DNA from: Prorocentrum cordatum | Lineage: Eukaryota; Sar; Dinophyceae; Prorocentrales; Prorocentraceae | Assembly: GCA_963575745.1 (NCBI GenBank) | Contig: CAUYUJ010014750.1 | Coordinates: 124,001 to 188,000 of the forward strand | Direction of reading: 5' to 3' | DNA length: 64,000 nt | Shown here: positions 1 through 64,000 of the stretch, piece after piece | How positions within the stretch are numbered: position 1 is the stretch's first letter | Layout: each line of letters opens with the position of its first letter | Notes under the pieces: model-generated | The model's database searches: none | What the model was told of the DNA's origin: nothing | What the model saw: only the letters and a program-made list of their open reading frames with translations | Position numbers and translations under genes: made by a program

Positions 1-174
1 ACAAGAGCGTTTCTGTATTTTCGCCGATGACAGGCGTCGTAGGGGGGGGCGGGGGGGGCGGGAGGGGGGCCCGCCATGCGACTCCAGCACCGCAGCCGCG
101 CCCGCGCGCACGACGACGATGAGCGACGAGCGACGAGCGACGACGACGACGACGCGAGCAGCATGTAAGTGGCG
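1..174. other. G-rich and CGA-rich low-complexity start of window
   Basis: G runs at about 41-70 are followed by GAC/GACGA trinucleotide-like sequence at about 108-155. No coding sequence is supported. Confidence 0.6.
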
Positions 175-460
175 ATCTGCCCCACAGCGCCTGTGTACAC
201 CACAATGCTCGCGTGCACCACAGCGCGCGTGTACACCACAACGCCTGCGTACACCGCAACAGCCGTGTGCAACGCAGCGCCTGTGTACACCACAGTGCTT
301 GCGTGCACCACAGCGCCGCTGTACACCACAGCGAGTGTGTACACCGCAGCAACCATGTGCAACACAGCGCCTGCGTACACCACAATGCTTGCGTGCACCG
401 CAGCGCCTGTGCACACCACGACGCGTGTCTACACTGCAGCATCCGCGTGCACAGGACAGA
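175..460. repeat. 18-bp minisatellite with 90-bp higher-order period
   Basis: About fifteen 18-bp units built on a GTGTACACCAC core lie head to tail. Every fifth unit is more alike (units starting AGCGCCTG near 185, 277 and 367), so there is a higher-order repeat of about 90 bp present three times. Because 18 is divisible by 3, all three plus frames stay open and give hexapeptide repeats such as PQRLCT. I treat those ORFs as by-products of the period, not as genes. Confidence 0.8.
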
Positions 461-536
461 TAGAAGAAGCATGTAGGTGAGGATCTGCTGCGGACAGCTA
501 AACGCCACGCCAGGAAATGCAGCTAAACGCCACACC

Positions 537-718
537 ACCTCTTCCTCCTCCTCCTGTTCCTCCCCCTCCCCCTCCCCCTCCGGCTCCTCCTCCTCCTCCT
601 CCTCTCCTCCTCCTCCTCCTCCTCCTCCTCCTCCTCCTCGTCCTCCTCTTCCTCCTCCTCCTCCTCCTCCTCCTCCTCCTCCTCCTCCTCCTCCTCCTCC
701 TCTTCCCTTCTTCTTATT
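537..718. repeat. (CCT)n microsatellite
   Basis: Nearly pure CTC/CCT trinucleotide tract with a few C/T interruptions. It produces artificial poly-Pro, poly-Leu and poly-Ser ORFs. Confidence 0.95.
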
Positions 719-975
719 AATAATATGATTTATTCTCATGAGTATCATTATTCTATTATTATCATTCTTCATATTCTTCTTATTGTTACTACTATTCGTA
801 TTCTGATCATTCTCATTCTTATTAATGATATGATTAGTATTATGATTATACTGCTTATTATTATTCGTAGTAGTAGTATTATTAGTATCAGTACTATTTA
901 TCAGTATTGGTATTCGTACGATTATTACAATGATAATTATTCGTATCATTATTATTAGTAGTAGTTTTATTATTC
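719..975. repeat. Degenerate ATT-rich tract
   Basis: An AT-rich stretch of decayed ATT/TATT trinucleotides directly abuts the CCT tract and stands out from its GC-rich surroundings. No gene is seen. Confidence 0.8.
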
Positions 976-1054
976 CTCCTCCTCCTCGCCCCGGGGGGGG
1001 AGCGTTACGTCATAGGGTTGGGGGGGCATGACGCCCGTCATGCCCCAATCAATG

Positions 1055-1340
1055 AATATCTCTGAGCCCGAAGTGTAAATATGGTCTCAAACGGAACTGG
1101 CCACGACACCTCGTCGGCGGTATTTCTGAGCCCAGAGTCGCGAGGATGCCTCATGCGAGGCTGGCTGGACAATCTCGCACGTGGCCTCTCGGAACCCAAG
1201 AGTTGAAAGGATGTCTCAGGTGGAACTGAAAAGACTACGTCCTGCGAGGCATCTCTGAGCCCAGAGGTGCGAGGCCGAATCTGGCTGGACCGTCTCGTGA
1301 GCAGCAGGGTTCCTGGGCCCAGAATTGAAAAATGTTGCGA
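1055..1340. repeat. Three degenerate units marked by TCTGAGCCC
   Basis: The motif A(T/C)(T/C)TCTGAGCCC recurs near 1061, 1125 and 1250. The last two are followed by a shared GAGGC...CTGGCTGGAC block. This is a short ancient tandem repeat with units of roughly 65-125 bp. Confidence 0.5.
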
Positions 1341-1379
1341 CGGGTCCTGTGCACCGGCGTGCGCACGCCGCCGCCGAGG

Positions 1380-1562
1380 CAGCTGTCGCCGCCACCGCCA
1401 CAGCCGCCGCCGCCGCCGCCGTCGACGTCATCGTCGTAGTCCCATGTCCTCCTCCCTCTTCTCCTTATCCTCCTCGTGTTTTTCCTCCTCCTCCTCCTCC
1501 TCCTCCTCCTCCCTGGGTTTCCATGGCTCCTCCTCCAGACATTTCTGAATGGGCTAGTTGCG
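1380..1562. repeat. GCC/CCT tracts plus a dispersed 60-bp block
   Basis: GCC and CCT microsatellites at 1380-1512 are followed at about 1512-1562 by a block (TTTCCATGGCTCCTCCTCC, then CTGAATGGGCTA and TTGCGATAC). The same block recurs at about 8873-8933 next to a predicted intron end of the helicase gene. Two dispersed copies joined to the same CTCCTCC tract suggest a small mobile or introner-like sequence. Confidence 0.55.
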
Positions 1563-4358
1563 ATACCTTTTTGGTCTGCGGCCGCGCGACAACGGTCTGG
1601 CGGCGAGGGGCAAAGTCCGGGGCAGGCGGTACAATGCGAATTGGCGAATACAACCGCCACGTTGGCAAGCCGGTTCGCACCTGCACAACAAGCGCGCAGT
1701 TGCACATGCACTGAACAAAATGCTCTGCATTCATCAGCAGACGCACCTAGGCGCCGCCAAAGTGAACAAGCGGCCGCGGGTGCGAGTGCAACGGGGTGAA
1801 TCGCCGGTGCGGCGCCATACTCCAAGCAGCCAGCCCGGCTAGCTAAGAAACGCGAGCCCGGGAAACCGGGCTGCCTGCGGTGGAAAACAAGACGCATAGC
1901 GAGCGCAGAAGGCTGAACCACTCAGCGCGCAGCCCTCAGACTCCTCCGCTCAGCTGGGGGGGGGGGGCAGCGGCACCAATCGCATCGAGTCCGGCGCCTG
2001 CGTCGGATAGGCCCGGGGTGAACGCGACGACGCGCGAGGCGCAGGCTGTGCAGAGGCTGCAACACTCAGAGCAAGGCCCTCGGGCACACCACTCCCAGTG
2101 CCGGTGGAAGCCAGCGACTGCCCAAGCACCGCAGTGCCGTCCTGCCGCGGAGAGGTCCACCGATGCCAGCCGCGGTCAAAGCTGTGGGTCGGCCCGCGGG
2201 GGGGAGACCCCAGAGCTGCCTGTCCGACGGGCCCTCCGACGTGGCCTCCACGGCCGCCGCGGGCGAACCCCTGAGGCACAGTGGGGGGCGCCCACCGGGC
2301 CGAAGCGGCGGGGGGCGCGACGTCCCACGCCGCGGCCAGCCCGCAGCAGAGCCGGGGGGCGTCTCCAGTCACCTTGTGTGTCCAGGGGTGGATGCAACCT
2401 GCAGAGGCACCTTTGCAATGAAAAGGGGGTGCAGCTAACCGCCGCGAGACGCAAGTAACTTGAAAACTGCTGCGCGCCGAGAGCATCTGCGCATGAGGGG
2501 GCGCAGCTAACAGCCGCGAAACACCATTACATCGAAGGGGGGCGGCAGAACCTCGCCGATGCGGTCCCAGCTGGAGTGCGCCAGCGTCGGACGCGCCTCA
2601 TGGGGGGGTTCATGTAACGCAGCCGTACGCGCCGTAGCTGAAGCTGCAAACTAGGCCTAGGCACCGGCCGAGCGGCGTGCAGGGGGGGGACAATTTCAGA
2701 CGACTTCCCCCTGCCACCGAGAGCGGGCGGCTGTCGCGGCTGGGCAGCAAACGAAGGGCGCGCTGTGGGGATGCATACGCTGCCGCCCCCTTGCCACCGA
2801 GGGAAAGTGGCTGTCGCCGAGGGGCAGCAAAGTAGGTGATCCCGGGGCCGGTGAGGCCTGCGGGCTAGTCCCCATCTGCTGAGGGGGGGTCCAGGCAAGG
2901 TCCACTTCTCCAGTGCGGGCTGTCTAGCCATGCTGCGCCATGGGTGAGATGTGGGGAGGCCCCCGCCCCGGCGGGAGCTGCCCCAGGGCATTGCGGCCGA
3001 GGCCGGGCGCGTCGAGGTGAAACCATCCCCGGCGGGGAGAGGCGCGGGCGACGCGGGGGGGGGGGGGTCGCAGGCAACGGGCCGGGAGGGCAGGGGCGAG
3101 CTGACAGGCCGACACGACCCTGCTAGCCTTGGGCGCGCGAGTCCTCCCTGTCCCACCATCGTGCGCGCTTGTCTGTGTATCGATCGTCTCCCCTGGGGGA
3201 GTAGCGCTTGCCTTTCCCTTTCCAATCCGTTTCCGTCCACGGTGCTTTCTGGTGGCTCCAGGAATTCCACTCCTGCCATCCCTGCCACCGGGCGGGGGTG
3301 GCAGAGCCGACGGCACCTGCCCATCGATCATGCGCGGCCGCCACCGTGGCTGCCCTGCCTTCTGCCGTCCATGGGGCGGGTCCACTGCTGCTGTCGGGCC
3401 CGCGCTGAGCGTGGGTTCTGGGTTCGCGCTGGGGGAGCTTCATGTGCTTGTCCTTGACCGACGGCCAGTGGACGTTGAGCCCTAGGTCGCTGTCCATCTT
3501 GCAGGCGCCCTATCCTGCGTCGCCCCGCGCCTGGATGAATTCGCTGCACGACTGAATCGCGTTCCGTTTAGGGTCGTGCTTTTCGCTTCCGTTGGTCCCC
3601 TGTCTCATGGAAGCCCTCTTCACCCATGCGTCCCAAACTCCGTTGAACGCTCCTCCGAACGTTTTTTTTTTTTTTTTTTTTTTTCCCCCAAGCGATTATC
3701 TTATCCTGCACGGGTTCCCCCTTCGCAACGTCCGCATCGGTGGCGGAGCACATGTGCATGGGGATGCCTCCCATGGGATCGCTTGTCTATTCTCTGGGTG
3801 GCTGCGTGGCCCTCACGCCCCTCCAAGGCGCCTCGGAAATATGCAACCGCGCTGGGTCGCCTCTCGGGGATTCGGCGGCACAGCCATCCCCGTCCTTGGC
3901 GTCTTCCCACACGGGTCGCTGGCGGCCCTTGTCACCGCTCGCGCGGCTGAGGGTCCGGTCATCCCTAGCGTCGTTGATGCTCCAGGTTGCGCTGTCTGCT
4001 CTTTGCGGGCTGTCTCTCGCCCTCCTGACTACGCGGGTGGCGTTCCTATCGGCGATCCGATCGTATGGGGGCCAGGCGTCGGGCCTGTTGGGTGGTTCCA
4101 AGAAGAGTTTGAGGGGGTCAAGGCCGTCCTCTGCTCCTTCGTCCGCCACCGGGGTTGGGCTGAGCTCTGGGCTCGGGTCCTTGGCTGTGTCGGACTCGCT
4201 TCTCTTGCCCCCGTCCTCTCCCCAATCGATCCCATCCGGTTCGCCTTCGATTTTGCTTGCCTGGCCGGTTGGGGCCCTCCCCTCTGCCTGCGGGTCACGC
4301 CCCCCGTCTGCACCTGTGGCGCGGGGTTCCCTCTGGGAGCACGGGCAGAGGTGTCCTC
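1563..4358. other. GC-rich sequence without a supported gene
   Basis: ORFs on both strands overlap with low-complexity Pro/Arg/Gly composition, and none carries a recognisable motif. A 23-base T run lies at 3662-3684 and G runs occur at 1963-1970 and 3055-3067. Part of 3.5-4.3 kb could be the 3' flank of the minus-strand helicase gene. Confidence 0.4.
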
Positions 4359-6974
4359 TTATTCACGTCCGAGGCTGTCTGCTGGGAGGGGGGCATCGGT
4401 TTCGACTGCCCTGTTCAGCCAGGTTGCTGCTGCGGAATCAGCCGCCGATGAGGAGCCTGTGGCTGCCTCGCGCGGGTCCCGGTTGGCCAGGGCGGTGATG
4501 GTACCGTAAGCCAGGGCGGCCTGGTCAATTCCCATGAGGAATGTCAACAATGTGCTGATCCGCTGTCGGAGGGGGCACTCCCCTCTCTGCTCTGTCAGGA
4601 TGGCAGCGTAGCTGTCCCATTCGTCTTGGTACTTCCCGTTGGATTTCATTCGGTGGTAGACCACTCGGGCCACTGCGGCCCGCTGCCCATCCCATGGGAT
4701 GTCGGGGGGGTGGCAGTCGTTTGGGATCGACTCCCCGTAGATCATTCCCAGGAAAGGGAGCAGGCTCGCCGTGGGCCACGACCCCTCGTCGGTTCTGTCC
4801 CCTAGGATGCCTTCACCGTGCCGCTGTGCGAAACCAGCCCAACATATGTAGACGGAATGGCTCCATTCCAGCAAGTACTTCACCAAGGTGTGAACGAGGC
4901 CGTCGGACCCCACCCCAGAGAGCCTGAAGGTGGATTGGTTTGGTAGGACGGGGCACTCTGGCGGGTCCACGTCGGGGAACACGGATTTGCTGTCGCGTCC
5001 GGCCTTGGCCGGCTCGCTGCTTTCTCCTGCGCCCCCTGTCGTTGGGGGCGAGCTCGCCCCGCGGGGCCGACTGCCTTGAGCACGTGCCCTTCGCCGCTGC
5101 GTTGACGCCCGCTGGGGAGAGGTGGGCGCTGATGTCGCAGCTTTCCTCCTGCACTTCTGCTGCTGCTGCGCGCTTGGTGGGGGCGATGGGGCATGCTCTA
5201 GAGGAGTGCTGGTCCAGGATGCGGTCGAGCGTGCCGGGTGCCGCGTTCCAGATGTGGATGAGGCGCCGCCTGCAGGCCCAACCTGCATTCCACTGGTGTT
5301 GGGTCCAGAGCGTGGGCATGGCATCCCATAGCGGTAGCCCTGTCTCGTCGTCGCGCGGCGCACCTGGCTCCGGGCTCCACGCGAAGCAGCCGAGTGCGGG
5401 ACTGTTTGCCGACCGCGCGAGCAGTGGCGACCCCGCAGGGCAGGCGTCGCACATGGCGGAGTAGGTGTTCGCACGGTGTGAGTCGGGCCCTAATCTGCCG
5501 TCGGACAGCTTGTGGGCTGGGAAGGCGGTGCCGACCGCCTGCGGCCTGTGGGCGGGCGCGGTGCTCATGGCAAGGTCGCGCGGGCAGGGGGGGAACTGCG
5601 CAGTATCCGGCCGCCCGCGCCCGATTGGGGGCCGATCCAAGGGGGGGAGAGCACGGGCTCTCTTTCGGCGGCGAGCCTCGTCCAATGTGCGCCTGTACGT
5701 CAGTAGGCGCTGCTGGAGCGACTGATTGTTGCCGAGGTCTTTTTTCGGCCAGGGGGGCCTCGATGCCCATTTTTTCCAGCGACTTGATCCAGCACTGCTC
5801 GCGCAGCCACCTACAGCTTCGACCTTGCAAGTACGCTTGGGCGCGGTTCTGCGCCAGAAGCTCCCTTGCGTCGTCGCCCTCCCAGGTGCCTGCCGCGCCT
5901 TGGGGCCCAGTGTTCGGGCGCCCGTCGCAGTCGAAGCTGCCGACCCGTTGCCTGGTGAGGAACCTGTCGCCACTTACCCTGGGTGGGTTAAGTGCCGCGC
6001 CGGGGGCCGGGGATGCAGGGGGGCCTTCGTCGAGGCGCTTGTTGGACATGGCGATTCCCCCGCCGATGTATCCCAGGTCTGCCATTGAGTCTGGGCAGCC
6101 GAGCCCGTCCTCGGCCCCGCTGAGCTCCTTGTGCCGTGTGCAGATGGAGCAACTTCCCTCGCTCAGGGACTTGATCTCAGCTGGTTTGATGATCGCTTCC
6201 AGGGCCCTCATGGGGACCTCCAGCGTGAACTTGTAATTTAGCATCCCTGCCCACGTGGTTGGGCACCCGTGGTTGGTCGCAATCTGGTGGTGGTGGGCGT
6301 AGGTGGCGAGCGCGCTGATATGCTTGATGGCGCCCTCCATCTTCCCGTGGAGGGATGCGAGGCCACGCAAGTCGACGCCCCAAGTTTCTGCAAGCTTGGC
6401 CCTGCACTCTTTGTGGGCACTCTGCCAGGGGAAGCAGAGGCCCATGGCTGCTTCGAAGATAGCGTCGCTCGGGGCTCGCGCAATTGGAGCATCATAACCA
6501 CCAGGGGGACCCTGAGCGCGGGGGCGCCCATGGGGGGCCCGTCGCTGCTGAGGAGAGATCGCCGCAGCTCCGAATCGGCTTGACCTGGGCGGGGCAGGGA
6601 CTTCAGGTGCTGCGTCCCTGGGCGTGCACGGCGCCGCTTGCATTTCCCTGTTTCTTGGCTCCATGCCTCTGGGAGTTGCTGTAGCACGTCCTTGGGAGTG
6701 CATCGGCTGGTCCTCTTGGGGCGATGGCCGATGCCCTTCGCGAAGGGTAGATGGGGGGGGGGGGGGGGCGACGCCTCGGGGACGGCCAGGCGCGAGGTGG
6801 CCCAGGGGGTGCCCAAACCGAGGAACCAGACCAGGGCAGCCCACGTAAGATTGTAAACCAGGTTGCTTCCGTCAATGCCCAACTCGACGTCGGTGCAGAA
6901 TCCTAGATGGCTCCATGCTTTGCGGTCGAGCCGGCCGGGCTGCCTCGGCGCGTCGGCCATGGGCCAATATTGGT
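4359..6974 (-). CDS. Unrecognised coding region downstream of (or C-terminal to) the helicase, with frame breaks
   Basis: Coding-like sequence continues in the helicase direction but switches frame at G/C runs: 6975-6980, the 16-G run at 6753-6768, 5752-5757 and about 5044-5048. Reading frame segments in order gives a Pro-rich linker (about 6.75-6.5 kb) and a folded-looking segment with a C-x2-C pair (SCSICTRHK, about 6.16 kb). A basic segment follows (DEARRRKRARAL, about 5.65 kb), then a second C-x2-C (MCDACPAG, about 5.45 kb). The last segment is conserved-looking (VKYLLEWSHSVYICWAGF, then DEWDSYAAILTEQRGE) and ends at the stop 4359-4361. I know no domain for it. It may be the C-terminal extension of the helicase protein or a separate gene on the same transcript. 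The breaks are most simply homopolymer errors, though short introns are possible. Confidence 0.55.
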
Positions 6975-8841
6975 GGGGGGCGAAGCCCAGAGACGCTGTA
7001 TAATGCAACTCCCATGGCGGGGTCCTCGACGAGCCACTGCAGACAGCTTCTGATGGCGTCACCTAGGCTGTCCCATGAGAGCTCCAGGTCGAGCGGTGCT
7101 GCTATCCGGTCTGCAAAGTTCTTTTCCATGAAGGCACGGGCTTTCCCGATGGCAATGTCGAGTCCCTTGATGACCTCGTCTCCTGCGTGCGAGGGCGAAG
7201 CCGGGATCCATGTGGTAAGATCTGTGATGGGGTCGAATCCCTTGTCGACCGCCAGTGTCCACCTGTTGCCCATGTCCCCCGAGTGCGATAAGCGAACCCA
7301 GAGTTTGGCGACTCTTCCATACTCAGAGAGCTCCCGTAGGCGCGATCCTGTAGCGGCGCCGAACATCCTCCAGTCACCGATGATGACCACATTCCGGGTG
7401 GCGCGGGTGATTGCCACATTCACTCTGTTGGAATTGTCCATGAAGCCCCAGTCGTGCCAACTGGTAGACCTGGTTGTCAGAAAGATGACCAGGTCGGCTT
7501 CGCCGCCTCTGCTGGAGTCAATGGTTGAAATGGTGAGCTTGCCGCTTGCCAGGTGCTCCTCAGCGAGGCTTCGCAGCCCAGGGAAGCTCAAGGAGATGCC
7601 GGTGAGCTCTGAGCTGCGCTGCACGAAGACGCCGGCGTGGTCACTGGCGTTGGTGGAACGGTCTTGGGGGGGGATTGTGGGTTCATTGCGTGAGGCTGCC
7701 CCGTCCTTCCCTTTCCCTTTGCCCCTGGTCTTGGTTTGCCTGAGGCTGCCACTGATGCTGCGTGCGCTTTGTGGCCATCCGTTTTCAAGGATGGCGCACT
7801 GCAGCTGGTAGCCGACGACCGCCCGCTCTGTGGTGCCGTTCCGTATGGCAGGCAGGAGGGCACGTACTATGTCTACAGTTTGCGCTGCCTCTGGTAGGTT
7901 GGCGTATCCTGCGTGGAGCCCCGAAGTGACTTCCAAAGAGGGGTTGTCCACCAGTAGGAAGCGGTGCCGCTTCTCTTTGCGCTGACTCCCTGGATCCAGG
8001 CCGCGCAACATGTGCTCCATGTCGTTCTTGGTGGTGCCCGCTGCCTTCGCTAGATCAACGACTCTGGTGTCGTTCCAGGGGAGGAAGTCCCGCCATAAGA
8101 GCACCTCGATTAGGGGCCTCTGCGACAAAGGGTCGGTTAGGCCGGTGCGCATTGTGTTGTTGTAAAAAGACACAATTTGGTCAGGCCAATAGCAGGGGGT
8201 GCATACGGTAGCAGAGGCTGAGCTGTACCACGGCCGACTGGTCGTCCCCCACGGCATGGTGAAGGCGGTCAAAGATGGAGAGGCATAGCCCTTGGTCCGC
8301 TGCTTTCCTGGAAATGACGGTGGGGAGGAGATGCTTGGGGTCTCCAACCAACACTAGATGTCCGCCGGAGCGGATGACGCTGTCCAGGGACATGGCGGCC
8401 ATTAGCTCGTGCGCCTGCCCTGCCTCGTCTATGATGAGTAGGGCGACTGGGGCGGCCTTCTGTAGTGCCTCCGCAGATTCATGTATGGCGATGATTGTCT
8501 TGGCGTCCTTGAGCAGCTGGGTCCTGAATGCGGGGAAGTCTTTGGAGGGTCCGCCTTCGTATGGGTACCTGCCGTTGGCCCTATGGTGATGTCGTCCAGG
8601 GGTGAGCACTGCCAGCTCCTTGGCCACCTTGAAGTCTTTGGCCAGGCGCACGCACCTGGCCGAGAACCCTGAGAAAGGGGCCCAACTTGTTGGCCTGGCG
8701 TGCGCTGATTAGACCGAGCGCCGGCTGGTCAGCGGCCGTGTTGGAACCTGCGGCCAGAACGACTGACAGTCCGTCCGGGAGTGCGTTGGACCAGGTGTCC
8801 ATGGTGGCAACGGGGAAGATTGTCTTGCCGGTTTCCATGGG
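6975..8841 (-). CDS. UPF1-like superfamily 1 (DNA2/NAM7-type) helicase core
   Basis: This is an ATP-dependent RNA/DNA helicase of the UPF1/SETX/DNA2 group. Motifs read in order on the minus strand. A Walker A end, PMETGKT (8841-8821), lies just after a possible splice acceptor AG; a Gly from the previous exon would complete GPMETGKT. Motif Ia-like VVLAAGSNTAAD is near 8.75 kb. Walker B LLIIDEAGQA is at 8441-8412, motif III LVLVGDPKHLLP at 8357-8322 and motif IV LCYRMHP at 8216-8196. A YANLPEAAQTVDIV segment is typical of the family, motif V-like STIDSSRGGEADLVIFL is at 7530-7480 and motif VI RVNVAITRATRNVVIIGD at 7426-7373. The frame changes near 8.67 kb and at the G5 run 8195-8199; across the latter YRMHP continues into CYWPDQIVSFYN, as expected. 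Upstream exons are not identified. Family assignment is firm. The substrate and the role (RNA decay, splicing or replication) cannot be told. Confidence 0.85.
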
Positions 8842-8935
8842 CTTCCATGGGTTTCCCTGGCTCCTCCTCCTGGGTTTCCATGGGTTTCCATGGCTCCTCC
8901 TCCAGACGTTTCTGAATGGGCTAATTGCGATACGC
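8842..8935. repeat. TTTCCATGG repeats and dispersed 60-bp block at helicase intron end
   Basis: GTTTCCATGG-type decamers alternate with CTCCTCC, followed by the same block seen at 1512-1562 (CTGAATGGGCTA, TTGCGATAC). Read on the minus strand, the repeat ends directly at the Walker A codons, so it probably forms the 3' end of an intron. Confidence 0.6.
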
Positions 8936-11448
8936 GAAGCGTTGAGAATTTCGAATCGCTCCGGACCCAAGACGGCGCAGGAAGGCCGAACCCACCACAA
9001 TGTGAAAATCTTGAACCACCGATAACCCTGCCACCGACCAGACACCCGACGTAATGACGTAACGCCAGTTGACAATCGATGAACACCGAACAAGTAGTTT
9101 CCAAAGTTCTGAAATGCGAACTTCGAGATTATGCCTCCGGTGGAAAGGGGGCCCTATCTGGCCCCAGAACCAGCTCAGATCGACCCGCGGGTTCGGCACC
9201 CTTTCCCCAAGGTAAACTTTTCACCCCGAACCGTTACTCGACTGACCGGGGCCCTGCGAGGGCCACCGGAAGCCGACGACGGCCAAAAACCTTCCGTCGT
9301 GTTTTTTGTTGTTCACGACGCGAGCATGTCTGCGCATTCGTTGGCACCCGCCGACACGCGTCTATGTATGGCTTCAGGCCCGCAGCTACGGTTCACTGAC
9401 CAAATGGACACACATAGTGCACAGTAGCGGGAACCGTGCCAACCACAAACACACACTCACACACAGCGCGGTGGCGGATGTGCCCAGCAGAGCAGCTGAA
9501 TGACGGATAACCTGTACTGATGTTCGGGATTCAATTGCTCAAGGACTGACGCCACGACGGGACCCCCCCCCCCCGACACGCCTCCAAGGCGGGCATACGG
9601 CGGACCCGCGTCGATCCGAGATGGTCTGGCCCCGAGCGGGGGTGAGCCAAGGGCGGAGAGTCGCCTGCTGCTGGCACTCGATGGTGGCGTTGAGGAGTTT
9701 CGTGCGGAAGTCCTCCAATGCATTCGAAATCACATGCAGGCGCGGAGGCCAAATGACGGGAGATGGGGAGGGGAGGCGGCGGGACTGGACTTCTAAAACC
9801 CTAGACTTCTAGGTTAGCCTCGCACGCGCCCCGAAAAGGGCGCGAAGTCCTTGCAGAGGGGAATGGACTGGACTGGACGGGACGGGGGAGACGGTAGAAG
9901 GAAGAAGGGAAGGAAGGGGACGGGGACGGGGGGCGCACGCTCGCGTCGCTATTGTCACGCTGCTGCTGCATGTCCGCGCCCCGCGAGTTTGCTGCGATGC
10001 CAGAGTGTGCCGCCTTGGCGGCATCCCCCATCTCCGCGCGTGAACTAGCGCTGTCCTTTGTGGACGGGCTGGATGAAGAAGGGGAAACAGCCAAACGGGG
10101 GGTGCAAGGATTCTTGCTGATCAGTGGTGGGCTGCTTTGCGCATCGCATTGTGGGAACAATTGAAGATGTGTCATGGCCCCAGAGTTAGTTGCCGCCCAG
10201 ACTGGCCGCATGAACAAACCCCCACAATTATTCCGCAGACCCGTTTGCGAGCGCCTGGTCGCGCCTGCGAGCGCCCCCAAAAATCAGACACCGCCTGGCA
10301 CATTCGTACAGCAATTTCGCGCGGACAATGTCGTGCGGCATTCCGTGACGCATTTCGTGCTGGACTTCGTGCAGAAATGCGTGCCCCATTTCGCGTTCTT
10401 GCGGATTTGTGTCGTGTTCGTGCGAGCATCATTTCGTGTTCGAGCGAAAATGAAGCCGTGACCGTACGAAAAGAATGTCGTGCTCGTGCGACCACAGTTC
10501 GGTGCTCGTGCAGAAATGAAATCGTATTCGGGCAGCACTCGCTCTGCACTTGTTCAGCAATTACGCTGTTCACTGCCAGGGACTACAGCCGACATGTCAA
10601 ACATCGCGCAGACATGACAAAGCACGACGGCAAACTACCAATGGATCAATTGAAAACATTGCGCGGCAAGCGGACCCCTCAGCGTGCCGCAGCACCACCT
10701 ACGCAATCAAAGCAACCCCCCGTTCGCTTGGAAAAGATTTCGTGCACGCCCCATTTCGGTCAGCAAAGGCTGGACACCTATGATACTTGGGACGCCTTTT
10801 CGAATGGGACCCGAACAGAAAGATCTGGATCTGCGGCTGCCGGCTGCCGCAGCCACAGCGACGCCCGCGATATCCTCAAAGCCAGTAGCCGCAGAACCAC
10901 GAAGAACAACACGAAGATGACTACAACCGAACAACCGCCGCAAACAAGCCGGATAAGGCCACCCGTGTGGACACTGTGAGAGAAGTTCTCGCAGCCACGT
11001 TTAAATTTCACGGGGGCGCAAGAGCAAGGCCTGCCGCACTGAAGACTAGGCCCGCCTGGTTCAAGCTGCGCGCACGTCCCAAACCTGGCGGTTGAGCGAG
11101 GCGACGGGCGCCTGGAAGCCCAGCTCCCAAGTGAGCCCATGAAACCTGCCAACACGCTGGCGTGAGTGCGAACACAGTCGAGGGCCCGCTGTCGCTGCAA
11201 CAGATCTCGGCGACCAGCGCCGCCGCAGAGCCTTGCGGCGGGACAGCTGCAAAACGCAAGAAGAATCGTTGAGACAGCTGCGGGCTGACCCGGAGGCACA
11301 CCAGTCAGAGGCCGCGTGCCTATCCCTCCTCCTCCTCCTTCTCCTCCTTCAGGTCGCCACGCTCCTCAAGCAACGGTTTGACGGCGGAGTACGGGATGGA
11401 CGTGCCCTGACCCTTGGCCCAGGCCTGCAGCGCCTCCGAGCGGCAGAG
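8936..11448. other. No supported gene
   Basis: Mixed-GC sequence, probably containing upstream introns or exons of the helicase gene. Short ORFs on both strands at about 9.8-10.3 kb overlap each other and carry no motif: a 70-codon plus-strand frame at 9952-10164 and a 159-codon minus-strand frame at 9801-10280. The 10.28-10.58 kb stretch is rich in loose TTCGTGC repeats. A CTCCTCCTT tract lies near 11,325-11,350. Confidence 0.4.
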
Positions 11449-12780
11449 TCGTGAGCACACACACACACTCTCTCTCTCTTTCTCTTTCTCTAGGGAGGGA
11501 GGGGAGGGTGGCAGGCAGGGGGCGAGGACATGAGCATGAGCAGGCAGAGGCGAGAATGACAGACTAAAATGAATAACTTGCGTGCCGTGGTCTTCGTGGA
11601 TCGGAACCTACAGTGTCCTCCTGGAGGGGGGGGGACGGGCGGGAGGGGCAGGGGGCGGGAAGGAAGGGAGGTCCTTCCCCATCCCCTCCCCACTCGCCCA
11701 CCCTCACCGTCCCCCCCCCCCCCCCACACCCACCCTGACCCCCCACCAGATGCACGCTGGACGCCCGCCCCCCCCCCCTTCCTCTCCTCCCCCTCCCCCC
11801 CTTCCCCCCTCCCCCCCCCACCCCCACACACACACACACAGACACACACACACACACACACACGCACACACACACACACACACACGAGGGCCACGAAAGG
11901 CCTCCGACGAGCCGTGGACCTTGAGCCACAGAATCCGCAGTGGGAAGCCACTCCACGCGAACTGGGGAGCCAGGCAGCCCACGAGGGCCAGGAGCAACCG
12001 AATCGAAGGCCCAAAGCTCCCTCCAACACTTCAATTTCAGGACCTAGCAACCTCAATTCATCTGAGCAAAAGATGTCCACAGCACCGTGTCTGCAAGAAT
12101 GCTCATCTCTCATGGGTACACGCAGGCGATCCTGCTGCTCCTCGACCTCGCTCCCAAGTCCCCCCGCCGCTTCCTCCGCCCTCGCCCTGGTCCCCCTCCA
12201 GCGGCGCCGTCAGCCTGGCTAGCCGGGATTATCCCCTTTTCGGCGACGTGCTTTCGGACGAGCCCCAATCTCACATCATCGCCGAACACCTGCGCCGGGC
12301 GCCCGCCCTTCTCCTCCACCTCCTTCTCCTCCTCATTCTCCTCCTCCTGATTCCTGATTCCTGGTGCCTGGAAAGAACGTCGTTCGTAGCCCTCTCCTCA
12401 TACTCCCCCTCCTCTCCCCCTCCTCCTCCTCCTCATCCCCCTCCTCCTCCTCCTCGACTCCTCCTCCTCCTCCTCCAATCAGGGAGAGGAGCGTCAGGTT
12501 CCTCCCGACACTTTGGTCCTCTTGAGCGAAGGCATGTCGCCGTAGAGCTTCTTACTGAAATAAATCCGCCGGCCCCCTTGTGGGGCCACCAGGCTGTAGG
12601 CGCGGGTTCGCAGTTTCCAGTACCAGTTGTAGCTTGTAGTTTCCAGTGTTACAGTTCTGCTTCATGCTGGTTACTGTAACTAGTTGATTGACCGCGCGAG
12701 GGGGGGGGAGGCCCAAACAGAATTTTTTAACACCCCCTGGGCGCGTTGTCTGAATTGCTGGGGGGGCTCGAAATCGACAC
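11449..12780. repeat. Simple-sequence cluster (CT, poly-C, CA, CTC)
   Basis: (AC)n and (TC)n occur at 11457-11492, C-rich tracts at about 11,690-11,825, (CA)n at 11825-11885, and CTC/CCT tracts at about 12,305-12,350 and 12,405-12,478. Intervening sequence shows no supported gene. Confidence 0.8.
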
Positions 12781-12781
12781 G

Positions 12782-13801
12782 CCTCACGCAGATCCGCGGG
12801 GTCAGGGTCCAAAAACACAAGGGATTTGCCACATTTCTGAAATTCGGTGCCACCCCTCACGCAGATCCGCGGGGTCAGGGTCCAAAAACACAAGGGATTT
12901 GCCACATTTCTGAAATTCGGTGCCACCCCTCACGCAGATCCGCGGGGTCAGGGTCCAAAAACACAAGGGATTTGCCACATTTCTGAAATTCGGTGCCACC
13001 CCTCACGCAGATCCGCGGGGTCAGGGTCCAAAAACACAAGGGATTTGCCACATTTCTGAAATTCGGTGCCACCCCTCACGCAGATCCGCGGGGTCAGGGT
13101 CCAAAAACACAGGGATTTGCCACATTTCTGAAATTCGGTGCCACCCCTCACGCAGATCCGCGGGGTCAGGGTCCAAAAACACATGGGATTTGCCACATTT
13201 CTGAAATTCGGTGCCACCCCTCACGCAGATCCGCGGGGTCAGGGTCCAAAAACACAAGGGATTTGCCACATTTCTGAAATCGGTGCCACCCCTCACGCAG
13301 ATCCGCGGGGTCAGGGTCCAAAAACACAAGGGATTTGCCACATTTCTGAAATTCGGTGCCACCCCTCACGCAGATCCGCGGGGTCAGGGTCCAAAAACAC
13401 ATGGGATTTGCCACATTTCTGAAATTCGGTGCCACCCCTCACGCAGATCCGCGGGGTCAGGGTCCAAAAACACATGGGATTTGCCACATTTCTGAAATTC
13501 GGTGCCACCCCTCACGCAGATCCGCGGGGTCAGGGTCCAAAAACACAAGGGATTTGCCACATTTCTGAAATTCGGTGCCACCCCTCACGCAGATCCGCGG
13601 GGTCAGGGTCCAAAAACACAGGGGATTTGCCACATTTCTGAAATTCGGTGCCACCCCTCACGCAGATCCGCGGGGTCAGGGTCCAAAAACACATGGGATT
13701 TGCCACATTTCTGAAATTCGGTGCCACCCCTCACGCAGATCCGCGGGGTCAGGGTCCAAAAACACATGGGATTTGCCACATTTCTGAAATTCGGTGCCAC
13801 C
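12782..13801. repeat. 73-bp satellite, 14 tandem copies
   Basis: Fourteen copies of a 73-bp unit begin CCTCACGCAGATCCGCGGGG, include CAGGGTCCAAAAACACA and end TTTCTGAAATTCGGTGCCAC. Copies are nearly identical. Variation is mainly one base after ACACA (A, T or G), and two copies are 72 bp (near 13,110 and 13,280). Because 73 is not a multiple of 3, every frame rotates and stays open on both strands, giving many spurious ORFs. The homogeneity implies recent expansion or gene conversion. Confidence 0.97.
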
Positions 13802-13940
13802 CCTCACGCACATCCATCGCAAGGCGTGGTAACCCAAACTGCGAGTACTCCCTCGGCCCTTTAATCCCAAGGTGTGGTAACCAAGCTCGTAAACCATACA
13901 CGTCTTACCAATCGCCCTGTGTGGTAACCCCTCTTGTGAT
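13802..13940. repeat. Three GTGGTAACC repeats of about 48 bp
   Basis: AAGGCGTGGTAACCC, AAGGTGTGGTAACCA and CTGTGTGGTAACCCC occur about 48 bp apart directly after the 73-bp satellite. Confidence 0.6.
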
Positions 13941-15030
13941 CAGTTGGTTTTGCCGATTGCGAATCGGCCTCGCATGAAGTTCCGATACTGCTGCGCGACA
14001 GCGCCAAAGCCTCATGACTTAGCTCTTCCATGGCCCATTCTCCGAGAGAGGGGGCCGGCGGCAGGGGGCGAAGCCCTTACGGATAATGAACCCGCTCCTG
14101 CTCCTGCTCATCCTGTGCGTGTTGACTGTTCTGTCATTCCGCCTTCTCTGTCGTCTCCTCCTCCTCTTCCTCCAGCTGCTGCTGTTGTGTCCATTATTCA
14201 TCACCTCATCCCCGTCCCCGTCCTATCCCTCCTTCCCCACATTGATGCTCCTTCTCATTATCATCCCACCAATCACGCCTCGCTGCATCCTCCTCATCCT
14301 AATCACCCTCCTGAGTTTCATCATTGCTATTCTCATCCCCCGTTTGGCCGCTTCCTTCTCCTTCCGTCCTCTTCGCGAGATTCAGATTACGTTTTCGTCC
14401 CGAGGAGGCTCCGCATGAACCTGCGAGGTCACAGAACGAAGACCCCACCAGCAGGGGCAGGAGCAGGAACTAGGAGCTGGGGGGCGTGCAAGGCCGCGTG
14501 CGAGAAGCAGCAAAGGCGAGGTTGCAGGCACGTGATTGTTAGGGCTGTGTCGAGCTGGCAAGTGCTGAGGCTCCCAGCCCAGCTGGGTCTCAAAGGGTAG
14601 CGCCAAGTGAAGTAAAGCAGGGCGAGGACGAGGGCGACGAGGGCCAGGAGGAAAACGAGCAATGATGCCACGCATGCTCAAGCATCAAATCCTCCCCCCC
14701 CCCCTCCCTGCATCCCCTCTGCTCCTCCTCCTCCCAGACTTCCTACTCATTGCCCTTCTGCGCCCCCAGATTCGGATCGTCGCCGACGTCCTCCTCGTCC
14801 TCACTTGTCTCCTTGTCCTCGCCGTCGTCCTCCTGCAAACTGATACATGTTCTTCTCACCGTCTTCCTCCGTAATTATACTCGCCGTCCCCCACCTCCCC
14901 TTACAACTTCTCCTTCTCCTCCTCCTCCTCCTCCTCCTCCCCCTCCTCCTCCCCCATTTCCCCGTCATCCTCCCGCTTCCCCCTCCCCCTCCTCGCGTTC
15001 GTCACGGCCGCCTCCATCGTCGCCCTAATG
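13941..15030. other. CT-rich region without supported gene
   Basis: Plus-strand pyrimidine-rich sequence with CTC/CCT tracts at 14.10-14.35 and 14.68-15.0 kb. Long leucine- or proline-rich ORFs here are compositional. Confidence 0.5.
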
Positions 15031-15354
15031 ATTCTTTCCCCTGAACACAGGGACGATCAGCTCGACTCTGGGCCATAGCTCTGGCCTAAAGCGGGATCCC
15101 TGGGTATCTCTCGACCAGCCGCGGCGCCTGCAAAAGGCCCATGGCGACAAGAAAACGTGGCGACAAGAAATAACAAAACTGCATTGCCGAACACAGATCC
15201 GTCGAATACCAACCAATTCGTCGAAAACGAGATTCGGGGCTGCAACGTCGAAACCCAAACGACCAACATTGGCGGCGCGCTCAAGTGGATGGCCCAAGGC
15301 GGCCGCGAGATGCCCACTGGACGGCCTCCGAAAGGACGAAACGGCGCAACAGCG

Positions 15355-15880
15355 CATCAAAAAAAACACAAAACGCCCCACGAGGCTCCCAAGAGGCCCT
15401 CATTCAGCCCCATCAGAGGCCTCCCCGAGGCCCCCAAGAGGCCTCCAAGAGGCCTGCAAACGGCCCCCAAATGCCACCAAAAGGCCCACGGAATTGTATA
15501 CGAATGGCACGTTGTTGCTATGCCCATCGGACTTTGGAACTTGGCGTTGCATTATGCCTCTGAAGGGACCGCGCAGCGCAAGAGCGCCCCGAAACTGCCC
15601 TAGACGCGCCAAAGGGGCCGCAACATCCAGGAGAATCCTAAGAAGCCCCGCGGAGGCCCTGAGGAAACCTCCCAAAGGCCCCCCACAAGCCCCTAGGAAT
15701 AGCCGCAACGACTGAGCTGCACGCGTTCTCCACCTGCGCACTGTACACATCGATTACAATCTCGGCCCAATACGCCCAAAAGAGGCCGCGGCAAGCCCCA
15801 AACAAACCCCCAGGAGGCCCTAATACGCTCTCAAGACGCTTCCAAGAAGCCCCGAGAGGCTCCCACAAGGCCCCGCAACG
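15355..15880 (-). repeat. CTTGGGGCC-family repeat, reverse orientation
   Basis: Repeated CCCAAGAGGCC and CCCCGAGGC blocks are the reverse complement of the family at 17.4-18.06, 55.9-56.4 and 62.1-63.6 kb. No gene is supported. Confidence 0.6.
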
Positions 15881-16123
15881 ACTTGACAGCACGCGCTCTG
15901 GATGGCACCCCGCGAAGCGAAAGGAATCACAGTAGACACGCATTCGTTTGGCAGGGATGTTGAGCACACCACCTCTTCGTTTTCAAGGAACGGACGCCCA
16001 GATGCGGAGGGCGGTGAGGACGTCGGCAGTCTGCGAGACTTTGGAGAAGCCCGCCGCAGGCGCCAAAGTTCCACACATTATACAACGAGCCCGCCGCAGA
16101 CGCAGAATTTTTCTTCAAACCAA

Positions 16124-16365
16124 TGTGGATCGGTCGCGGGTGGGTCGCGGGGTGGGTTGCGTGAAGGGTTGCGGGTAGGTCGCGGGTGGGTCGCGGGTAG
16201 GTCGCAGATAGGTCGCGGGGTGGTTCGCGAGTGGGTCGCGGGGTGGGTCGCGGGTGGGTCGCGGGGTGGGTCGCGGGGTGGGTCGCGGGGTGCGTCGCTG
16301 AGTGGGTCGCGGGGTGGGTCGCGGGGTGCGTCGCTGGGTGGGTCGCGGGGTTGGTCGACGGGGGG
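16124..16365. repeat. GGGTCGCGGGTG minisatellite
   Basis: About twenty degenerate 8-13-bp units of GGGTCGCGGG(G)T end in a short (CAA)5 tract at about 16,370-16,385. Palindromic ACGCGCGCGCTTCGCGCGCGC follows at about 16,460-16,485. Confidence 0.85.
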
Positions 16366-16499
16366 ACGACGACAACAACAACAATCATTGTTTAGATTGT
16401 TCGCTCCTATCTGCTCACGGGCGAATCAATACACACACACACATATATATATACTAGAACCACGCGCGCGCTTCGCGCGCGCTTAGGTTCTAGCTAGGA

Positions 16500-17125
16500 T
16501 CGTCACCGTCGTCATCATGGACATCACCATCGCCATCATTCCCCCCGCCAGGGCTAATGTACATCGTTTCTGGATGCTTCTGGCCGGAATACGAAAGGAG
16601 TTTCTGTAGTTAGAGTCTCTGGGGGAAGTCGCGGGGAAGCTTTTGTTATATTTGGTGTTGCGTCGCCAGGAGGTCTGGGCTCCCTCCTCCTCGTGTTCCT
16701 ACCTCCTCTCTGGACGTCCGATGTCGTGATGCTTTCTGTGCGCGGCCCCTGGACCTCTCGACGACTTCCTGGGGACGTGTGTTTTGTTCATCCTGAGTCG
16801 TTTTCTGACGGTCCCGGGACCCTGCGAGGGCCCCAGAGGCCGAAAATTGACCGAAACCACCGTCGTGATTTTTCCAAGACGTCGGAGGTCCAGGTCGTGC
16901 TTCCCGCCTCCCCAGACCTCCGACGTCGTAATTTTTGCGACCTCGGGCCCAGGAATCGATTGGGAAAACGCACATGGGAAGGCAAGAAATGATGGACCCA
17001 TCATTTCGTACCTGTGCCTTGATCAGTGGGACGGGCTTCGCACCGCCGCACATCACAAGACACGCTCGAGCGGATCCAGCCGTGGCGACGTCGGGGACTG
17101 CAGAAGGTCGCAAGGACACGGAATC
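16500..17125. other. No supported gene
   Basis: Contains internal repeats of GACGTC/CCTCCGACGTCGT with GGGACC...GAGG, read on both strands. No motif-bearing ORF. Confidence 0.35.
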
Positions 17126-17160
17126 TGAAAGGAAGAAAGACAAAGAGAGAGAAAGAGAGG

Positions 17161-17192
<32 letters not shown>

Positions 17193-17282
17193 GAGCGAAG
17201 GAGAGAGAGAGAGAGAGATGGAGAGAGAGAGAGAGAGAAGAAGACAGAGAGAGAGAGAGGCAGAGAGAGGAAATGGAGAGGA
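17126..17282. repeat. (GA)n purine tract
   Basis: Nearly pure GAGAGA with scattered A, C or T, purine on the plus strand. Confidence 0.95.
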
Positions 17283-17394
17283 GACGAGCTTGAGTCAACG
17301 AAAGTCGCAGGGAAGGGGGCAGGGGGAAGAAGGCCAGAGAGCGCTGAAGGATACAAATACTGGAACCCTCTTGGGATTTTTGGGGGGGCCTCGT

Positions 17395-18060
17395 CCGGCC
17401 GCTCGCTGGGAGTTTGACGTAGCTTCTTGGGAGCCTCTGAACCTGTCGGGGGCCTCCTGGAAGCAGGTTCGAAGCATTGTGGGGGCCGATTTGGGGCTTC
17501 TCAGGGCCTCCTTTGGGCCTCTTGGGGGTCTCCTGGGGCCTCTTGAGGGGCCTCCTGGGGGCCTCCTGGCGGCCTCTTGGGGCGGAAGGCTCGAGCTTGC
17601 GGTTCGTGTCCCCCTCTGGGCCCCCTCTTGGGCCCGTCTTGGGGCCCTCTTGGGCCATCTTGGGCGCCTCTTGGGCCGTCTTGGGGCCCTCTTGGGCTGT
17701 CCTGGGGCCCTCTGGGAAGCTTTCTTGGGCCAGTCCTTGGGGCGGTTCCTTGGGCGCCTCTTGGGCCGTCCTGTAACGTCGGAAAGCCCAAAAGACAACT
17801 TTGTTGAACATGTACGTTTTACGAAGGGAATGGGCCAATTTTTGCGTCTAGGGGCCCTCTTGGGACGCATGTTGGAGGCTTCTTGAGGCCTCTTGGGGGC
17901 GTCCTTGGACGTCTGGAGGCCATCTTCAGCATCTCGGAGCCCTCTTGGAGGCCTCTTGGAAATTTCTTGGGCCGTCTTGGGCGCTTCTGGGGCCGTCTTG
18001 TCTGACTGGGAGGCCTCCGGCAAGCCCCGACGAGCCTCCGGGCCCCCCGGAGCCCACATT
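17395..18060 (+). repeat. CTTGGGGCC-family repeat, forward copy
   Basis: Dense short units (CTTGGGGCC, CTCTTGGGCCGTCTTGG) surround a conserved core GGCGGAAGGCTCGAGC...GGTTCGTGTCCCCCTCTGG. A less repetitive stretch around 17,790-17,845 has counterparts near 62,450 and 63,310 (an ATGTNC...GAA(A/T)GGG region). At least four copies occur in this window, so it is an interspersed repeat rather than one local array. Confidence 0.7.
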
Positions 18061-18197
18061 TGTGGTCAAAAAAAAAAGAAACAGAGGACGGCCAGTGGGT
18101 GAGTCGCAGCCTCCGTGGATGTGGAAGCAGCGCTATCCGAGACGGGGGGAGGTTTCTTTTTCCCGGCCCCCGTGCCCCCGGACCTGGTGCGCCGTGT

Positions 18198-18228
<31 letters not shown>

Positions 18229-18312
18229 CTATATATATCTATATATATACATGATATGTAGATATATGTGTATGTATATATATGTAAATATATATATTAT
18301 ATATATATATAT
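18198..18312. repeat. (AT)n microsatellite
   Basis: TATATA tract with minor interruptions. Confidence 0.95.
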
Positions 18313-18314
18313 AA

Positions 18315-19565
18315 TATCAAACCCTCGATACCCGCCCTCGTCGTCTTCGATCGTACCCCCTTGGAGGTATATCTTCCTTACCTACCAGGTGTATTTAATG
18401 CAGCCCCTTAAACAAAGGAAGAGAGGACCGGCGAAAGGGGGAGTGAGAAGAATGGAGCACGAGACAAATTAGCAGGAGGGGGGCATGGAACAGAAAACAA
18501 GTGGTAAAACCAAACGGGCTGATCGGGTGGGCAGACCCATAGCGGGCAGGTCGGAAGGCGGGCCCAAGCGACGAAGTCGAGCAGGCGGGTTGCTGAAGCG
18601 TGGGTCCTGCATGAGTCGCGAGGGAGTCACGAGCGATAGCGCGATTCCCAAGTAAATCGTGAGAAAAGCCAGCGTGGGCCTCGAAGGGCATAACATCCGA
18701 GGCCACAGAGGAGAGCGACGTGGCCGCTCAGGGCAGCACCGGGGCCACGAAGGGCAGCGAGGGGGCCACAAAGGTCGACAACGGGGCCACGAAGGGCATG
18801 CATATGGGGCCACGGCGGGAGCCGAAGGGCAGTCGTATACGGGGCCACAAAGGGCGACAGCGGGGCCACTGAGGGCAGCGAGGGGGCCACGAAGGGCGAC
18901 AGCGGAACTACGAAGGGCATGTGGGGCCACGACGGGCGCGTGCGAGCGGGGGCCACGAAGGGCATATAATGCGGGGCCACAAAAGGCAGCGACGGGGCCG
19001 CTGAAGGCAGCAACGGGGCCACGAAGGGCAGCGAACGAAAGCGACCGCAGAACCAGTACGGGCAGCGAGGGGCATCGAAGGCGGGCGAACGGCAGCGAGC
19101 GGCGACTGCAATCATTAACGGGTTGGTCGGGCGGGCAGGCCCCGACGGGCGGGTCGAGCGGGCGGGTCGTTGAAGCGCGGGTCCTGCTTGAACCACGAAG
19201 CAATCTGTAGCGGGGGCGCATTTCCTGACTGTCGAAGGCCAGCATCTGGATAGATTGTGAAGAAATATCAAGCGAAGCGGACCTGTGTGAAGTTACGAAG
19301 AAATCCCAAACGAGAACGCGATTCTATAATGCGATTATATAATACATTGCCCGGAAGATTCATGCGGGAGCCGCGGTTCGGTGGTAAATTGGGAGGAAGT
19401 CCAAAGCGAGAGCGCGATTCTTCCATAATGTGTGAGGAAATCTCACGCGGGAGCCGTTGTTGTTGTAGTCCAAGGGAAGCAACAAATCAGTTTGACCCGG
19501 ACTTAATTGTGAGGGGGTCTCTAGCGGGAGCGCCGTTCCTGAGTAAATACGAAGGAAATCTCAGA
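18315..19565. repeat. Composite repeat, copy 1 (truncated by assembly gap)
   Basis: It starts CTCGATACCCGCCCTC, then GTACCCCCTTGG, TCTTCCTTACCT and a GGAAG(A/G)GAGGA purine stretch. The same leader appears at about 23,670-23,800. An internal array of GGGGCCACGAAGGGC units follows at about 18,715-19,110, then spaced GAGGAAGTC...GCGGGAGCC motifs from about 19,190 to the gap. No supported gene. Confidence 0.7.
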
Positions 19566-19665
19566 NNNNNNNNNNNNNNNNNNNNNNNNNNNNNNNNNNN
19601 NNNNNNNNNNNNNNNNNNNNNNNNNNNNNNNNNNNNNNNNNNNNNNNNNNNNNNNNNNNNNNNNN
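19566..19665. other. Assembly gap (100 N)
   Basis: Exactly 100 unknown bases, the usual placeholder for a gap of unknown length. It joins the composite repeat to a satellite, so true distance and order here are uncertain. Confidence 0.98.
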
Positions 19666-20446
19666 TGGATCCCTCCAGGGACTCTATAGAATCCCCGTGG
19701 ATCCCTCCAGGGACTCTATAGAATCCCTGTGGATCCCTCCAGGGACTCTATAGACTCCCTCCAGGGACTCTATAGAATCCCTGTGGATCCCTCTAGGGAC
19801 TCTATAGACTCCCTGTGGACCCCTCCAGGGATCTATAGACTCCCTGTGGATCCCTCCAGGGACTCTATAGAATCCCTGTGGATCCCTCCAGGGACTCTAT
19901 AGAATCCTTGTGGATCCCTCCAGGGACTCTATGGAATCCCTGTGGATCCCTCCAAGGACTCTATAGACTCCCTGTGGATCCCTACAGGGACACTCTAGAC
20001 GCCCTGTGGATCTCTACAGGGACCCTCTAGAATCCCTGTGGATCCCTACAGGGACCTCATAGAATCCCTCTGGATCCCTACAAGGACCCTACAGGGATCT
20101 GAGAGGATCCCTGTGGATCCCTACAAGTTTACAAGCATCCTAAAGGATCCCTGTGGATCCCTACAAGCATCCTAAAGGATCCCTGTGGATCCCTACAAGC
20201 ATCCTAGAGGATCCCTGTGGATCCCTACAAGCATCGTAGAGGATCCCTGTGGATCCCTACAAGCATCCTAGAGGATCCCTGTGGATCCCTACAAGCATCC
20301 TGCAGGATCCCTGCGGAACCCTACAAGCACCCTGTGGATCCCTACAAGCATCCTAGAGGATCCCTGTGGCTCCCTACAAGCATCCTAGAGGATCCCTGTG
20401 GATCCCTACAATCATCCTAGAGGATCCCTGTGGATCCCTACAATGG
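19666..20446. repeat. 32-bp satellite, two subfamilies
   Basis: About 24 units, most of 32 bp, start TGGATCCCT. To about 20,000 the unit continues CCAGGGACTCTATAGAATCCC. From about 20,100 it continues ACAAGCATCCTAGAGGATCCC. The array starts at the assembly gap. Confidence 0.95.
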
Positions 20447-21730
20447 AGTCGGAAGCCTGCTGCGCCCCCTGTGGGGCCACGAACCGTGTGAGGGGTGTCC
20501 CGAAATTTATCCGAAGTCTTCGGCTGCACCCCGTGTGTTGCAACGAACCGTGTGAGGGGTGCGCCGAAAATGGCCCCGAAGCCTTCGGCTGCGCCCCCTG
20601 TGGGGCCACGGGCCGTGTGAGGGGTGCGCCGACATGGACCCGAAGCCTTCGGGTGCGCCCCATGTGGGGCCGCGAAAGCCTTCGGTCGCGCCCCTTGTAG
20701 GGCCACGAACCGTGTGAGTGGTGCGCCGAAATGGACCCGAAGCCTTCGGCTGCGCCCCCTGTGGGGCCACGAACCGTGTGAGGGGTGCGCCGAAATTGAC
20801 CCGAAGCCTTCGGGTGCACCCCATGTGGGGCGACGAACCGTGTGAGGGGTGCGCCGAAATGTACCCGAAACCTTCGGCTGCGCCCCGTGTGGGGCCACGA
20901 ACCGTGTGAGGGGTGCGCCGAAATGGGCCGGAAACCTTCGGTTGCGCCCCCTGTGGGGCCGCGAAAGCTTTCGGCTGCGCACCTTGTAGGGCCACGAACC
21001 GTGTGAGAGGTGCGCCGAAATGGTCCCGACGCCTTCGGCTGCTGCCCCTGTGGGGCCACGAACCGTGTGAGGGGTGCGCCGAAATTGACCCGAAGCCTTC
21101 GGGTGCACCCCGTGTGGGGCCACGAACCGTGTGAGGGGTGCGCCGAAATGGACCCGAAACCTTCGGCTGCGCCCACATGTGGGGCCACGAACCGTGTGAG
21201 GGGTACGCCGAAATGGACCCGAAGCCTTCGGGTGCGCCCGATGTGGGGCCGCGAAAGCCTTCGGTCGCGCCCCTTGTAGGGCCACGAACCGTGTGAGTGG
21301 TGCGCCGAAATGGACCCGAAGCCTTCGGCTGCGCCCCCTGTGGGGCCACGAACCGTGTGAGGGGTGCGCCGAAATGGGCCCGAAGCCTTCGGGTGCGGTC
21401 CCTGTGGGGCCACGAACCGTGTGAGGGGTGCGCCGAAAGAATCCCGAAGCCTTCGGCTGCGCCCCGTGTGGGGCCACGAACCGTGTGAGGGGTGCGCCGA
21501 AATGGGCCCGAAACCTTCGGCTGCGCCCCCTGTGGGGCCACGAACCGTGTGAGGGGTGCGCCGAAATGGGCCCGAAGCCTTCGGGTGCGCCACATGTGGG
21601 GCCGCGAAAGCCTTCGGCTGCGCACCTTGTAGGGCCACGAACCGTGTGAGGGGTGCGCCGAAATGGTCCCGAAGCCTTCGGCTGCGCCCCCTGTAGGGCC
21701 ACGAGCCGCGTGAGGGGTGCGCCGAAATAG
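20447..21730. repeat. 64-bp satellite with CCGAAGCCTTCGG hairpin
   Basis: About nineteen units of 64 bp contain GGGGCCACGAACCGTGTG, AGGGGTGCGCCGAAATGG and the self-complementary CCGAAGCCTTCGG. Some units have an extra 33 bp with GGGCCGCGAAAGCCTTCGG, making 97 bp. Two diverged single units sit far away at about 63,585-63,710. Long minus-strand ORFs are period artefacts. Confidence 0.95.
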
Positions 21731-21895
21731 TCCGATGGAACCCTGTAGGGGTTCTATGGGACTCCGATGGAACCCTGTGGGGGTCGAATGGGAGTCCGAT
21801 GGAACTCTGTAGGGGTTTTATGGGCGTCCTATGGAACCCTGTAAGGGTCGTGTGGGAATCCTATGGAACCCTGTACGGATCCCACAGGATCCTCC
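21731..21895. repeat. 32-bp satellite, third subfamily
   Basis: Five units of about 32 bp with TATGGAACCCTGTAGGGGT or CGATGGAACCCTGT cores follow the 64-bp array without spacer. Confidence 0.85.
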
Positions 21896-21974
21896 TGTAG
21901 GGGTGCGTTGTGTTGTGTTGTGTTGTTCCCCCCCCCCCCCTCCCCCCCCGGGGGGGCTTGCCCCCCGCCTGTAT

Positions 21975-23527
21975 CAACAACAACAACAACAACAATTACT
22001 AGCACGTGGGGACACACCGTTCTCACCAGTGCCAGGGTTTTCGTAGGAGGCGGGCAATACCCCCACTTTGTGGGGGGGCCGGTTCAAGCTCTACCAAATT
22101 TCCAAACGACTCTTCGCCACCACCCACACCCAGCTTCCCGCCCTATGACGTTCGGACACTTCACTTCGTGGCATGCGGACGACCGTGGCTACTATTCAGG
22201 GCCCCGCGGCCGACGACGACGGCGTGCGCGCGCGAAGAAAAAACGAATGTGTCCCGCATGGTATTATTTGACAGGGATGATGGCCCTGGCAGGTGCGCAA
22301 CCGTTGTTGCAGAAGTTCGAAAAAGTTGCTCGCAAAAGCCCGTTTGACAGAAATGTTTAAAAAGTGTTGGGTTTCCTACGAATCCGCAAGAGCGCGCGGG
22401 ATGAAATTTTGACTTTTTTTTGAAAAACCATTGGTTTTTTGATGTTTTTATGTTAAAATCGCTACGAAAACTAAGGTTTTGGAAGGATTTCGTCTTGCGC
22501 GCGCGAATGTCCACTTTACCTTATTTTTTGCAAGGGATTCTTGAAGTTTGGTTATGTTAGAACAAGAAATGTCACTTTAGCTGATTTTTTGCAAGGGAAA
22601 ACCGATCGTAACAACACAACCGGATCCGGACCCCCGTTTTTGCCTGAGACTTCCTCACGAAAATGATGAAAATGAGGCTGCGGCCTAGGCGCGGCGGGGG
22701 GGTCGTGCACCAGGGGCCCCAACAATAATTATTCTTTAGAATAATAATGTTCAACAACAACAACAACAATTACTAGCACGTGGGGACACACCGTTCTCAC
22801 CAGTGCCAGGGTTTTCATAGGAGGCGGGCAATACCCCCACTTTGTGGGGGGGCCGGTTCAAGCTCTACCAAATTTCCAAACGACTCTTCGCCACCACCCA
22901 CACCCAGCTTCCCGCCCTATGACGTTCGGACACTTCACTTCGTGGCATGCGGACGACCGTGGCTACTATTCAGGGCCCCGCGGCCGACGACGACGGCGTG
23001 CGCGCGCGAAGAAAAAACGAATGTGTCCCGCATGGTATTATTTGACAGGGATGATGGCCCTGGCAGGTGCGCAACCGTTGTTGCAGAAGTTCGAAAAAGT
23101 TGCTCGCAAAAGCCCGTTTGACAGAAATGTTTAAAAAGTGTTGGGTTTCCTACGAATCCGCAAGAGCGCGCGGGATGAAATTTTGACATTTTTTTTGAAA
23201 AACCATTGGTTTTTTGATGTTTTTATGTTAAAATCGCTACGAAAACTAAGGTTTTGGAAGGATTTCGTCTTGCGCGCGCGAATGTCCACTTTACCTTATT
23301 TTTTGCAAGGGATTCTTGAAGTTTGGTTATGTTAGAACAAGAAATGTCAACTTTAGCTTATTTTTTGCAAGGGAAAACCGATCGTAACAACACAACCGGA
23401 TCCGGACTCCCCCGTTTTGCCTGAGACTTCCTCACGAAAATGATGAAAATGAGGCTGCGGCCTAGGCGCGGCGGGGGGGTCGTGCACCAGGGGTCCCAAC
23501 AATAATTATTCTTGAGAAGTAATAATG
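21975..23527. repeat. 774-bp sequence in tandem duplicate
   Basis: Copy 1 (about 21,994-22,767) and copy 2 (about 22,768-23,527) are almost identical, differing by a few substitutions and single-base indels. Each starts (CAA)nTTACTAGCACGTGGGG and ends CAATAATTATTCTTTAGAA or its variant before (CAA)n. Each contains GTTCTAACATAAC-type sequence (reverse strand) shared with about 51,500. The ORFs inside are identical in both copies but carry no motif. A (CAA)n end resembles the microsatellite tail of some non-LTR elements; that is inference. Confidence 0.85.
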
Positions 23528-23530
23528 TTG

Positions 23531-23617
<87 letters not shown>
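23528..23617. repeat. (CAA)n microsatellite
   Basis: About 30 CAA/AAC units immediately after the second 774-bp copy. Confidence 0.97.
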
Positions 23618-23659
23618 TTAAGAGAATGTGTTCTTATGTGATCGCGTGCCACGCAACAC

Positions 23660-25735
23660 GTACATCCCCTCTCGATACCCGCCCTCTGTGTTTTCGACCG
23701 TACCCCCTCGGGGGTCTATCTTCCTTACCTGCCGCGCACATTTAGCGCAACCCCTGAAACTGAGGAAGGGAGGACGGACGGGGGAAGAGAAGGATTGACC
23801 ACGCGAGAGGGCCTCTCGGAGCAAATCGCGAGGAAGCATCGAGCGGGAGCCCTTGTCATCGCGGCCGCGTCCCCACTAATTTGGCTGACTTGCCAGGAAT
23901 TATCCAGCGAGAGCCCTGTTCCTGATTTCGGGAACCTCTCTGGCCAGGGTTTCCAAGAGTAAATCGCGAGGACATATCGAGCGGGATTCTCGTCGCGTCA
24001 GAGCATCTGCGAACTTGATTGAATTGCGAAGAAGTCACATGCGAAAGCGGCGTTCCTTGGACCTCTGCGGGCTGGGGCCTATGTGGGTTCGCTTGGGGCC
24101 TCCATGGGCTGCGTTGGGGAGCTTCAGTGGACAGCGCGCTGGGGCCTCTGTGGGCGCGTCTGGGGTCTCTGTGGGCGCCTTTGGGCCTCTGTGGGTTGAG
24201 GACTCTGTGGGCGCGCTGGGAACTCTGTGGGCTGTGCCGGAGGGCCTCAGTGGGCAGCGTGCGGGGGCCTCGGCGCGCTTGGCGCCTCTGTAGGCAGGAG
24301 CCTCTGTGGGCGCGCGTGGGGCCGCTGTAGGAAGTCGGGGCCTCAGTGGGCAGCGCGCCGGGTCCTCCATGGGCACGCTCGGGGCCTCTGTGGGCTATGT
24401 CGGGGGCCTCAGTGGGCAGGCGCGCTTGGGGTCTCTGCGGGCTGGGGCCTCTGTGGGCGCGCTTGGGGCCTCTGTGGGCTGGGGCGCGCGTGGGGCCTCT
24501 GTGGAACGGGGGGCCTCAGTGGGCAGCGCGCTGGGGCCTCCGTAGGCAAGCTTGGGGCGGGGGCTTGGGCCTTTGTGGGCTGTGTCGAGAGCCTCAGTGG
24601 GCAGCGCGCTGGGGCCTCTGTGGACGCGCTTGGGGCCTCTGTGGGCTGGGGCCTCTGTGGGCGCGCTCGGGGCCTCTGAGGGCTGGGGCCTCAGTGGGCT
24701 GTATCAGTGGGCAGCGCGCGGGGGCCTCTGTGGGCGCGCTTGGGGCCTGTGTGGGCAGCGCGGGGGAGCCTCCGTGGGCGCGCTTGGCGCCTATGTGGGC
24801 TGACAGAGGGCCTGCGGGCAGCATGCTACGGTCCCTGTGGGCTTACTCTGGGCCTCAGTGAGTTGTGTGTTGGGGGCCTCAGTGGGCAGCGCGCCCGGAC
24901 CTCTGTGGGCTGTGTCCGAAGGCATCAGTGGGCAGCGTGCTGGGGCCCCTTGTGGGCGCGTTTGGAGCGTTTGTGGGCTGTGTCCGAAGGCCTCAATGAG
25001 CAGCGTGCTGGGGCCTTTGTGGTTTGGGGGCCTCTCTGGCCAGGTCGTGTAGGAATATTAAAGGGGGTGTCGAGCGGGAGCTCCTGTCGTCGCAGGTGGG
25101 CCTCTGGTGCCGCTGCTGAATTGCAAACTCGGGCCACGGGCTCTTGAAGTACAGCTTGAGGAACTAACGAACGGGAGCCCTTGTCGTCGCGGCTTGGCCC
25201 TCACCAAATTGACTGAATGACGAGGGCGTCTCGAGCGAGAGCACCACTCTTGAGTTCGGGGGCATCTCTGGCAAGGGGGGCCTCTGCGAATACATCTTGA
25301 GGAAGTATCGAACGAGAGCCCTTGTCGTCGCAGGTGGGCCTCCACCAATTTTACTGAATCATGAGGAAGTCTCGAGCGAGAGCCCCGTTCCTGAGTTCGG
25401 GGGCCTTCCTGGCCAGGGGCTCTCGGATCGTAGGAAGTATCGAGCAGGAGCCTTTGTCGTCGTGACTGGGCCCCCGCCAACTTGATTGAATTGCAAAGGA
25501 GTCTCGAGCGAGAGCGCCGTTCCTGAGTTCTGAGGCCTCTCTGGCCAGGGTGTCGCGAAGTAAATTGTGAGGTAGTATCAAGCGGGAGCCGTTGTTGTCG
25601 TAGCTGGGCCTCCAAAGGCGCACTTTTAGGGTCAAACCAACGCTCGAACGGGAGCCTCGTTTTCAGATTTAAAATGTAGCTGGAATCGAAGCGAGAGCTC
25701 CCGGAACAGCAATAATTATTCTCTAGAAGTGAGTA
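23660..25735. repeat. Composite repeat, copy 2
   Basis: The leader CTCGATACCCGCCCTC at about 23,670 matches about 18,315. It is followed by units of about 135 bp with paired motifs GAGGAAGTATCGAGCGGGAGCC and GAGTCTCGAGCGAGAGC, separated by about 65-70 bp (23,815-24,050 and 25,040-25,640). Between them lies a GGGCCTCTGTGGGCGCGCTT minisatellite (24,055-25,030). The end CAATAATTATTCTCTAGAA before a CAG/CAA tract matches the ends of the 774-bp copies. Confidence 0.75.
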
Positions 25736-25738
25736 TTC

Positions 25739-25755
25739 AACAGCAGCAGCAGCAA

Positions 25756-25787
<32 letters not shown>

Positions 25788-25833
25788 ACAGCAGCCGCAG
25801 ATCCAGCAGCAGCAGCAACAACAAGCAGAATTC
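25739..25833. repeat. CAG/CAA microsatellite
   Basis: Mixed CAG/CAA triplets, giving an artificial poly-Gln ORF. Confidence 0.95.
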
Positions 25834-28540
25834 TCACCACGGATTTCCACTTCAGCCACGCACCCAGGGACAATGAATGATTGGCCCCCTCCAGACCACG
25901 AGTGGCTCGGCAGGGCATCTGGATATCCGACACGCGGGCCAGATAGAAGGCCGCGCCCCTCGCGCCCCCGCCCCTGACGACTGCCGCGGGGCCCGCGACA
26001 GTCGCCAGAAGACGGGAAAGGCCACGCCGAGGCCAGCTACGGGGACGGGCTGCGAGGGGCGGGCTGCGAGGGGCGATCGCCCCCCGCGACGAGCCACGCG
26101 CGAGGCCGAGCCCTCGCGCGACACACGCCCGCAGGCGGGAACCGCCACGGCGGCGAGCGGAACCGAGGCCCGCCGGCGGGGGGCCTCGGCGGCCGGCCTG
26201 GCCGGAGCGTCCCGCAGGATCAGCCGGCTCATCCTCTTCTCCTGCGGCAGCGGCAGGGCCACGAGGGAAGGAGGAAGCTGTGATCTGAAGCGCCTGCCTC
26301 CAGAAGAGACAGGCCCGAGGCGAAAAGAGACAAGGATGGAACGCCACAAGACGCAGCAAGAACAGGCCACGCAGCCTGGACACGGTGCTCGACGGGAGGC
26401 GGAAGAGGAGGAGTGTGCCGAAATCCCACTTCAGTAGAAGCGACACTTGTCAGAACAAGGAGGAGCACAAATGATGAAGACTCGGGCCCCGGCATCCCCA
26501 AAAGATGGTAGCGGCCGACCGCCTCTCTGGATATTTGCTTTCGCCCACGGCCCCGTTTTATAGGCTTCTACGAATGAACGCACCGCAGACCGAGCGTCCA
26601 GGGACTGGAACGCCATGTAACATCACGTGCATTCAGGCCCGAGTGGAAAAACGTACTGCAGGCCGAGCGTCCTGGGACGCTGGGACGCCATGTAGCACCA
26701 CGTGCCTTCCAGCCCGCATGGAAAAATTGCACGTGTTCTCCACGGAGGAGGGGTGGCTGGGCGAGGTGCTGCTGCAGTAACAACAAGAAGCAGAGGAAAT
26801 GTGGCCACGAAAACGTCAACCGCGCGCCCACAGCTGCTGCCCTAGAGTCTCTGTCACCACCCGCTTGTAGCACTGCAGTGCCCTTGCCTACCCAACCTTC
26901 TCAATAGAGACAGCAACCGCCAGCTGATCACGGAAGGGTTTTGGAGACATGTCTGGGGGGGGTCCGAATGTAATCGGACCACCGCGACGGAATGCACAAA
27001 CACTCCCGCGTTGGGTGGACCCCCCCCCCCCAGGCGTCCACCAGTGCGGTCTGGGTACCCCCCTGCGCCTGCTGTGCAGGTGAGGGTACAGTCGCGGGAC
27101 TGGCGGACGCCTGTGGGCTGGGCGAGAAGCCTTGTTGCGCCTTCCACCTTAGCGAGCGTGGCCGCGCCCACAGCTGCTGCCTTTCAATCGCAAGCTGCCA
27201 CGTTCACTGCACTTTAACCTGGTACCACCGCTGAGGTCATCACCCTTCGTCCTTGTCTCATCCTCTCTCGTGTTTCGCCTGTCTGTTTCTATCTTCTGCT
27301 ATCGTTTGTCTGATTCTACCGTTTACAGCGTATCCCACCAGCTGGAGTAACCTGGCCCACTAGCATTCTCACCCCCCACAGGGCCAACCGGTCCTAAGGC
27401 TGGATGGCTACGTCCGAAGGCCATATCGAGGAGGAGGAAGGAGGAGGAGGAGGAGGAGGAGGAGGAGAAGGAGGAGAAGGAGGAAAGAAACATTTGTTTC
27501 CAAAGAGCGCTGCAGAATTCTGACGTCTGACATCGAACATCCGTTGCATCATGCACCGCGTGGGCGCCGCAGGGCGGGGCCGAAACGCGCAATATCGTGT
27601 TGCTGCTGAAGAAGAAGTGATTGAGAGGCACATACAACCCAAACGCGGCAGCAGGGATCTCCTCCCCCGGTACCCATCTCCTCGCCCTGCCCTCTGTATT
27701 CCAGCAGCGCGGGGGAGGCATCGCGGCAATAGGCGCCCTGACCCACGTTTTCGATTGGCGGCGGGCACGTGCGGTATTTCAATCAAAAGTGCAGTGAGAA
27801 AGCCTACTGCCCCCCCGTGCAAATACTAGTGGAATCGAATCACTGATGACAAGCACCCGAAAGGCGAACATATATGTTTAGACGTGGGCTTGTCTTATAG
27901 TGCCGTGTTCGATGGTTACCTGGCTGGACGCCAGGAGGCCTGCGAATAATCGTGGCAAAACCGTGGAGCAGCAGTCTTCCCTCCCTCATCCCCCCCCCGC
28001 ACCACACCTCCACCCCCTCCAAGCCTCATCGGATCATCCTACTGCCCCCGCTGCGCATGCCGACTCAGCACGTTGGCCGCAGCTGCACTCGCGGGGCGTG
28101 CGGGCCGCTGCACAAATACTTACGGGTAGTCCCCTTTGCACGCGGCTCGGGGGGGCCGACCCGTACGTCGTCCTGAACCGCGCGTTGTCTCATTCGTCAT
28201 TATATCCTCCCCGCCACCCCCCCTCACCCTCTCAGACCAAAGACAAGGCATCAAATCGACGCGAGTTTCTGCCTCCGCTTGAGCTGCTTCGTCGTGGATG
28301 ATTCCTTGTGTAAACAAGCGACATCCTATAGCCTCACAGCAATCCGTGGGGAAAAGCCCACGCTGTTGCCCCATCCCTATGCCGCGTCCAGACTCACGGT
28401 GGTCTTCGCAAATACTTCGTGGACCCCACGTGAAACAACTTAAGGCGAATATAGGATGCCAACACGCACGGCCCGTGGCCAACTTTAGGAACGATCATCC
28501 GTTTTATCCTCTAACATGTGGTACGCACCCATACCACAAA
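25834..28540. other. No supported gene
   Basis: GC-rich to mixed sequence. GGA tract at 27,427-27,485. GCGCCCACAGCTGCTGCC occurs at about 26,823 and 27,165. ORFs on both strands are overlapping and motif-free. Confidence 0.4.
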
Positions 28541-28831
28541 CTAGACATCATTGACGACCCTGCGCAGCAACCCTGCGCCTTCGCCTATAGATCCGCCGAG
28601 ACTGAAGAACTCGGGGGAACAATGCATCATGGGCGAACCTGGCAATTCCGTCTCGATGCGAACAAGCATTCGCGCTCCCGCTTCGGCCAGTGCACCGACA
28701 GAAATCACTGAGACGCTGATCGAGTCCCCCGGGGTGTCCGAGAAAACCGCGGCATCGAGTGGCGCCAATGGGTCGTCGCGAAGCACGGCCTCAGGCGGCG
28801 CCCGCAGCTCTTCGGGACTGAACGCCCACAA
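28541..28831 (-). CDS. Possible exon fragment, unrecognised
   Basis: A 96-codon minus-strand frame with balanced composition (MWAFSPEELRAPPEAVL, then APLDAAVFSDTPGDSISV) looks more protein-like than its neighbours. The minus-strand frame at 28,705-29,331 could join it by a frame break near 28.83 kb. No domain recognised. It may belong to the decayed LINE upstream or be chance. Confidence 0.2.
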   Translation of the reverse strand: MWAFSPEELRAPPEAVLRDDPLAPLDAAVFSDTPGDSISVSVISVGALAEAGARMLVRIETELPGSPMMHCSPEFFSLGGSIGEGAGLLRRVVNDV

Positions 28832-30640
28832 TGTGGACCGGCACGCCGTCTACAACTATACTTTGGGCGTGACACTTGAAACTTCACGGGCGTTCCCCGT
28901 GTGTCTTTGGAAAACAAGTGAACGGCGCTGGCTTCAGATTCTGATCGCTTGAACACAAAACGCCATACGTTCCTTCCCAGACACGTCGAAACCCAGCTTA
29001 ACCAAAGCGACACGAACACCCATATCTGTGCGATGTGAGGAGCAGCCGAGCAAGGTGCGCGGATGGCTTTGAGAGCCTGAAGTCTTTCGATCGATGCACC
29101 ACGGCGTCGCACATGCAAGCGCGCGCAATGGACAACGGCCCATCCTGCGGCGGATTCGAAACTTCGCGAGGCATTTGCTGCGAGCTGCCCCCTCTGCAGA
29201 AAGAGCTCACAATCGCAGGCATCTGTGACGAATGCTGTCATAGATGACAAGAGACACAGCCAACTCCTGTCGCGAATCTGCATATTCATGCCGCGGCACG
29301 ACACCTGCGGCATACGCAAGGCCCAGAACAAGGGCCAACCAACATCTGGCGTTAATTCTCACAACGAAACTATCGCAGGTGCTCTGCGGGCCAGCTTTCA
29401 ACCGGCCCGCGGTGTCCAAGGCGGCGACCCCAAGGTATACGATGCGAATCTAATGGCCCGCGTGGAATGCGTCGCGACTGGAGGGGTGGCCCAACGTGGT
29501 TTGACATTGCCAGACCAGCGTAGACATCTCACGCCGCCACATGTGGATCACATTGGGGCAAATGGGAGAATAACAACATCCTTGGGCACCCCCGTCCCAC
29601 ATGCGCCGGGAACCGCTTATCAACCATATCCTTGCGCTGACGTTGCAACGCATGCGCTGGCGCCATGGGAAGCATCCGCTTCGCGGCGGCATGGGGGGAA
29701 TCATAGCGCGAACCGCGTCGCGTCAGATGGGCGTCCTGCCCATGGCCAGAAGCCCGCCAGACAAAGACACCGAGCGTTGCGCCACTGGATAAACTTTCTA
29801 CGATGAGCCACCCAGTCGCGCCCGGCACCCTCGGGGGTCGATCCGATCGGCGCCTCGGGTTGAGATCGACTATCTGGCATGCGCCTCGACTTCGGCCTTT
29901 CGCCCCGGCCGGCCCGTGCACGAACGACAAGAGAATCGCCGCTGACCAAAGAAGAGGAAAACGGGTGGGCGACCCGACCCGCCCCACTGCCCCAGCTGTC
30001 AACGTCGGGGCCGCCAAGAAATGACGAAGACGATGCGGCGACAAGATGCAGCGGCAGCGCGGCCGCGGGCGCGCCTCGCGGCAACCCAGCTGCGCGCGCC
30101 GAGCGCCGCGAGGACGGGCGGCGAATAAGCCGCGAAGGAAGGCAGGGGGGCGAGGCGCGGGGGGAGGCGCGGAGGGCGCGAGCAGCGAGCGGCGTCGAGA
30201 ACGCTGCGCTGGGTAGAAAAAAACGCGATGATTAAGAAAAGGTGGGGAAGGAAAGACGGAAGGGGATCGCCTCCGTGGTCTTCTGGAAGAAATAGCAATG
30301 CCTTCTTTTTTATAGATCCAGCATCGATCGGGCATGAGAAAAGTCAAGTAGGTCACTCGTTCCAATTGCAAGACGCCCCACGTCGCGCAAAACCGCTCCA
30401 CGCCTGTGGCGCCTGATGGCGATTCCTCCGGCGGATATCGCTTCCGCCATGGCGGCGCGCGCATGTGGATGACGATGTCGGCTGGTAACCTTAGGGCGCA
30501 TGCTGATCAGATATCGAGGGGAACTAGGCACTGGACGAATGAATCAATTATTCCTTCGCCCTCGGAGGAGTAGTCTAGCTCGCCAACGAACCGGGAAATC
30601 AAAGGCAATCTCCTCAGGCACCAGTAAACGGATAGCGCGG
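28832..30640. other. No supported gene
   Basis: Only short motif-free frames on both strands. A GC-rich stretch with GCGCG-type composition lies at about 30,000-30,210. Confidence 0.35.
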
Positions 30641-30699
30641 GAAGGGATGTCAGGGCAACTCCTGCCTGCATAGCATTAATGATAAAATGCAGAAATCGC

Positions 30700-31060
30700 C
30701 ACGAGGATCGAGCTTCTGGCCATGAAAGCCCCCTTCCCCCGCTTCGCCCCTCGTCCACCGGTCAGAATGTAGAAGAGACGCGTTCTTTGCGGCGGCGCGC
30801 AAGAGGCGGACGCTGGTGCGCAGCTCGAGCTTGGCGGCCTGAGTGACGCGCCCAAGGTTGCCCATGGCATTCAGAGCGGCGGGCGCAGAAAGCGCGACGA
30901 GGACAGCATTCGAGAAGCCCCGGGCAATCTTGCTCAAGGCCGCGACCACTCCTGGGGAAGTTCCACAACCGGCAACGCGCGCGCTGGCAGCGAGGCCGAG
31001 CTCGAGGCGCTCGACGCGCAAACCGTATCCCTTCAGCCGAACTAGGACGGGGGCGCAATG
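30700..31060 (-). pseudogene. Possible C-terminal (thumb) remnant of non-LTR reverse transcriptase
   Basis: The minus-strand frame contains VVAALSKIARGFSNAVLVAL followed by APAALNAMGNLGRVTQAAKL and a basic helix. This pattern (helix, aliphatic A-L-N, LG-V-Q-A-L, then helix) resembles the region after the catalytic domain in LINE reverse transcriptases. It is in the same strand order as the clearer RT fragment at 32.4-33.1 kb. There is no intact frame between them. The call rests on pattern memory and position and could be wrong. Confidence 0.35.
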
Positions 31061-31187
31061 TGTTCCGCCCCCTCGAGGCCAACTCCCACGACGAGGTGCC
31101 ACCCTCAATGAGTGATGATGACTTTTCGAGCCTGATCTCCAGCTTCCCTGACAAGATCAGCGGCATGGACGAAGGCGTCGAGGCGCG

Positions 31188-31216
31188 CGCTCGGGGGGGG
31201 GGGGGGGGGGGGGGGC
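31188..31216. repeat. G homopolymer tract
   Basis: GGGGGGGG-rich run of about 20 G, a likely site of sequencing length error. Confidence 0.8.
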
Positions 31217-31394
31217 AGCGCGTCGCCAGGATAAGAAGAAACAAGCGGGTGCCAATCGGCGGCAGCTGGATTAAAATAGACATGACTGCGCTGAGTTTAT
31301 CTGGGATGATCCCCAAATCTGCTTAAGCATAGAGCTTCTTTCCTAGCCGTGAGAGGTCGTCATTGAAGCTCTCTGCTGGCTTTGCCCTTCACAT

Positions 31395-31800
31395 GGCGGT
31401 GTTGTTGTCGTGGTTGATGTTGTCGTTGTTTTTGGCGTCGGTGTTGTCGTCGCTGCTGCTGCTGACGTTGATGATATTGTTGTTGCCGATGCAGCTGCTG
31501 TTGCTTTTACTGTCGTTGGAGTTGTCGTCGCTGCTGGTATTGATGGCGTCGTTGTTGTTGCTGTTGTTGATGATGGTGTGGTTGTCGTTGTTGCTGATGG
31601 TGGTGTTGCTGTGGGTGTTGTTGTTGCTGGCTTTCGTGATGCCGTTGTTGTTGGTGTTGGTGTTGCTTGCTGGTGGCATTGGCTTTGTGGTGTTGTGTCG
31701 TTGTTGTTGTTGGTGTTATTGTTTGTGTTATGTTTCCTGGTGTTGTTGTTGATGCTGTAGTGGTCGTTGTTGTTGCGGTTGTTGCGGCGGTGGCTCTTGC
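31395..31800. repeat. (GTT)n-rich degenerate microsatellite
   Basis: GTTGTTG/TGGTGTTG triplet sequence with substitutions; artificial Asn-, Leu- and Val-rich ORFs in all frames. Confidence 0.85.
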
Positions 31801-31814
31801 CGCGGTTGTCGCGG

Positions 31815-32384
31815 GCAAATCGCGCCTCGGGCGTCCCGGCCCACGGAAATAAGCGGCTCTCACGGGGGAGGTGCCCCTCTGAGGGAGCGCGGGCCCTCTG
31901 CCGGCCCCGTGGGCCAATTGCGGGTCGGGCGCACTGGGCCCTCGGAAACGGGCGACGCGACCCCCGCAAGGATGGCGCCTCTCTGGAGTGGCCGAAGCCC
32001 CTGCGCAGGCTCTGTAGGCCAATTGTCGTTCGGGCGCCCTGGCCCCTCGTAAAGTGGCGACCCCCGCGAAGACGCTGCCCCCCCGGAGGAGCGGGGGCCC
32101 CCTGCCGGCGTTGAGGGCCAGTCTTGGGTCGGGCGCCCTGGCCCCTCAGAAAATGGCAATCACCGCGAAGATGGCGTCCTTGCTGAAGCCCTCTGCCGGC
32201 CCTGTAGGCCAGTCGCAACTTGGGCCCCCTGGCCCATCGAGAAACGGCAACCCTCGCGAGGATGCTGCCTCAGGCGCCCTGGCCCCTCAGAAAGTGGCGA
32301 CTCTCGCAAAGGGTAATGCCCCGCTTGAGGAGCGGGAAGCCTCTGCCGGCTCCGCGGGCCAGGCGTGCGTCGCGAGTTCATTTG
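31815..32384. repeat. About 115-bp degenerate minisatellite interrupting LINE remnant
   Basis: About five units share CTCTGCCGGCCC(T/C)GTGGGCCA, GGGCGCCCTGGCCCCTC and AAAGTGGCGAC...CGCGAAGATG. The array begins exactly where the reverse transcriptase reading is lost. Confidence 0.75.
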
Positions 32385-33107
32385 CGGGGTCGACGTCGGG
32401 GCAATCGCACTGAGAATATCATGGGCGCGCTCGCGGAGACGAGGAATAACGCGGTCGGAACGAATACTGAGTCTGATACCGCTGAGCGGGCAACCTTGTC
32501 TGACACCACTCTCGACATGCATCGGGCGTTTTTGAAGTCCACCGAACGAGATGCGCCGCGCGCGAATGGAATGCAGGGCGGCCAGACAATTGCGAGCATG
32601 AGAGGGAAAGCGAAAAGCAGACAGCGTTCGCCGAAGTAAGTTCACGATGGACCAATGGGGGCGCGACCGTCGAATCAAACTGTGCAGCGCCAGAAGCACG
32701 GCGCTCCAACTCGCGAGGTCGGAGCCCACTTCAATGGCACTGCCAATTCGCTGCCCCCCCTTCGATGGGGCCCTGCGGGGGCCCCCCGCCTCGCCCGCTG
32801 CGGCTTTTGCCGGCGGGCCCGCCGCGGCCGAGATGCCCAACTTGTCGTCGCAATCAGAGAGGGCCGGGGGGCAAGTGGCAGCCGGCCGACGGAAGACGAG
32901 CTCGCGGTCGACAAAGTTGCCCTCGGGAAAGAACATAAATGGGCAACGCTTCAAGTCATTGGGCACCGCGGCCTCGGACGCGAGAGAAAGGCGAAGCCCG
33001 CGGAAGAGTTGCCGCCCAGACTCAACAGAGGCTCGCCAGGCTGAGACGGGGGCGCCATGGGGCCCAGAGGATGCGCTGCGTTTGCCCAGGAGGGCACGGG
33101 AATCCAA
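32385..33107 (-). pseudogene. Non-LTR (LINE) reverse transcriptase, decayed fragment
   Basis: The minus-strand frame preserves RT landmarks in order. KRSASSGPHGAPVSAWRA (33,080-33,030) corresponds to the GPDG-x-P-x-x-AW block. KRCPFMFFPEGNF (about 32,950) is the PKG region and PPALSDCDDKLGISAA (about 32,865) the RPLxLxNxDxK block. VESGVRQGCPLSG (32,513-32,478) is the canonical GxxQGCPLSP motif. Where the first catalytic Asp is expected the frame reads VLLALHSLIRR, so that Asp is gone. The second catalytic block (xADD) is absent because the frame runs into a minisatellite at about 32,385. Endonuclease sequence was not found. This is a dead element that would have encoded copy-and-paste reverse transcription. 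Confidence 0.8.
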
Positions 33108-34640
33108 TCCTCATCAATCGCCCTCGCACACATGCGCTTATCACCCGCCAAATGCGGATATGCATCGCCGAGCGGCAGCGGCGAGGACAGGCGCGAGCTC
33201 GGGCTAGAATGCTGAGCCTTCAAAATGGGGGCCCCGTGGTCGGCCGGCAACGCGGCGCTGGCATCCGCGCCCTCGCGGGCGCGGCCGCCAGGGTCAGAGA
33301 TCGCCCGAAAGAAGAACGCGCGGCCCGCTGACCGCCCAGGAGCGGCTGAGCCCGCGAACTCGAGCGGCGCGGGCAGCGCGACGGGCATCGTCGTCGGCGC
33401 CCCCAGCGGGGCCAGCTCTGAGCAGCGCGCTCGCGGGATAGAAGGGCGCGATGCGCAGTTCCTCCTAGCCGAACGTCGGGGCCTGAGCGGTTGGCCCACG
33501 CGAGCGGCCCCGAGGTAGAACGGCGCCCGAAGCCGAAGGGGGGCGCCGGGCCCGCGAGAGATTCCGGCAGGGCGCCCGAGACGGATGGCTCGAAATACTA
33601 AAACCCCCCCTTCACCTCCTCCGTTTTAGCACGCCTCTCCGAGATAAGGTGGCGCACCTTCTGGGCAGCGAACCCCGTCGCATCCCTGAGCTCTCCCAAT
33701 CAAATGAAAATGTCTTGGGGGGAAGCTCTCGGGGCCAAGGACAAGGTCCATGACCCCCTTGAAGCGAGGGCGCCGAGCAGTCCTACTTGGGGCCGTGGGA
33801 AGGCCAGTCGGTGCTCGGGCGGTCAACGATAAGTAAACAAGACAACGACCAGCGGGTTCATTCAAATGGCCAATCGGCCATGGGGCCACGGTCCTCGAAT
33901 AATGATCCAAAACATCTCGGACACTCATCGCCGCGATAATCCCATCGATCCATGCAAAATGGAAAGGCAGCCAACGCGTTCCATGCGATGGGCGTCGCGC
34001 TCCTGCGCAATCTCAGCTTGACAAGGCAAGGCAGCGGCGAAGGAAATCGAGTGGCGATTGGTGGTAGGGCCCTCAATGCTCGTCTCCAAAAGCATATGAA
34101 ACCCCCATCAACCGCGAAATTCACATCCCCGGAAACGAAGCCGAGATTGGAAGTCGGAGTAGGAAAAAAAAGCGCGCTCGCTCAGAGAGACACCCTGCTT
34201 CGTCCTCAGACTTATCAGAAACAATATACGCGTCGACGAGCTGGGGGGAGAGGCGATCACCGAAGATGGAGATACACAGCGCGCGCCCTTCAGCAATCCC
34301 CCACGGCGGCGAGGGCCAGGTAGAGAGGGCGCCACCGACATTCGCCGACAAGCAGAAGGAGCCGACGCATCAATGGGTCCTGAAATGTCTCCGAATTTGC
34401 TCCAAATTTGCACGCGGGACGCGCGATTCTTGCAGGCCCGGGATTTGGCGACGAGCGAGGGGCTACGACGTTTGGAATATTCATTCTTGAGCAAGCCCGA
34501 AGAACGCTTTCCCCATCAAACTTGCGATAGGGAGCTTCCCCGGGATAATGAATGGCCGAGCGAAGCGAGTGGGGCAGGAACAAATCAGGAAAGATGCGCG
34601 CTCTGCCCCCGACGCCAAAACAAAACATGCGCGGGCCTGC
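33108..34640. other. No supported gene (probable decayed LINE 5' part)
   Basis: It lies on the 5' side of the RT fragment. Frames on both strands are Arg/Ala/Pro-rich and broken, with no endonuclease motif. Confidence 0.35.
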
Positions 34641-34649
34641 GAGGTAAAC

Positions 34650-35114
34650 TCAGCCCCGAGACGCCGCCCAGAAGATGATGAGCCCCAGCTGCAGTGGTAG
34701 CGCACCCACCCACTTGAGACAGCATACACGCCGTAGAGATCCCCACCAATTTGGCGCTAACTCCAGCAGGAAGGTTATGACAACAGTGCCCCGGCGATTG
34801 AATGCGTCCGCGGAGACGTCGACATGATCGACGTTCCCGATCTGCTGAATGAAATCGCACTGCGCCGCCAACGCGAGCATGGGCCACGAGGTCGACGAAG
34901 ATCCACGCGTCAGAAAACCGTTGAATCCATTGAAGCCCAAACTCATGTCTGGAGTCAAATGCGGAATGCCCCGTGGCAGAGCCTCGAACGGAAGGCACAT
35001 GCCACCGATGCGCCGCCACTTGTCCCTCGCATCCACCCGGGGGCCCATGCGACTGCGGAGAAGATGAAGCGGTCGAGTGCGAGGATCAGCCCAACGCGCG
35101 CCATCCTCGTTCAC
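34650..35114 (-). CDS. Possible coding remnant, unrecognised
   Basis: A 154-codon minus-strand frame has protein-like composition (SWPMLALAAQCDFIQQIGNV, then VDVSADAFNRRGTVVITF) and a hydrophobic Trp-rich end. It sits upstream of the LINE RT on the same strand, so it may be part of the same dead element. No domain recognised. Confidence 0.22.
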   Translation of the reverse strand: MNEDGARWADPRTRPLHLLRSRMGPRVDARDKWRRIGGMCLPFEALPRGIPHLTPDMSLGFNGFNGFLTRGSSSTSWPMLALAAQCDFIQQIGNVDHVDVSADAFNRRGTVVITFLLELAPNWWGSLRRVCCLKWVGALPLQLGLIIFWAASRG

Positions 35115-35239
35115 GGTGGTCTAGGAAATTTTGGCAGCGATGGCGGTGCTAAAAGTGTTGTTTGATCGGTATCGCTGACGTTGCGGGAGAATTGGACAGC
35201 GTGTTGGAGCAAGTGATGGCGCGCAAGATTGCGCGACCC

Positions 35240-35600
35240 CTAGCCGCTCAACCGAAAACTGTCCACCGCGAGCCGCGGGAAGGCGCCAACAAACCGACCG
35301 AGGGGGTCACTATCGATGGGCACCTGCTGGCGGCCGTGGCCTCGAGAGTTGGAACTCGCACTGGCAGGGGGAGGAATCGAAGATGGCGGTGGGCGAACCT
35401 TCATGGCAGTGAGGTCAGCGCTGGTGGGCTCCAGTTTCATATCCATGAAAGCAGGCACGGCGTCTTTGATGTTTCCGTCCCGGGTCTGTTCACCTACCAT
35501 CATGCGCTTGTTTTGGTCCTGGACTAGGACGTCACGTCCGTAGGGGTCCTTCCGCATCGCCTGCATGCTGCCATGAACCAACGCCTCGAACACATCAGCT
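35240..35600 (-). CDS. Possible exon, unrecognised
   Basis: The minus-strand frame reads ADVFEALVHGSMQAMRKD, then VLVQDQNKRMMVGEQTRDG, KDAVPAFMDMKLEP and a Ser/Pro-rich tail. Charge balance and low Arg/Pro content differ from neighbouring noise, so a real or recently dead exon is plausible. A stop lies just upstream in frame and an AG precedes the first coding-like residues (GGTAAAG, about 35,600). Function unknown. Confidence 0.3.
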
Positions 35601-36461
35601 TTACCCGCGTTGGTTTGACGTCATTGATGACACATGTCAATATGGCAGGAAGGCGAATTGGCGACGACGAGCCCCAACCGCTATGAGTCTGACATATATC
35701 TCCCCTGGCAAATGATGAGAAAGAGGAGCGTCTGTACCTGGATATGCCGCGCATTAGCTCCGCCGATGAAAATGGCGTGCGGGCCCTGGAGGGAGACGAG
35801 CGCCGACCCCGACTAGCAAACGTCTAGCAACTTTGTTTCTGTCACGCCATCTTGATCGTTTTCCCGCCCATGATGGAATCCCGCGCTAGCCAACTCAAGT
35901 GCCGGAAAGGCTTTAGCATACCGGGTAAAGCTTGTGTACACGTGTGTGAAACTTATGTTTGCACATTCTGTTACATGGATCAACTCAGGAGCGGACCTGA
36001 AAGACAGAGCGTGGTCTAACCGCAGAATAAAAATAGCCACGTGGTCCCTAGGGAAAAGGGCCTCTTGAACCTAAACGGCTACTGAGTACGGAAGAGACAA
36101 GGGGGATGAGGAGAAGGAATGAGAGGAGGATTAGGAGGGGGAGGAGGAGGTGGAGAGAAAGAGAAAGATGATGAGGAGGGGGAGACTGCTTGCATACCGG
36201 TGTTTGCGAGTGGATGCGTGCAAACAAACATATTGTACTTCCCTGCGGGGGCCACCTGAGACCTCTTGAATGCCGGCCCGGGTCTCTGGCACGCGACAAA
36301 ATTATGACCACCACCCCGCAAACGGGTGGCGCAGAACAAAAAAACATGCAGCGCAATCGTCTTGGCGAGAAGCGGAACTATATCGGTTTCATTGCCCACG
36401 CGCGAGCTTGTGACCACGGCGGGGTGATTGCGAAACGCATTGCATTGTCGAGTCGAGGGTG
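35601..36461. other. No supported gene
   Basis: Mixed sequence with a GAGGAGG purine tract at 36,105-36,185. It ends at the left breakpoint of the segmental duplication. Confidence 0.4.
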
Positions 36462-39400
36462 GCAGCACCTGCGACGGTCGCGACGGCGATGGCGCGACGG
36501 TCTGGGCGACCGCGGCCGTGACGACAACACCGAAAGCGACGAACGGGAGTAACGGCTTCCAAATAATTCTCCCTTGGCAAGGCCTTGGCCTTCCAAGAAG
36601 ATCCAAAGGGCAAGCTGCCAAATGTGTGTTCTGGTCGTTCGGCGCGCGCGCGCATGCTGACTGGCGGGGGCCCTTATGGCGTTGTAGAGCGCGCGCTACC
36701 GCGGCAGCTCACTTGCCCTCCCGTTGTTTCTATAACGGGGGCTTTCAAGGTGGGCCCCTCGCGCATGTCATAAGAATCTCACGGAAGGGCCACCGTGCCA
36801 AAGTCTCTGGTGTAGCCCTCTCGGGCCCCTCCTGGAGCCGACCCAGGACGTCTTTGGAGAGGTGCTTCAGGACAGCTGCCCTGATGCTCTCGGGGGGCCT
36901 TCCTAGGGGTCTCTTCTGCGCTCTGGGAATCCCCCAGACCCCTCTGGGGAGCCTCCAGGCGACGCCACCTGGAGCAGAGGGCAAACCTGCCCTATCCTGC
37001 GGCGTGTAATTGTTCATAGCGAGCCGTCTGGGGCGTTCCAATGGCCATTCAATGGTTCCCCTGGATGGCATATGGAAGGCGTCATGGGCACCAGGAGCTC
37101 GCAGAAACTTGAAGACAAATGCGACTTCTCAACAGAGCGATTACTGTCCGCTTTGTGTCAGCCCTTGGGCCCCACATGGATTCCCCCGCGTCACTCCCGA
37201 GGCCGTGGTGGGCCCCCAAGGGAGGCATATAGAGGGCCTCTTGGGGCTATATCGCTGACAGACAACTGACAGAAACCGTGCTTTCTCAGCAACACGACTT
37301 CTGCCAATTTTCTGTCAGCTTTTGGGGCCCACCTGGACTCAATGGGGACCTTTCTGGGGCCATGATGGGGCCTACCCGGGAGCCGTGTGGAGGGCCTCAT
37401 GGGGCCCAAGAGTCGACTGAGGTCTGGAGCCCCAGGGCCACGCGGAAGGCCTCATGGGACCCTCCCGTGGGGCAGTGGACTCCGCGGGGTAAGCTTCGTC
37501 CCACAATATGGACTCGGGGGGGCAAGCTCCGCCCCGCAAGATGGACTCCGCAGGGCAAGCTCCGTCCGACAAGGTAGGCTCCGTAGGGTAACTTTCGTCC
37601 CACAAGATGGGCTCCAGAGCCTGCCCCACGGAGCCCATAAAGTGGGGCGGAACCTTACTCCACGGAGTCAATATCGCGGGACGGACCCTACCCTGTGGAG
37701 TCCAACTTGTGGGACGGAACCTACCCCGTGGAGTTGCCAAACTTGTGGAACGGAGCGTACCCCGTGAAGTCCCACAAGACGTCGGCACGCCCTCTGTCAG
37801 AATCCCTTCCCTACGGAGAAAGTGAGCCCACGATACCCGCCTCATCCCCAGCTGAATCTCAAGATCCCCTGTGCTTCAGAAAATGCGGACGCACCTTCCT
37901 TCTCAGAGTCCCTCTCAGACGGGGAGCGTGAGTCGACGCTATCCGGTTCCTGCCTTACTGAGACTATGCCTACCCTCTTTTTCGACATTAAAGCGTGGAT
38001 TCGCCCGCTCTCTCTCTCTCTCTCTCAGAATCCGCCCTAGGAAAGGAGGGTGAGTCATTGCGTGCCGGACCATGCCTTACTGAACCGCGCCCTGCCTGCC
38101 CCTCCGAAGCCTCAGGGGAACCCCCAAGAGAGGTCAAGGAGACCTCAGAAGCAACGCAACAAGAATGCAACGCTACAGCCGCGCCACTACACAGCTCGGC
38201 TATTCAACTTCACCATCCACACTGGCAGGTATGCGCGACAGCGCGATTGGATATGTGACGGGCCACGCGGCAGCACATACGTGGGCTGCAAGGCCCTCCG
38301 CGCCCATCCGACGGTGCAAATGTAAGGTCCCGCCAATTGCGAAGGAGCAGGGAAGAGAGGGGGGAAGGGGGAGGGGTGCCGGAACTGAACAGGGCCTGGG
38401 AGGGAAGGTTGCCACGTTCCCTCGAAGACTGACGATCGACGCATTTTGTGGAGCAACTGCGAGCCGAGCAGCACCGCATCTTCCGAGCATTCCGACACGA
38501 ATGCTACCACATTGATCCAGGCACGCCGCAACGCAACCGCTGGCAACCCGCATCGCCCTCATACTCCTCATCCTCATCATGATCATGGTCATCACCACCA
38601 TCACCATTACCATCTGTCCTCCTCCCTCCTCCATGATCCACCCCACATCTCCCTCCATCGCCACTCCCGCTCCCGCACCCTTCCCCTGATCCACATCGCC
38701 CGCCACCACCCTGACCCCATGTCCTCCTGATGCAGGTGCTGATCGTCCCTTTCAGAACCTCCTTGCGTTCCTCGCCCAGGTCCTCGACATTAGTCCACAT
38801 GTTCAGTATGGTCCTCCACCTGCTCGTCACATCCCTCCGCCTTCCTGTCCCTCCACCTCGGCCTCCCCCTTCTTCCTCTACCATTCCCTCATCCTCCCTC
38901 TCCCCCCGCTGTTGGTTGAGTATGGCGGGCTGCCAGAGTAGAGAACTGCAGCTCCACCGGGCGAGCGGCCCGTGCAGGCCACTCCGAGGATGACACGCGG
39001 CACCGTAAGATCACCCCCCGAGCTGATTGTTGCAGAGGCCCCTTCGAAGAGGAATGGGAGCACGGGAATCGCGCGAAAAGGGGGCGAGGAGGACAATGAG
39101 CGATGGATGATATTCATCAGGCAAGCCCCAAGAGCAAACGTGCGCTTACACAGGATCTCGATCTGGACCCGATGCAACAATTTTCGCGGCACTCCGCGCC
39201 TCCCCATTCCCCAAACAGCGCTTGCACGCGGTAGTCCTCGCATGTCCGCTAAGGAACTGGGCCTCACTGATGGTCGGGCCGCCTTGTGGCAGCCCGTCGC
39301 CGCCCGTCGCCGGCGTCCGTCGCCGCTGCTACTGGGCCAGACTGTGCGACACGGCGAAGAGCCCCCGGAATGGCCCTCAACATTACCATACCAAAGGACT

Positions 39401-39985
39401 TTGGTATGAACATTACTGCTGGGGTTCGTTTCGGGGGCCCTGTTGGACCTCCTTGGGGCCCTCTCGGGGCCTGCTTGAAAACCTTTTGGGCCCATCGAAG
39501 ACCGCTTGGGGGGACTCAGAAGAGCCCCAAGAGGGCCCCAAGAGAGCTCCATGGAACGTAATCCCGTTAACAGCACTGCTTACTTAGGCAGCGGGGTGTT
39601 CACTGAATGTTTGCCTTTCGTTTTCGCCAGCGCTGAAGAACACAGCTGCTGCAGTGAGGCAACGGAGCGTTCACTGAATATTTGCCCTTCGTTTTCGCCA
39701 CTGTTTAAGAAAACGCGCGCTTTACCCGCTGCGGAGTCTGCATTCAAGGTGCGTGATTGCATGTCACAGGGCGTTTGGCCCGCAAGAGCGCTGGCGATTT
39801 CGGTTGTGTGTGTGTGTGTGTGGGGGGGGGGGGGGCGCGTCCACAGCGCCCTCTTGAAACCCTCTTGAGGTCCTCTTGGGTTTTCGTGGAATCCTCCTGG
39901 GCCCCACCAAGACCGCCTGGGAAGGCTGAAAAGAACTCCAAGGAGAGCCTAAGACGGCTCAAGAAGCCCCCGGCACGGCCCCCAA

Positions 39986-40019
39986 CAGTATCATACAACA
40001 TGCATTTGGTATGATACTG
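39986..40019. repeat. Fold-back (CAGTATCATAC / GTATGATACTG)
   Basis: Perfect 11-bp inverted repeat with a 12-nt spacer. Looser complementarity extends outward through GGGGGCC/GGCCCCC sequence. It recurs in copy 2 near 49,537-49,570. Confidence 0.8.
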
Positions 40020-40291
40020 GTGGGGTTCGGTTCGGGGGCCCTGTTGGAACTGTTTGGGGCCCTCTTGGGGCCTTCGTCGGGGCCCTGTTGGACGGCGTCG
40101 ACTCTTTGCGCGCCCTCCGCGGGGCGGGCCACATAGATTGCACTACGTGTGTACACCGCGTAGATTGCTCCACATAGTTGTTGCCACACAGCTTACACAA
40201 CATAGACTGCACCACATAGATTCTCCTTTCTAAAGAGAGAAAAGAACTCTACCCCCCCTTCCGGACTTATCGCTTCCCCCTGGGATATTAT

Positions 40292-40299
40292 GACTTCAT
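40292..40299. other. Left target-site duplication of the 4.35-kb element
   Basis: GACTTCAT. The right copy is GATTTAAT (44,653-44,660) and the empty site in copy 2 is GATTTCAT (49,844-49,851). Each filled-site copy differs from the empty site by one base. Confidence 0.8.
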
Positions 40300-40310
40300 G
40301 AGGCTGAGGG

Positions 40311-40336
40311 ACAACGAATATGAAGAGATTCGTTGT
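40311..40336. repeat. Left terminal hairpin of the element
   Basis: Nine-bp stem ACAACGAAT / ATTCGTTGT with an 8-nt loop (40,320-40,327), followed inward by GAGTGGGGGGT. Confidence 0.85.
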
Positions 40337-40435
40337 CGAGTGGGGGGTCGCCCACCCTCTTTCGTCACTTAACGGTTGAAGAGAAAAAAAATGGAGGAGG
40401 AAGGGAGGAGACGGGGGAGGAGGAGACGTTGCAAA

Positions 40436-40719
40436 ACACAAAACAAAAAGGAGGAGGAGAAGGAGGAGGAGAGGGAGAGGGAGGGAGAGAGAGAGGGAGG
40501 GAGGGAGGGAGGGAGGGGGGGGGAGAAGGGAGGGAAAGGGAGAGGGAGGGAGGAGGAAAGAGGCGACTGCGAGAGCTGGATGCGCATGCGGCCGCATGTA
40601 TTCCCAGCGATCGGCTCTGCTTCGGGGCACCGCGCCGACCCCGCATGTGTATTCAGCGACGGCGGCGACGACGACGGCGACGACGACGACGGCGACGGCG
40701 CCGACGGCGGCGACGACGG

Positions 40720-40752
<33 letters not shown>

Positions 40753-40890
40753 TGGCGACGACGACGGCGGCGGCGACGACGACGGCGATGACGACGACGG
40801 CGACGACGACGACGGTGACGACGACGGCGACGGCGACGACGACGGCGACGGCGGCAACGGCGACGACGGCGACGACGACGACGAGGTGCC
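40436..40890. repeat. 5' module of gene 1: purine tract then CGA tract
   Basis: GGAGGA/GGGAGAGA purine sequence at 40,436-40,565 and CGACGACGGCGAC triplets at 40,656-40,888. The same order precedes gene 2. The poly-Asp, poly-Thr and poly-Arg ORFs here are artefacts. Confidence 0.75.
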
Positions 40891-41066
40891 GAAACTGGGA
40901 TGATGTCGGCGACAAGTTGTGGAAACATTTGAAATCAGCACATGGGTTGAAAATCAGCAAAAAGGTGCATGAGGCTAAAAAGGAAGGCGGTGGCGTGTAA
41001 AATTGTGGATAAAAGAATTCCCTCAGCGCGCGCATGCTTTAAACAATGTGTTCACACATGGTGTCT

Positions 41067-41092
41067 CTTCTTCTTCTTCTTTCAATCAACAG
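41067..41092 (+). promoter_or_regulatory. Pyrimidine-rich splice or trans-splice acceptor before gene 1
   Basis: A CTTCTTCTTCTTCTTTC tract ends TCAATCAACAG, with AG at 41,091-41,092, 12 nt before the ATG at 41,105. It could accept an upstream exon or a spliced leader. Confidence 0.5.
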
Positions 41093-41104
41093 TCTGTTGT
41101 GCAT

Positions 41105-42061
41105 ATGCCGTTCCCATGGTATTTCTACCAGAACGGATATGGCCCATATTGTCAAACAGCATATGGACAATCTTTTGTCGGCCCCGTCGGCGGCCAGAGG
41201 GCGGATATCAAAGATAGCTCATCGTCCTCTTCGTCCTCGGACGACGATGACGACGACAAGGCTAATGTTGCATTTGGAGAAATCAATGCAAAGTCGAAAG
41301 GTTCACCCCCAACCGATCATGCCGATGAGTTAAAACCAACGCCAGGGGCGCAACCGAAAAGTTTGGCACTCAGCAGCAAGAAGCGTAGTTGGGCGGATAG
41401 TTCGCAAGATGACGACGATCTCAGCGTCAAGAGTTATCCCAAATCGATAATCCCGCCTCCTCAACCGACCAAGTTTATCGACCCGCACTGTTATGATATT
41501 AAAGACATTTGGATTATTGCCGGAGACGACGCAATGGATATCAATTTCAATAACACGGTAGTGCGCGCAAGCAAAGAGAAGGGATGGAAACAGTTATCTG
41601 TTCGGCTTCCCATTGACAATATTGTTCTTCATGCGTCAAATGCCATTAGTTGTTTGGTACACGCAGTAGATAGCGGATTGCTTGCCGCCGCAGCGAAAAA
41701 CAAATTGAATTGCAATGCTGCAGAAGATATCAACTTGCATTGCGTCATCAGTGAAACATCTCTGCATAATTGGCCTACGTACAAATACGCAGATGCTCAC
41801 CTTGGCAGCGTGGATAACATAAACTCGGCAATGCGAGCTTTTACTGTTGACGGCCGGTCAACTGCTCAGATTGGTGGGGCACCTTCTAAGCTATTCAGGA
41901 ATGAGTTCAAGAGTTGTGCTATTCTTGGTTCGAATGGTCTTTTCGGCCGCATAGCTATTCCAATTTACAAAAACAGACGTTGCTATATGAAACGTGCAGC
42001 CCTGACAGATTCAAACTTGGTTGAAGAGCTGCGGTGCGCTCAGAGGTGGAAGGGGGAGTGA
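41105..42061 (+). CDS. Element gene 1: unrecognised protein, 318 aa, interrupted by in-frame TGA
   Basis: The first in-frame ATG (41,105) lies 12 nt after a strong pyrimidine-AG acceptor. The 34 codons open upstream include the acceptor and are probably not translated. The protein has an aromatic N-terminus (MPFPWYFYQNGYGPYC), a Ser8-Asp6 acidic tract near residue 45-60 and a basic patch SKKRSWADS. A globular-looking C-terminal half follows (DIKDIWIIAGDDAMDINFNN, then WKQLSVRLPIDNIVLHASNA). TGA at 42,059-42,061 stops the frame, but 43 more coding-like codons continue in frame to TGA 42,191-42,193 (about 361 aa if read through). Lower GC and different codon use set it apart from the GC-rich host genes. 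No catalytic motif or family recognised. A DNA-binding, capsid or transposase-accessory role is only guesswork. Confidence 0.75.
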   Translation: MPFPWYFYQNGYGPYCQTAYGQSFVGPVGGQRADIKDSSSSSSSSDDDDDDKANVAFGEINAKSKGSPPTDHADELKPTPGAQPKSLALSSKKRSWADSSQDDDDLSVKSYPKSIIPPPQPTKFIDPHCYDIKDIWIIAGDDAMDINFNNTVVRASKEKGWKQLSVRLPIDNIVLHASNAISCLVHAVDSGLLAAAAKNKLNCNAAEDINLHCVISETSLHNWPTYKYADAHLGSVDNINSAMRAFTVDGRSTAQIGGAPSKLFRNEFKSCAILGSNGLFGRIAIPIYKNRRCYMKRAALTDSNLVEELRCAQRWKGE

Positions 42062-42193
42062 GCGGCGAATGGAATTCTTCTTGATGAGGTGCAATGCGTG
42101 GTACATTCAATGCTGGACAATATTAATGTTGTTTCTGAAGCACCTCAAAGCACTTTGGTTGTTCTCCTCACTCCGGATGGGGAGCGACTATGA
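42062..42193 (+). pseudogene. Gene 1 continuation beyond the in-frame TGA
   Basis: Same frame as gene 1, 43 sense codons including ILLDEVQCVVHSMLDNINVV and PQSTLVVLLTPDGERL, then TGA. It lies 50 nt before the shared 3' module. Gene 2's stop lies 54 nt before its own module, which suggests that this distal stop is the original one. Confidence 0.55.
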
Positions 42194-42242
42194 GTTTCAA
42201 GATGGTTGCTCGCCATTACGTGTTGTCTCTCCTCCCTCTCCT

Positions 42243-42341
42243 CCTCGTTCTCGCCCTAAGCTGGCTGCTCGCTAGCATCTCTAAGGTAGCTGCTAGCTAC
42301 CGCGCACTCAGCTTCTCTGCAGAACCAACGCGAGGAAAACG
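42243..42341 (+). promoter_or_regulatory. Shared 3' module, copy 1 (after gene 1)
   Basis: CCTCGTTCTCGCCCTAAGC, GGCTGCTCGCTAGCAT, then GGTAGC-TGCTA-GCTACC (6-bp hairpin), CTCTGCAGA and CGAGGAAAA. About 100 bp matches 43,672-43,788. Being 3' to both genes, it may act in 3' end formation. Confidence 0.65.
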
Positions 42342-42531
42342 GCACCATATTTCCTTTTGATCATGAAGATGTCCGCGCTTTGCGCTCTCCTCCGCCGTCT
42401 CCGCGGTGCTCATAGGACCTGTGGTGGATGCAGGTATTGTGGAGTTAAAATATAATGCAGCATTGCTCGTGGGCTCTGTGGTGCTCATAGGATCTGTGGT
42501 GCTCCTAGTAATAGTAATATTTGTAGTAGTA

Positions 42532-42705
42532 AGAGGGGAACGAAGAGGGAGAGAGGCGAACAAACGAGGGAGAAGGAGAAGGAGGAGGAAGACGAAAACG
42601 ACAACGACGGCGACGACGACGACGACGACAACGATGACAACGACGACAACGACGACGGCGGCGACGACGACGACGGCGGCGGCGGCGAAGACGACGACGA
42701 CGGGA
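42532..42705. repeat. 5' module of gene 2: purine tract then CGA tract
   Basis: GAGGGGAACGAAGAGGGAG to GGAGGAGGAAG (42,534-42,592), then CGACGACGACG triplets to 42,703, repeating the layout upstream of gene 1. Confidence 0.75.
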
Positions 42706-42743
42706 TTATTATCTCATTACCAATCCCGTTATCATTATCATCA

Positions 42744-42776
42744 TGGTCCTCTTCCCCTTCGTCTTCTTGCCATAAG
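42744..42776 (+). promoter_or_regulatory. Pyrimidine-rich acceptor before gene 2
   Basis: TCCTCTTCCCCTTCGTCTTC ends at AG 42,775-42,776, 60 nt before the ATG of gene 2. Further AGs lie downstream, so the exact site is uncertain. Confidence 0.4.
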
Positions 42777-42835
42777 TGGCTCAAACCTAGAAGCCGACAT
42801 AGCTAGTCAACTGCTGGTTGATAACAAGTTAGCTC

Positions 42836-43618
42836 ATGGCTAACGTCTCATGTGGTAGTGGGAGCACAGGCGATGCTCGCTTTCCGCACAGCAAATTGAT
42901 TCTCACAGATCTAGAGCAGCAAGGCGTCCCTGATCCGAATAATAACGCAGTAGTGCTTCTGCATCAGCAGACGAGTCACCATGTGAAGGTATTAACCGAC
43001 GGTGGCGCTTCAGGGCCGCGCGACAAGATCAGTGGGTTCGCATCGCAAACATACACATCGTTCGATAAGATCGGCGTGCCAATCGGAATGGCTTTCTGGG
43101 GTTCGCCCCACTGGGCATCAAAAGATCAAGATAGCGTTACATTGCAAACGGAATCTTCGCAGGAGTTCAAAACAAACGCTTTCGAGACTATGGGTTGGCT
43201 GGCAGGATCAGCAATGATACTGATGTGCTTCAACGAAAACTACAAAGTTGAATTCTGGCATCCAGTGTTCAACAAGAAGCATGGTACCGAGCCAGATACG
43301 CGGGACCCTCGTCAGCTTACAGTGTTGGAAAGTTACTTCCGACAGTGCCAACCCATCGTGTCGGGTTCAGAGCATCACCTGATCGGAGGCGGTAAGCACC
43401 CTCGGGTATTGGTGGCAATGCTCGTTCCAGAGCGTTTCAGGGATCTGCTGACGTACAAAGGCACGAAGCCCGACGTCGGCAAAACTATGCATCGCATCCT
43501 ACAAACACTCCAACAAGGCCAGGAATACGCAATCGAGCTCCGCGGTCAATCTTTCGAGCTGGCCTACGAAATTCACCTCGCAAAGGAGGAAAGCATTAGT
43601 GACATGGACTTGTCGTAG
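42836..43618 (+). CDS. Element gene 2: unrecognised protein, 260 aa
   Basis: Intact ATG-to-TAG frame with no interruption. The N-terminus is polar (MANVSCGSGSTGDARFPHSK). The middle contains PIGMAFWGSPHWASKDQDS and MGWLAGSAMILMCFNENYKV. The C-terminal part includes KHPRVLVAMLVPERFRDLL and a helical end, with an acidic tail SISDMDLS. No signal peptide, clear membrane segment, Walker, DDE, HUH or zinc-finger pattern is evident. Codon use is less GC-biased than in the minus-strand host genes. It sits in the same 5'/3' module pair as gene 1, without evident sequence similarity to it. Function unknown; being encoded inside a bounded mobile element, a role in its replication, movement or packaging is an inference. 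Confidence 0.8.
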   Translation: MANVSCGSGSTGDARFPHSKLILTDLEQQGVPDPNNNAVVLLHQQTSHHVKVLTDGGASGPRDKISGFASQTYTSFDKIGVPIGMAFWGSPHWASKDQDSVTLQTESSQEFKTNAFETMGWLAGSAMILMCFNENYKVEFWHPVFNKKHGTEPDTRDPRQLTVLESYFRQCQPIVSGSEHHLIGGGKHPRVLVAMLVPERFRDLLTYKGTKPDVGKTMHRILQTLQQGQEYAIELRGQSFELAYEIHLAKEESISDMDLS

Positions 43619-43671
43619 ACGCATAGAGCCTGGGAAAGTCTGCGGGCTCGGTGCCTGGGGCCCCCTTGCGT

Positions 43672-43788
43672 CCTCGTTCTCGTCCTAAGCTGGCTGCTCG
43701 CTAGCATTCCCAAGGCAGCCGCTAGCTACCACGCGCTTAGCCTGGTTCTGCAGAGAGAACGTTTGACTCAGAAAAACACGAGGAAAAG
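43672..43788 (+). promoter_or_regulatory. Shared 3' module, copy 2 (after gene 2)
   Basis: CCTCGTTCTCGTCCTAAGC, GGCTGCTCGCTAGCAT, GGCAGCCGCTAGCTACC, CTGCAGAGA and CGAGGAAAA: about 80% or more identical to 42,243-42,341 by eye. It starts 54 nt after the gene 2 stop. Confidence 0.65.
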
Positions 43789-43794
43789 CTGAAT

Positions 43795-44577
43795 TCTTTT
43801 TGTATTCTACCACACAAAGTCGTTCCATACTAGGCCACAGTATTAATTCTTCTGTATTCCGCCACAAGGGAATCCTTTCGTATTCCGCCACAGGGGAATA
43901 CAGAGAATCCTTTTGTGTTCCGCCACAAAAAGAAACCTTTTGTATTTCGCCACAAAGAAAATAGTTGTGTATTCCGCCACAAAGGGATCCTTTTGCATTC
44001 CGCCACAAAAGAATTCAATTTAAATTTATAAATTAATTCGAAAATTTGTGTTTTCACAGCGTTCTGGCAATTTTCGATAAAAAAAGTATATATTGTTTTT
44101 TTTCATTGCCAGACACAGCGTTTCAGCAATTATTAATTACAAATTTTGTTATCATTGCCAGGCACAGCGATCACAGAATTTTTAATGATGTTCCTACTAT
44201 TGGTAAAATCGATACCCATAGTTGGCAAATCATTGAAAATGCTATGATCGCTGTGCGTGGCAATGAAAAAAACAATATTTTTAATTGAAAGAGCTGAATT
44301 GCAGTGCCTGGTAATGAAAAAAACAATTTGTTTATTAAAAACTGCGAAAACGCGGTGAAAAAAGAAACATATGTTTTCTAATTATTTTATGAATTGAGTT
44401 TCTTCTGTGGCAGGTTAAAAAAGGATTTCTTTTGTGGCGGAATACCAAAGGATCCCTTTTGTAGCGAAATACAAAAAGAATTCCTTTTGCGGCGGGATAC
44501 AAAAGGGTTCCCTTTGTAGCGGAATACAAAGGAATTCTTTTTGTAGTGAATACAACAGGGAGTCCTTTCATGGCGGC
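43795..44577. repeat. AT-rich iteron palindrome (origin- or telomere-junction-like)
   Basis: An imperfect dyad is centred near 44,207. The outer left arm has seven GTATTCCGCCACAA-type motifs (43,802, 43,854, 43,880, 43,915, 43,942, 43,969, 43,995; mostly 26-27 bp apart). The outer right arm has six or seven inverted copies (CTTTTGTGGCGGAATAC, about 44,405-44,575). Inner arms carry CATTGCCAGGCACAGCG-type motifs, about three per side, in opposite orientation. The centre is ACTAT-GGTA, AAATCGA loop, TACC-ATAGT. Such symmetric iterons in an AT-rich core are known from replication origins and from inverted telomere junctions of linear replicons; that role here is inferred. Confidence 0.8.
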
Positions 44578-44615
44578 TTCCCACCCCCCACATCCCAAGG
44601 ACTACCCCCCACCCT

Positions 44616-44641
44616 ACAACGAATGCAAAAAGTTTCGTTGT
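44616..44641. repeat. Right terminal hairpin of the element
   Basis: Eight-bp stem ACAACGAA / TTCGTTGT with a 10-nt loop, mirroring the left end including the adjacent ACCCCCCAC. Confidence 0.85.
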
Positions 44642-44660
44642 AGCTCATTCTGGATTTAAT

Positions 44661-45776
44661 ATATTTTTTCTGCGCACTCGTCCATCCTAAATACCTATAC
44701 GACCACCCTTCGGGTGATAAGGAGGTTCGGGGGGGGGGAAACCAACGTCTCACTCGATCGGTCTCACTATCGATCTCACGATCGGTCTCAATATCGGTCT
44801 CGCTCGATCGATCTCCCTCGATCGATCTCACAATCGATCTCACTCGATCTATATCACACTTGATCTGACTATCGATCTCACAATCGATCTCACAATCGAT
44901 CTCACAATCGATATCACATTCGGTCTCAACCTCGATCTCACTATCGATATCACAACCGCTCTCACAATCAACGTCGTCATCATCATCATCAGCAGCAACA
45001 TCAATATCAACATCATCATCACCAACATCATCATAATCGGGACATCGTCCTCATCATCAACACCAACATCGTCATCATCACGGTCATCAACATCATCGGG
45101 ACACCACCATCATCCTCATCATCATCACCATCATCACACTCATCATCATCAGCATCATCATCAGCAACATCGGGACACAGTCATCGTCATCATCATCATC
45201 AGCAGCAGCATCACCATCGGGACACCATCATGATCATCATCATCATAATCATCATCAGCATCATCATCATCAGCAGCATCATCATCATCATCGGGATACC
45301 ATCATCATCATCTCGTCCTCATCATCGACATCATCATCATCAGCATCATCAACACCATCATCAGCATCATCATCTGGGCACCATCATCATCATTACCAAC
45401 ATCAGCATCATCATCATCATCACAATCATCACCATCACCATCGGGGCGCCATCATCATCAACATCATCAGCATCACCAACATAATAATCATCATCATCAT
45501 CATCGGGACGCCATAATCATCATCAACATCATCATCATCATCAACATCATCATCATCATCGGGACACAATCATAATCAGCATCATCAACATCAACATCAT
45601 CATACTCATCATGATCGGGACACCATCATCGTCATCATCATGATCATCAACATAATCATCATGATCATCATCATCCTCATCATCGGGACACCATCAGCAT
45701 CGTCATCATCATCATCATCAGCATCATCATCATCATACTCATCATCATCGGGACACTATCACCCTCATATCATCAT

Positions 45777-45807
<31 letters not shown>

Positions 45808-45820
45808 GTCATCATCATCA
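44661..45820. repeat. Block M copy 1: 12-bp ATCGATCTCACA array then CAT array
   Basis: It begins CTGCGCACTCGTCCATCC and a GACCACCCTTCGGGTGATAAG hairpin-like stretch. A degenerate 12-bp array (TCTCACTATCGA, about 44,740-44,975) follows. Then (CAT)n to 45,820 is punctuated by CGGGACACC every 40-120 bp. Homologous to 49,852-51,080. Poly-Ile, -His and -Ser ORFs are artefacts. Confidence 0.9.
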
Positions 45821-48800
45821 GCAGCACCTGCGACGGTCGCGACGGCGATGGCGCGACGGTCTGGGCGACCGCGGCCGTGACGACAACACCGAAAGCGACG
45901 AACGGGAGTAACGGCTTCCAAATAATTCTCCCTTGGCAAGGCCTTGGCCTTCCAAGAAGATCCAAAGGGCAAGCTGCCAAATGTATGTTCTGGCCGTTCG
46001 GCGCGCGCGCGCATGCTGACTGGCGGGGGCCCTTATGGCGTTGTAGAGCGCGCGCTACCGCGGCAGCTCACTTGCCCTCCCGTTGTTTCTATAACGGGGG
46101 CTTTCAAGGTGGGCCCCTCGCGCATGTCATAAGAATCTCACGGAAGGGCCACCGTGCCAAAGTCTCTCGTGTAGCCCTCTCGGGCCCCTCCTGGAGCCGA
46201 ACCAGGACGTCTTTGGAGAGGTGCTTCAGGACAGCTGCCCTGATGCTCTCGGGGGGCCTTCCTAGGGGTCTCTTCTGCGCTCTGGGAATCCCCCAGACCC
46301 CTCTGGGGAGCCTCCAGGCGACGCCACCTGGAGCAGAGGGCAAACCTGCCCTATCCTGCGGCGTGTAATTGTTCATAGCGAGCCGTCTGGGGCGTTCCAA
46401 TGGCCATTCAATGGTTCCCCTGGATGGCATATGGAAGGCGTCATGGGCACCAGGAGCTCGCAGAAACTTGAAGGCAAATGCGACTTCTCAGCAGAGCGAT
46501 TACTGTCCGCTTTGTGTCAGCCCTTGGGCCCCACATGGATTCCCTCGCGTCACTCCCGAGGCCGTGGTGGGCCCCCAAGGGGGGCATATAGAGGGCCTCT
46601 TGGGGCTATATAGCTGACAGACAACTGACAGAAACCGTGCTTTCTCAGCAACACGACTTCTGCCAATTTTCTGTCAGCTTTTGGGGCCCACCTGGACTCA
46701 ATGGGGATTTTTCTGGGGCCATGATGGGGCCTACCCGGGAGCCGTGTGGAGGGCCTCATGGGGCCCAAGAGTCGACTGAGGTCTTGACTACCTACCAGAC
46801 CACCCCAACCCAACCCGAAGACCCGAATTTCGGGTTGGGGGGGGTAAGGGTTCCACACGTGTTTTTTCGATGTTTCCCGACCCCCCCCCAACTGGAAATC
46901 GAAGGTAAGTCTGAGCCTTCGGGTTGGGTTGGGGTGGTTTGGTGGGTGGTGAGGTCTGGAGCCCCAGGGCCACGTTGAAGGCCTCATGGGACCCTCCCGT
47001 GGGGCAGTGGACTCCGCGGGGTAAGCTTCGTCCCACAATATGGACTCGGGGGGGCAAGCTCCGCCCCGCAAGATGGACTCCGCAGGGCAAGCCCCGTCCG
47101 ACAAGGTATATAGGCTCCGTAGGGTAACTTTCGTCCCACAAGATGGGCTCCAGAGCCTGCCCCACGGAGCCCATAAAGTGGGGCGGAACCTTACTCCACG
47201 GAGTCAATATCGCGGGACGGACCCTACCCTGTGGAGTCCAACTTGTGGGACGGAACCTACCCCGTGGAGTTGCCAAACTTGTGGAACGGAGCGTACCCCG
47301 TGAAGTCCCACAAGACGTCGGCACGCCCTCTGTCAGAACCCCTTCCCTACGGAGAAAGTGAGCCCACGGTACCCGCCTCATCCCCAGCTGAATCTCAAGA
47401 TCCCCTGTGCTTCAGAAAATGCGGACGCACCTTCCTTCTCAGAGTCCCTCTCAGACGGGGAGCGTGAGTCGACGCTATCCGGTTCCTGCCTTACTGAGAC
47501 TATGCCTACCCTCTTTTTCGACATTAAAGCGTGGATTCGCCCGCTCTCTCTCTCTCTCTCTCTCAGAATCCGCCCTAGGAAAGGAGTGTGAGTCATTGCG
47601 TGCCGGACCATGCCTTACTGAACCGCGCCCTGCCTGCCCCTCCGAAGCCTCAGGGGAACCCCCAAGAGAGGTCAAGGAGACCTCAGAAGCAACGCAACAA
47701 GAATGCAACGCTACAGCCGCGCCACTACACAGCTCGGCTATTCAACTTCACCATCCACACTGGCAGGTATGCGCGACAGCGCGATTGGATATGTGACGGG
47801 CCACGCGGCAGCACATACGTGGGCTGCAAGGCCCTCCGCGCCCATCCGACGGTGCAAATGTAAGGTCCCGCCAATTGCGAAGGAGCAGGGAAGAGAGGGA
47901 GGAAGGGGGAGGGGTGCCGGAACTGAACAGGGCCTGGGAGGGAAGGTTGCCACGTTCCCTCGAAGACTGACGATCGACGCATTTTGTGGAGCAACTGCGA
48001 GCCGAGCAGCACCACATCTTCCGAGCATTCCGACACGAATGCTACCACATTGATCCAGGCACGCCGCAACGCAACCGCTGGCAACCCGCATCGCCCTCAT
48101 ACTCCTCATCCTCATCATGATCATGGTCATCACCACCATCACCATTACCATCTGTCCTCCTCCCTCCTCCATGATCCACCCCACATCTCCCTCCATCACC
48201 ACTCCCGCTCCCGCACCCTTCCCCTGATCCACATCGCCCGCCACCACCCTGACCCCATGTCCTCCTGATGCAGGTGCTGATCGTCCCTTTCAGAACCTCC
48301 TTGCGTTCCTCGCCCAGGTCCTCGACATTAGTCCACATGTTCAGTATGGCCCTCCACCTGCTCGTCACATCCCTCCGCCTTCCTGTCCCTCCACCTCGGC
48401 CTCCCCCTTCTTCCTCTACCATTCCCTCATCCTCCCTCTCCCCCCGCTGTTGGTTGAGTATGGCGGGCTGCTAGAGTAGAGAACTGCAGCTCCACCGGGC
48501 GAGCGGCCCGTGCAGGCCACTCCGAGGATGACACGCGGCACCGTAAGATCACCCCCCGAGCTGATTGTTGCAGAGGCCCCTTCGAAGAGGAATGGGAGCA
48601 CGGGAATCGCGCGAAAAGGGGGCGAGGAGGACAATGAGCGATGGATGATATTCATCAGGCAAGCCCCAAGAGCAAACGTGCGCTTACACAGGATCTCGAT
48701 CTGGACCCGATGCAACAATTTTCGCGGCACTCCGCGCCTCCCCATTCCCCAAACAGCGCTTGCACGCGGTAGTCCTCGCATGTCCGCTAAGGAACTGGGC

Positions 48801-49851
48801 CTCACTGATGGTCGGGCCGCCTTGTGGCAGCCCGTCGCCGCCCGTCGCCGGCGTCCGTCGCCGCTGCTACTGGGCCAGACTGTGCGACACGGTGAAGAGC
48901 CCCCGGAATGGCCCTCAACATTACCATACCAAAGGAACATTATGGTAATGAACATGGCCCTTTGGTATGAACATTACTGCTGGGGCTCGTTTCGGGGGCC
49001 CTGTTGGACCTTCTTGGGGCCCTCTCGGGGCCTGCTTGAAAACCTTTTTGGCCCATCGAAGACCGCTTGGGGGGACTCAGAAGAGCCCCAAGAGGGCCCC
49101 AAGAGAGCTCCATGGAACGTAATCCCGTTAACAGCACTGCTTACTTAGGCAGCGGGGTGTTCACTGAATGTTTGCCTTTCGTTTTCGCCAGCGCTGAAGA
49201 ACACAGCTGCTGTAGTGAGGCAACGGAGCGTTCACTGAATATTTGCCCTTCGTTTTCGCCACTGTTTAAGAAAACGCGCGCTTTACCCGCTGCGGAGTCT
49301 GCATTCAAGGTGTTGGATTGCATGTCACAGGGCGTTTGGCCCGCAAGAGCGCTGGCGATTTCGGTTGTGTGTGTGGGGTGGGGGGGGCGCGTCCACAGCG
49401 CCCTCTTGAAGCCCTCTTGAGGTCCTCTTGGGTTTTCGTGGAATCCTCTTGGGCCCCACCAAGACCGCTTGGGAAGGCTGAAAAGAACTCCAAGGAGAGC
49501 CTAAGACGGCTCAAGAAGCCCCCGAAACGGCCCCCAACAGTATCATACAACATGCATTTGGTATGATACTGGTGGGGTTCGGTTCGGGGGCCCTGTTCGA
49601 ACTTCTTGGGGCCCTCTTGGGGCCTTCTTCGGGGCCCTGTTGGACGGCGTCGACTCTTTGCGCGCCCTCCGCGGGGCGGGCCACATAGATTGCACTACGT
49701 GTGTACACCACATGGATTGCTCCACATAGCTGTCGCCACACACCTTACACAAGATAGACTGCACCACATAGATTCTCCTTTCTAAAGAGAGAAATGAACT
49801 CTACCCCCCCTTCTGGACCTATCGCTTCCCCCTGGGATAATATGATTTCAT
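45821..49851. repeat. Segmental duplication block A, copy 2
   Basis: Near-identical to 36,462-40,299 with isolated substitutions. Larger differences are the 162-bp MITE at 46,788-46,949 and about 23 extra bases in the loop of a fold-back near 48,930-48,960. Ends in the empty site GATTTCAT (49,844-49,851), with no 4.35-kb element. Confidence 0.95.
46788..46949. mobile_element. 162-bp MITE, private to duplication copy 2
   Basis: Terminal inverted repeats of 33 bp (46,788-46,820 and 46,917-46,949) differ at 3 positions and begin C(T/C)ACC(T/C)ACCA, ending CAACCCGAAG. Flanks TGAGGTCTTGA (46,777-46,787) and TGAGGTCTGGA (46,950-46,960) form an 11-bp duplication with one mismatch; the unoccupied copy near 37,410-37,430 has this site once. 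Mutator-like elements usually make 9-11-bp duplications. If only the perfect 8 bp counts, hAT-like is possible. Too short to encode a protein, so non-autonomous. Confidence 0.9.
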
Positions 49852-51079
<1,228 letters not shown>

Positions 51080-51080
<1 letters not shown>

Positions 51081-51315
51081 CGGGACACCGCGGGACACCG
51101 GCGGGACACCGCGGGGCACCGCGGGACACCGCGGGACACCGCGGGACACCGGCGGGACACCGCGGGCCACCGGCCGCCCGGAAGGGAATCATTTGGTCCG
51201 GCCGCGCCTCAGCCACACGGGACTTTCGCGGGACACCGGCGGGACACCGCGGGCCACCGGCCGCCCGGTGGAGAATCATTTGGTCCGGCCGCGCCTCAGC
51301 CACAGGAGACTTTTT
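51080..51315. repeat. GCGGGACACC 10-bp array and a twice-repeated ~78-bp block
   Basis: GCGGGACACC units (51,079-51,170) directly continue the punctuation motif of the CAT array. A block with CCGGCCGCCCGG, AATCATTTGGTCCGGCCGCG and CCTCAGCCACA occurs twice (about 51,170-51,225 and 51,258-51,310). Confidence 0.85.
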
Positions 51316-51489
51316 TTCGCCCGCCCACGCAGCTTCGCCTCGCCCGCCCGCACGGCACGCACGAACACGAAACCGAAATCGATTTCCCGGTAGGGCCGTT
51401 CCACTTCGATCTCACCCCCTCACCTCCGATGAAATCGTACCATCCCAGGCAGGCCGGGATCCCCCCCCTGAGGTTCCTTTGTAAAAAAC

Positions 51490-51960
51490 ACTATGCGGTG
51501 ACATTTTTTGTTCTAACATAACACTGTTTCACGAATCCCTTGCCAAAAAAAAAAACGAAATGCACACGCGCGCGTCGTCGCGCGCGCATGCCGAAATCTT
51601 TCGAAAACGTTCAGTGCCGGAGAGATTTCGCAATCGAGTTTCCAAGAAAAAAACATACAAAAACACATGGTTTCGCCACACTGAATTGCTAAAAAAGCTT
51701 CCGCGCGAGTTCTTGCAAAATCTTAAGAAAAATAATAGGTTTTTCTAGATTTTCACAGAATTCTACCAAACGGGCTTCGCGCGCGCGTGTCGAAATCTGT
51801 CGAGCGCCCTTGCGCGTGTGCCGTCGCGGGAATCCTCTGCAAAAAATGAAACGAAGTGCAAACGCGCGCGTCGTCGCGTGCGTATGCCGAAAAGTTTCAA
51901 AACCCATCGGTTTCGGAAGGATTTCAAAATCGTGCGTCCAAGCCACCTACATAAATCCAA
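51490..51960. repeat. Dispersed repeat with GTTCTAACATAAC and CGCGCGCGTCGTCGCGCG
   Basis: GTGACATTTTTTGTTCTAAC and AATCCCTTGCCAAAAAA correspond, in reverse, to the 774-bp duplicates at about 22,530-22,580 and 23,310-23,360. The CACGCGCGCGTCGTCGCG...GCATGCCGAAA segment occurs twice here (about 51,562 and 51,862) and again near 63,845. No gene. Confidence 0.65.
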
Positions 51961-52004
51961 GTTTTCGCAACACGGATTTTCAACAAAAGCGTGCGCGCGC
52001 GCTC

Positions 52005-52540
52005 TTGCGTCGTCGTCGTCGTCGTCGTCGCCGTCTTCCCTCCTCCCGCGTCGTCGTCGTCGTCGTCGCCTACGTCGTCCTCTGTCTTTTCTCGTGTTCG
52101 TCGTCGTCGTCCTCTTTGGCGTCGTGGTCGTTTCCGTCGTCGTTGTCGCCGTGGTCGTCCTTCCTCCTCCTCCCACGTCGTCGTCGTCGTCGTCCGTCGT
52201 CGGCGTCTCGTCGTCGTCCCTCCTATTTCGTCGCCGTCGTCGTCGTCGTTGTCGTCGTCGTTTTCCCTCCTCTCTCGTCGTTGTCGTCGTCGGCGTCGCC
52301 GTTCTTCCTTTTTCGTCGTCGTTCGCGTCATCGCCGTCCTCCCTCCTCCCTCGTCGTTGTCGTCGTTGTCGTCGTTGTCGCCGTCGTCGTCCTTCCTCCT
52401 CCCTCGTCATCGCCTTCGTTGGCGTCGTCGTCGTCTTCGTCGTCGTCGTCGGCGTCGTTGTCGTCGTCAGAGTCGTCGGAGACGTCGTCGGTGTCGTCCT
52501 AGTCGTTGTCGTCGGTGTCGTCGTAGTCGGTCTTAAGAGG
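52005..52540. repeat. (TCG)n-rich microsatellite
   Basis: GTCGTCGTCG/CCGTCGTC triplets interspersed with CTCCTCCC; artificial long ORFs on both strands. Confidence 0.95.
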
Positions 52541-53195
52541 TTTTGCAAACCAAGTTGCGGGTGGGTGGGTGGGATGTTTGCGCGAGCAGTGGAGATAACG
52601 ACTTCGAGTTCAGCAGAGCGGATTGCACCACGTAGGTTGCACCACATAGTATGCTCGAACACACTATTTGGAGCCCACGGTGACTAACGTCCTCTTGATC
52701 CTTCTCTTCATCCTCCCCCTCTCGCTCAGCTCGTAAGCCACAGAAGCTGCGCAGGGAGACTTTCGGCTCGTTGGCGCTTCATGCCAGGGCCCATGGGCAC
52801 GTTAGTTTTTATGCTGGTCGTGGTTATTCCCCCATCCGCCTCGCCCCCCTTCCCTGCCCATTAGCGTTTCATCCTCCTCCGGTTCCTCCTCGTCCTCCTA
52901 CCTTCTGCCTCCCTCCACCATCCACCCCCTCTCGCCCCCCCGGCACTGCTGGAACAAAGGTCGCAACTCTGGGCTTTAGGGCGCGTGCAGCGGCACCGGC
53001 TAAATCAAACGGAGCGTCGACTCCCACGACGACGGGCCCCGGGCACCGCAACTCCAAAGACAGTGCCTTGCAGAGCTTGCGCTATGCTCTACGAGGAAGC
53101 TACGGAGGATAATGGGACAGAGGAGGGAAGGACGAGGGGGTAGAGGAGAGAAAGAAACGCCACTGCACCTGAATTGCTGGGGCACGACTTGGTGC
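52541..53195. other. No supported gene
   Basis: Contains GCACCAC(G/A)TAG motifs at about 52,620-52,650, also seen at 40,130-40,230. It lies 3' of the minus-strand gene that follows and may hold its 3' end. Confidence 0.4.
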
Positions 53196-53201
53196 ACTCA
53201 G

Positions 53202-55400
53202 CTAAGGTCCTCCATCATCCCTCTTCCCTCGTGGCCCGCAGCGTGCCCCGACACCGGGCGCGCTCCACGCGCGCAAATGCGCCCAATCGAGCAGGTGCTT
53301 CCAGGAGCACGCTGAATTGTCCAGGCCATGGTATTCGATGTACTGCGCCCACAACGTGCCCAGGACCATCTTGAGCGACACGGTCCTCTCGGCGTAGGCG
53401 CCCCACGAGCGCCGGATCCGCCTGCACCCCGTGTTCTGCAGGTGGCCGTTCCAGGTCCTCTGCTCCAAGCCGCGCCCAACGTACCCGCCAGGCGGCGCGT
53501 AATGCTTGTCTCGGCGTGCGGTATACTGCCAAGGATGTCCTGTAGAGGGTCGGGCTTCTTCTTATCAGTCTTCATTGCGCCCTCCTTCTCCTCCTTCTCG
53601 CGCTCCTCGACAACGACCTTCCTGTGCGAGATGGCGAACTCCTCGGCCTCGCCCTCGCACGCCAGCGCCTTGTCCATTTCCTGCTTGACCTGTTTCACGT
53701 CGTGCTTTTCGAAAAAGTCTATGGCGTCATCAATTTGAAGCAGCTCCTCGTTGAAGTCATTCGCATTCCTCATGTTGACAAGCCTCGCCCTCAATATCTC
53801 GATGGCGCGCCTGTCGTCGACCTTGGGGATGTCCTTCACCATGGCCATCAGCACGCCGCAAAGGGTCGAACCCGGGGGGGCGTCGATGTGCAGGTGATCG
53901 GCGAAGTCGAGGAAGACGGCCTTGGCCAGCTTCCAAAACGCACGCTCGGCCGCCACCACATGGAGAGCCTTGAACTCAGCGTCGGCGCTGGTGATGATGC
54001 GCCAGGCGGGGTCCCACGTAGCAGCGGCGTTGGAGCAGTTCATCTGCTGCCACGTCCAGGAGCGCCACTGGAACTGAATGGCAGAGACCACTCGACCGTA
54101 CAAAGTCGTTACTGTGAACATATCTGGCCTCGCCAAATGTAGCGTCCACGTCGTACCACCCCTTTGCCCCGCCGCTTGCGGGCGCTTCCACCTTCTGCAC
54201 TGGCCACACCAGGCACGCAGACGCTTCGAAGTGCAAGCCCCCGATGAAATAGCGATCCTCGTGCCCAACTCTCGCTTTGACCAGCAATTTCTGTTTGTGG
54301 CTCGGCAAAGCGCCAAGCCACGCGGTCTCGCACTCCTTGAGGTCGCCTCTCGAATGCGCATGCCTCAGCGCGAACAGGTCGGCCACGTTGGTGCTGATGT
54401 TAGGTGCCCCAGGGGAATGCCATTCCGGAGCCGGCTTCTTGCTGGGAGTGTCCTTCACCTGGATGGAAGCAGATTTTAAGCTGCACTCGAGCATGTCCTT
54501 CGGTATCCGCACGGTCGCTGGTACAGGGGAAACGTCATACTGCGCTGCCGTGTAGCGATTCCTGTCGTTGCCCACCTGCGCCTCCAGACGCTTGGCCATC
54601 GCGACCTCGGGCTTGCCGTGCAACTCGGCGCCCTTGAGGACCCTCCTGTTCTTCATGATGCCGAACTTTTCCTCCGACAGTAACGCAGACGCAATGCCCT
54701 GGTGATGCGACTCCACGAGGTTAATGCAAGGGAGGGTGGCCTTCCAATCGGAGCGTTCCAACCCGATCCTGCACTGGGCAACCGGCGTGAGCTGGAACAC
54801 GCTTCTCTTGAACATCTTCTGCAGAGGCGGCGGACGAGCGCCCAGGCGTCCGAGTTCCTGGAAAATGTGGTAGTCCAGCCTGAAGTCGCCCACGATCAGC
54901 TGTCTCCAAGTATGGTCCTTGATCGCCCCGGCCATTCTGTGACGCCACCCCTCCAGGAGCCAGAGCGACCTCGCAGCGCGCCGCGTCGCCAAACCCAGCG
55001 CCAATACACCAGCCGTGTCGGTGAAGTCTTCTTCCACCTCCAGGAGGATGGCGGGCTCCAGGGCCAGGCCATCAACGCAGACCCTGCAAGCCTCTGTGGA
55101 CGACGAGGCGCCGGTCAAGGTGAGGATCTTGATCGCGTGCTCCATGTAATCGCCAATAATTTGGCCCACGGTCCATTCGCAGCATTCCTGGGAGCTCCTG
55201 AGCGTCTTACTCTGGGTCTCCTGCCAATCCTTCAACGGCTTGGCAAACGTGGCGATCAGCTTCATGAGGCGGTGGTTGTACGGGTCAGATGTGTACACCA
55301 CTCGAATCGCAATTGCGTTCTGGCAACATGATCGCAACACCTTGTCGTCAAGCTTTGCTCCGTCAGCCGAGGTGCTCGCAGCAGCGTGGCCCTTTTCCAT
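53202..55400 (-). CDS. Unrecognised large protein, minus strand, with two frame breaks
   Basis: The probable start ATG at 55,400 (MEKGHAAASTSADG) follows a 76-bp tandem repeat array; the frame is open a further 32 codons upstream. Segment 1 (to about 54,115) includes TVGQIIGDYMEHAIKILTLT, RSLWLLEGWRHRMAGAIKDH and INLVESHHQGIASALLSEEK, all globular-looking. After a frame change near 54,115, segment 2 continues FTVTTLYGRVVSAIQFQWRS through AERAFWKLAKAVFLDFADHL to a Lys/Glu-rich helix (REKEEKEGAMKTDKKKP). A second change near 53.49 kb leads to ERTVSLKMVLGTLWAQYIEY and the stop at 53,202. Total about 730 residues. No domain recognised; probably a lineage-specific family. The breaks are not at long homopolymers, so small assembly errors, cryptic introns or a decaying gene are all possible. 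Confidence 0.6.
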
Positions 55401-55433
55401 CAGCTTGAACTTCTGGATCAAAGACCTGAGTTT

Positions 55434-55912
55434 TGTTTTGTAGTTGCTGGTGCAGTATAGGCTGTAGGTGAGGAACAAAACGCTTCTCAAGTGCATCCTC
55501 GGCGCTGCTTGGTTTTGTACTTGCCGGTGCAGTAAAGGCTGTCGGTGAGGAACAAGCGCTTCTCAAGTGCATCCTCGGTTCAGATTTGCTTTGTAGTTCC
55601 TGGTGCAGTAGATGCTGTAGGTGAGGAACAAAACGCTTCTCAAGTGCATCCTCGGTTTTGCTTGGTTTGTAGTTGCTGGTGCAGTAGACGCCGTAGGTGA
55701 GGAACCAAATGCTTATCAAGTGCATCCTCGGTTGTGTGTGGCTGTGTAGTTCCTGGTGCAATAGACGTTCGGGTGAGAAAAAAAAAAAAAAACGCCGCTT
55801 ATCAAGTGAATCATCGGTGTTGCTTTGGTTTGTAGTTGCTGGTGCAGTAGACGCCGTAGGTGAGGAGCACAACGCTCTCAAGTGCATCCTCGGTTTTGCT
55901 TAGTGCCCGTGC
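55434..55912. repeat. 76-bp tandem repeat, about six copies, at gene 5' end
   Basis: Units contain TTTGTAGTTGCTGGTGCAGT, GTAGGTGAGGAACAAAACGC and TTCTCAAGTGCATCCTCGG. One copy is interrupted by a 15-A run (55,778-55,792). It abuts the start of the minus-strand gene, and the first unit overlaps the open frame upstream of its ATG. Confidence 0.9.
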
Positions 55913-56420
55913 TTTGGCACCTCTTGATGGCCGTTTTGGAGCTCTCTTGGAGCCTGCTTGGAGCCCACTCGAGCTCTCTTGGAGCTCTCTTGGGGCCCGC
56001 TGATATCGGCTTCGAGATTGCTCCAAGCTGGCCCCACATCCGACGAACTGGATTCCAGTTCGTGGTTTGAGGGGCCCCTGAACGGCCCCAAAAGGGCACA
56101 TTTTTCTACTACCAGACGGGCCTCCGCTGGTAGTAGTAGATAATGTTGTCTCCTTGGGCCCTTCTTGGGGCCTTCTTGGGGCCCTGCTGGGGTCCCCTGG
56201 GAGCCGTCTCGCGGCTCTAGGGGCGGTCTCAGGGGCCCTGAGAGGCCTCCAAGAGGGCTCCAAGAGGGCCCCAAGAGGGGCAACCTTTCTATTACCAGCG
56301 GGGGGTCGTCTGGTAGCACAAAAGTTGACCCTCTTGGAGCCGTCTTGGCCCCCTCTTGGAGCCCTCTAGGGCCCCTCTTGGGGCCCTCTCAGGCTGTCTT
56401 GGAGCGTCGTGCAAGCGGAC
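55913..56420 (+). repeat. CTTGGGGCC-family repeat with fold-back halves
   Basis: CTCTTGGAGC and CTTCTTGGGGCC units, with CCCCAAGAGGG inverted units at about 56,240-56,285. Two T(T/A)CTA(C/T)TACCAG segments lie near 56,105 and 56,287. Confidence 0.65.
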
Positions 56421-57200
56421 CAAAGACGCGTGGCGCAAGCTACGTGGGGCAACCCATGCGGTGCGATGCGTGTTTGACTCGCGAAGCGAACCACGCCCCC
56501 CTAGGCCACAATATGGCTGGAACCCCTTTCCCAGTAGGCAGGGGAGGGTGGAATCGTTACTTGTCCAATTCGCCTCTGATGGGGACCACACTTTGATAAT
56601 TTCGATCCCCGGCCAGACCTCCGGCCAAGTTAACGTCACCACACGTCCGGCCAGGTTAACGCCACCACGCCTCACACCTCTGGCCGGTGACTTCAAACTT
56701 GTGCTAATACTTCCATTTCGATTGTTCGAAAAGTTTGCACCACATATTTTGCGCCAGCGCTTGGGCGAACAACCCACTCCTGAGACCCCCCAACCACGGG
56801 CGATAATGGGTCTACTTACGTCAACCCCTCCCCCGGTGCCCGAATACGGCCAGACTGGGACTTGTCGTGCCTCCAATCCTGCGCGGTGCGATGCATGCGG
56901 CACAATAATGCATATAAGCTATGTGGTGCCAGATACGTGGCGCAGTCCATGCGGCGACGCACGGCAACAACGGGAAGCCACAAGCGCGGCGACCGACAGT
57001 CAATCCCAATAGTAGCGGCTACGGACGGTGGCACCGGGCGGCGACGGGCGGCAACCATCGCGGCGACTGACAGCCAAGCCCACTAGGAGCGGCGACGCAC
57101 GGCGGCGACTGGCGGCCACAGGGCGGCCGGACGGACAGTCAGGCCTAGCTCCTTTGGAGACAAAGACGAACCCCCTAAGTGCGAGCACTACTTGGGGAAT
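56421..57200. other. Repeat-rich spacer without supported gene
   Basis: It includes GCGGTGCGATGC and related motifs, AAGTTAACG(T/C)CACCAC duplicated at about 56,630 and 56,655, and a duplicated 65-bp GCGGCGACTGACAG...AGGAGCGGCGAC unit at about 56,990-57,110. That unit also occurs in reverse within block A near 39,285-39,350. Confidence 0.5.
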
Positions 57201-57239
57201 AACCCACCCACGACGGCCCCCCCACCCCCCGCCTCCCCT

Positions 57240-59532
57240 TGGGCCCGGACGAATGCTCAGGAAGGCCGACTGCGCAGTCGGAAAGGCCATGCGTGACCCT
57301 TGCGTGACCTGTGGGACATTCTCGATCAATACGCTGTTGTTCAAACTGAAGTTGGCATCCTGCAGCGGCAACCCGCGCACCCAAGCTTTGTCTGTACAGA
57401 AATGGAATACGTGGTGTTGCGACGAGGCGCCGACGCACGCGAGGACGCAGCGTGGCAGCCTAGAGCGGATATCCGTACTCGACGTCAGCGCGCCCTTCCA
57501 TGCCGCACCCACTTCGCGCTCAGGAGTTGCCTTATTTTCCTGCGGAGTTTCCTGGCATGTGGCACCGATCCCAGCCTCAACCCACCAACTGGTTCGCCAC
57601 GACACCTGCGCGCGCAAGGCCCGACACGTCTTTTCGCCCGCAGTGTCGTCGAGGAGCTTCATGACACTAATGGCGAAGCCTTTCTCGGTGGGGCGGCTGT
57701 GCTTGGACTGGGCGGTCCACCAGCCCTTGGCGACTGGGTGGCAGCCTTTCCCACGCCGTCCACGCGCGCGAACAACTCGTTCGAGATGACAAAGAAAGAC
57801 ATGCCTATGTAGTCCCTATCGATACACTGTGGCCTGGGCCACCTGCAGTGCCACTCTGTCGTCGCCACCGCTTCGAAAGCGACCCCATCGCCCACCCGGA
57901 TGAACGCCGACAGCTTCTCGATCAGTGTGCGCGGGCCGGACCGCTTCCCACCTGTCACGTTGGTCGGCAAACCCGCCCCGCTCGCGCTCGGTGGAAGCCC
58001 GGCGCAAGCACAGGAGCACGAGTGCGAGCGTAGAGCAAGAGGGGCGCGGCAAGCAGCGATCGCAAAGCGCCACGCTGTTGATCACCTTCTGCGAGGTGCT
58101 GCCGTGAGTGGGGTGAAAGAAGTAGCCCTTGCAGCCTGCGTAGATGCGACGTGGCCCTCCCATTTTCCTTGCAGTTGGTCGATCCACTTGTTCGGCTTGC
58201 CTGGCCGCTGAAACCGAGCCATGGCCTCGTCCCCCGCCCCCGAACCAAACCCCGCCCTGCGTCGCCCTGTGTCGACGTTGACCGAAGAGCCCCCCCCCAC
58301 CCCACGCCGGCAGCCACCGCGCGACAACCCTGGGCCGACGACGCGACCGAAGCTGCCCAAACCCAGGCGCAGGAAATGGCATAAGCCCGATCCTCTCACG
58401 AGAGCCGCCACCTAAGAAATCACAAGCAAACGTTGCCTTGCAGCGGCGACCCCCAGTCGCTACGAAGCCTGCAAGCCTGAGCTGACCTACTGCGTTATAG
58501 TTTGGACTGCAGTCGCCGCGGGGTCGTTTGGATTTCGCCTCAACGTCGTTTCAATAGACCGCTTGTGCTTGAATTCAAATACAAGTTCGTCTGGTTCGTC
58601 GCAAGTGTTCGCGTTGTTTCGCCTGCTGCTTTACTTCATTTCGCGTCTCATCTGGGGAGGGGGGCGCCAGACTACACCCGGTGCCTTGGCAAGCCGTGAA
58701 CTTGAAGAGTCTGCGCGGACGCTGGGGGCCCCAGAAAAGCTGAGCCCCCGTCTCCCTCCTGCGTTGGAAACAAGGGGTATCCAGGGCAACCGTGCCTTCG
58801 AAGACGGGCGAGCCAATCTTGACCTCCACAGTGCGTCGCAGGGGCTCCTCGGCACCAAGCTCGCGCATCAGCGGAGACCCCTTGCGCTGCAGGTGCAGTG
58901 CGCCAGGGGAACCGCTCCGCTCCACAACGAAAATGGCCATGAGGCCCACCATCTGGGACCAATCGAATGCGTGATTATGCGTCGGGTACTGTTTTCGAAA
59001 GGCGCCTTTCTGCAAAGAACGAGCGCGCTGCCCCCGGGGCGCGCCCGACTCGCGCGGCGCGCTCGCTCTGCGGCGCGCGAGCGCGCGCGACGTCGTCGAG
59101 AGCGCGCAAATGCCGACGTTCGACCCCCCCCAAACGAAAAAACCTGTTGGGCAACCCACCCCCTGCAAAGGGGGGGGGAAACGCGTGTCCCCGTTGGTGC
59201 ATGAAATGCCATGTGACCCCCGCTACCTCAGGCTTGCCGTCGCGCCCGTCCCCGTAGATGGCGGCCGCCTTAGAGCCGCCCTCGCCCGCGCCAGAGCCCT
59301 CGCCGACGCCGTCCGCGAAGCAAATCTGCCAGCTGGGTCCCTTAACGAGCTGTCTCCCTTGGGTGAGAGCGTCGGTGACTGGGGGCGTCGAGCCGTCCAA
59401 CTGGTCCACAAAGACGCGCCCCTCGTCATTTATGATGCGCTCAGTGCTCGCGGCGGGATCGACCGTGACCACGTCTGACGGCGCGGGGGCGAGGGCGTCG
59501 CCAGGCGGCGCATCGGCGCCCTGTGCCGCCAT
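57240..59532 (-). CDS. Unrecognised multi-exon gene, minus strand
   Basis: The start ATG at 59,532 begins MAAQGADAPPGDALAPAPSD; exon 1 continues TERIINDEGRVFVDQLDGST to GDGRDGKPE. A phase-0 intron is visible: donor GAG/GTAGCG (intron from about 59,231) and acceptor TTGGTCCCAG/ATGGTG (intron end about 58,952). Exon 2 reads MVGLMAIFVVERSGSPGAL. Later coding-like blocks are MARFQRPGKPNKWIDQLQGK (about 58.22 kb), RIYAGCKGYFFHPTHGSTSQ with a C-x2-C (58.13 kb), LIEKLSAFIRVGDGVAFEAV (57.92 kb) and VSWRTSWWVEAGIGATCQET (57.6 kb). The last is HHVFHFCTDKAWVRGLPLQD (57.4 kb). Some joins need a 1-base shift near G or A runs. No domain is recognised. It may be the 3' part of the gene starting at 61,381. 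Confidence 0.45.
58952..59231 (-). other. Probable phase-0 intron, 280 bp
   Basis: GT...AG boundaries on the minus strand (GTAGCGGGGG ... GATTGGTCCCAG), frame-preserving between two coding-like blocks. Interior rich in GCGCGC. Confidence 0.5.
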
Positions 59533-59639
59533 CGACGCGGGCGCAACCCTGGCAGGCACAGCGGCGGGCCAAACTCTGCAAAACCTCCGAGAAACTTGCA
59601 GGCCGAAAAGGAGCACGTGGGATGACCTCCACTGCGCGC

Positions 59640-59830
59640 TCGCGCACGCGCACGCGCGCGCGCGCCACTGCGCGCGCGCATGCGCAGCGGGCCATCCGCG
59701 AAGGGGCGAGTCTGCATCGGGGGCCCTGGGCGGGACCAAAGCGCTGCGACGTGCCTAAGACGCAGGCTGGCTGCGCGCGGGCGCGGGCACGCAGGCTCTA
59801 CTGCGCGGGCGCGGGCGCGCAGGCACCTCG
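59640..59830. repeat. GCGCAC/GCGCGC low-complexity tract
   Basis: CGCACGCGCACGCGCGCG and GCGCGGGCGCGGGC alternating purine-pyrimidine sequence. Confidence 0.7.
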
Positions 59831-60229
59831 CGCCACAAACTCAGCTCTGCGCGTGCGCCGAGTGCGGGGCATAGGGGATGCGCTCAGGGAAGCGACCGAT
59901 GGGGCGGCTGGCCGAAAGGAAAACCGCACGCAGACGCCCGCGACGGGCGAGCACGAAGGCCGACTGGCCAGAGGCACGGCGGGCGTGCAGTCGGCAGGTC
60001 GACGGCAGCAGCAATGTCGACGACTGCTACGACTGCGGCGACTGCAACGACGACGGCCAGGTCAACGGCAGCAGTACATAGAAAAAACAAAGAGAGCAAC
60101 AATGATGAAGAACACGCGTGCGGATGGGGTTGCTACGCGCGCAGTGTCCCCCCGCTCTCGTCTCGAGCTGCCAGCCGCCGCTCGCAAGAAGCTCGGCGAA
60201 TGCAATGTGCAACGTATGTAATGCATTCA

Positions 60230-61381
60230 AACTGGCACGAACTTCCAGACGCGCCCCTATGGCGCATTTGCCAGGCCTCCTCGACCGACCCACTGCCATC
60301 TCGCGCGGCCTTCTCCACCTCCCACGAGCGCTTGCCATTTTTCGCCTTCAGCCTAGTCTGCGCAGCGGTCCTTGCGGTCGCGGCAGCCTGGGCCGACTTC
60401 TCCTTCTGCGCCACGGCGATGGCGGTAGCGAGGCCCCCCTGCACGTCAGCCTGGACCCCAGCTGACTTGTCCGCCAACTCCTTCGCCCAGGCGGCCTTCT
60501 TGGCAGCCAGGTAGTTAGTCCAAAGTTTAAGGCCATCCCCCTTCTTATTCGTGATGAGCTGCGTCTTGTGCGCCCCCTCGCCGTCCTCGAAGAACGTATG
60601 GAAATGGATCGGGGAGGGCCCTTGAATCTTAACGTGCGCGTCGAAGTCACTGTTGTTACCCACGACGCTGCACGGAGAACAGATCCTGTTGAGCTTCGGG
60701 TCGATACGGACTTGGCCCCGCCGTGATGGCTCAACTCGATCACGTGGTCGCCCGTCGGGTCCCACTTCAGGGCGTAGCAGCCCTTCCTCGCGAAGTTCAG
60801 CTCGCCCGTCTCAGCATTGGAGCCAATGTCGGCCTTCAAATTCGTGGGCCTGTTCCCCACCGCCGTCATGCGGTTGAACACGAGCCACTGAACGAAGTCT
60901 CTGTCCGTGTAATCCTTGAGCCACTTCGCGCCAGCAGGCCACTGAGCGCATTGTCCGCAAGCATGGTGATGTCTTCATTTGGGTTCCCTTTCAAGATCGC
61001 CTTCATGTCCTGTTCAGTGAAGTCGGTCTTCGAAACGATGATAGCACCCGACCAGGTATCTCCAACGTTGTACACGAGAACGTCAACTTTGAACGTGACG
61101 TCGGTTGCTTCCTTCTGCTTCTCGCGCTGGCGCTTGATGATGGCCCGGTAACGCTCGTTCACATCTCCAGTGTCCCACTGCAAGTGGTCAGCGACTGTCA
61201 TCATCAGTTCCCGCGTGGTCTCCAGATCGCCCATCTTCAGTCCTGGGACCGAGGGTTTCTGGGCCTTCTGAGCATAAGGCGTGTGCGTGGCAATCTCCAC
61301 GACCTCCTTGGCGCCCCGCTTGGCCGGGGTGGACGGGTTGCCCTGGGGCGCCGTACCGTCGGTGGAACTTGCTGCTGGCAT
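60230..61381 (-). CDS. Unrecognised protein, minus strand, about 380 aa, two frame breaks
   Basis: The ATG at 61,381 (MPAASSTDGTAPQGNPSTPA) lies 74 nt after a strong pyrimidine-CAG acceptor. Block 1 reads DLETTRELMMTVADHLQWDT and FKVDVLVYNVGDTWSGAIIV. After a shift near 60,930 (LAGAKWLKDYTDRDFVQWLV) it continues NRPTNLKADIGSNAETGEL and CYALKWDPTGDHVIELSHHG. A second shift at the CCCC/GGGG near 60,717 leads to VRIDPKLNRICSPCSVVGNN, with a C-x2-C, then PSPIHFHTFFEDGEGAHKTQ. An Ala/Lys-rich helix follows (KKAAWAKELADKSAG to AQTRLKAKNGKRSWEVEKAA), likely coiled coil. The 3' end of the exon near 60,230 is not fixed. No family recognised. Confidence 0.55.
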
Positions 61382-61454
61382 CTCGAGTCGGGGGCCTGTG
61401 GCCTGCGCCCAGAGTCTCGCGCTCAGCCGCCGTGGAAGACTTAAACTGAAATGG

Positions 61455-61497
61455 CTGTGGGGAGAGAGGGAGAGGATAAGGGGAAAGTAAGGAGGCA
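61455..61497 (-). promoter_or_regulatory. Strong pyrimidine-tract/CAG acceptor upstream of gene start
   Basis: On the minus strand CTTTCCCCTTATCCTCTCCC TCTCTCCCCA ends in CAG at 61,457-61,455, 74 nt before the ATG at 61,381. It fits a cis acceptor or a spliced-leader addition site. Confidence 0.55.
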
Positions 61498-62079
61498 GGG
61501 AAAGGGGATATGAAAGGAAGGCGAGGAGCAGGACCAGCAGCAAACGGGCGAGGATGGAGAAGGACGACGACGATGACGACGACGACGACGGGTTGCAATC
61601 AGCCAACCAACCAGCCAACCGAAGGAGAGAGGAAAGAAGACAGCATGGCAGCCCCACGCTGAAATCCGCCAGCCGCCAAGCAGCCTGAGGCTAGGCAAAC
61701 AAACCCACTCCGCCACGCCCCATCAGGGGTTGCCAGGCCATGAGACGCCAAGAGGAAGCCCCAATCACAACCCCCACTCGTTGTTCCAAATCGCCTCTCG
61801 AAGCCCCCAGTCGCGGGCGCAGTGCGCCACCGAGACCCCGGGCTTATAATCGAACAGAACCAGCCGTGTGTGCAATAATGACGATGTTTGTCGGGCGCTG
61901 CAGCGCCACGCACTCTGGACCTACCGCGCGGAAAACAAAGGCCAATAATTATGCGAGTTCCCCTGCTCTTAAGAAAAAAACGCACATGATCAAGGAGTCA
62001 TTATCATACTAAAACGCACGGTTGCGAAAAACGATGGGCCACGCACATACATTCGGACCGTCTCCCCACCAGAGGATTT
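61498..62079. other. Gene upstream region, no supported gene
   Basis: GACGACGACG tract at 61,565-61,592. Remainder is mixed sequence, presumably 5' flank or intron of the minus-strand gene. Confidence 0.4.
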
Positions 62080-62480
62080 TTGTGTGGTGGTTATGTATTT
62101 CTGGCGGATCTGGGGGAACCTCTTGGCAGCGTCTTCGAAGCAAGTGTGGTACTTTTTGGGCGCCGTTCGAAGCCTCTTTTTGGCGTGGCGTTTTGAGTAT
62201 TCTTGGCGAGTCGTTGGTCGCCTGCTGGCGGTCTTGGGGGACATCTTGGGGCAGAAGCCTTGAAATGTCGGTTCGACTTCCCCCTCTAGGGGCCGTCTGG
62301 GGCGGTCCTTGGTGCCTCTTGGGCCGTCTTGGGGCCTTCTTGAGGACCTCTTGGGCCGTCCTGGGGCCCACCTGGGGAGCTCTTGGGCCGTCTTGGAACT
62401 CTCTTGAAGGCCTCTTGGGCCGTCTCGGACGCTGCGAATGTCAAAATGGCAAATGTGCTAGAAGTGCAAGTTTCCTAAAA
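62080..62480 (+). repeat. CTTGGGGCC-family repeat
   Basis: It contains the core GGGGCAGAAGCCTTGAAATG TCGGTTCGACTTCCCCC at about 62,250, flanked by CTTGGGGC and GGGCCGTCTTGG units. A TGGCAAATGTGCTAGAAGTGC tail then leads to GAAATGGGAC at about 62,480. Confidence 0.75.
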
Positions 62481-62629
62481 CGAAATGGGACAATATGATC
62501 CTGTCGCGCGCGCTCACGTTTACTTGAAATTGGACCAAATGAGGACCGTGTCCAGATAATCGAATCCTTGGCTTGGAAGCGCCCGCGTTGGTGTCTGAAG
62601 TAGACTTGGAAACTACTTCAGAGTTCTCT

Positions 62630-62800
62630 TCTTCTTCTCCTCCTCCTCCTCCTCCTCGTCCTCGTCCTCGTCCTCGTCCTCATCCTCGTCCTCATCCTCG
62701 TTATCGACCTCGACCTCGACCTCGTCCTCCCCCTTCCCCTCCTCCTCCTCTTCATGTTCTTCCTCCTGCTCCTCCTCCTCCTGCTCCTCCTCCTCCCTGA
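62630..62800. repeat. CCT / CCTCGT microsatellite
   Basis: CTCCTCCTC, then CCTCGTCCTCGT hexamers, then CTCCTCCTGCTCC. Confidence 0.95.
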
Positions 62801-62949
62801 TGCTACTTCACATGGGGCGCCCTGAAGCGGAAAACCACGTTTTCAGTGTGCCCCCGAGGGATGCTCAGCAAGGGGTGAGGGGGGGCAGGTGGGAGTGAAA
62901 GACTGTGCCACGGCCATGGCTTGCTGGGCGACGGCGTGTCTGGTTGGTT

Positions 62950-63585
62950 GGTGTGAGACCTCTTGAATGCCTGTTCGCGTCTCTGGGGAAATGTTCCAGC
63001 AACCTCTTGCAGGCAGGTTTGAAACCTCTTGGGGCGCCTTTCGGGCCTCTTCAGGGCCTCGTTTAGCCCGCTTGGGTCCTCTCGGGGGGGGGGTCTTTGG
63101 GCGCCCTGCTGGCGGTTTTCGAGATCCTCTTGGGGCGGAAGCATGCATCGGAATGTCGGTTCGAACCCCCCTCTCCCCCAAGGCCCATGTTGAGCGTTTC
63201 TGTGTGCCTCTTGCGCGGTCCTGGGTGCCTCTTGGGTCGTTTTGGGGCTCGTCTGGGGGGGGGGGCCCGTGGGCCGTCATGGACGCTGCGCGCATGAAAA
63301 CAACACATGCGCTACAAATGTGCGCTTGCCGAATGGAATGGGGGGGATGTTTGCCTCTTCGGGCCCTCTTCGGGATCCTTTTCGGGCCGTTTTGGAGCGT
63401 TCGGGGCCCACGTAGGTACTCTCGGCGGGGTCCTTGGGGGCCTGCTGGCGATCTCCGGGGTCCTGTTGGGGCGGGAGCCTCGAAATGTCGGTTCGAATTC
63501 CCCATCCGCCTGGGACCCTTCCTGGGGCCCTGTTGGGGACGTTTTGGGCGGCCCTTCTGGGGCCGTCTTGGGGTCGTGTGAGGGC
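62950..63585 (+). repeat. Two CTTGGGGCC-family copies in tandem
   Basis: Core GGGGCGGAAGCATGCATCGG AATGTCGGTTCGAACCC at about 63,132 and GGGGCGGGAGCCTCGAAATG TCGGTTCGAATTCCCC at about 63,468, each within CTTGGG/CGGGCC units. Spacing about 335 bp. Confidence 0.75.
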
Positions 63586-63710
63586 CCACGAAGTGTGTGA
63601 GGGGTGCGCCAAAATAGGGCGGCATCGTCACGCGAACCTTGCAATTGGGGCCTTCGGTGGACATCCCCATGGGGCCACGAAGCGCGTGAAGCGTGTGCCG
63701 AAATCTGAAT
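63585..63710. repeat. Two diverged solitary units of the 64-bp satellite
   Basis: CCCACGAAGTGTGTGAGGGG TGCGCC and GGGGCCACGAAGCGCGTGAAG with GTGTGCCGAAAT match the array at 20.4-21.7 kb but are diverged and spaced about 75 bp apart, joined to a CTTGGGGCC-family copy. Confidence 0.7.
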
Positions 63711-63829
63711 GGTGCGGGAAGCAGCAGGAATGGGAGGAGGACGGAGGGGGAGGAGGACAGGAGGATGAGAGGATTAAGGCGCGGGGCGCTGTCCCTTCGA
63801 AACGAAGACCCAAAATCACGGGATGGTTG

Positions 63830-64000
63830 GGAATGACCAAATCCACACGCGCGCAACGTCGCGCGCATGCCGGAATCCCTCAGCAACCGATGGTGTTGTA
63901 AAGATGCCAGCATCGACGCTGCCGGACAACATCTGCAAACCACTGGTTGTGCAACGTGGCGTTTCAAGAAAATCTGCGCGCTCTTGCGAATTCTCGCGAA
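63830..64000. repeat. Partial copy of the GCGCGC/ATGCCG dispersed repeat
   Basis: CACACGCGCGCAACGTCGCG CGCATGCCGGAAT resembles about 51,562 and 51,862. Cut by the window end. Confidence 0.55.

Follow-up and report, generated by a model that had tools for sequence, protein, structure and literature searches.

An internally deleted copy of an undescribed multi-gene mobile element in the dinoflagellate Prorocentrum cordatum

Transposons of the hAT group make 8-bp target-site duplications, the same length as in the family of elements described here. The transposase of KDZ (Kyakuja-Dileera-Zisupton) elements is Cys-rich, as is the protein encoded by gene B of the present family. In Tn7/Mu-type transposition a transposase acts with an ATPase partner; by analogy only, the present family recalls this arrangement in that a possible DDE-like protein adjoins a P-loop-like protein, itself a putative ATPase. 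To our knowledge, such a P-loop partner is unusual for a eukaryotic cut-and-paste element, and little has been described of what moves DNA in the multi-gigabase genomes of dinoflagellates. According to the excerpts of its description, the published assembly of Prorocentrum cordatum comprises 4.15 Gb in 22,724 scaffolds at 59.7% GC (PMC10666404).

In the excerpts available from two articles, 8-bp duplications are reported for Zisupton and a Dileera-lineage element, and KDZ transposons are described as large and as carrying accessory genes (PMC12730594, PMC12477816). The present family resembles them in both respects. It differs in gene B, whose product has no detectable profile similarity and is about 454-479 aa long, against KDZ transposases that can exceed 1300 aa (PMC12477816, excerpt), and in its hairpin ends and P-loop-like partner, neither of which is described for KDZ in those excerpts (PMC12730594, PMC12477816). 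Kat1, a hAT element, is reported in the excerpt of PMC4763223 to have terminal and subterminal repeats, a likeness to the present family. In Pfam, no hAT domain or BED finger was found in the four genes of the family, A to D. The ends of the family also look unlike those of hAT elements. A literature search covering titles and the beginnings of abstracts found no published description of the present element.

The insertion and its ends

The window, a 64,000-nucleotide stretch of one P. cordatum contig, contains a discrete insertion of 4.35 kb at 40300-44652 together with an empty paralogous site. Its features are as follows.

40292-40299, unstranded: left target-site duplication, GACTTCAT, against GATTTCAT at the empty site
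40300-40348, plus strand: left terminal inverted repeat with hairpin, then GTGGGGGGT, from end alignment and DNA folding
40640-40884, plus strand: GAC-rich microsatellite that ends on the right (about 40881-40884) at the deletion junction relative to the C3880 copy
40881-42195, plus strand: remnant of gene C (ORF1), with 5' end deleted, frame broken and an in-frame stop
42234-42323, plus strand: segment following gene C, of which a repeat follows gene D
42726-42855, plus strand: leader of gene D; in full-length copies gene A has a homologous leader and first codons (MANV.CGG)
42836-43618, plus strand: gene D (ORF2), an intact 260-aa open frame
43663-43754, plus strand: segment after gene D, the repeat of 42234-42323
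43853-44554, unstranded: right subterminal imperfect palindrome of short iterons of GTATTCCGCCACAAAAGGAAT type in opposite orientations, with an AT-rich core
44604-44652, minus strand: right terminal inverted repeat with hairpin (about 44614-44643), from end alignment and DNA folding
44653-44660, unstranded: right target-site duplication, GATTTAAT, against GATTTCAT at the empty site
49844-49851, unstranded: empty site, GATTTCAT, in the paralogous tandem copy

When the window is compared with itself, the left flank (37418-40299) matches 46950-49851 at 97.3% identity and the right flank (44653-45828) matches 49844-50957 at 87.8%. Because both flanks match around those positions, the empty site is placed at 49844-49851. 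The comparison bears out the insert boundaries, the empty site in a paralogous copy and the 8-bp target duplication of the original prediction. The two filled copies of the duplication are now identical to each other at 6/8 positions and are read, on sequence grounds, as an 8-bp duplication that has decayed. GC content, predicted to be lower inside the insert, is indeed 0.39-0.52 per kb within 41001-45000 against about 0.6 across most of the window. The insertion site sits in a tandem duplication of ~9.4 kb. A spliced-leader pattern had no match in the window.

In a gapless alignment of the window's two ends, 34 of the 49 first bases are identical; the best 49-mer match between them is 35, whereas 500 dinucleotide shuffles reach 30 at most. 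The ends had been described as aligned base for base over 19 nt: the alignment is gapless, as claimed, but only 14 of those 19 positions match. Each end had also been said to form a hairpin, and both fold as DNA better than all of 200 shuffles (z -4.9 and -4.6), the left arms occupying element positions 11-38 (40310-40337). Compensatory changes in the stems are absent among 20 left and 11 right ends of the first subfamily. The iteron array lies towards the right end, and no unit occurs in the left half of 10 of 12 copies (L012 and L026 have two each). The segments that follow genes C and D are 82.6% identical; they were also considered as hairpins and rejected, since their folds are no better than those of shuffles.

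Copies of the family and the deletion in the window

The ends recur in the 4.13-Gb host genome, where at least 40 left ends (matches to window positions 40300-40370), the window's included, were found; 40 of 54 candidates were scored and all 40 are matches. Among 11 copies, the duplication is 8/8 in four, 7/8 in one, 6/8 in four (including the window copy) and 4/8 in two, whereas flanks taken from different copies agree at a mean of 2.5/8, with none of 110 pairings at 7 or more. Leaving the window copy aside, three copies are 6/8, and two of them, L012 and L019, lie in microsatellite-like flanks; for 10 of 20 loci the right end was not placed within the stretch examined. Inverted ends with fixed-length target duplications in dispersed copies are those of a TIR DNA transposon, and these copies, which bear their own duplications, support the earlier claim that the insert is a genuine mobile element, not described before, with hairpin ends and 8-bp duplications.

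Two copies of 11.07 kb and one of 14.0 kb possess both ends together with regions homologous to A, B, C and D, and the gene order in full-length relatives is A-B-C-D. Of the 40 left ends, 22 are followed downstream by gene B on the same strand and within 10 kb (a count that uses 50 of 98 gene B matches). Gene D was found beside only 18 of 58 B places checked and was not found in C3803, a copy with both ends. Twenty uninterrupted B frames of 479 aa are 88-89% identical to the query and score nearly equally, a pattern that suggests recent spread. For A, B and C, dN/dS between subfamilies is about 0.2-0.4, values that indicate constraint at the protein level; between close copies it is mostly 0.45-1.1.

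The closest relative of the window copy is C3880 (14,012 bp), which aligns with it at ~90% to the left and to the right of a 7.35-kb segment that the window copy lacks: window element 1-585 corresponds to C3880 500-1089, and 582-3490 to C3880 8438-11286. Judged by this alignment, the window insert is an internally deleted copy of an undescribed multi-gene mobile element, and it is probably unable to move on its own. The original prediction saw no transposase motif and took the insert for a new superfamily, a virus or a plasmid. The window copy does lack a candidate transposase, but the reason is that the 7.35-kb deletion took genes A and B; a new superfamily is still a candidate, as is a remote relative of KDZ, and a virus found no support.

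The window copy retains a broken gene C and an intact gene D. Of the two genes predicted inside the insert, ORF2 stands as an intact open frame, but ORF1 is a remnant of gene C. Near 41000, at a point where L026 and L027 are unbroken, the reading frame of the remnant is lost relative to its upstream part; the remnant also carries TGA at 42059-42061, past which homology to P0013 continues in frame. Compared with the C3880 copy, dN/dS of gene C is 1.70 over 316 codons. A BED zinc finger, considered for ORF1 from LWKHLKSAH, was ruled out by the longer N-end of gene C in L027 and L011. The leader of gene D is 82.6% identical over 132 bp to the gene A leader of L011 (1242-1373) and contains a palindrome core at 42807-42821, TCAACTGCTGGTTGA.

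The second subfamily and the proteins

At C15357, gene A is 83% identical to that of the first subfamily over residues 204-699; over residues 1-231 it is only 58% identical and is spread over three frames, and gene B is 45% identical. The first-subfamily ends were not found there. The left end has the same geometry of 10 + 12 + 4 + 12 nt, with unrelated arms and one mismatch; the right-end arms occupy the same positions as in the first subfamily, and the iteron array is also kept. The duplication is 8/8, at a boundary chosen with the duplication in view. By these comparisons C15357 represents a diverged subfamily that keeps gene A and, in a predicted hairpin, the left-end geometry, with other end sequences and another B. 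If hairpin geometry rather than sequence ties the ends to the transposase, the two subfamilies would be a natural case of a wholesale change of end recognition in which the architecture is kept.

For none of genes A to D was a relative of known function found by sequence searches: there was no match at E<=0.001 to Pfam, NCBIfam or PDB sequences for A, B, C or D, nor to PHROGs for C and D, the two that were run. Gene D has 21 relatives in a large protein database, two of them named Pyramimonas, and none among the prokaryote genome_contigs; P0003, a gene D relative, had no relatives among phages.

Gene A contains a P-loop-like motif, GISECGKS, kept in C3803 and the second subfamily, with FDD about 57 residues beyond it; the P-loop pattern also turns up in 122 of 5000 shuffles, and L023 and L027 have it in damaged form. 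In gene B, the motifs DVVxDGN, YLDG[YF]H and NSQAAEQ are present in all four aligned rows, drawn from two subfamilies about 45% identical. They supply a candidate D/D/E of D213, D354 and E380, respectively (first-row numbering), invariant in the four rows; in L027 the AE that includes the proposed catalytic E is replaced by VP. An extra frame precedes gene A in five copies and is absent from L011, L016 and C3803.

Proposed mechanism and competing readings

The window element is probably a non-autonomous copy that arose by internal deletion from a DNA transposon of ~10-14 kb. Such a transposon would carry genes A, B and C, and usually also D, all on the same strand, with B as its transposase. 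The DDE-like B would recognise the hairpin or dyad that starts about 10 nt inside each end and would make 8-bp staggered target cuts. A would be a P-loop ATPase that assists B, perhaps at the iteron array, and C an accessory protein. D may be an optional module, a reading given because C3803 has both ends and no D. The window copy would be mobile only with B, and perhaps also A, from a full-length relative.

More tentatively, the family may form a hitherto unrecognised superfamily of eukaryotic DNA transposons whose machinery has two parts and which was recently active in a dinoflagellate. Its Cys-rich, DDE-like B would be matched to hairpin ends conserved in geometry and not in sequence, its P-loop ATPase A would be common to the subfamilies together with the one-sided iteron array, and C, D and the extra leading gene would be swappable.

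It is conceivable, to a degree short of conviction, that the family is instead a divergent branch of KDZ, in which B would be a short KDZ transposase with Cys clusters and A, C and D would be accessory. The 8-bp duplications, the large size and the accessory genes are as in the KDZ excerpts cited above. The five B proteins searched by hmmscan (L011, L027, L033, L034, L037) match no KDZ or CxC model at E<=10. The Cys clusters and D/D/E spacing of B resemble those of CxC5/CxC6-KDZ proteins. A CxC6 search of the genome was empty, as were those of the control genomes.

Assigning B an accessory role and recombination to A, or to a protein not yet seen such as that of the extra frame, is rather unlikely. 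Neither A nor B has a family match, and from one subfamily to the other A is, for most of its length, better conserved than B. Against this, B changes along with the ends from subfamily to subfamily, A is common to both, and it is B that holds the D/D/E-like triad. In favour of the extra frame, its L027 version gives a sub-threshold hit to the Replitron HUH family (PF21859; E 0.13, 13.1 bits against a family cut-off of 28.5). Replitrons are eukaryotic algal elements. The L009 version of the frame gives no such hit, and a Replitron was set aside on these grounds; the frame's absence from three copies likewise argues against it as the recombinase.

The P-loop-like motif of A with its FDD and the iteron array towards one end could also be expected of an integrated virus-like or plasmid-like replicon, in which A would serve as a replicative helicase, D would be a capsid or Rep-like protein and the iteron palindrome would act as an origin. 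This is a quite improbable reading: no capsid, polymerase, protease, Rep or packaging gene match was found (Pfam, NCBIfam and PDB sequences for A-D; PHROGs for C and D), the viral_contigs hold no relatives of B, C or D, and D is missing from a copy with both ends. That the insert is not mobile, and is an unequal duplication or a set of ordinary host genes, draws on its site within the tandem duplication. Dispersed copies that bear target duplications of their own, and full-length relatives of the same build, refute this reading and leave it a negligible chance.

The family, with four conserved, unannotated proteins, has apparently been amplified recently. Masking such elements would remove many unexplained 'genes' from annotation, gene D alone having 150 scored matches in its own genome.

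Insertion site and ends of the window copy

The element at 40300..44652 lies within a local duplication whose two versions differ by its presence. The features concerned are the following.

36462-40299 and 45821-49851, tandem duplicates spaced by about 9.4 kb, with 97-99% identity in the two BLAST pieces; the source of the empty site
44653-45828 and 49844-50957, right-hand duplicate parts, just 88% alike, which changes in microsatellites may explain
19566-19665, 100 consecutive N away from the element, probably an assembly gap

As originally predicted, this is a discrete insertion with an empty paralogous site: the duplicated flanks match on either side (BLAST identity 97.3% on the left and 87.8% on the right), and the target duplication agrees at six of eight positions. 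The unoccupied copy reads GATTTCAT, and the occupied copy GACTTCAT ... GATTTAAT. The terminal inverted repeats are identical at 34 of 49 ungapped positions, and the best 49-mer match between the ends, 35, lies above all 500 shuffles. The hairpin proposed for both ends also holds, since each folds better than its own 200 shuffles.

Dispersed copies and full-length relatives

The genome measures 4.13 Gb, and the window belongs to its contig C13901. A search of this genome with the element's left 71 bases gave at least 40 scored matches, the window's included, from 54 candidates. Twenty of the 39 other left-end loci were fetched together with some 9.4 kb of downstream sequence, extended by a further 5 kb in four cases. 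Ten of the 20 allowed both ends to be located, making 11 copies with the window. The dispersed copies and 8-bp duplications that the prediction called for are thus present: agreement is 8/8 in four copies (AACAAAAA, CAAAAAAA, AATGGGAA and TTGGTGTA), 7/8 in one, 6/8 in four including the window, and 4/8 in two. As a control, left flanks paired with the right flanks of other copies agree at a mean of 2.5/8, with none of 110 pairings reaching 7. A+T content is 61% in the 50 bp to the left of 19 copies and 41% in the window.

The closest relative, on contig C3880, has a length of 14,012 bp between its outer ends. In it, the segments corresponding to bases 1-585 and 582-3490 of the window element are separated by 7.35 kb, at about 90% identity each. 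Because this 7.35-kb part, with two genes and the beginning of another, has been lost, the window is left with just gene D (ORF2) and a broken gene C (ORF1). Of the two genes first described inside the element, only gene D is an intact frame, and while a transposase motif is indeed absent there, relatives carry genes A and B in the part that the window copy lost.

Copies with extended gene content
C16156, 11,066 bp, gene order A-B-C-D, perfect duplication
C17410, 11,076 bp, gene order A-B-C-D, perfect duplication
C3803, 10,403 bp, A and B frames uninterrupted, C in two frames
C15357, second group, 9,779 bp, A shared, B at 45% identity

Among the 20 fetched loci, homology to A occurs in 11, to B in 11 and to both in eight. 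Five (L009, L017, L021, L023 and L027) have an extra conserved frame between the left end and A, 79-97% alike, of about 200 aa at roughly 1,320-2,040 after left-end orientation; L011, L016, the window and C3803 were searched for it, with no match. One version has a sub-threshold match to the Replitron HUH profile (E 0.13), and the L009 version has none. A palindrome, GTCAACTGCTGGTTGAC, recurs between genes of one subfamily (L011 at 3704, 3832, 5744, 5791, 5911, 7719, 7944 and 8016); the window has one core copy, at 42807.

Genes, constraint and module mosaic

No Pfam, NCBIfam or PDB-sequence match was obtained for genes A-D at E<=0.001, nor any PHROGs match for C and D, the two searched there, at that threshold. 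Gene A encodes 727 aa in L011, including GISECGKS (residue 334) and DDGKF (residue 391). GISECGKS is kept in five of ten other fetched A loci, damaged in two and in an absent region in three; it is also present in the A genes of C3803 and the second subfamily. Because 122 of 5000 shuffles also contain a P-loop pattern of this kind, the motif points with moderate strength to A as an ATPase. Gene B frames are Cys-rich and 454-479 aa long. Four aligned B rows from two subfamilies have DVVxDGN, YLDG[YF]H and NSQAAEQ in common, a plausible candidate D/D/E triad, of which L027 has lost the proposed E.

Gene B has at least 98 matches in its own genome (93 of 296 candidates scored). Twenty are uninterrupted 479-aa frames that score almost the same and have 88-89% identity to the query, and another 21, at 39-47% identity, make up the second group. 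Gene D has at least 150 matches (147 of 224 candidates scored), outnumbering the B places found adjoining it; additional subfamilies, with a B too diverged for detection, may account for many D loci. Database relatives number 21 for D (28-92% identity) and one for C (P0013). Two D relatives, P0006 and P0020, are labelled Pyramimonas sp., which may reflect horizontal transfer, shared ancestry or contamination. Matches beyond the threshold were implausible, among them those of the Tyr/Gly-rich stretch of C to coronavirus nucleoproteins (best E 0.0044) and of its Ser/Asp-rich stretch to adhesins (best E 0.0049).

By the Nei-Gojobori method, dN/dS between subfamilies is about 0.2-0.4 for A, B and C, with synonymous sites saturated for D. 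Close copies mostly give 0.45-1.1. This is the pattern to be expected if genes are maintained through transposition and decay once inserted. The comparison of the window copy with C3880 yields 1.70 for gene C and 0.65 for gene D.

The genes form a mosaic of modules. Between L011 and L009, dS is 0.59 for A, 0.38 for B and about 2 for D. In C3803, whose duplication is uninformative because AT repeats flank the copy, a search with 21 D proteins at E<=0.01 detected no gene D. A same-strand D follows B at a distance of 3.25-3.93 kb downstream in at least 12 of 21 second-group places and at least six of 37 first-group places examined, lower bounds from 58 of 98 B and 100 of 150 D matches.

The second group is compared through one element, C15357. 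Its A, split over three frames, is 83% identical over residues 204-699 and 58% over 1-231. First-group ends were not found in the 5.4 kb upstream of its B or the 3.9 kb downstream of its D; its own putative ends were located through a 16-bp inverted match, with TCGAGAAA flanking either side. The left end consists of GAGAGAGAGT followed by a 12-nt arm, a 4-nt loop and a 12-nt arm (one mismatch), and the right arms occupy the same positions, again with one mismatch. The first-group left hairpin likewise spans positions 11-38 as 12+4+12, and the right ends are less alike, the first group having 10-nt arms around a 10-nt loop, which together span positions 10-39. No obvious sequence is common to the arms of C15357 and those of the first group. 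Iteron units of the GTATTCCGCCACAAA type and a CATTGCCAGGCACAG core are found towards the right end in both groups.

Proposed mechanism and classification

The element's anatomy, its copies, their duplications, the constraint on the genes and the mosaic of modules are shown directly; from these features we infer the activities of the proteins. Most likely, B would cut at the ends marked by the dyad or hairpin and insert with an 8-bp stagger, helped by A; A accompanies the shared iteron array, and B the ends. The dyad may function as double-stranded binding sites or by extruding a hairpin. Left-end geometry is kept between the first group and C15357, the one second-group element compared, despite different sequence, and the end stems within the first group show no compensatory changes.

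In general kind, the element is a DNA transposon with terminal inverted repeats. The length of the duplication agrees with the Kyakuja-Dileera-Zisupton (KDZ) transposons, but five B proteins showed no profile similarity to them at E<=10 and the D/D/E in B is a candidate; the element is therefore left out of KDZ.

Elsewhere in the window, the AAA_11 and AAA_12 domains of SF1 helicase-like gene pieces (6875-8708, minus strand) are the sole above-cut-off Pfam matches among ten frames scanned, and a minisatellite with a period of about 73 bp occupies 12778-13815.
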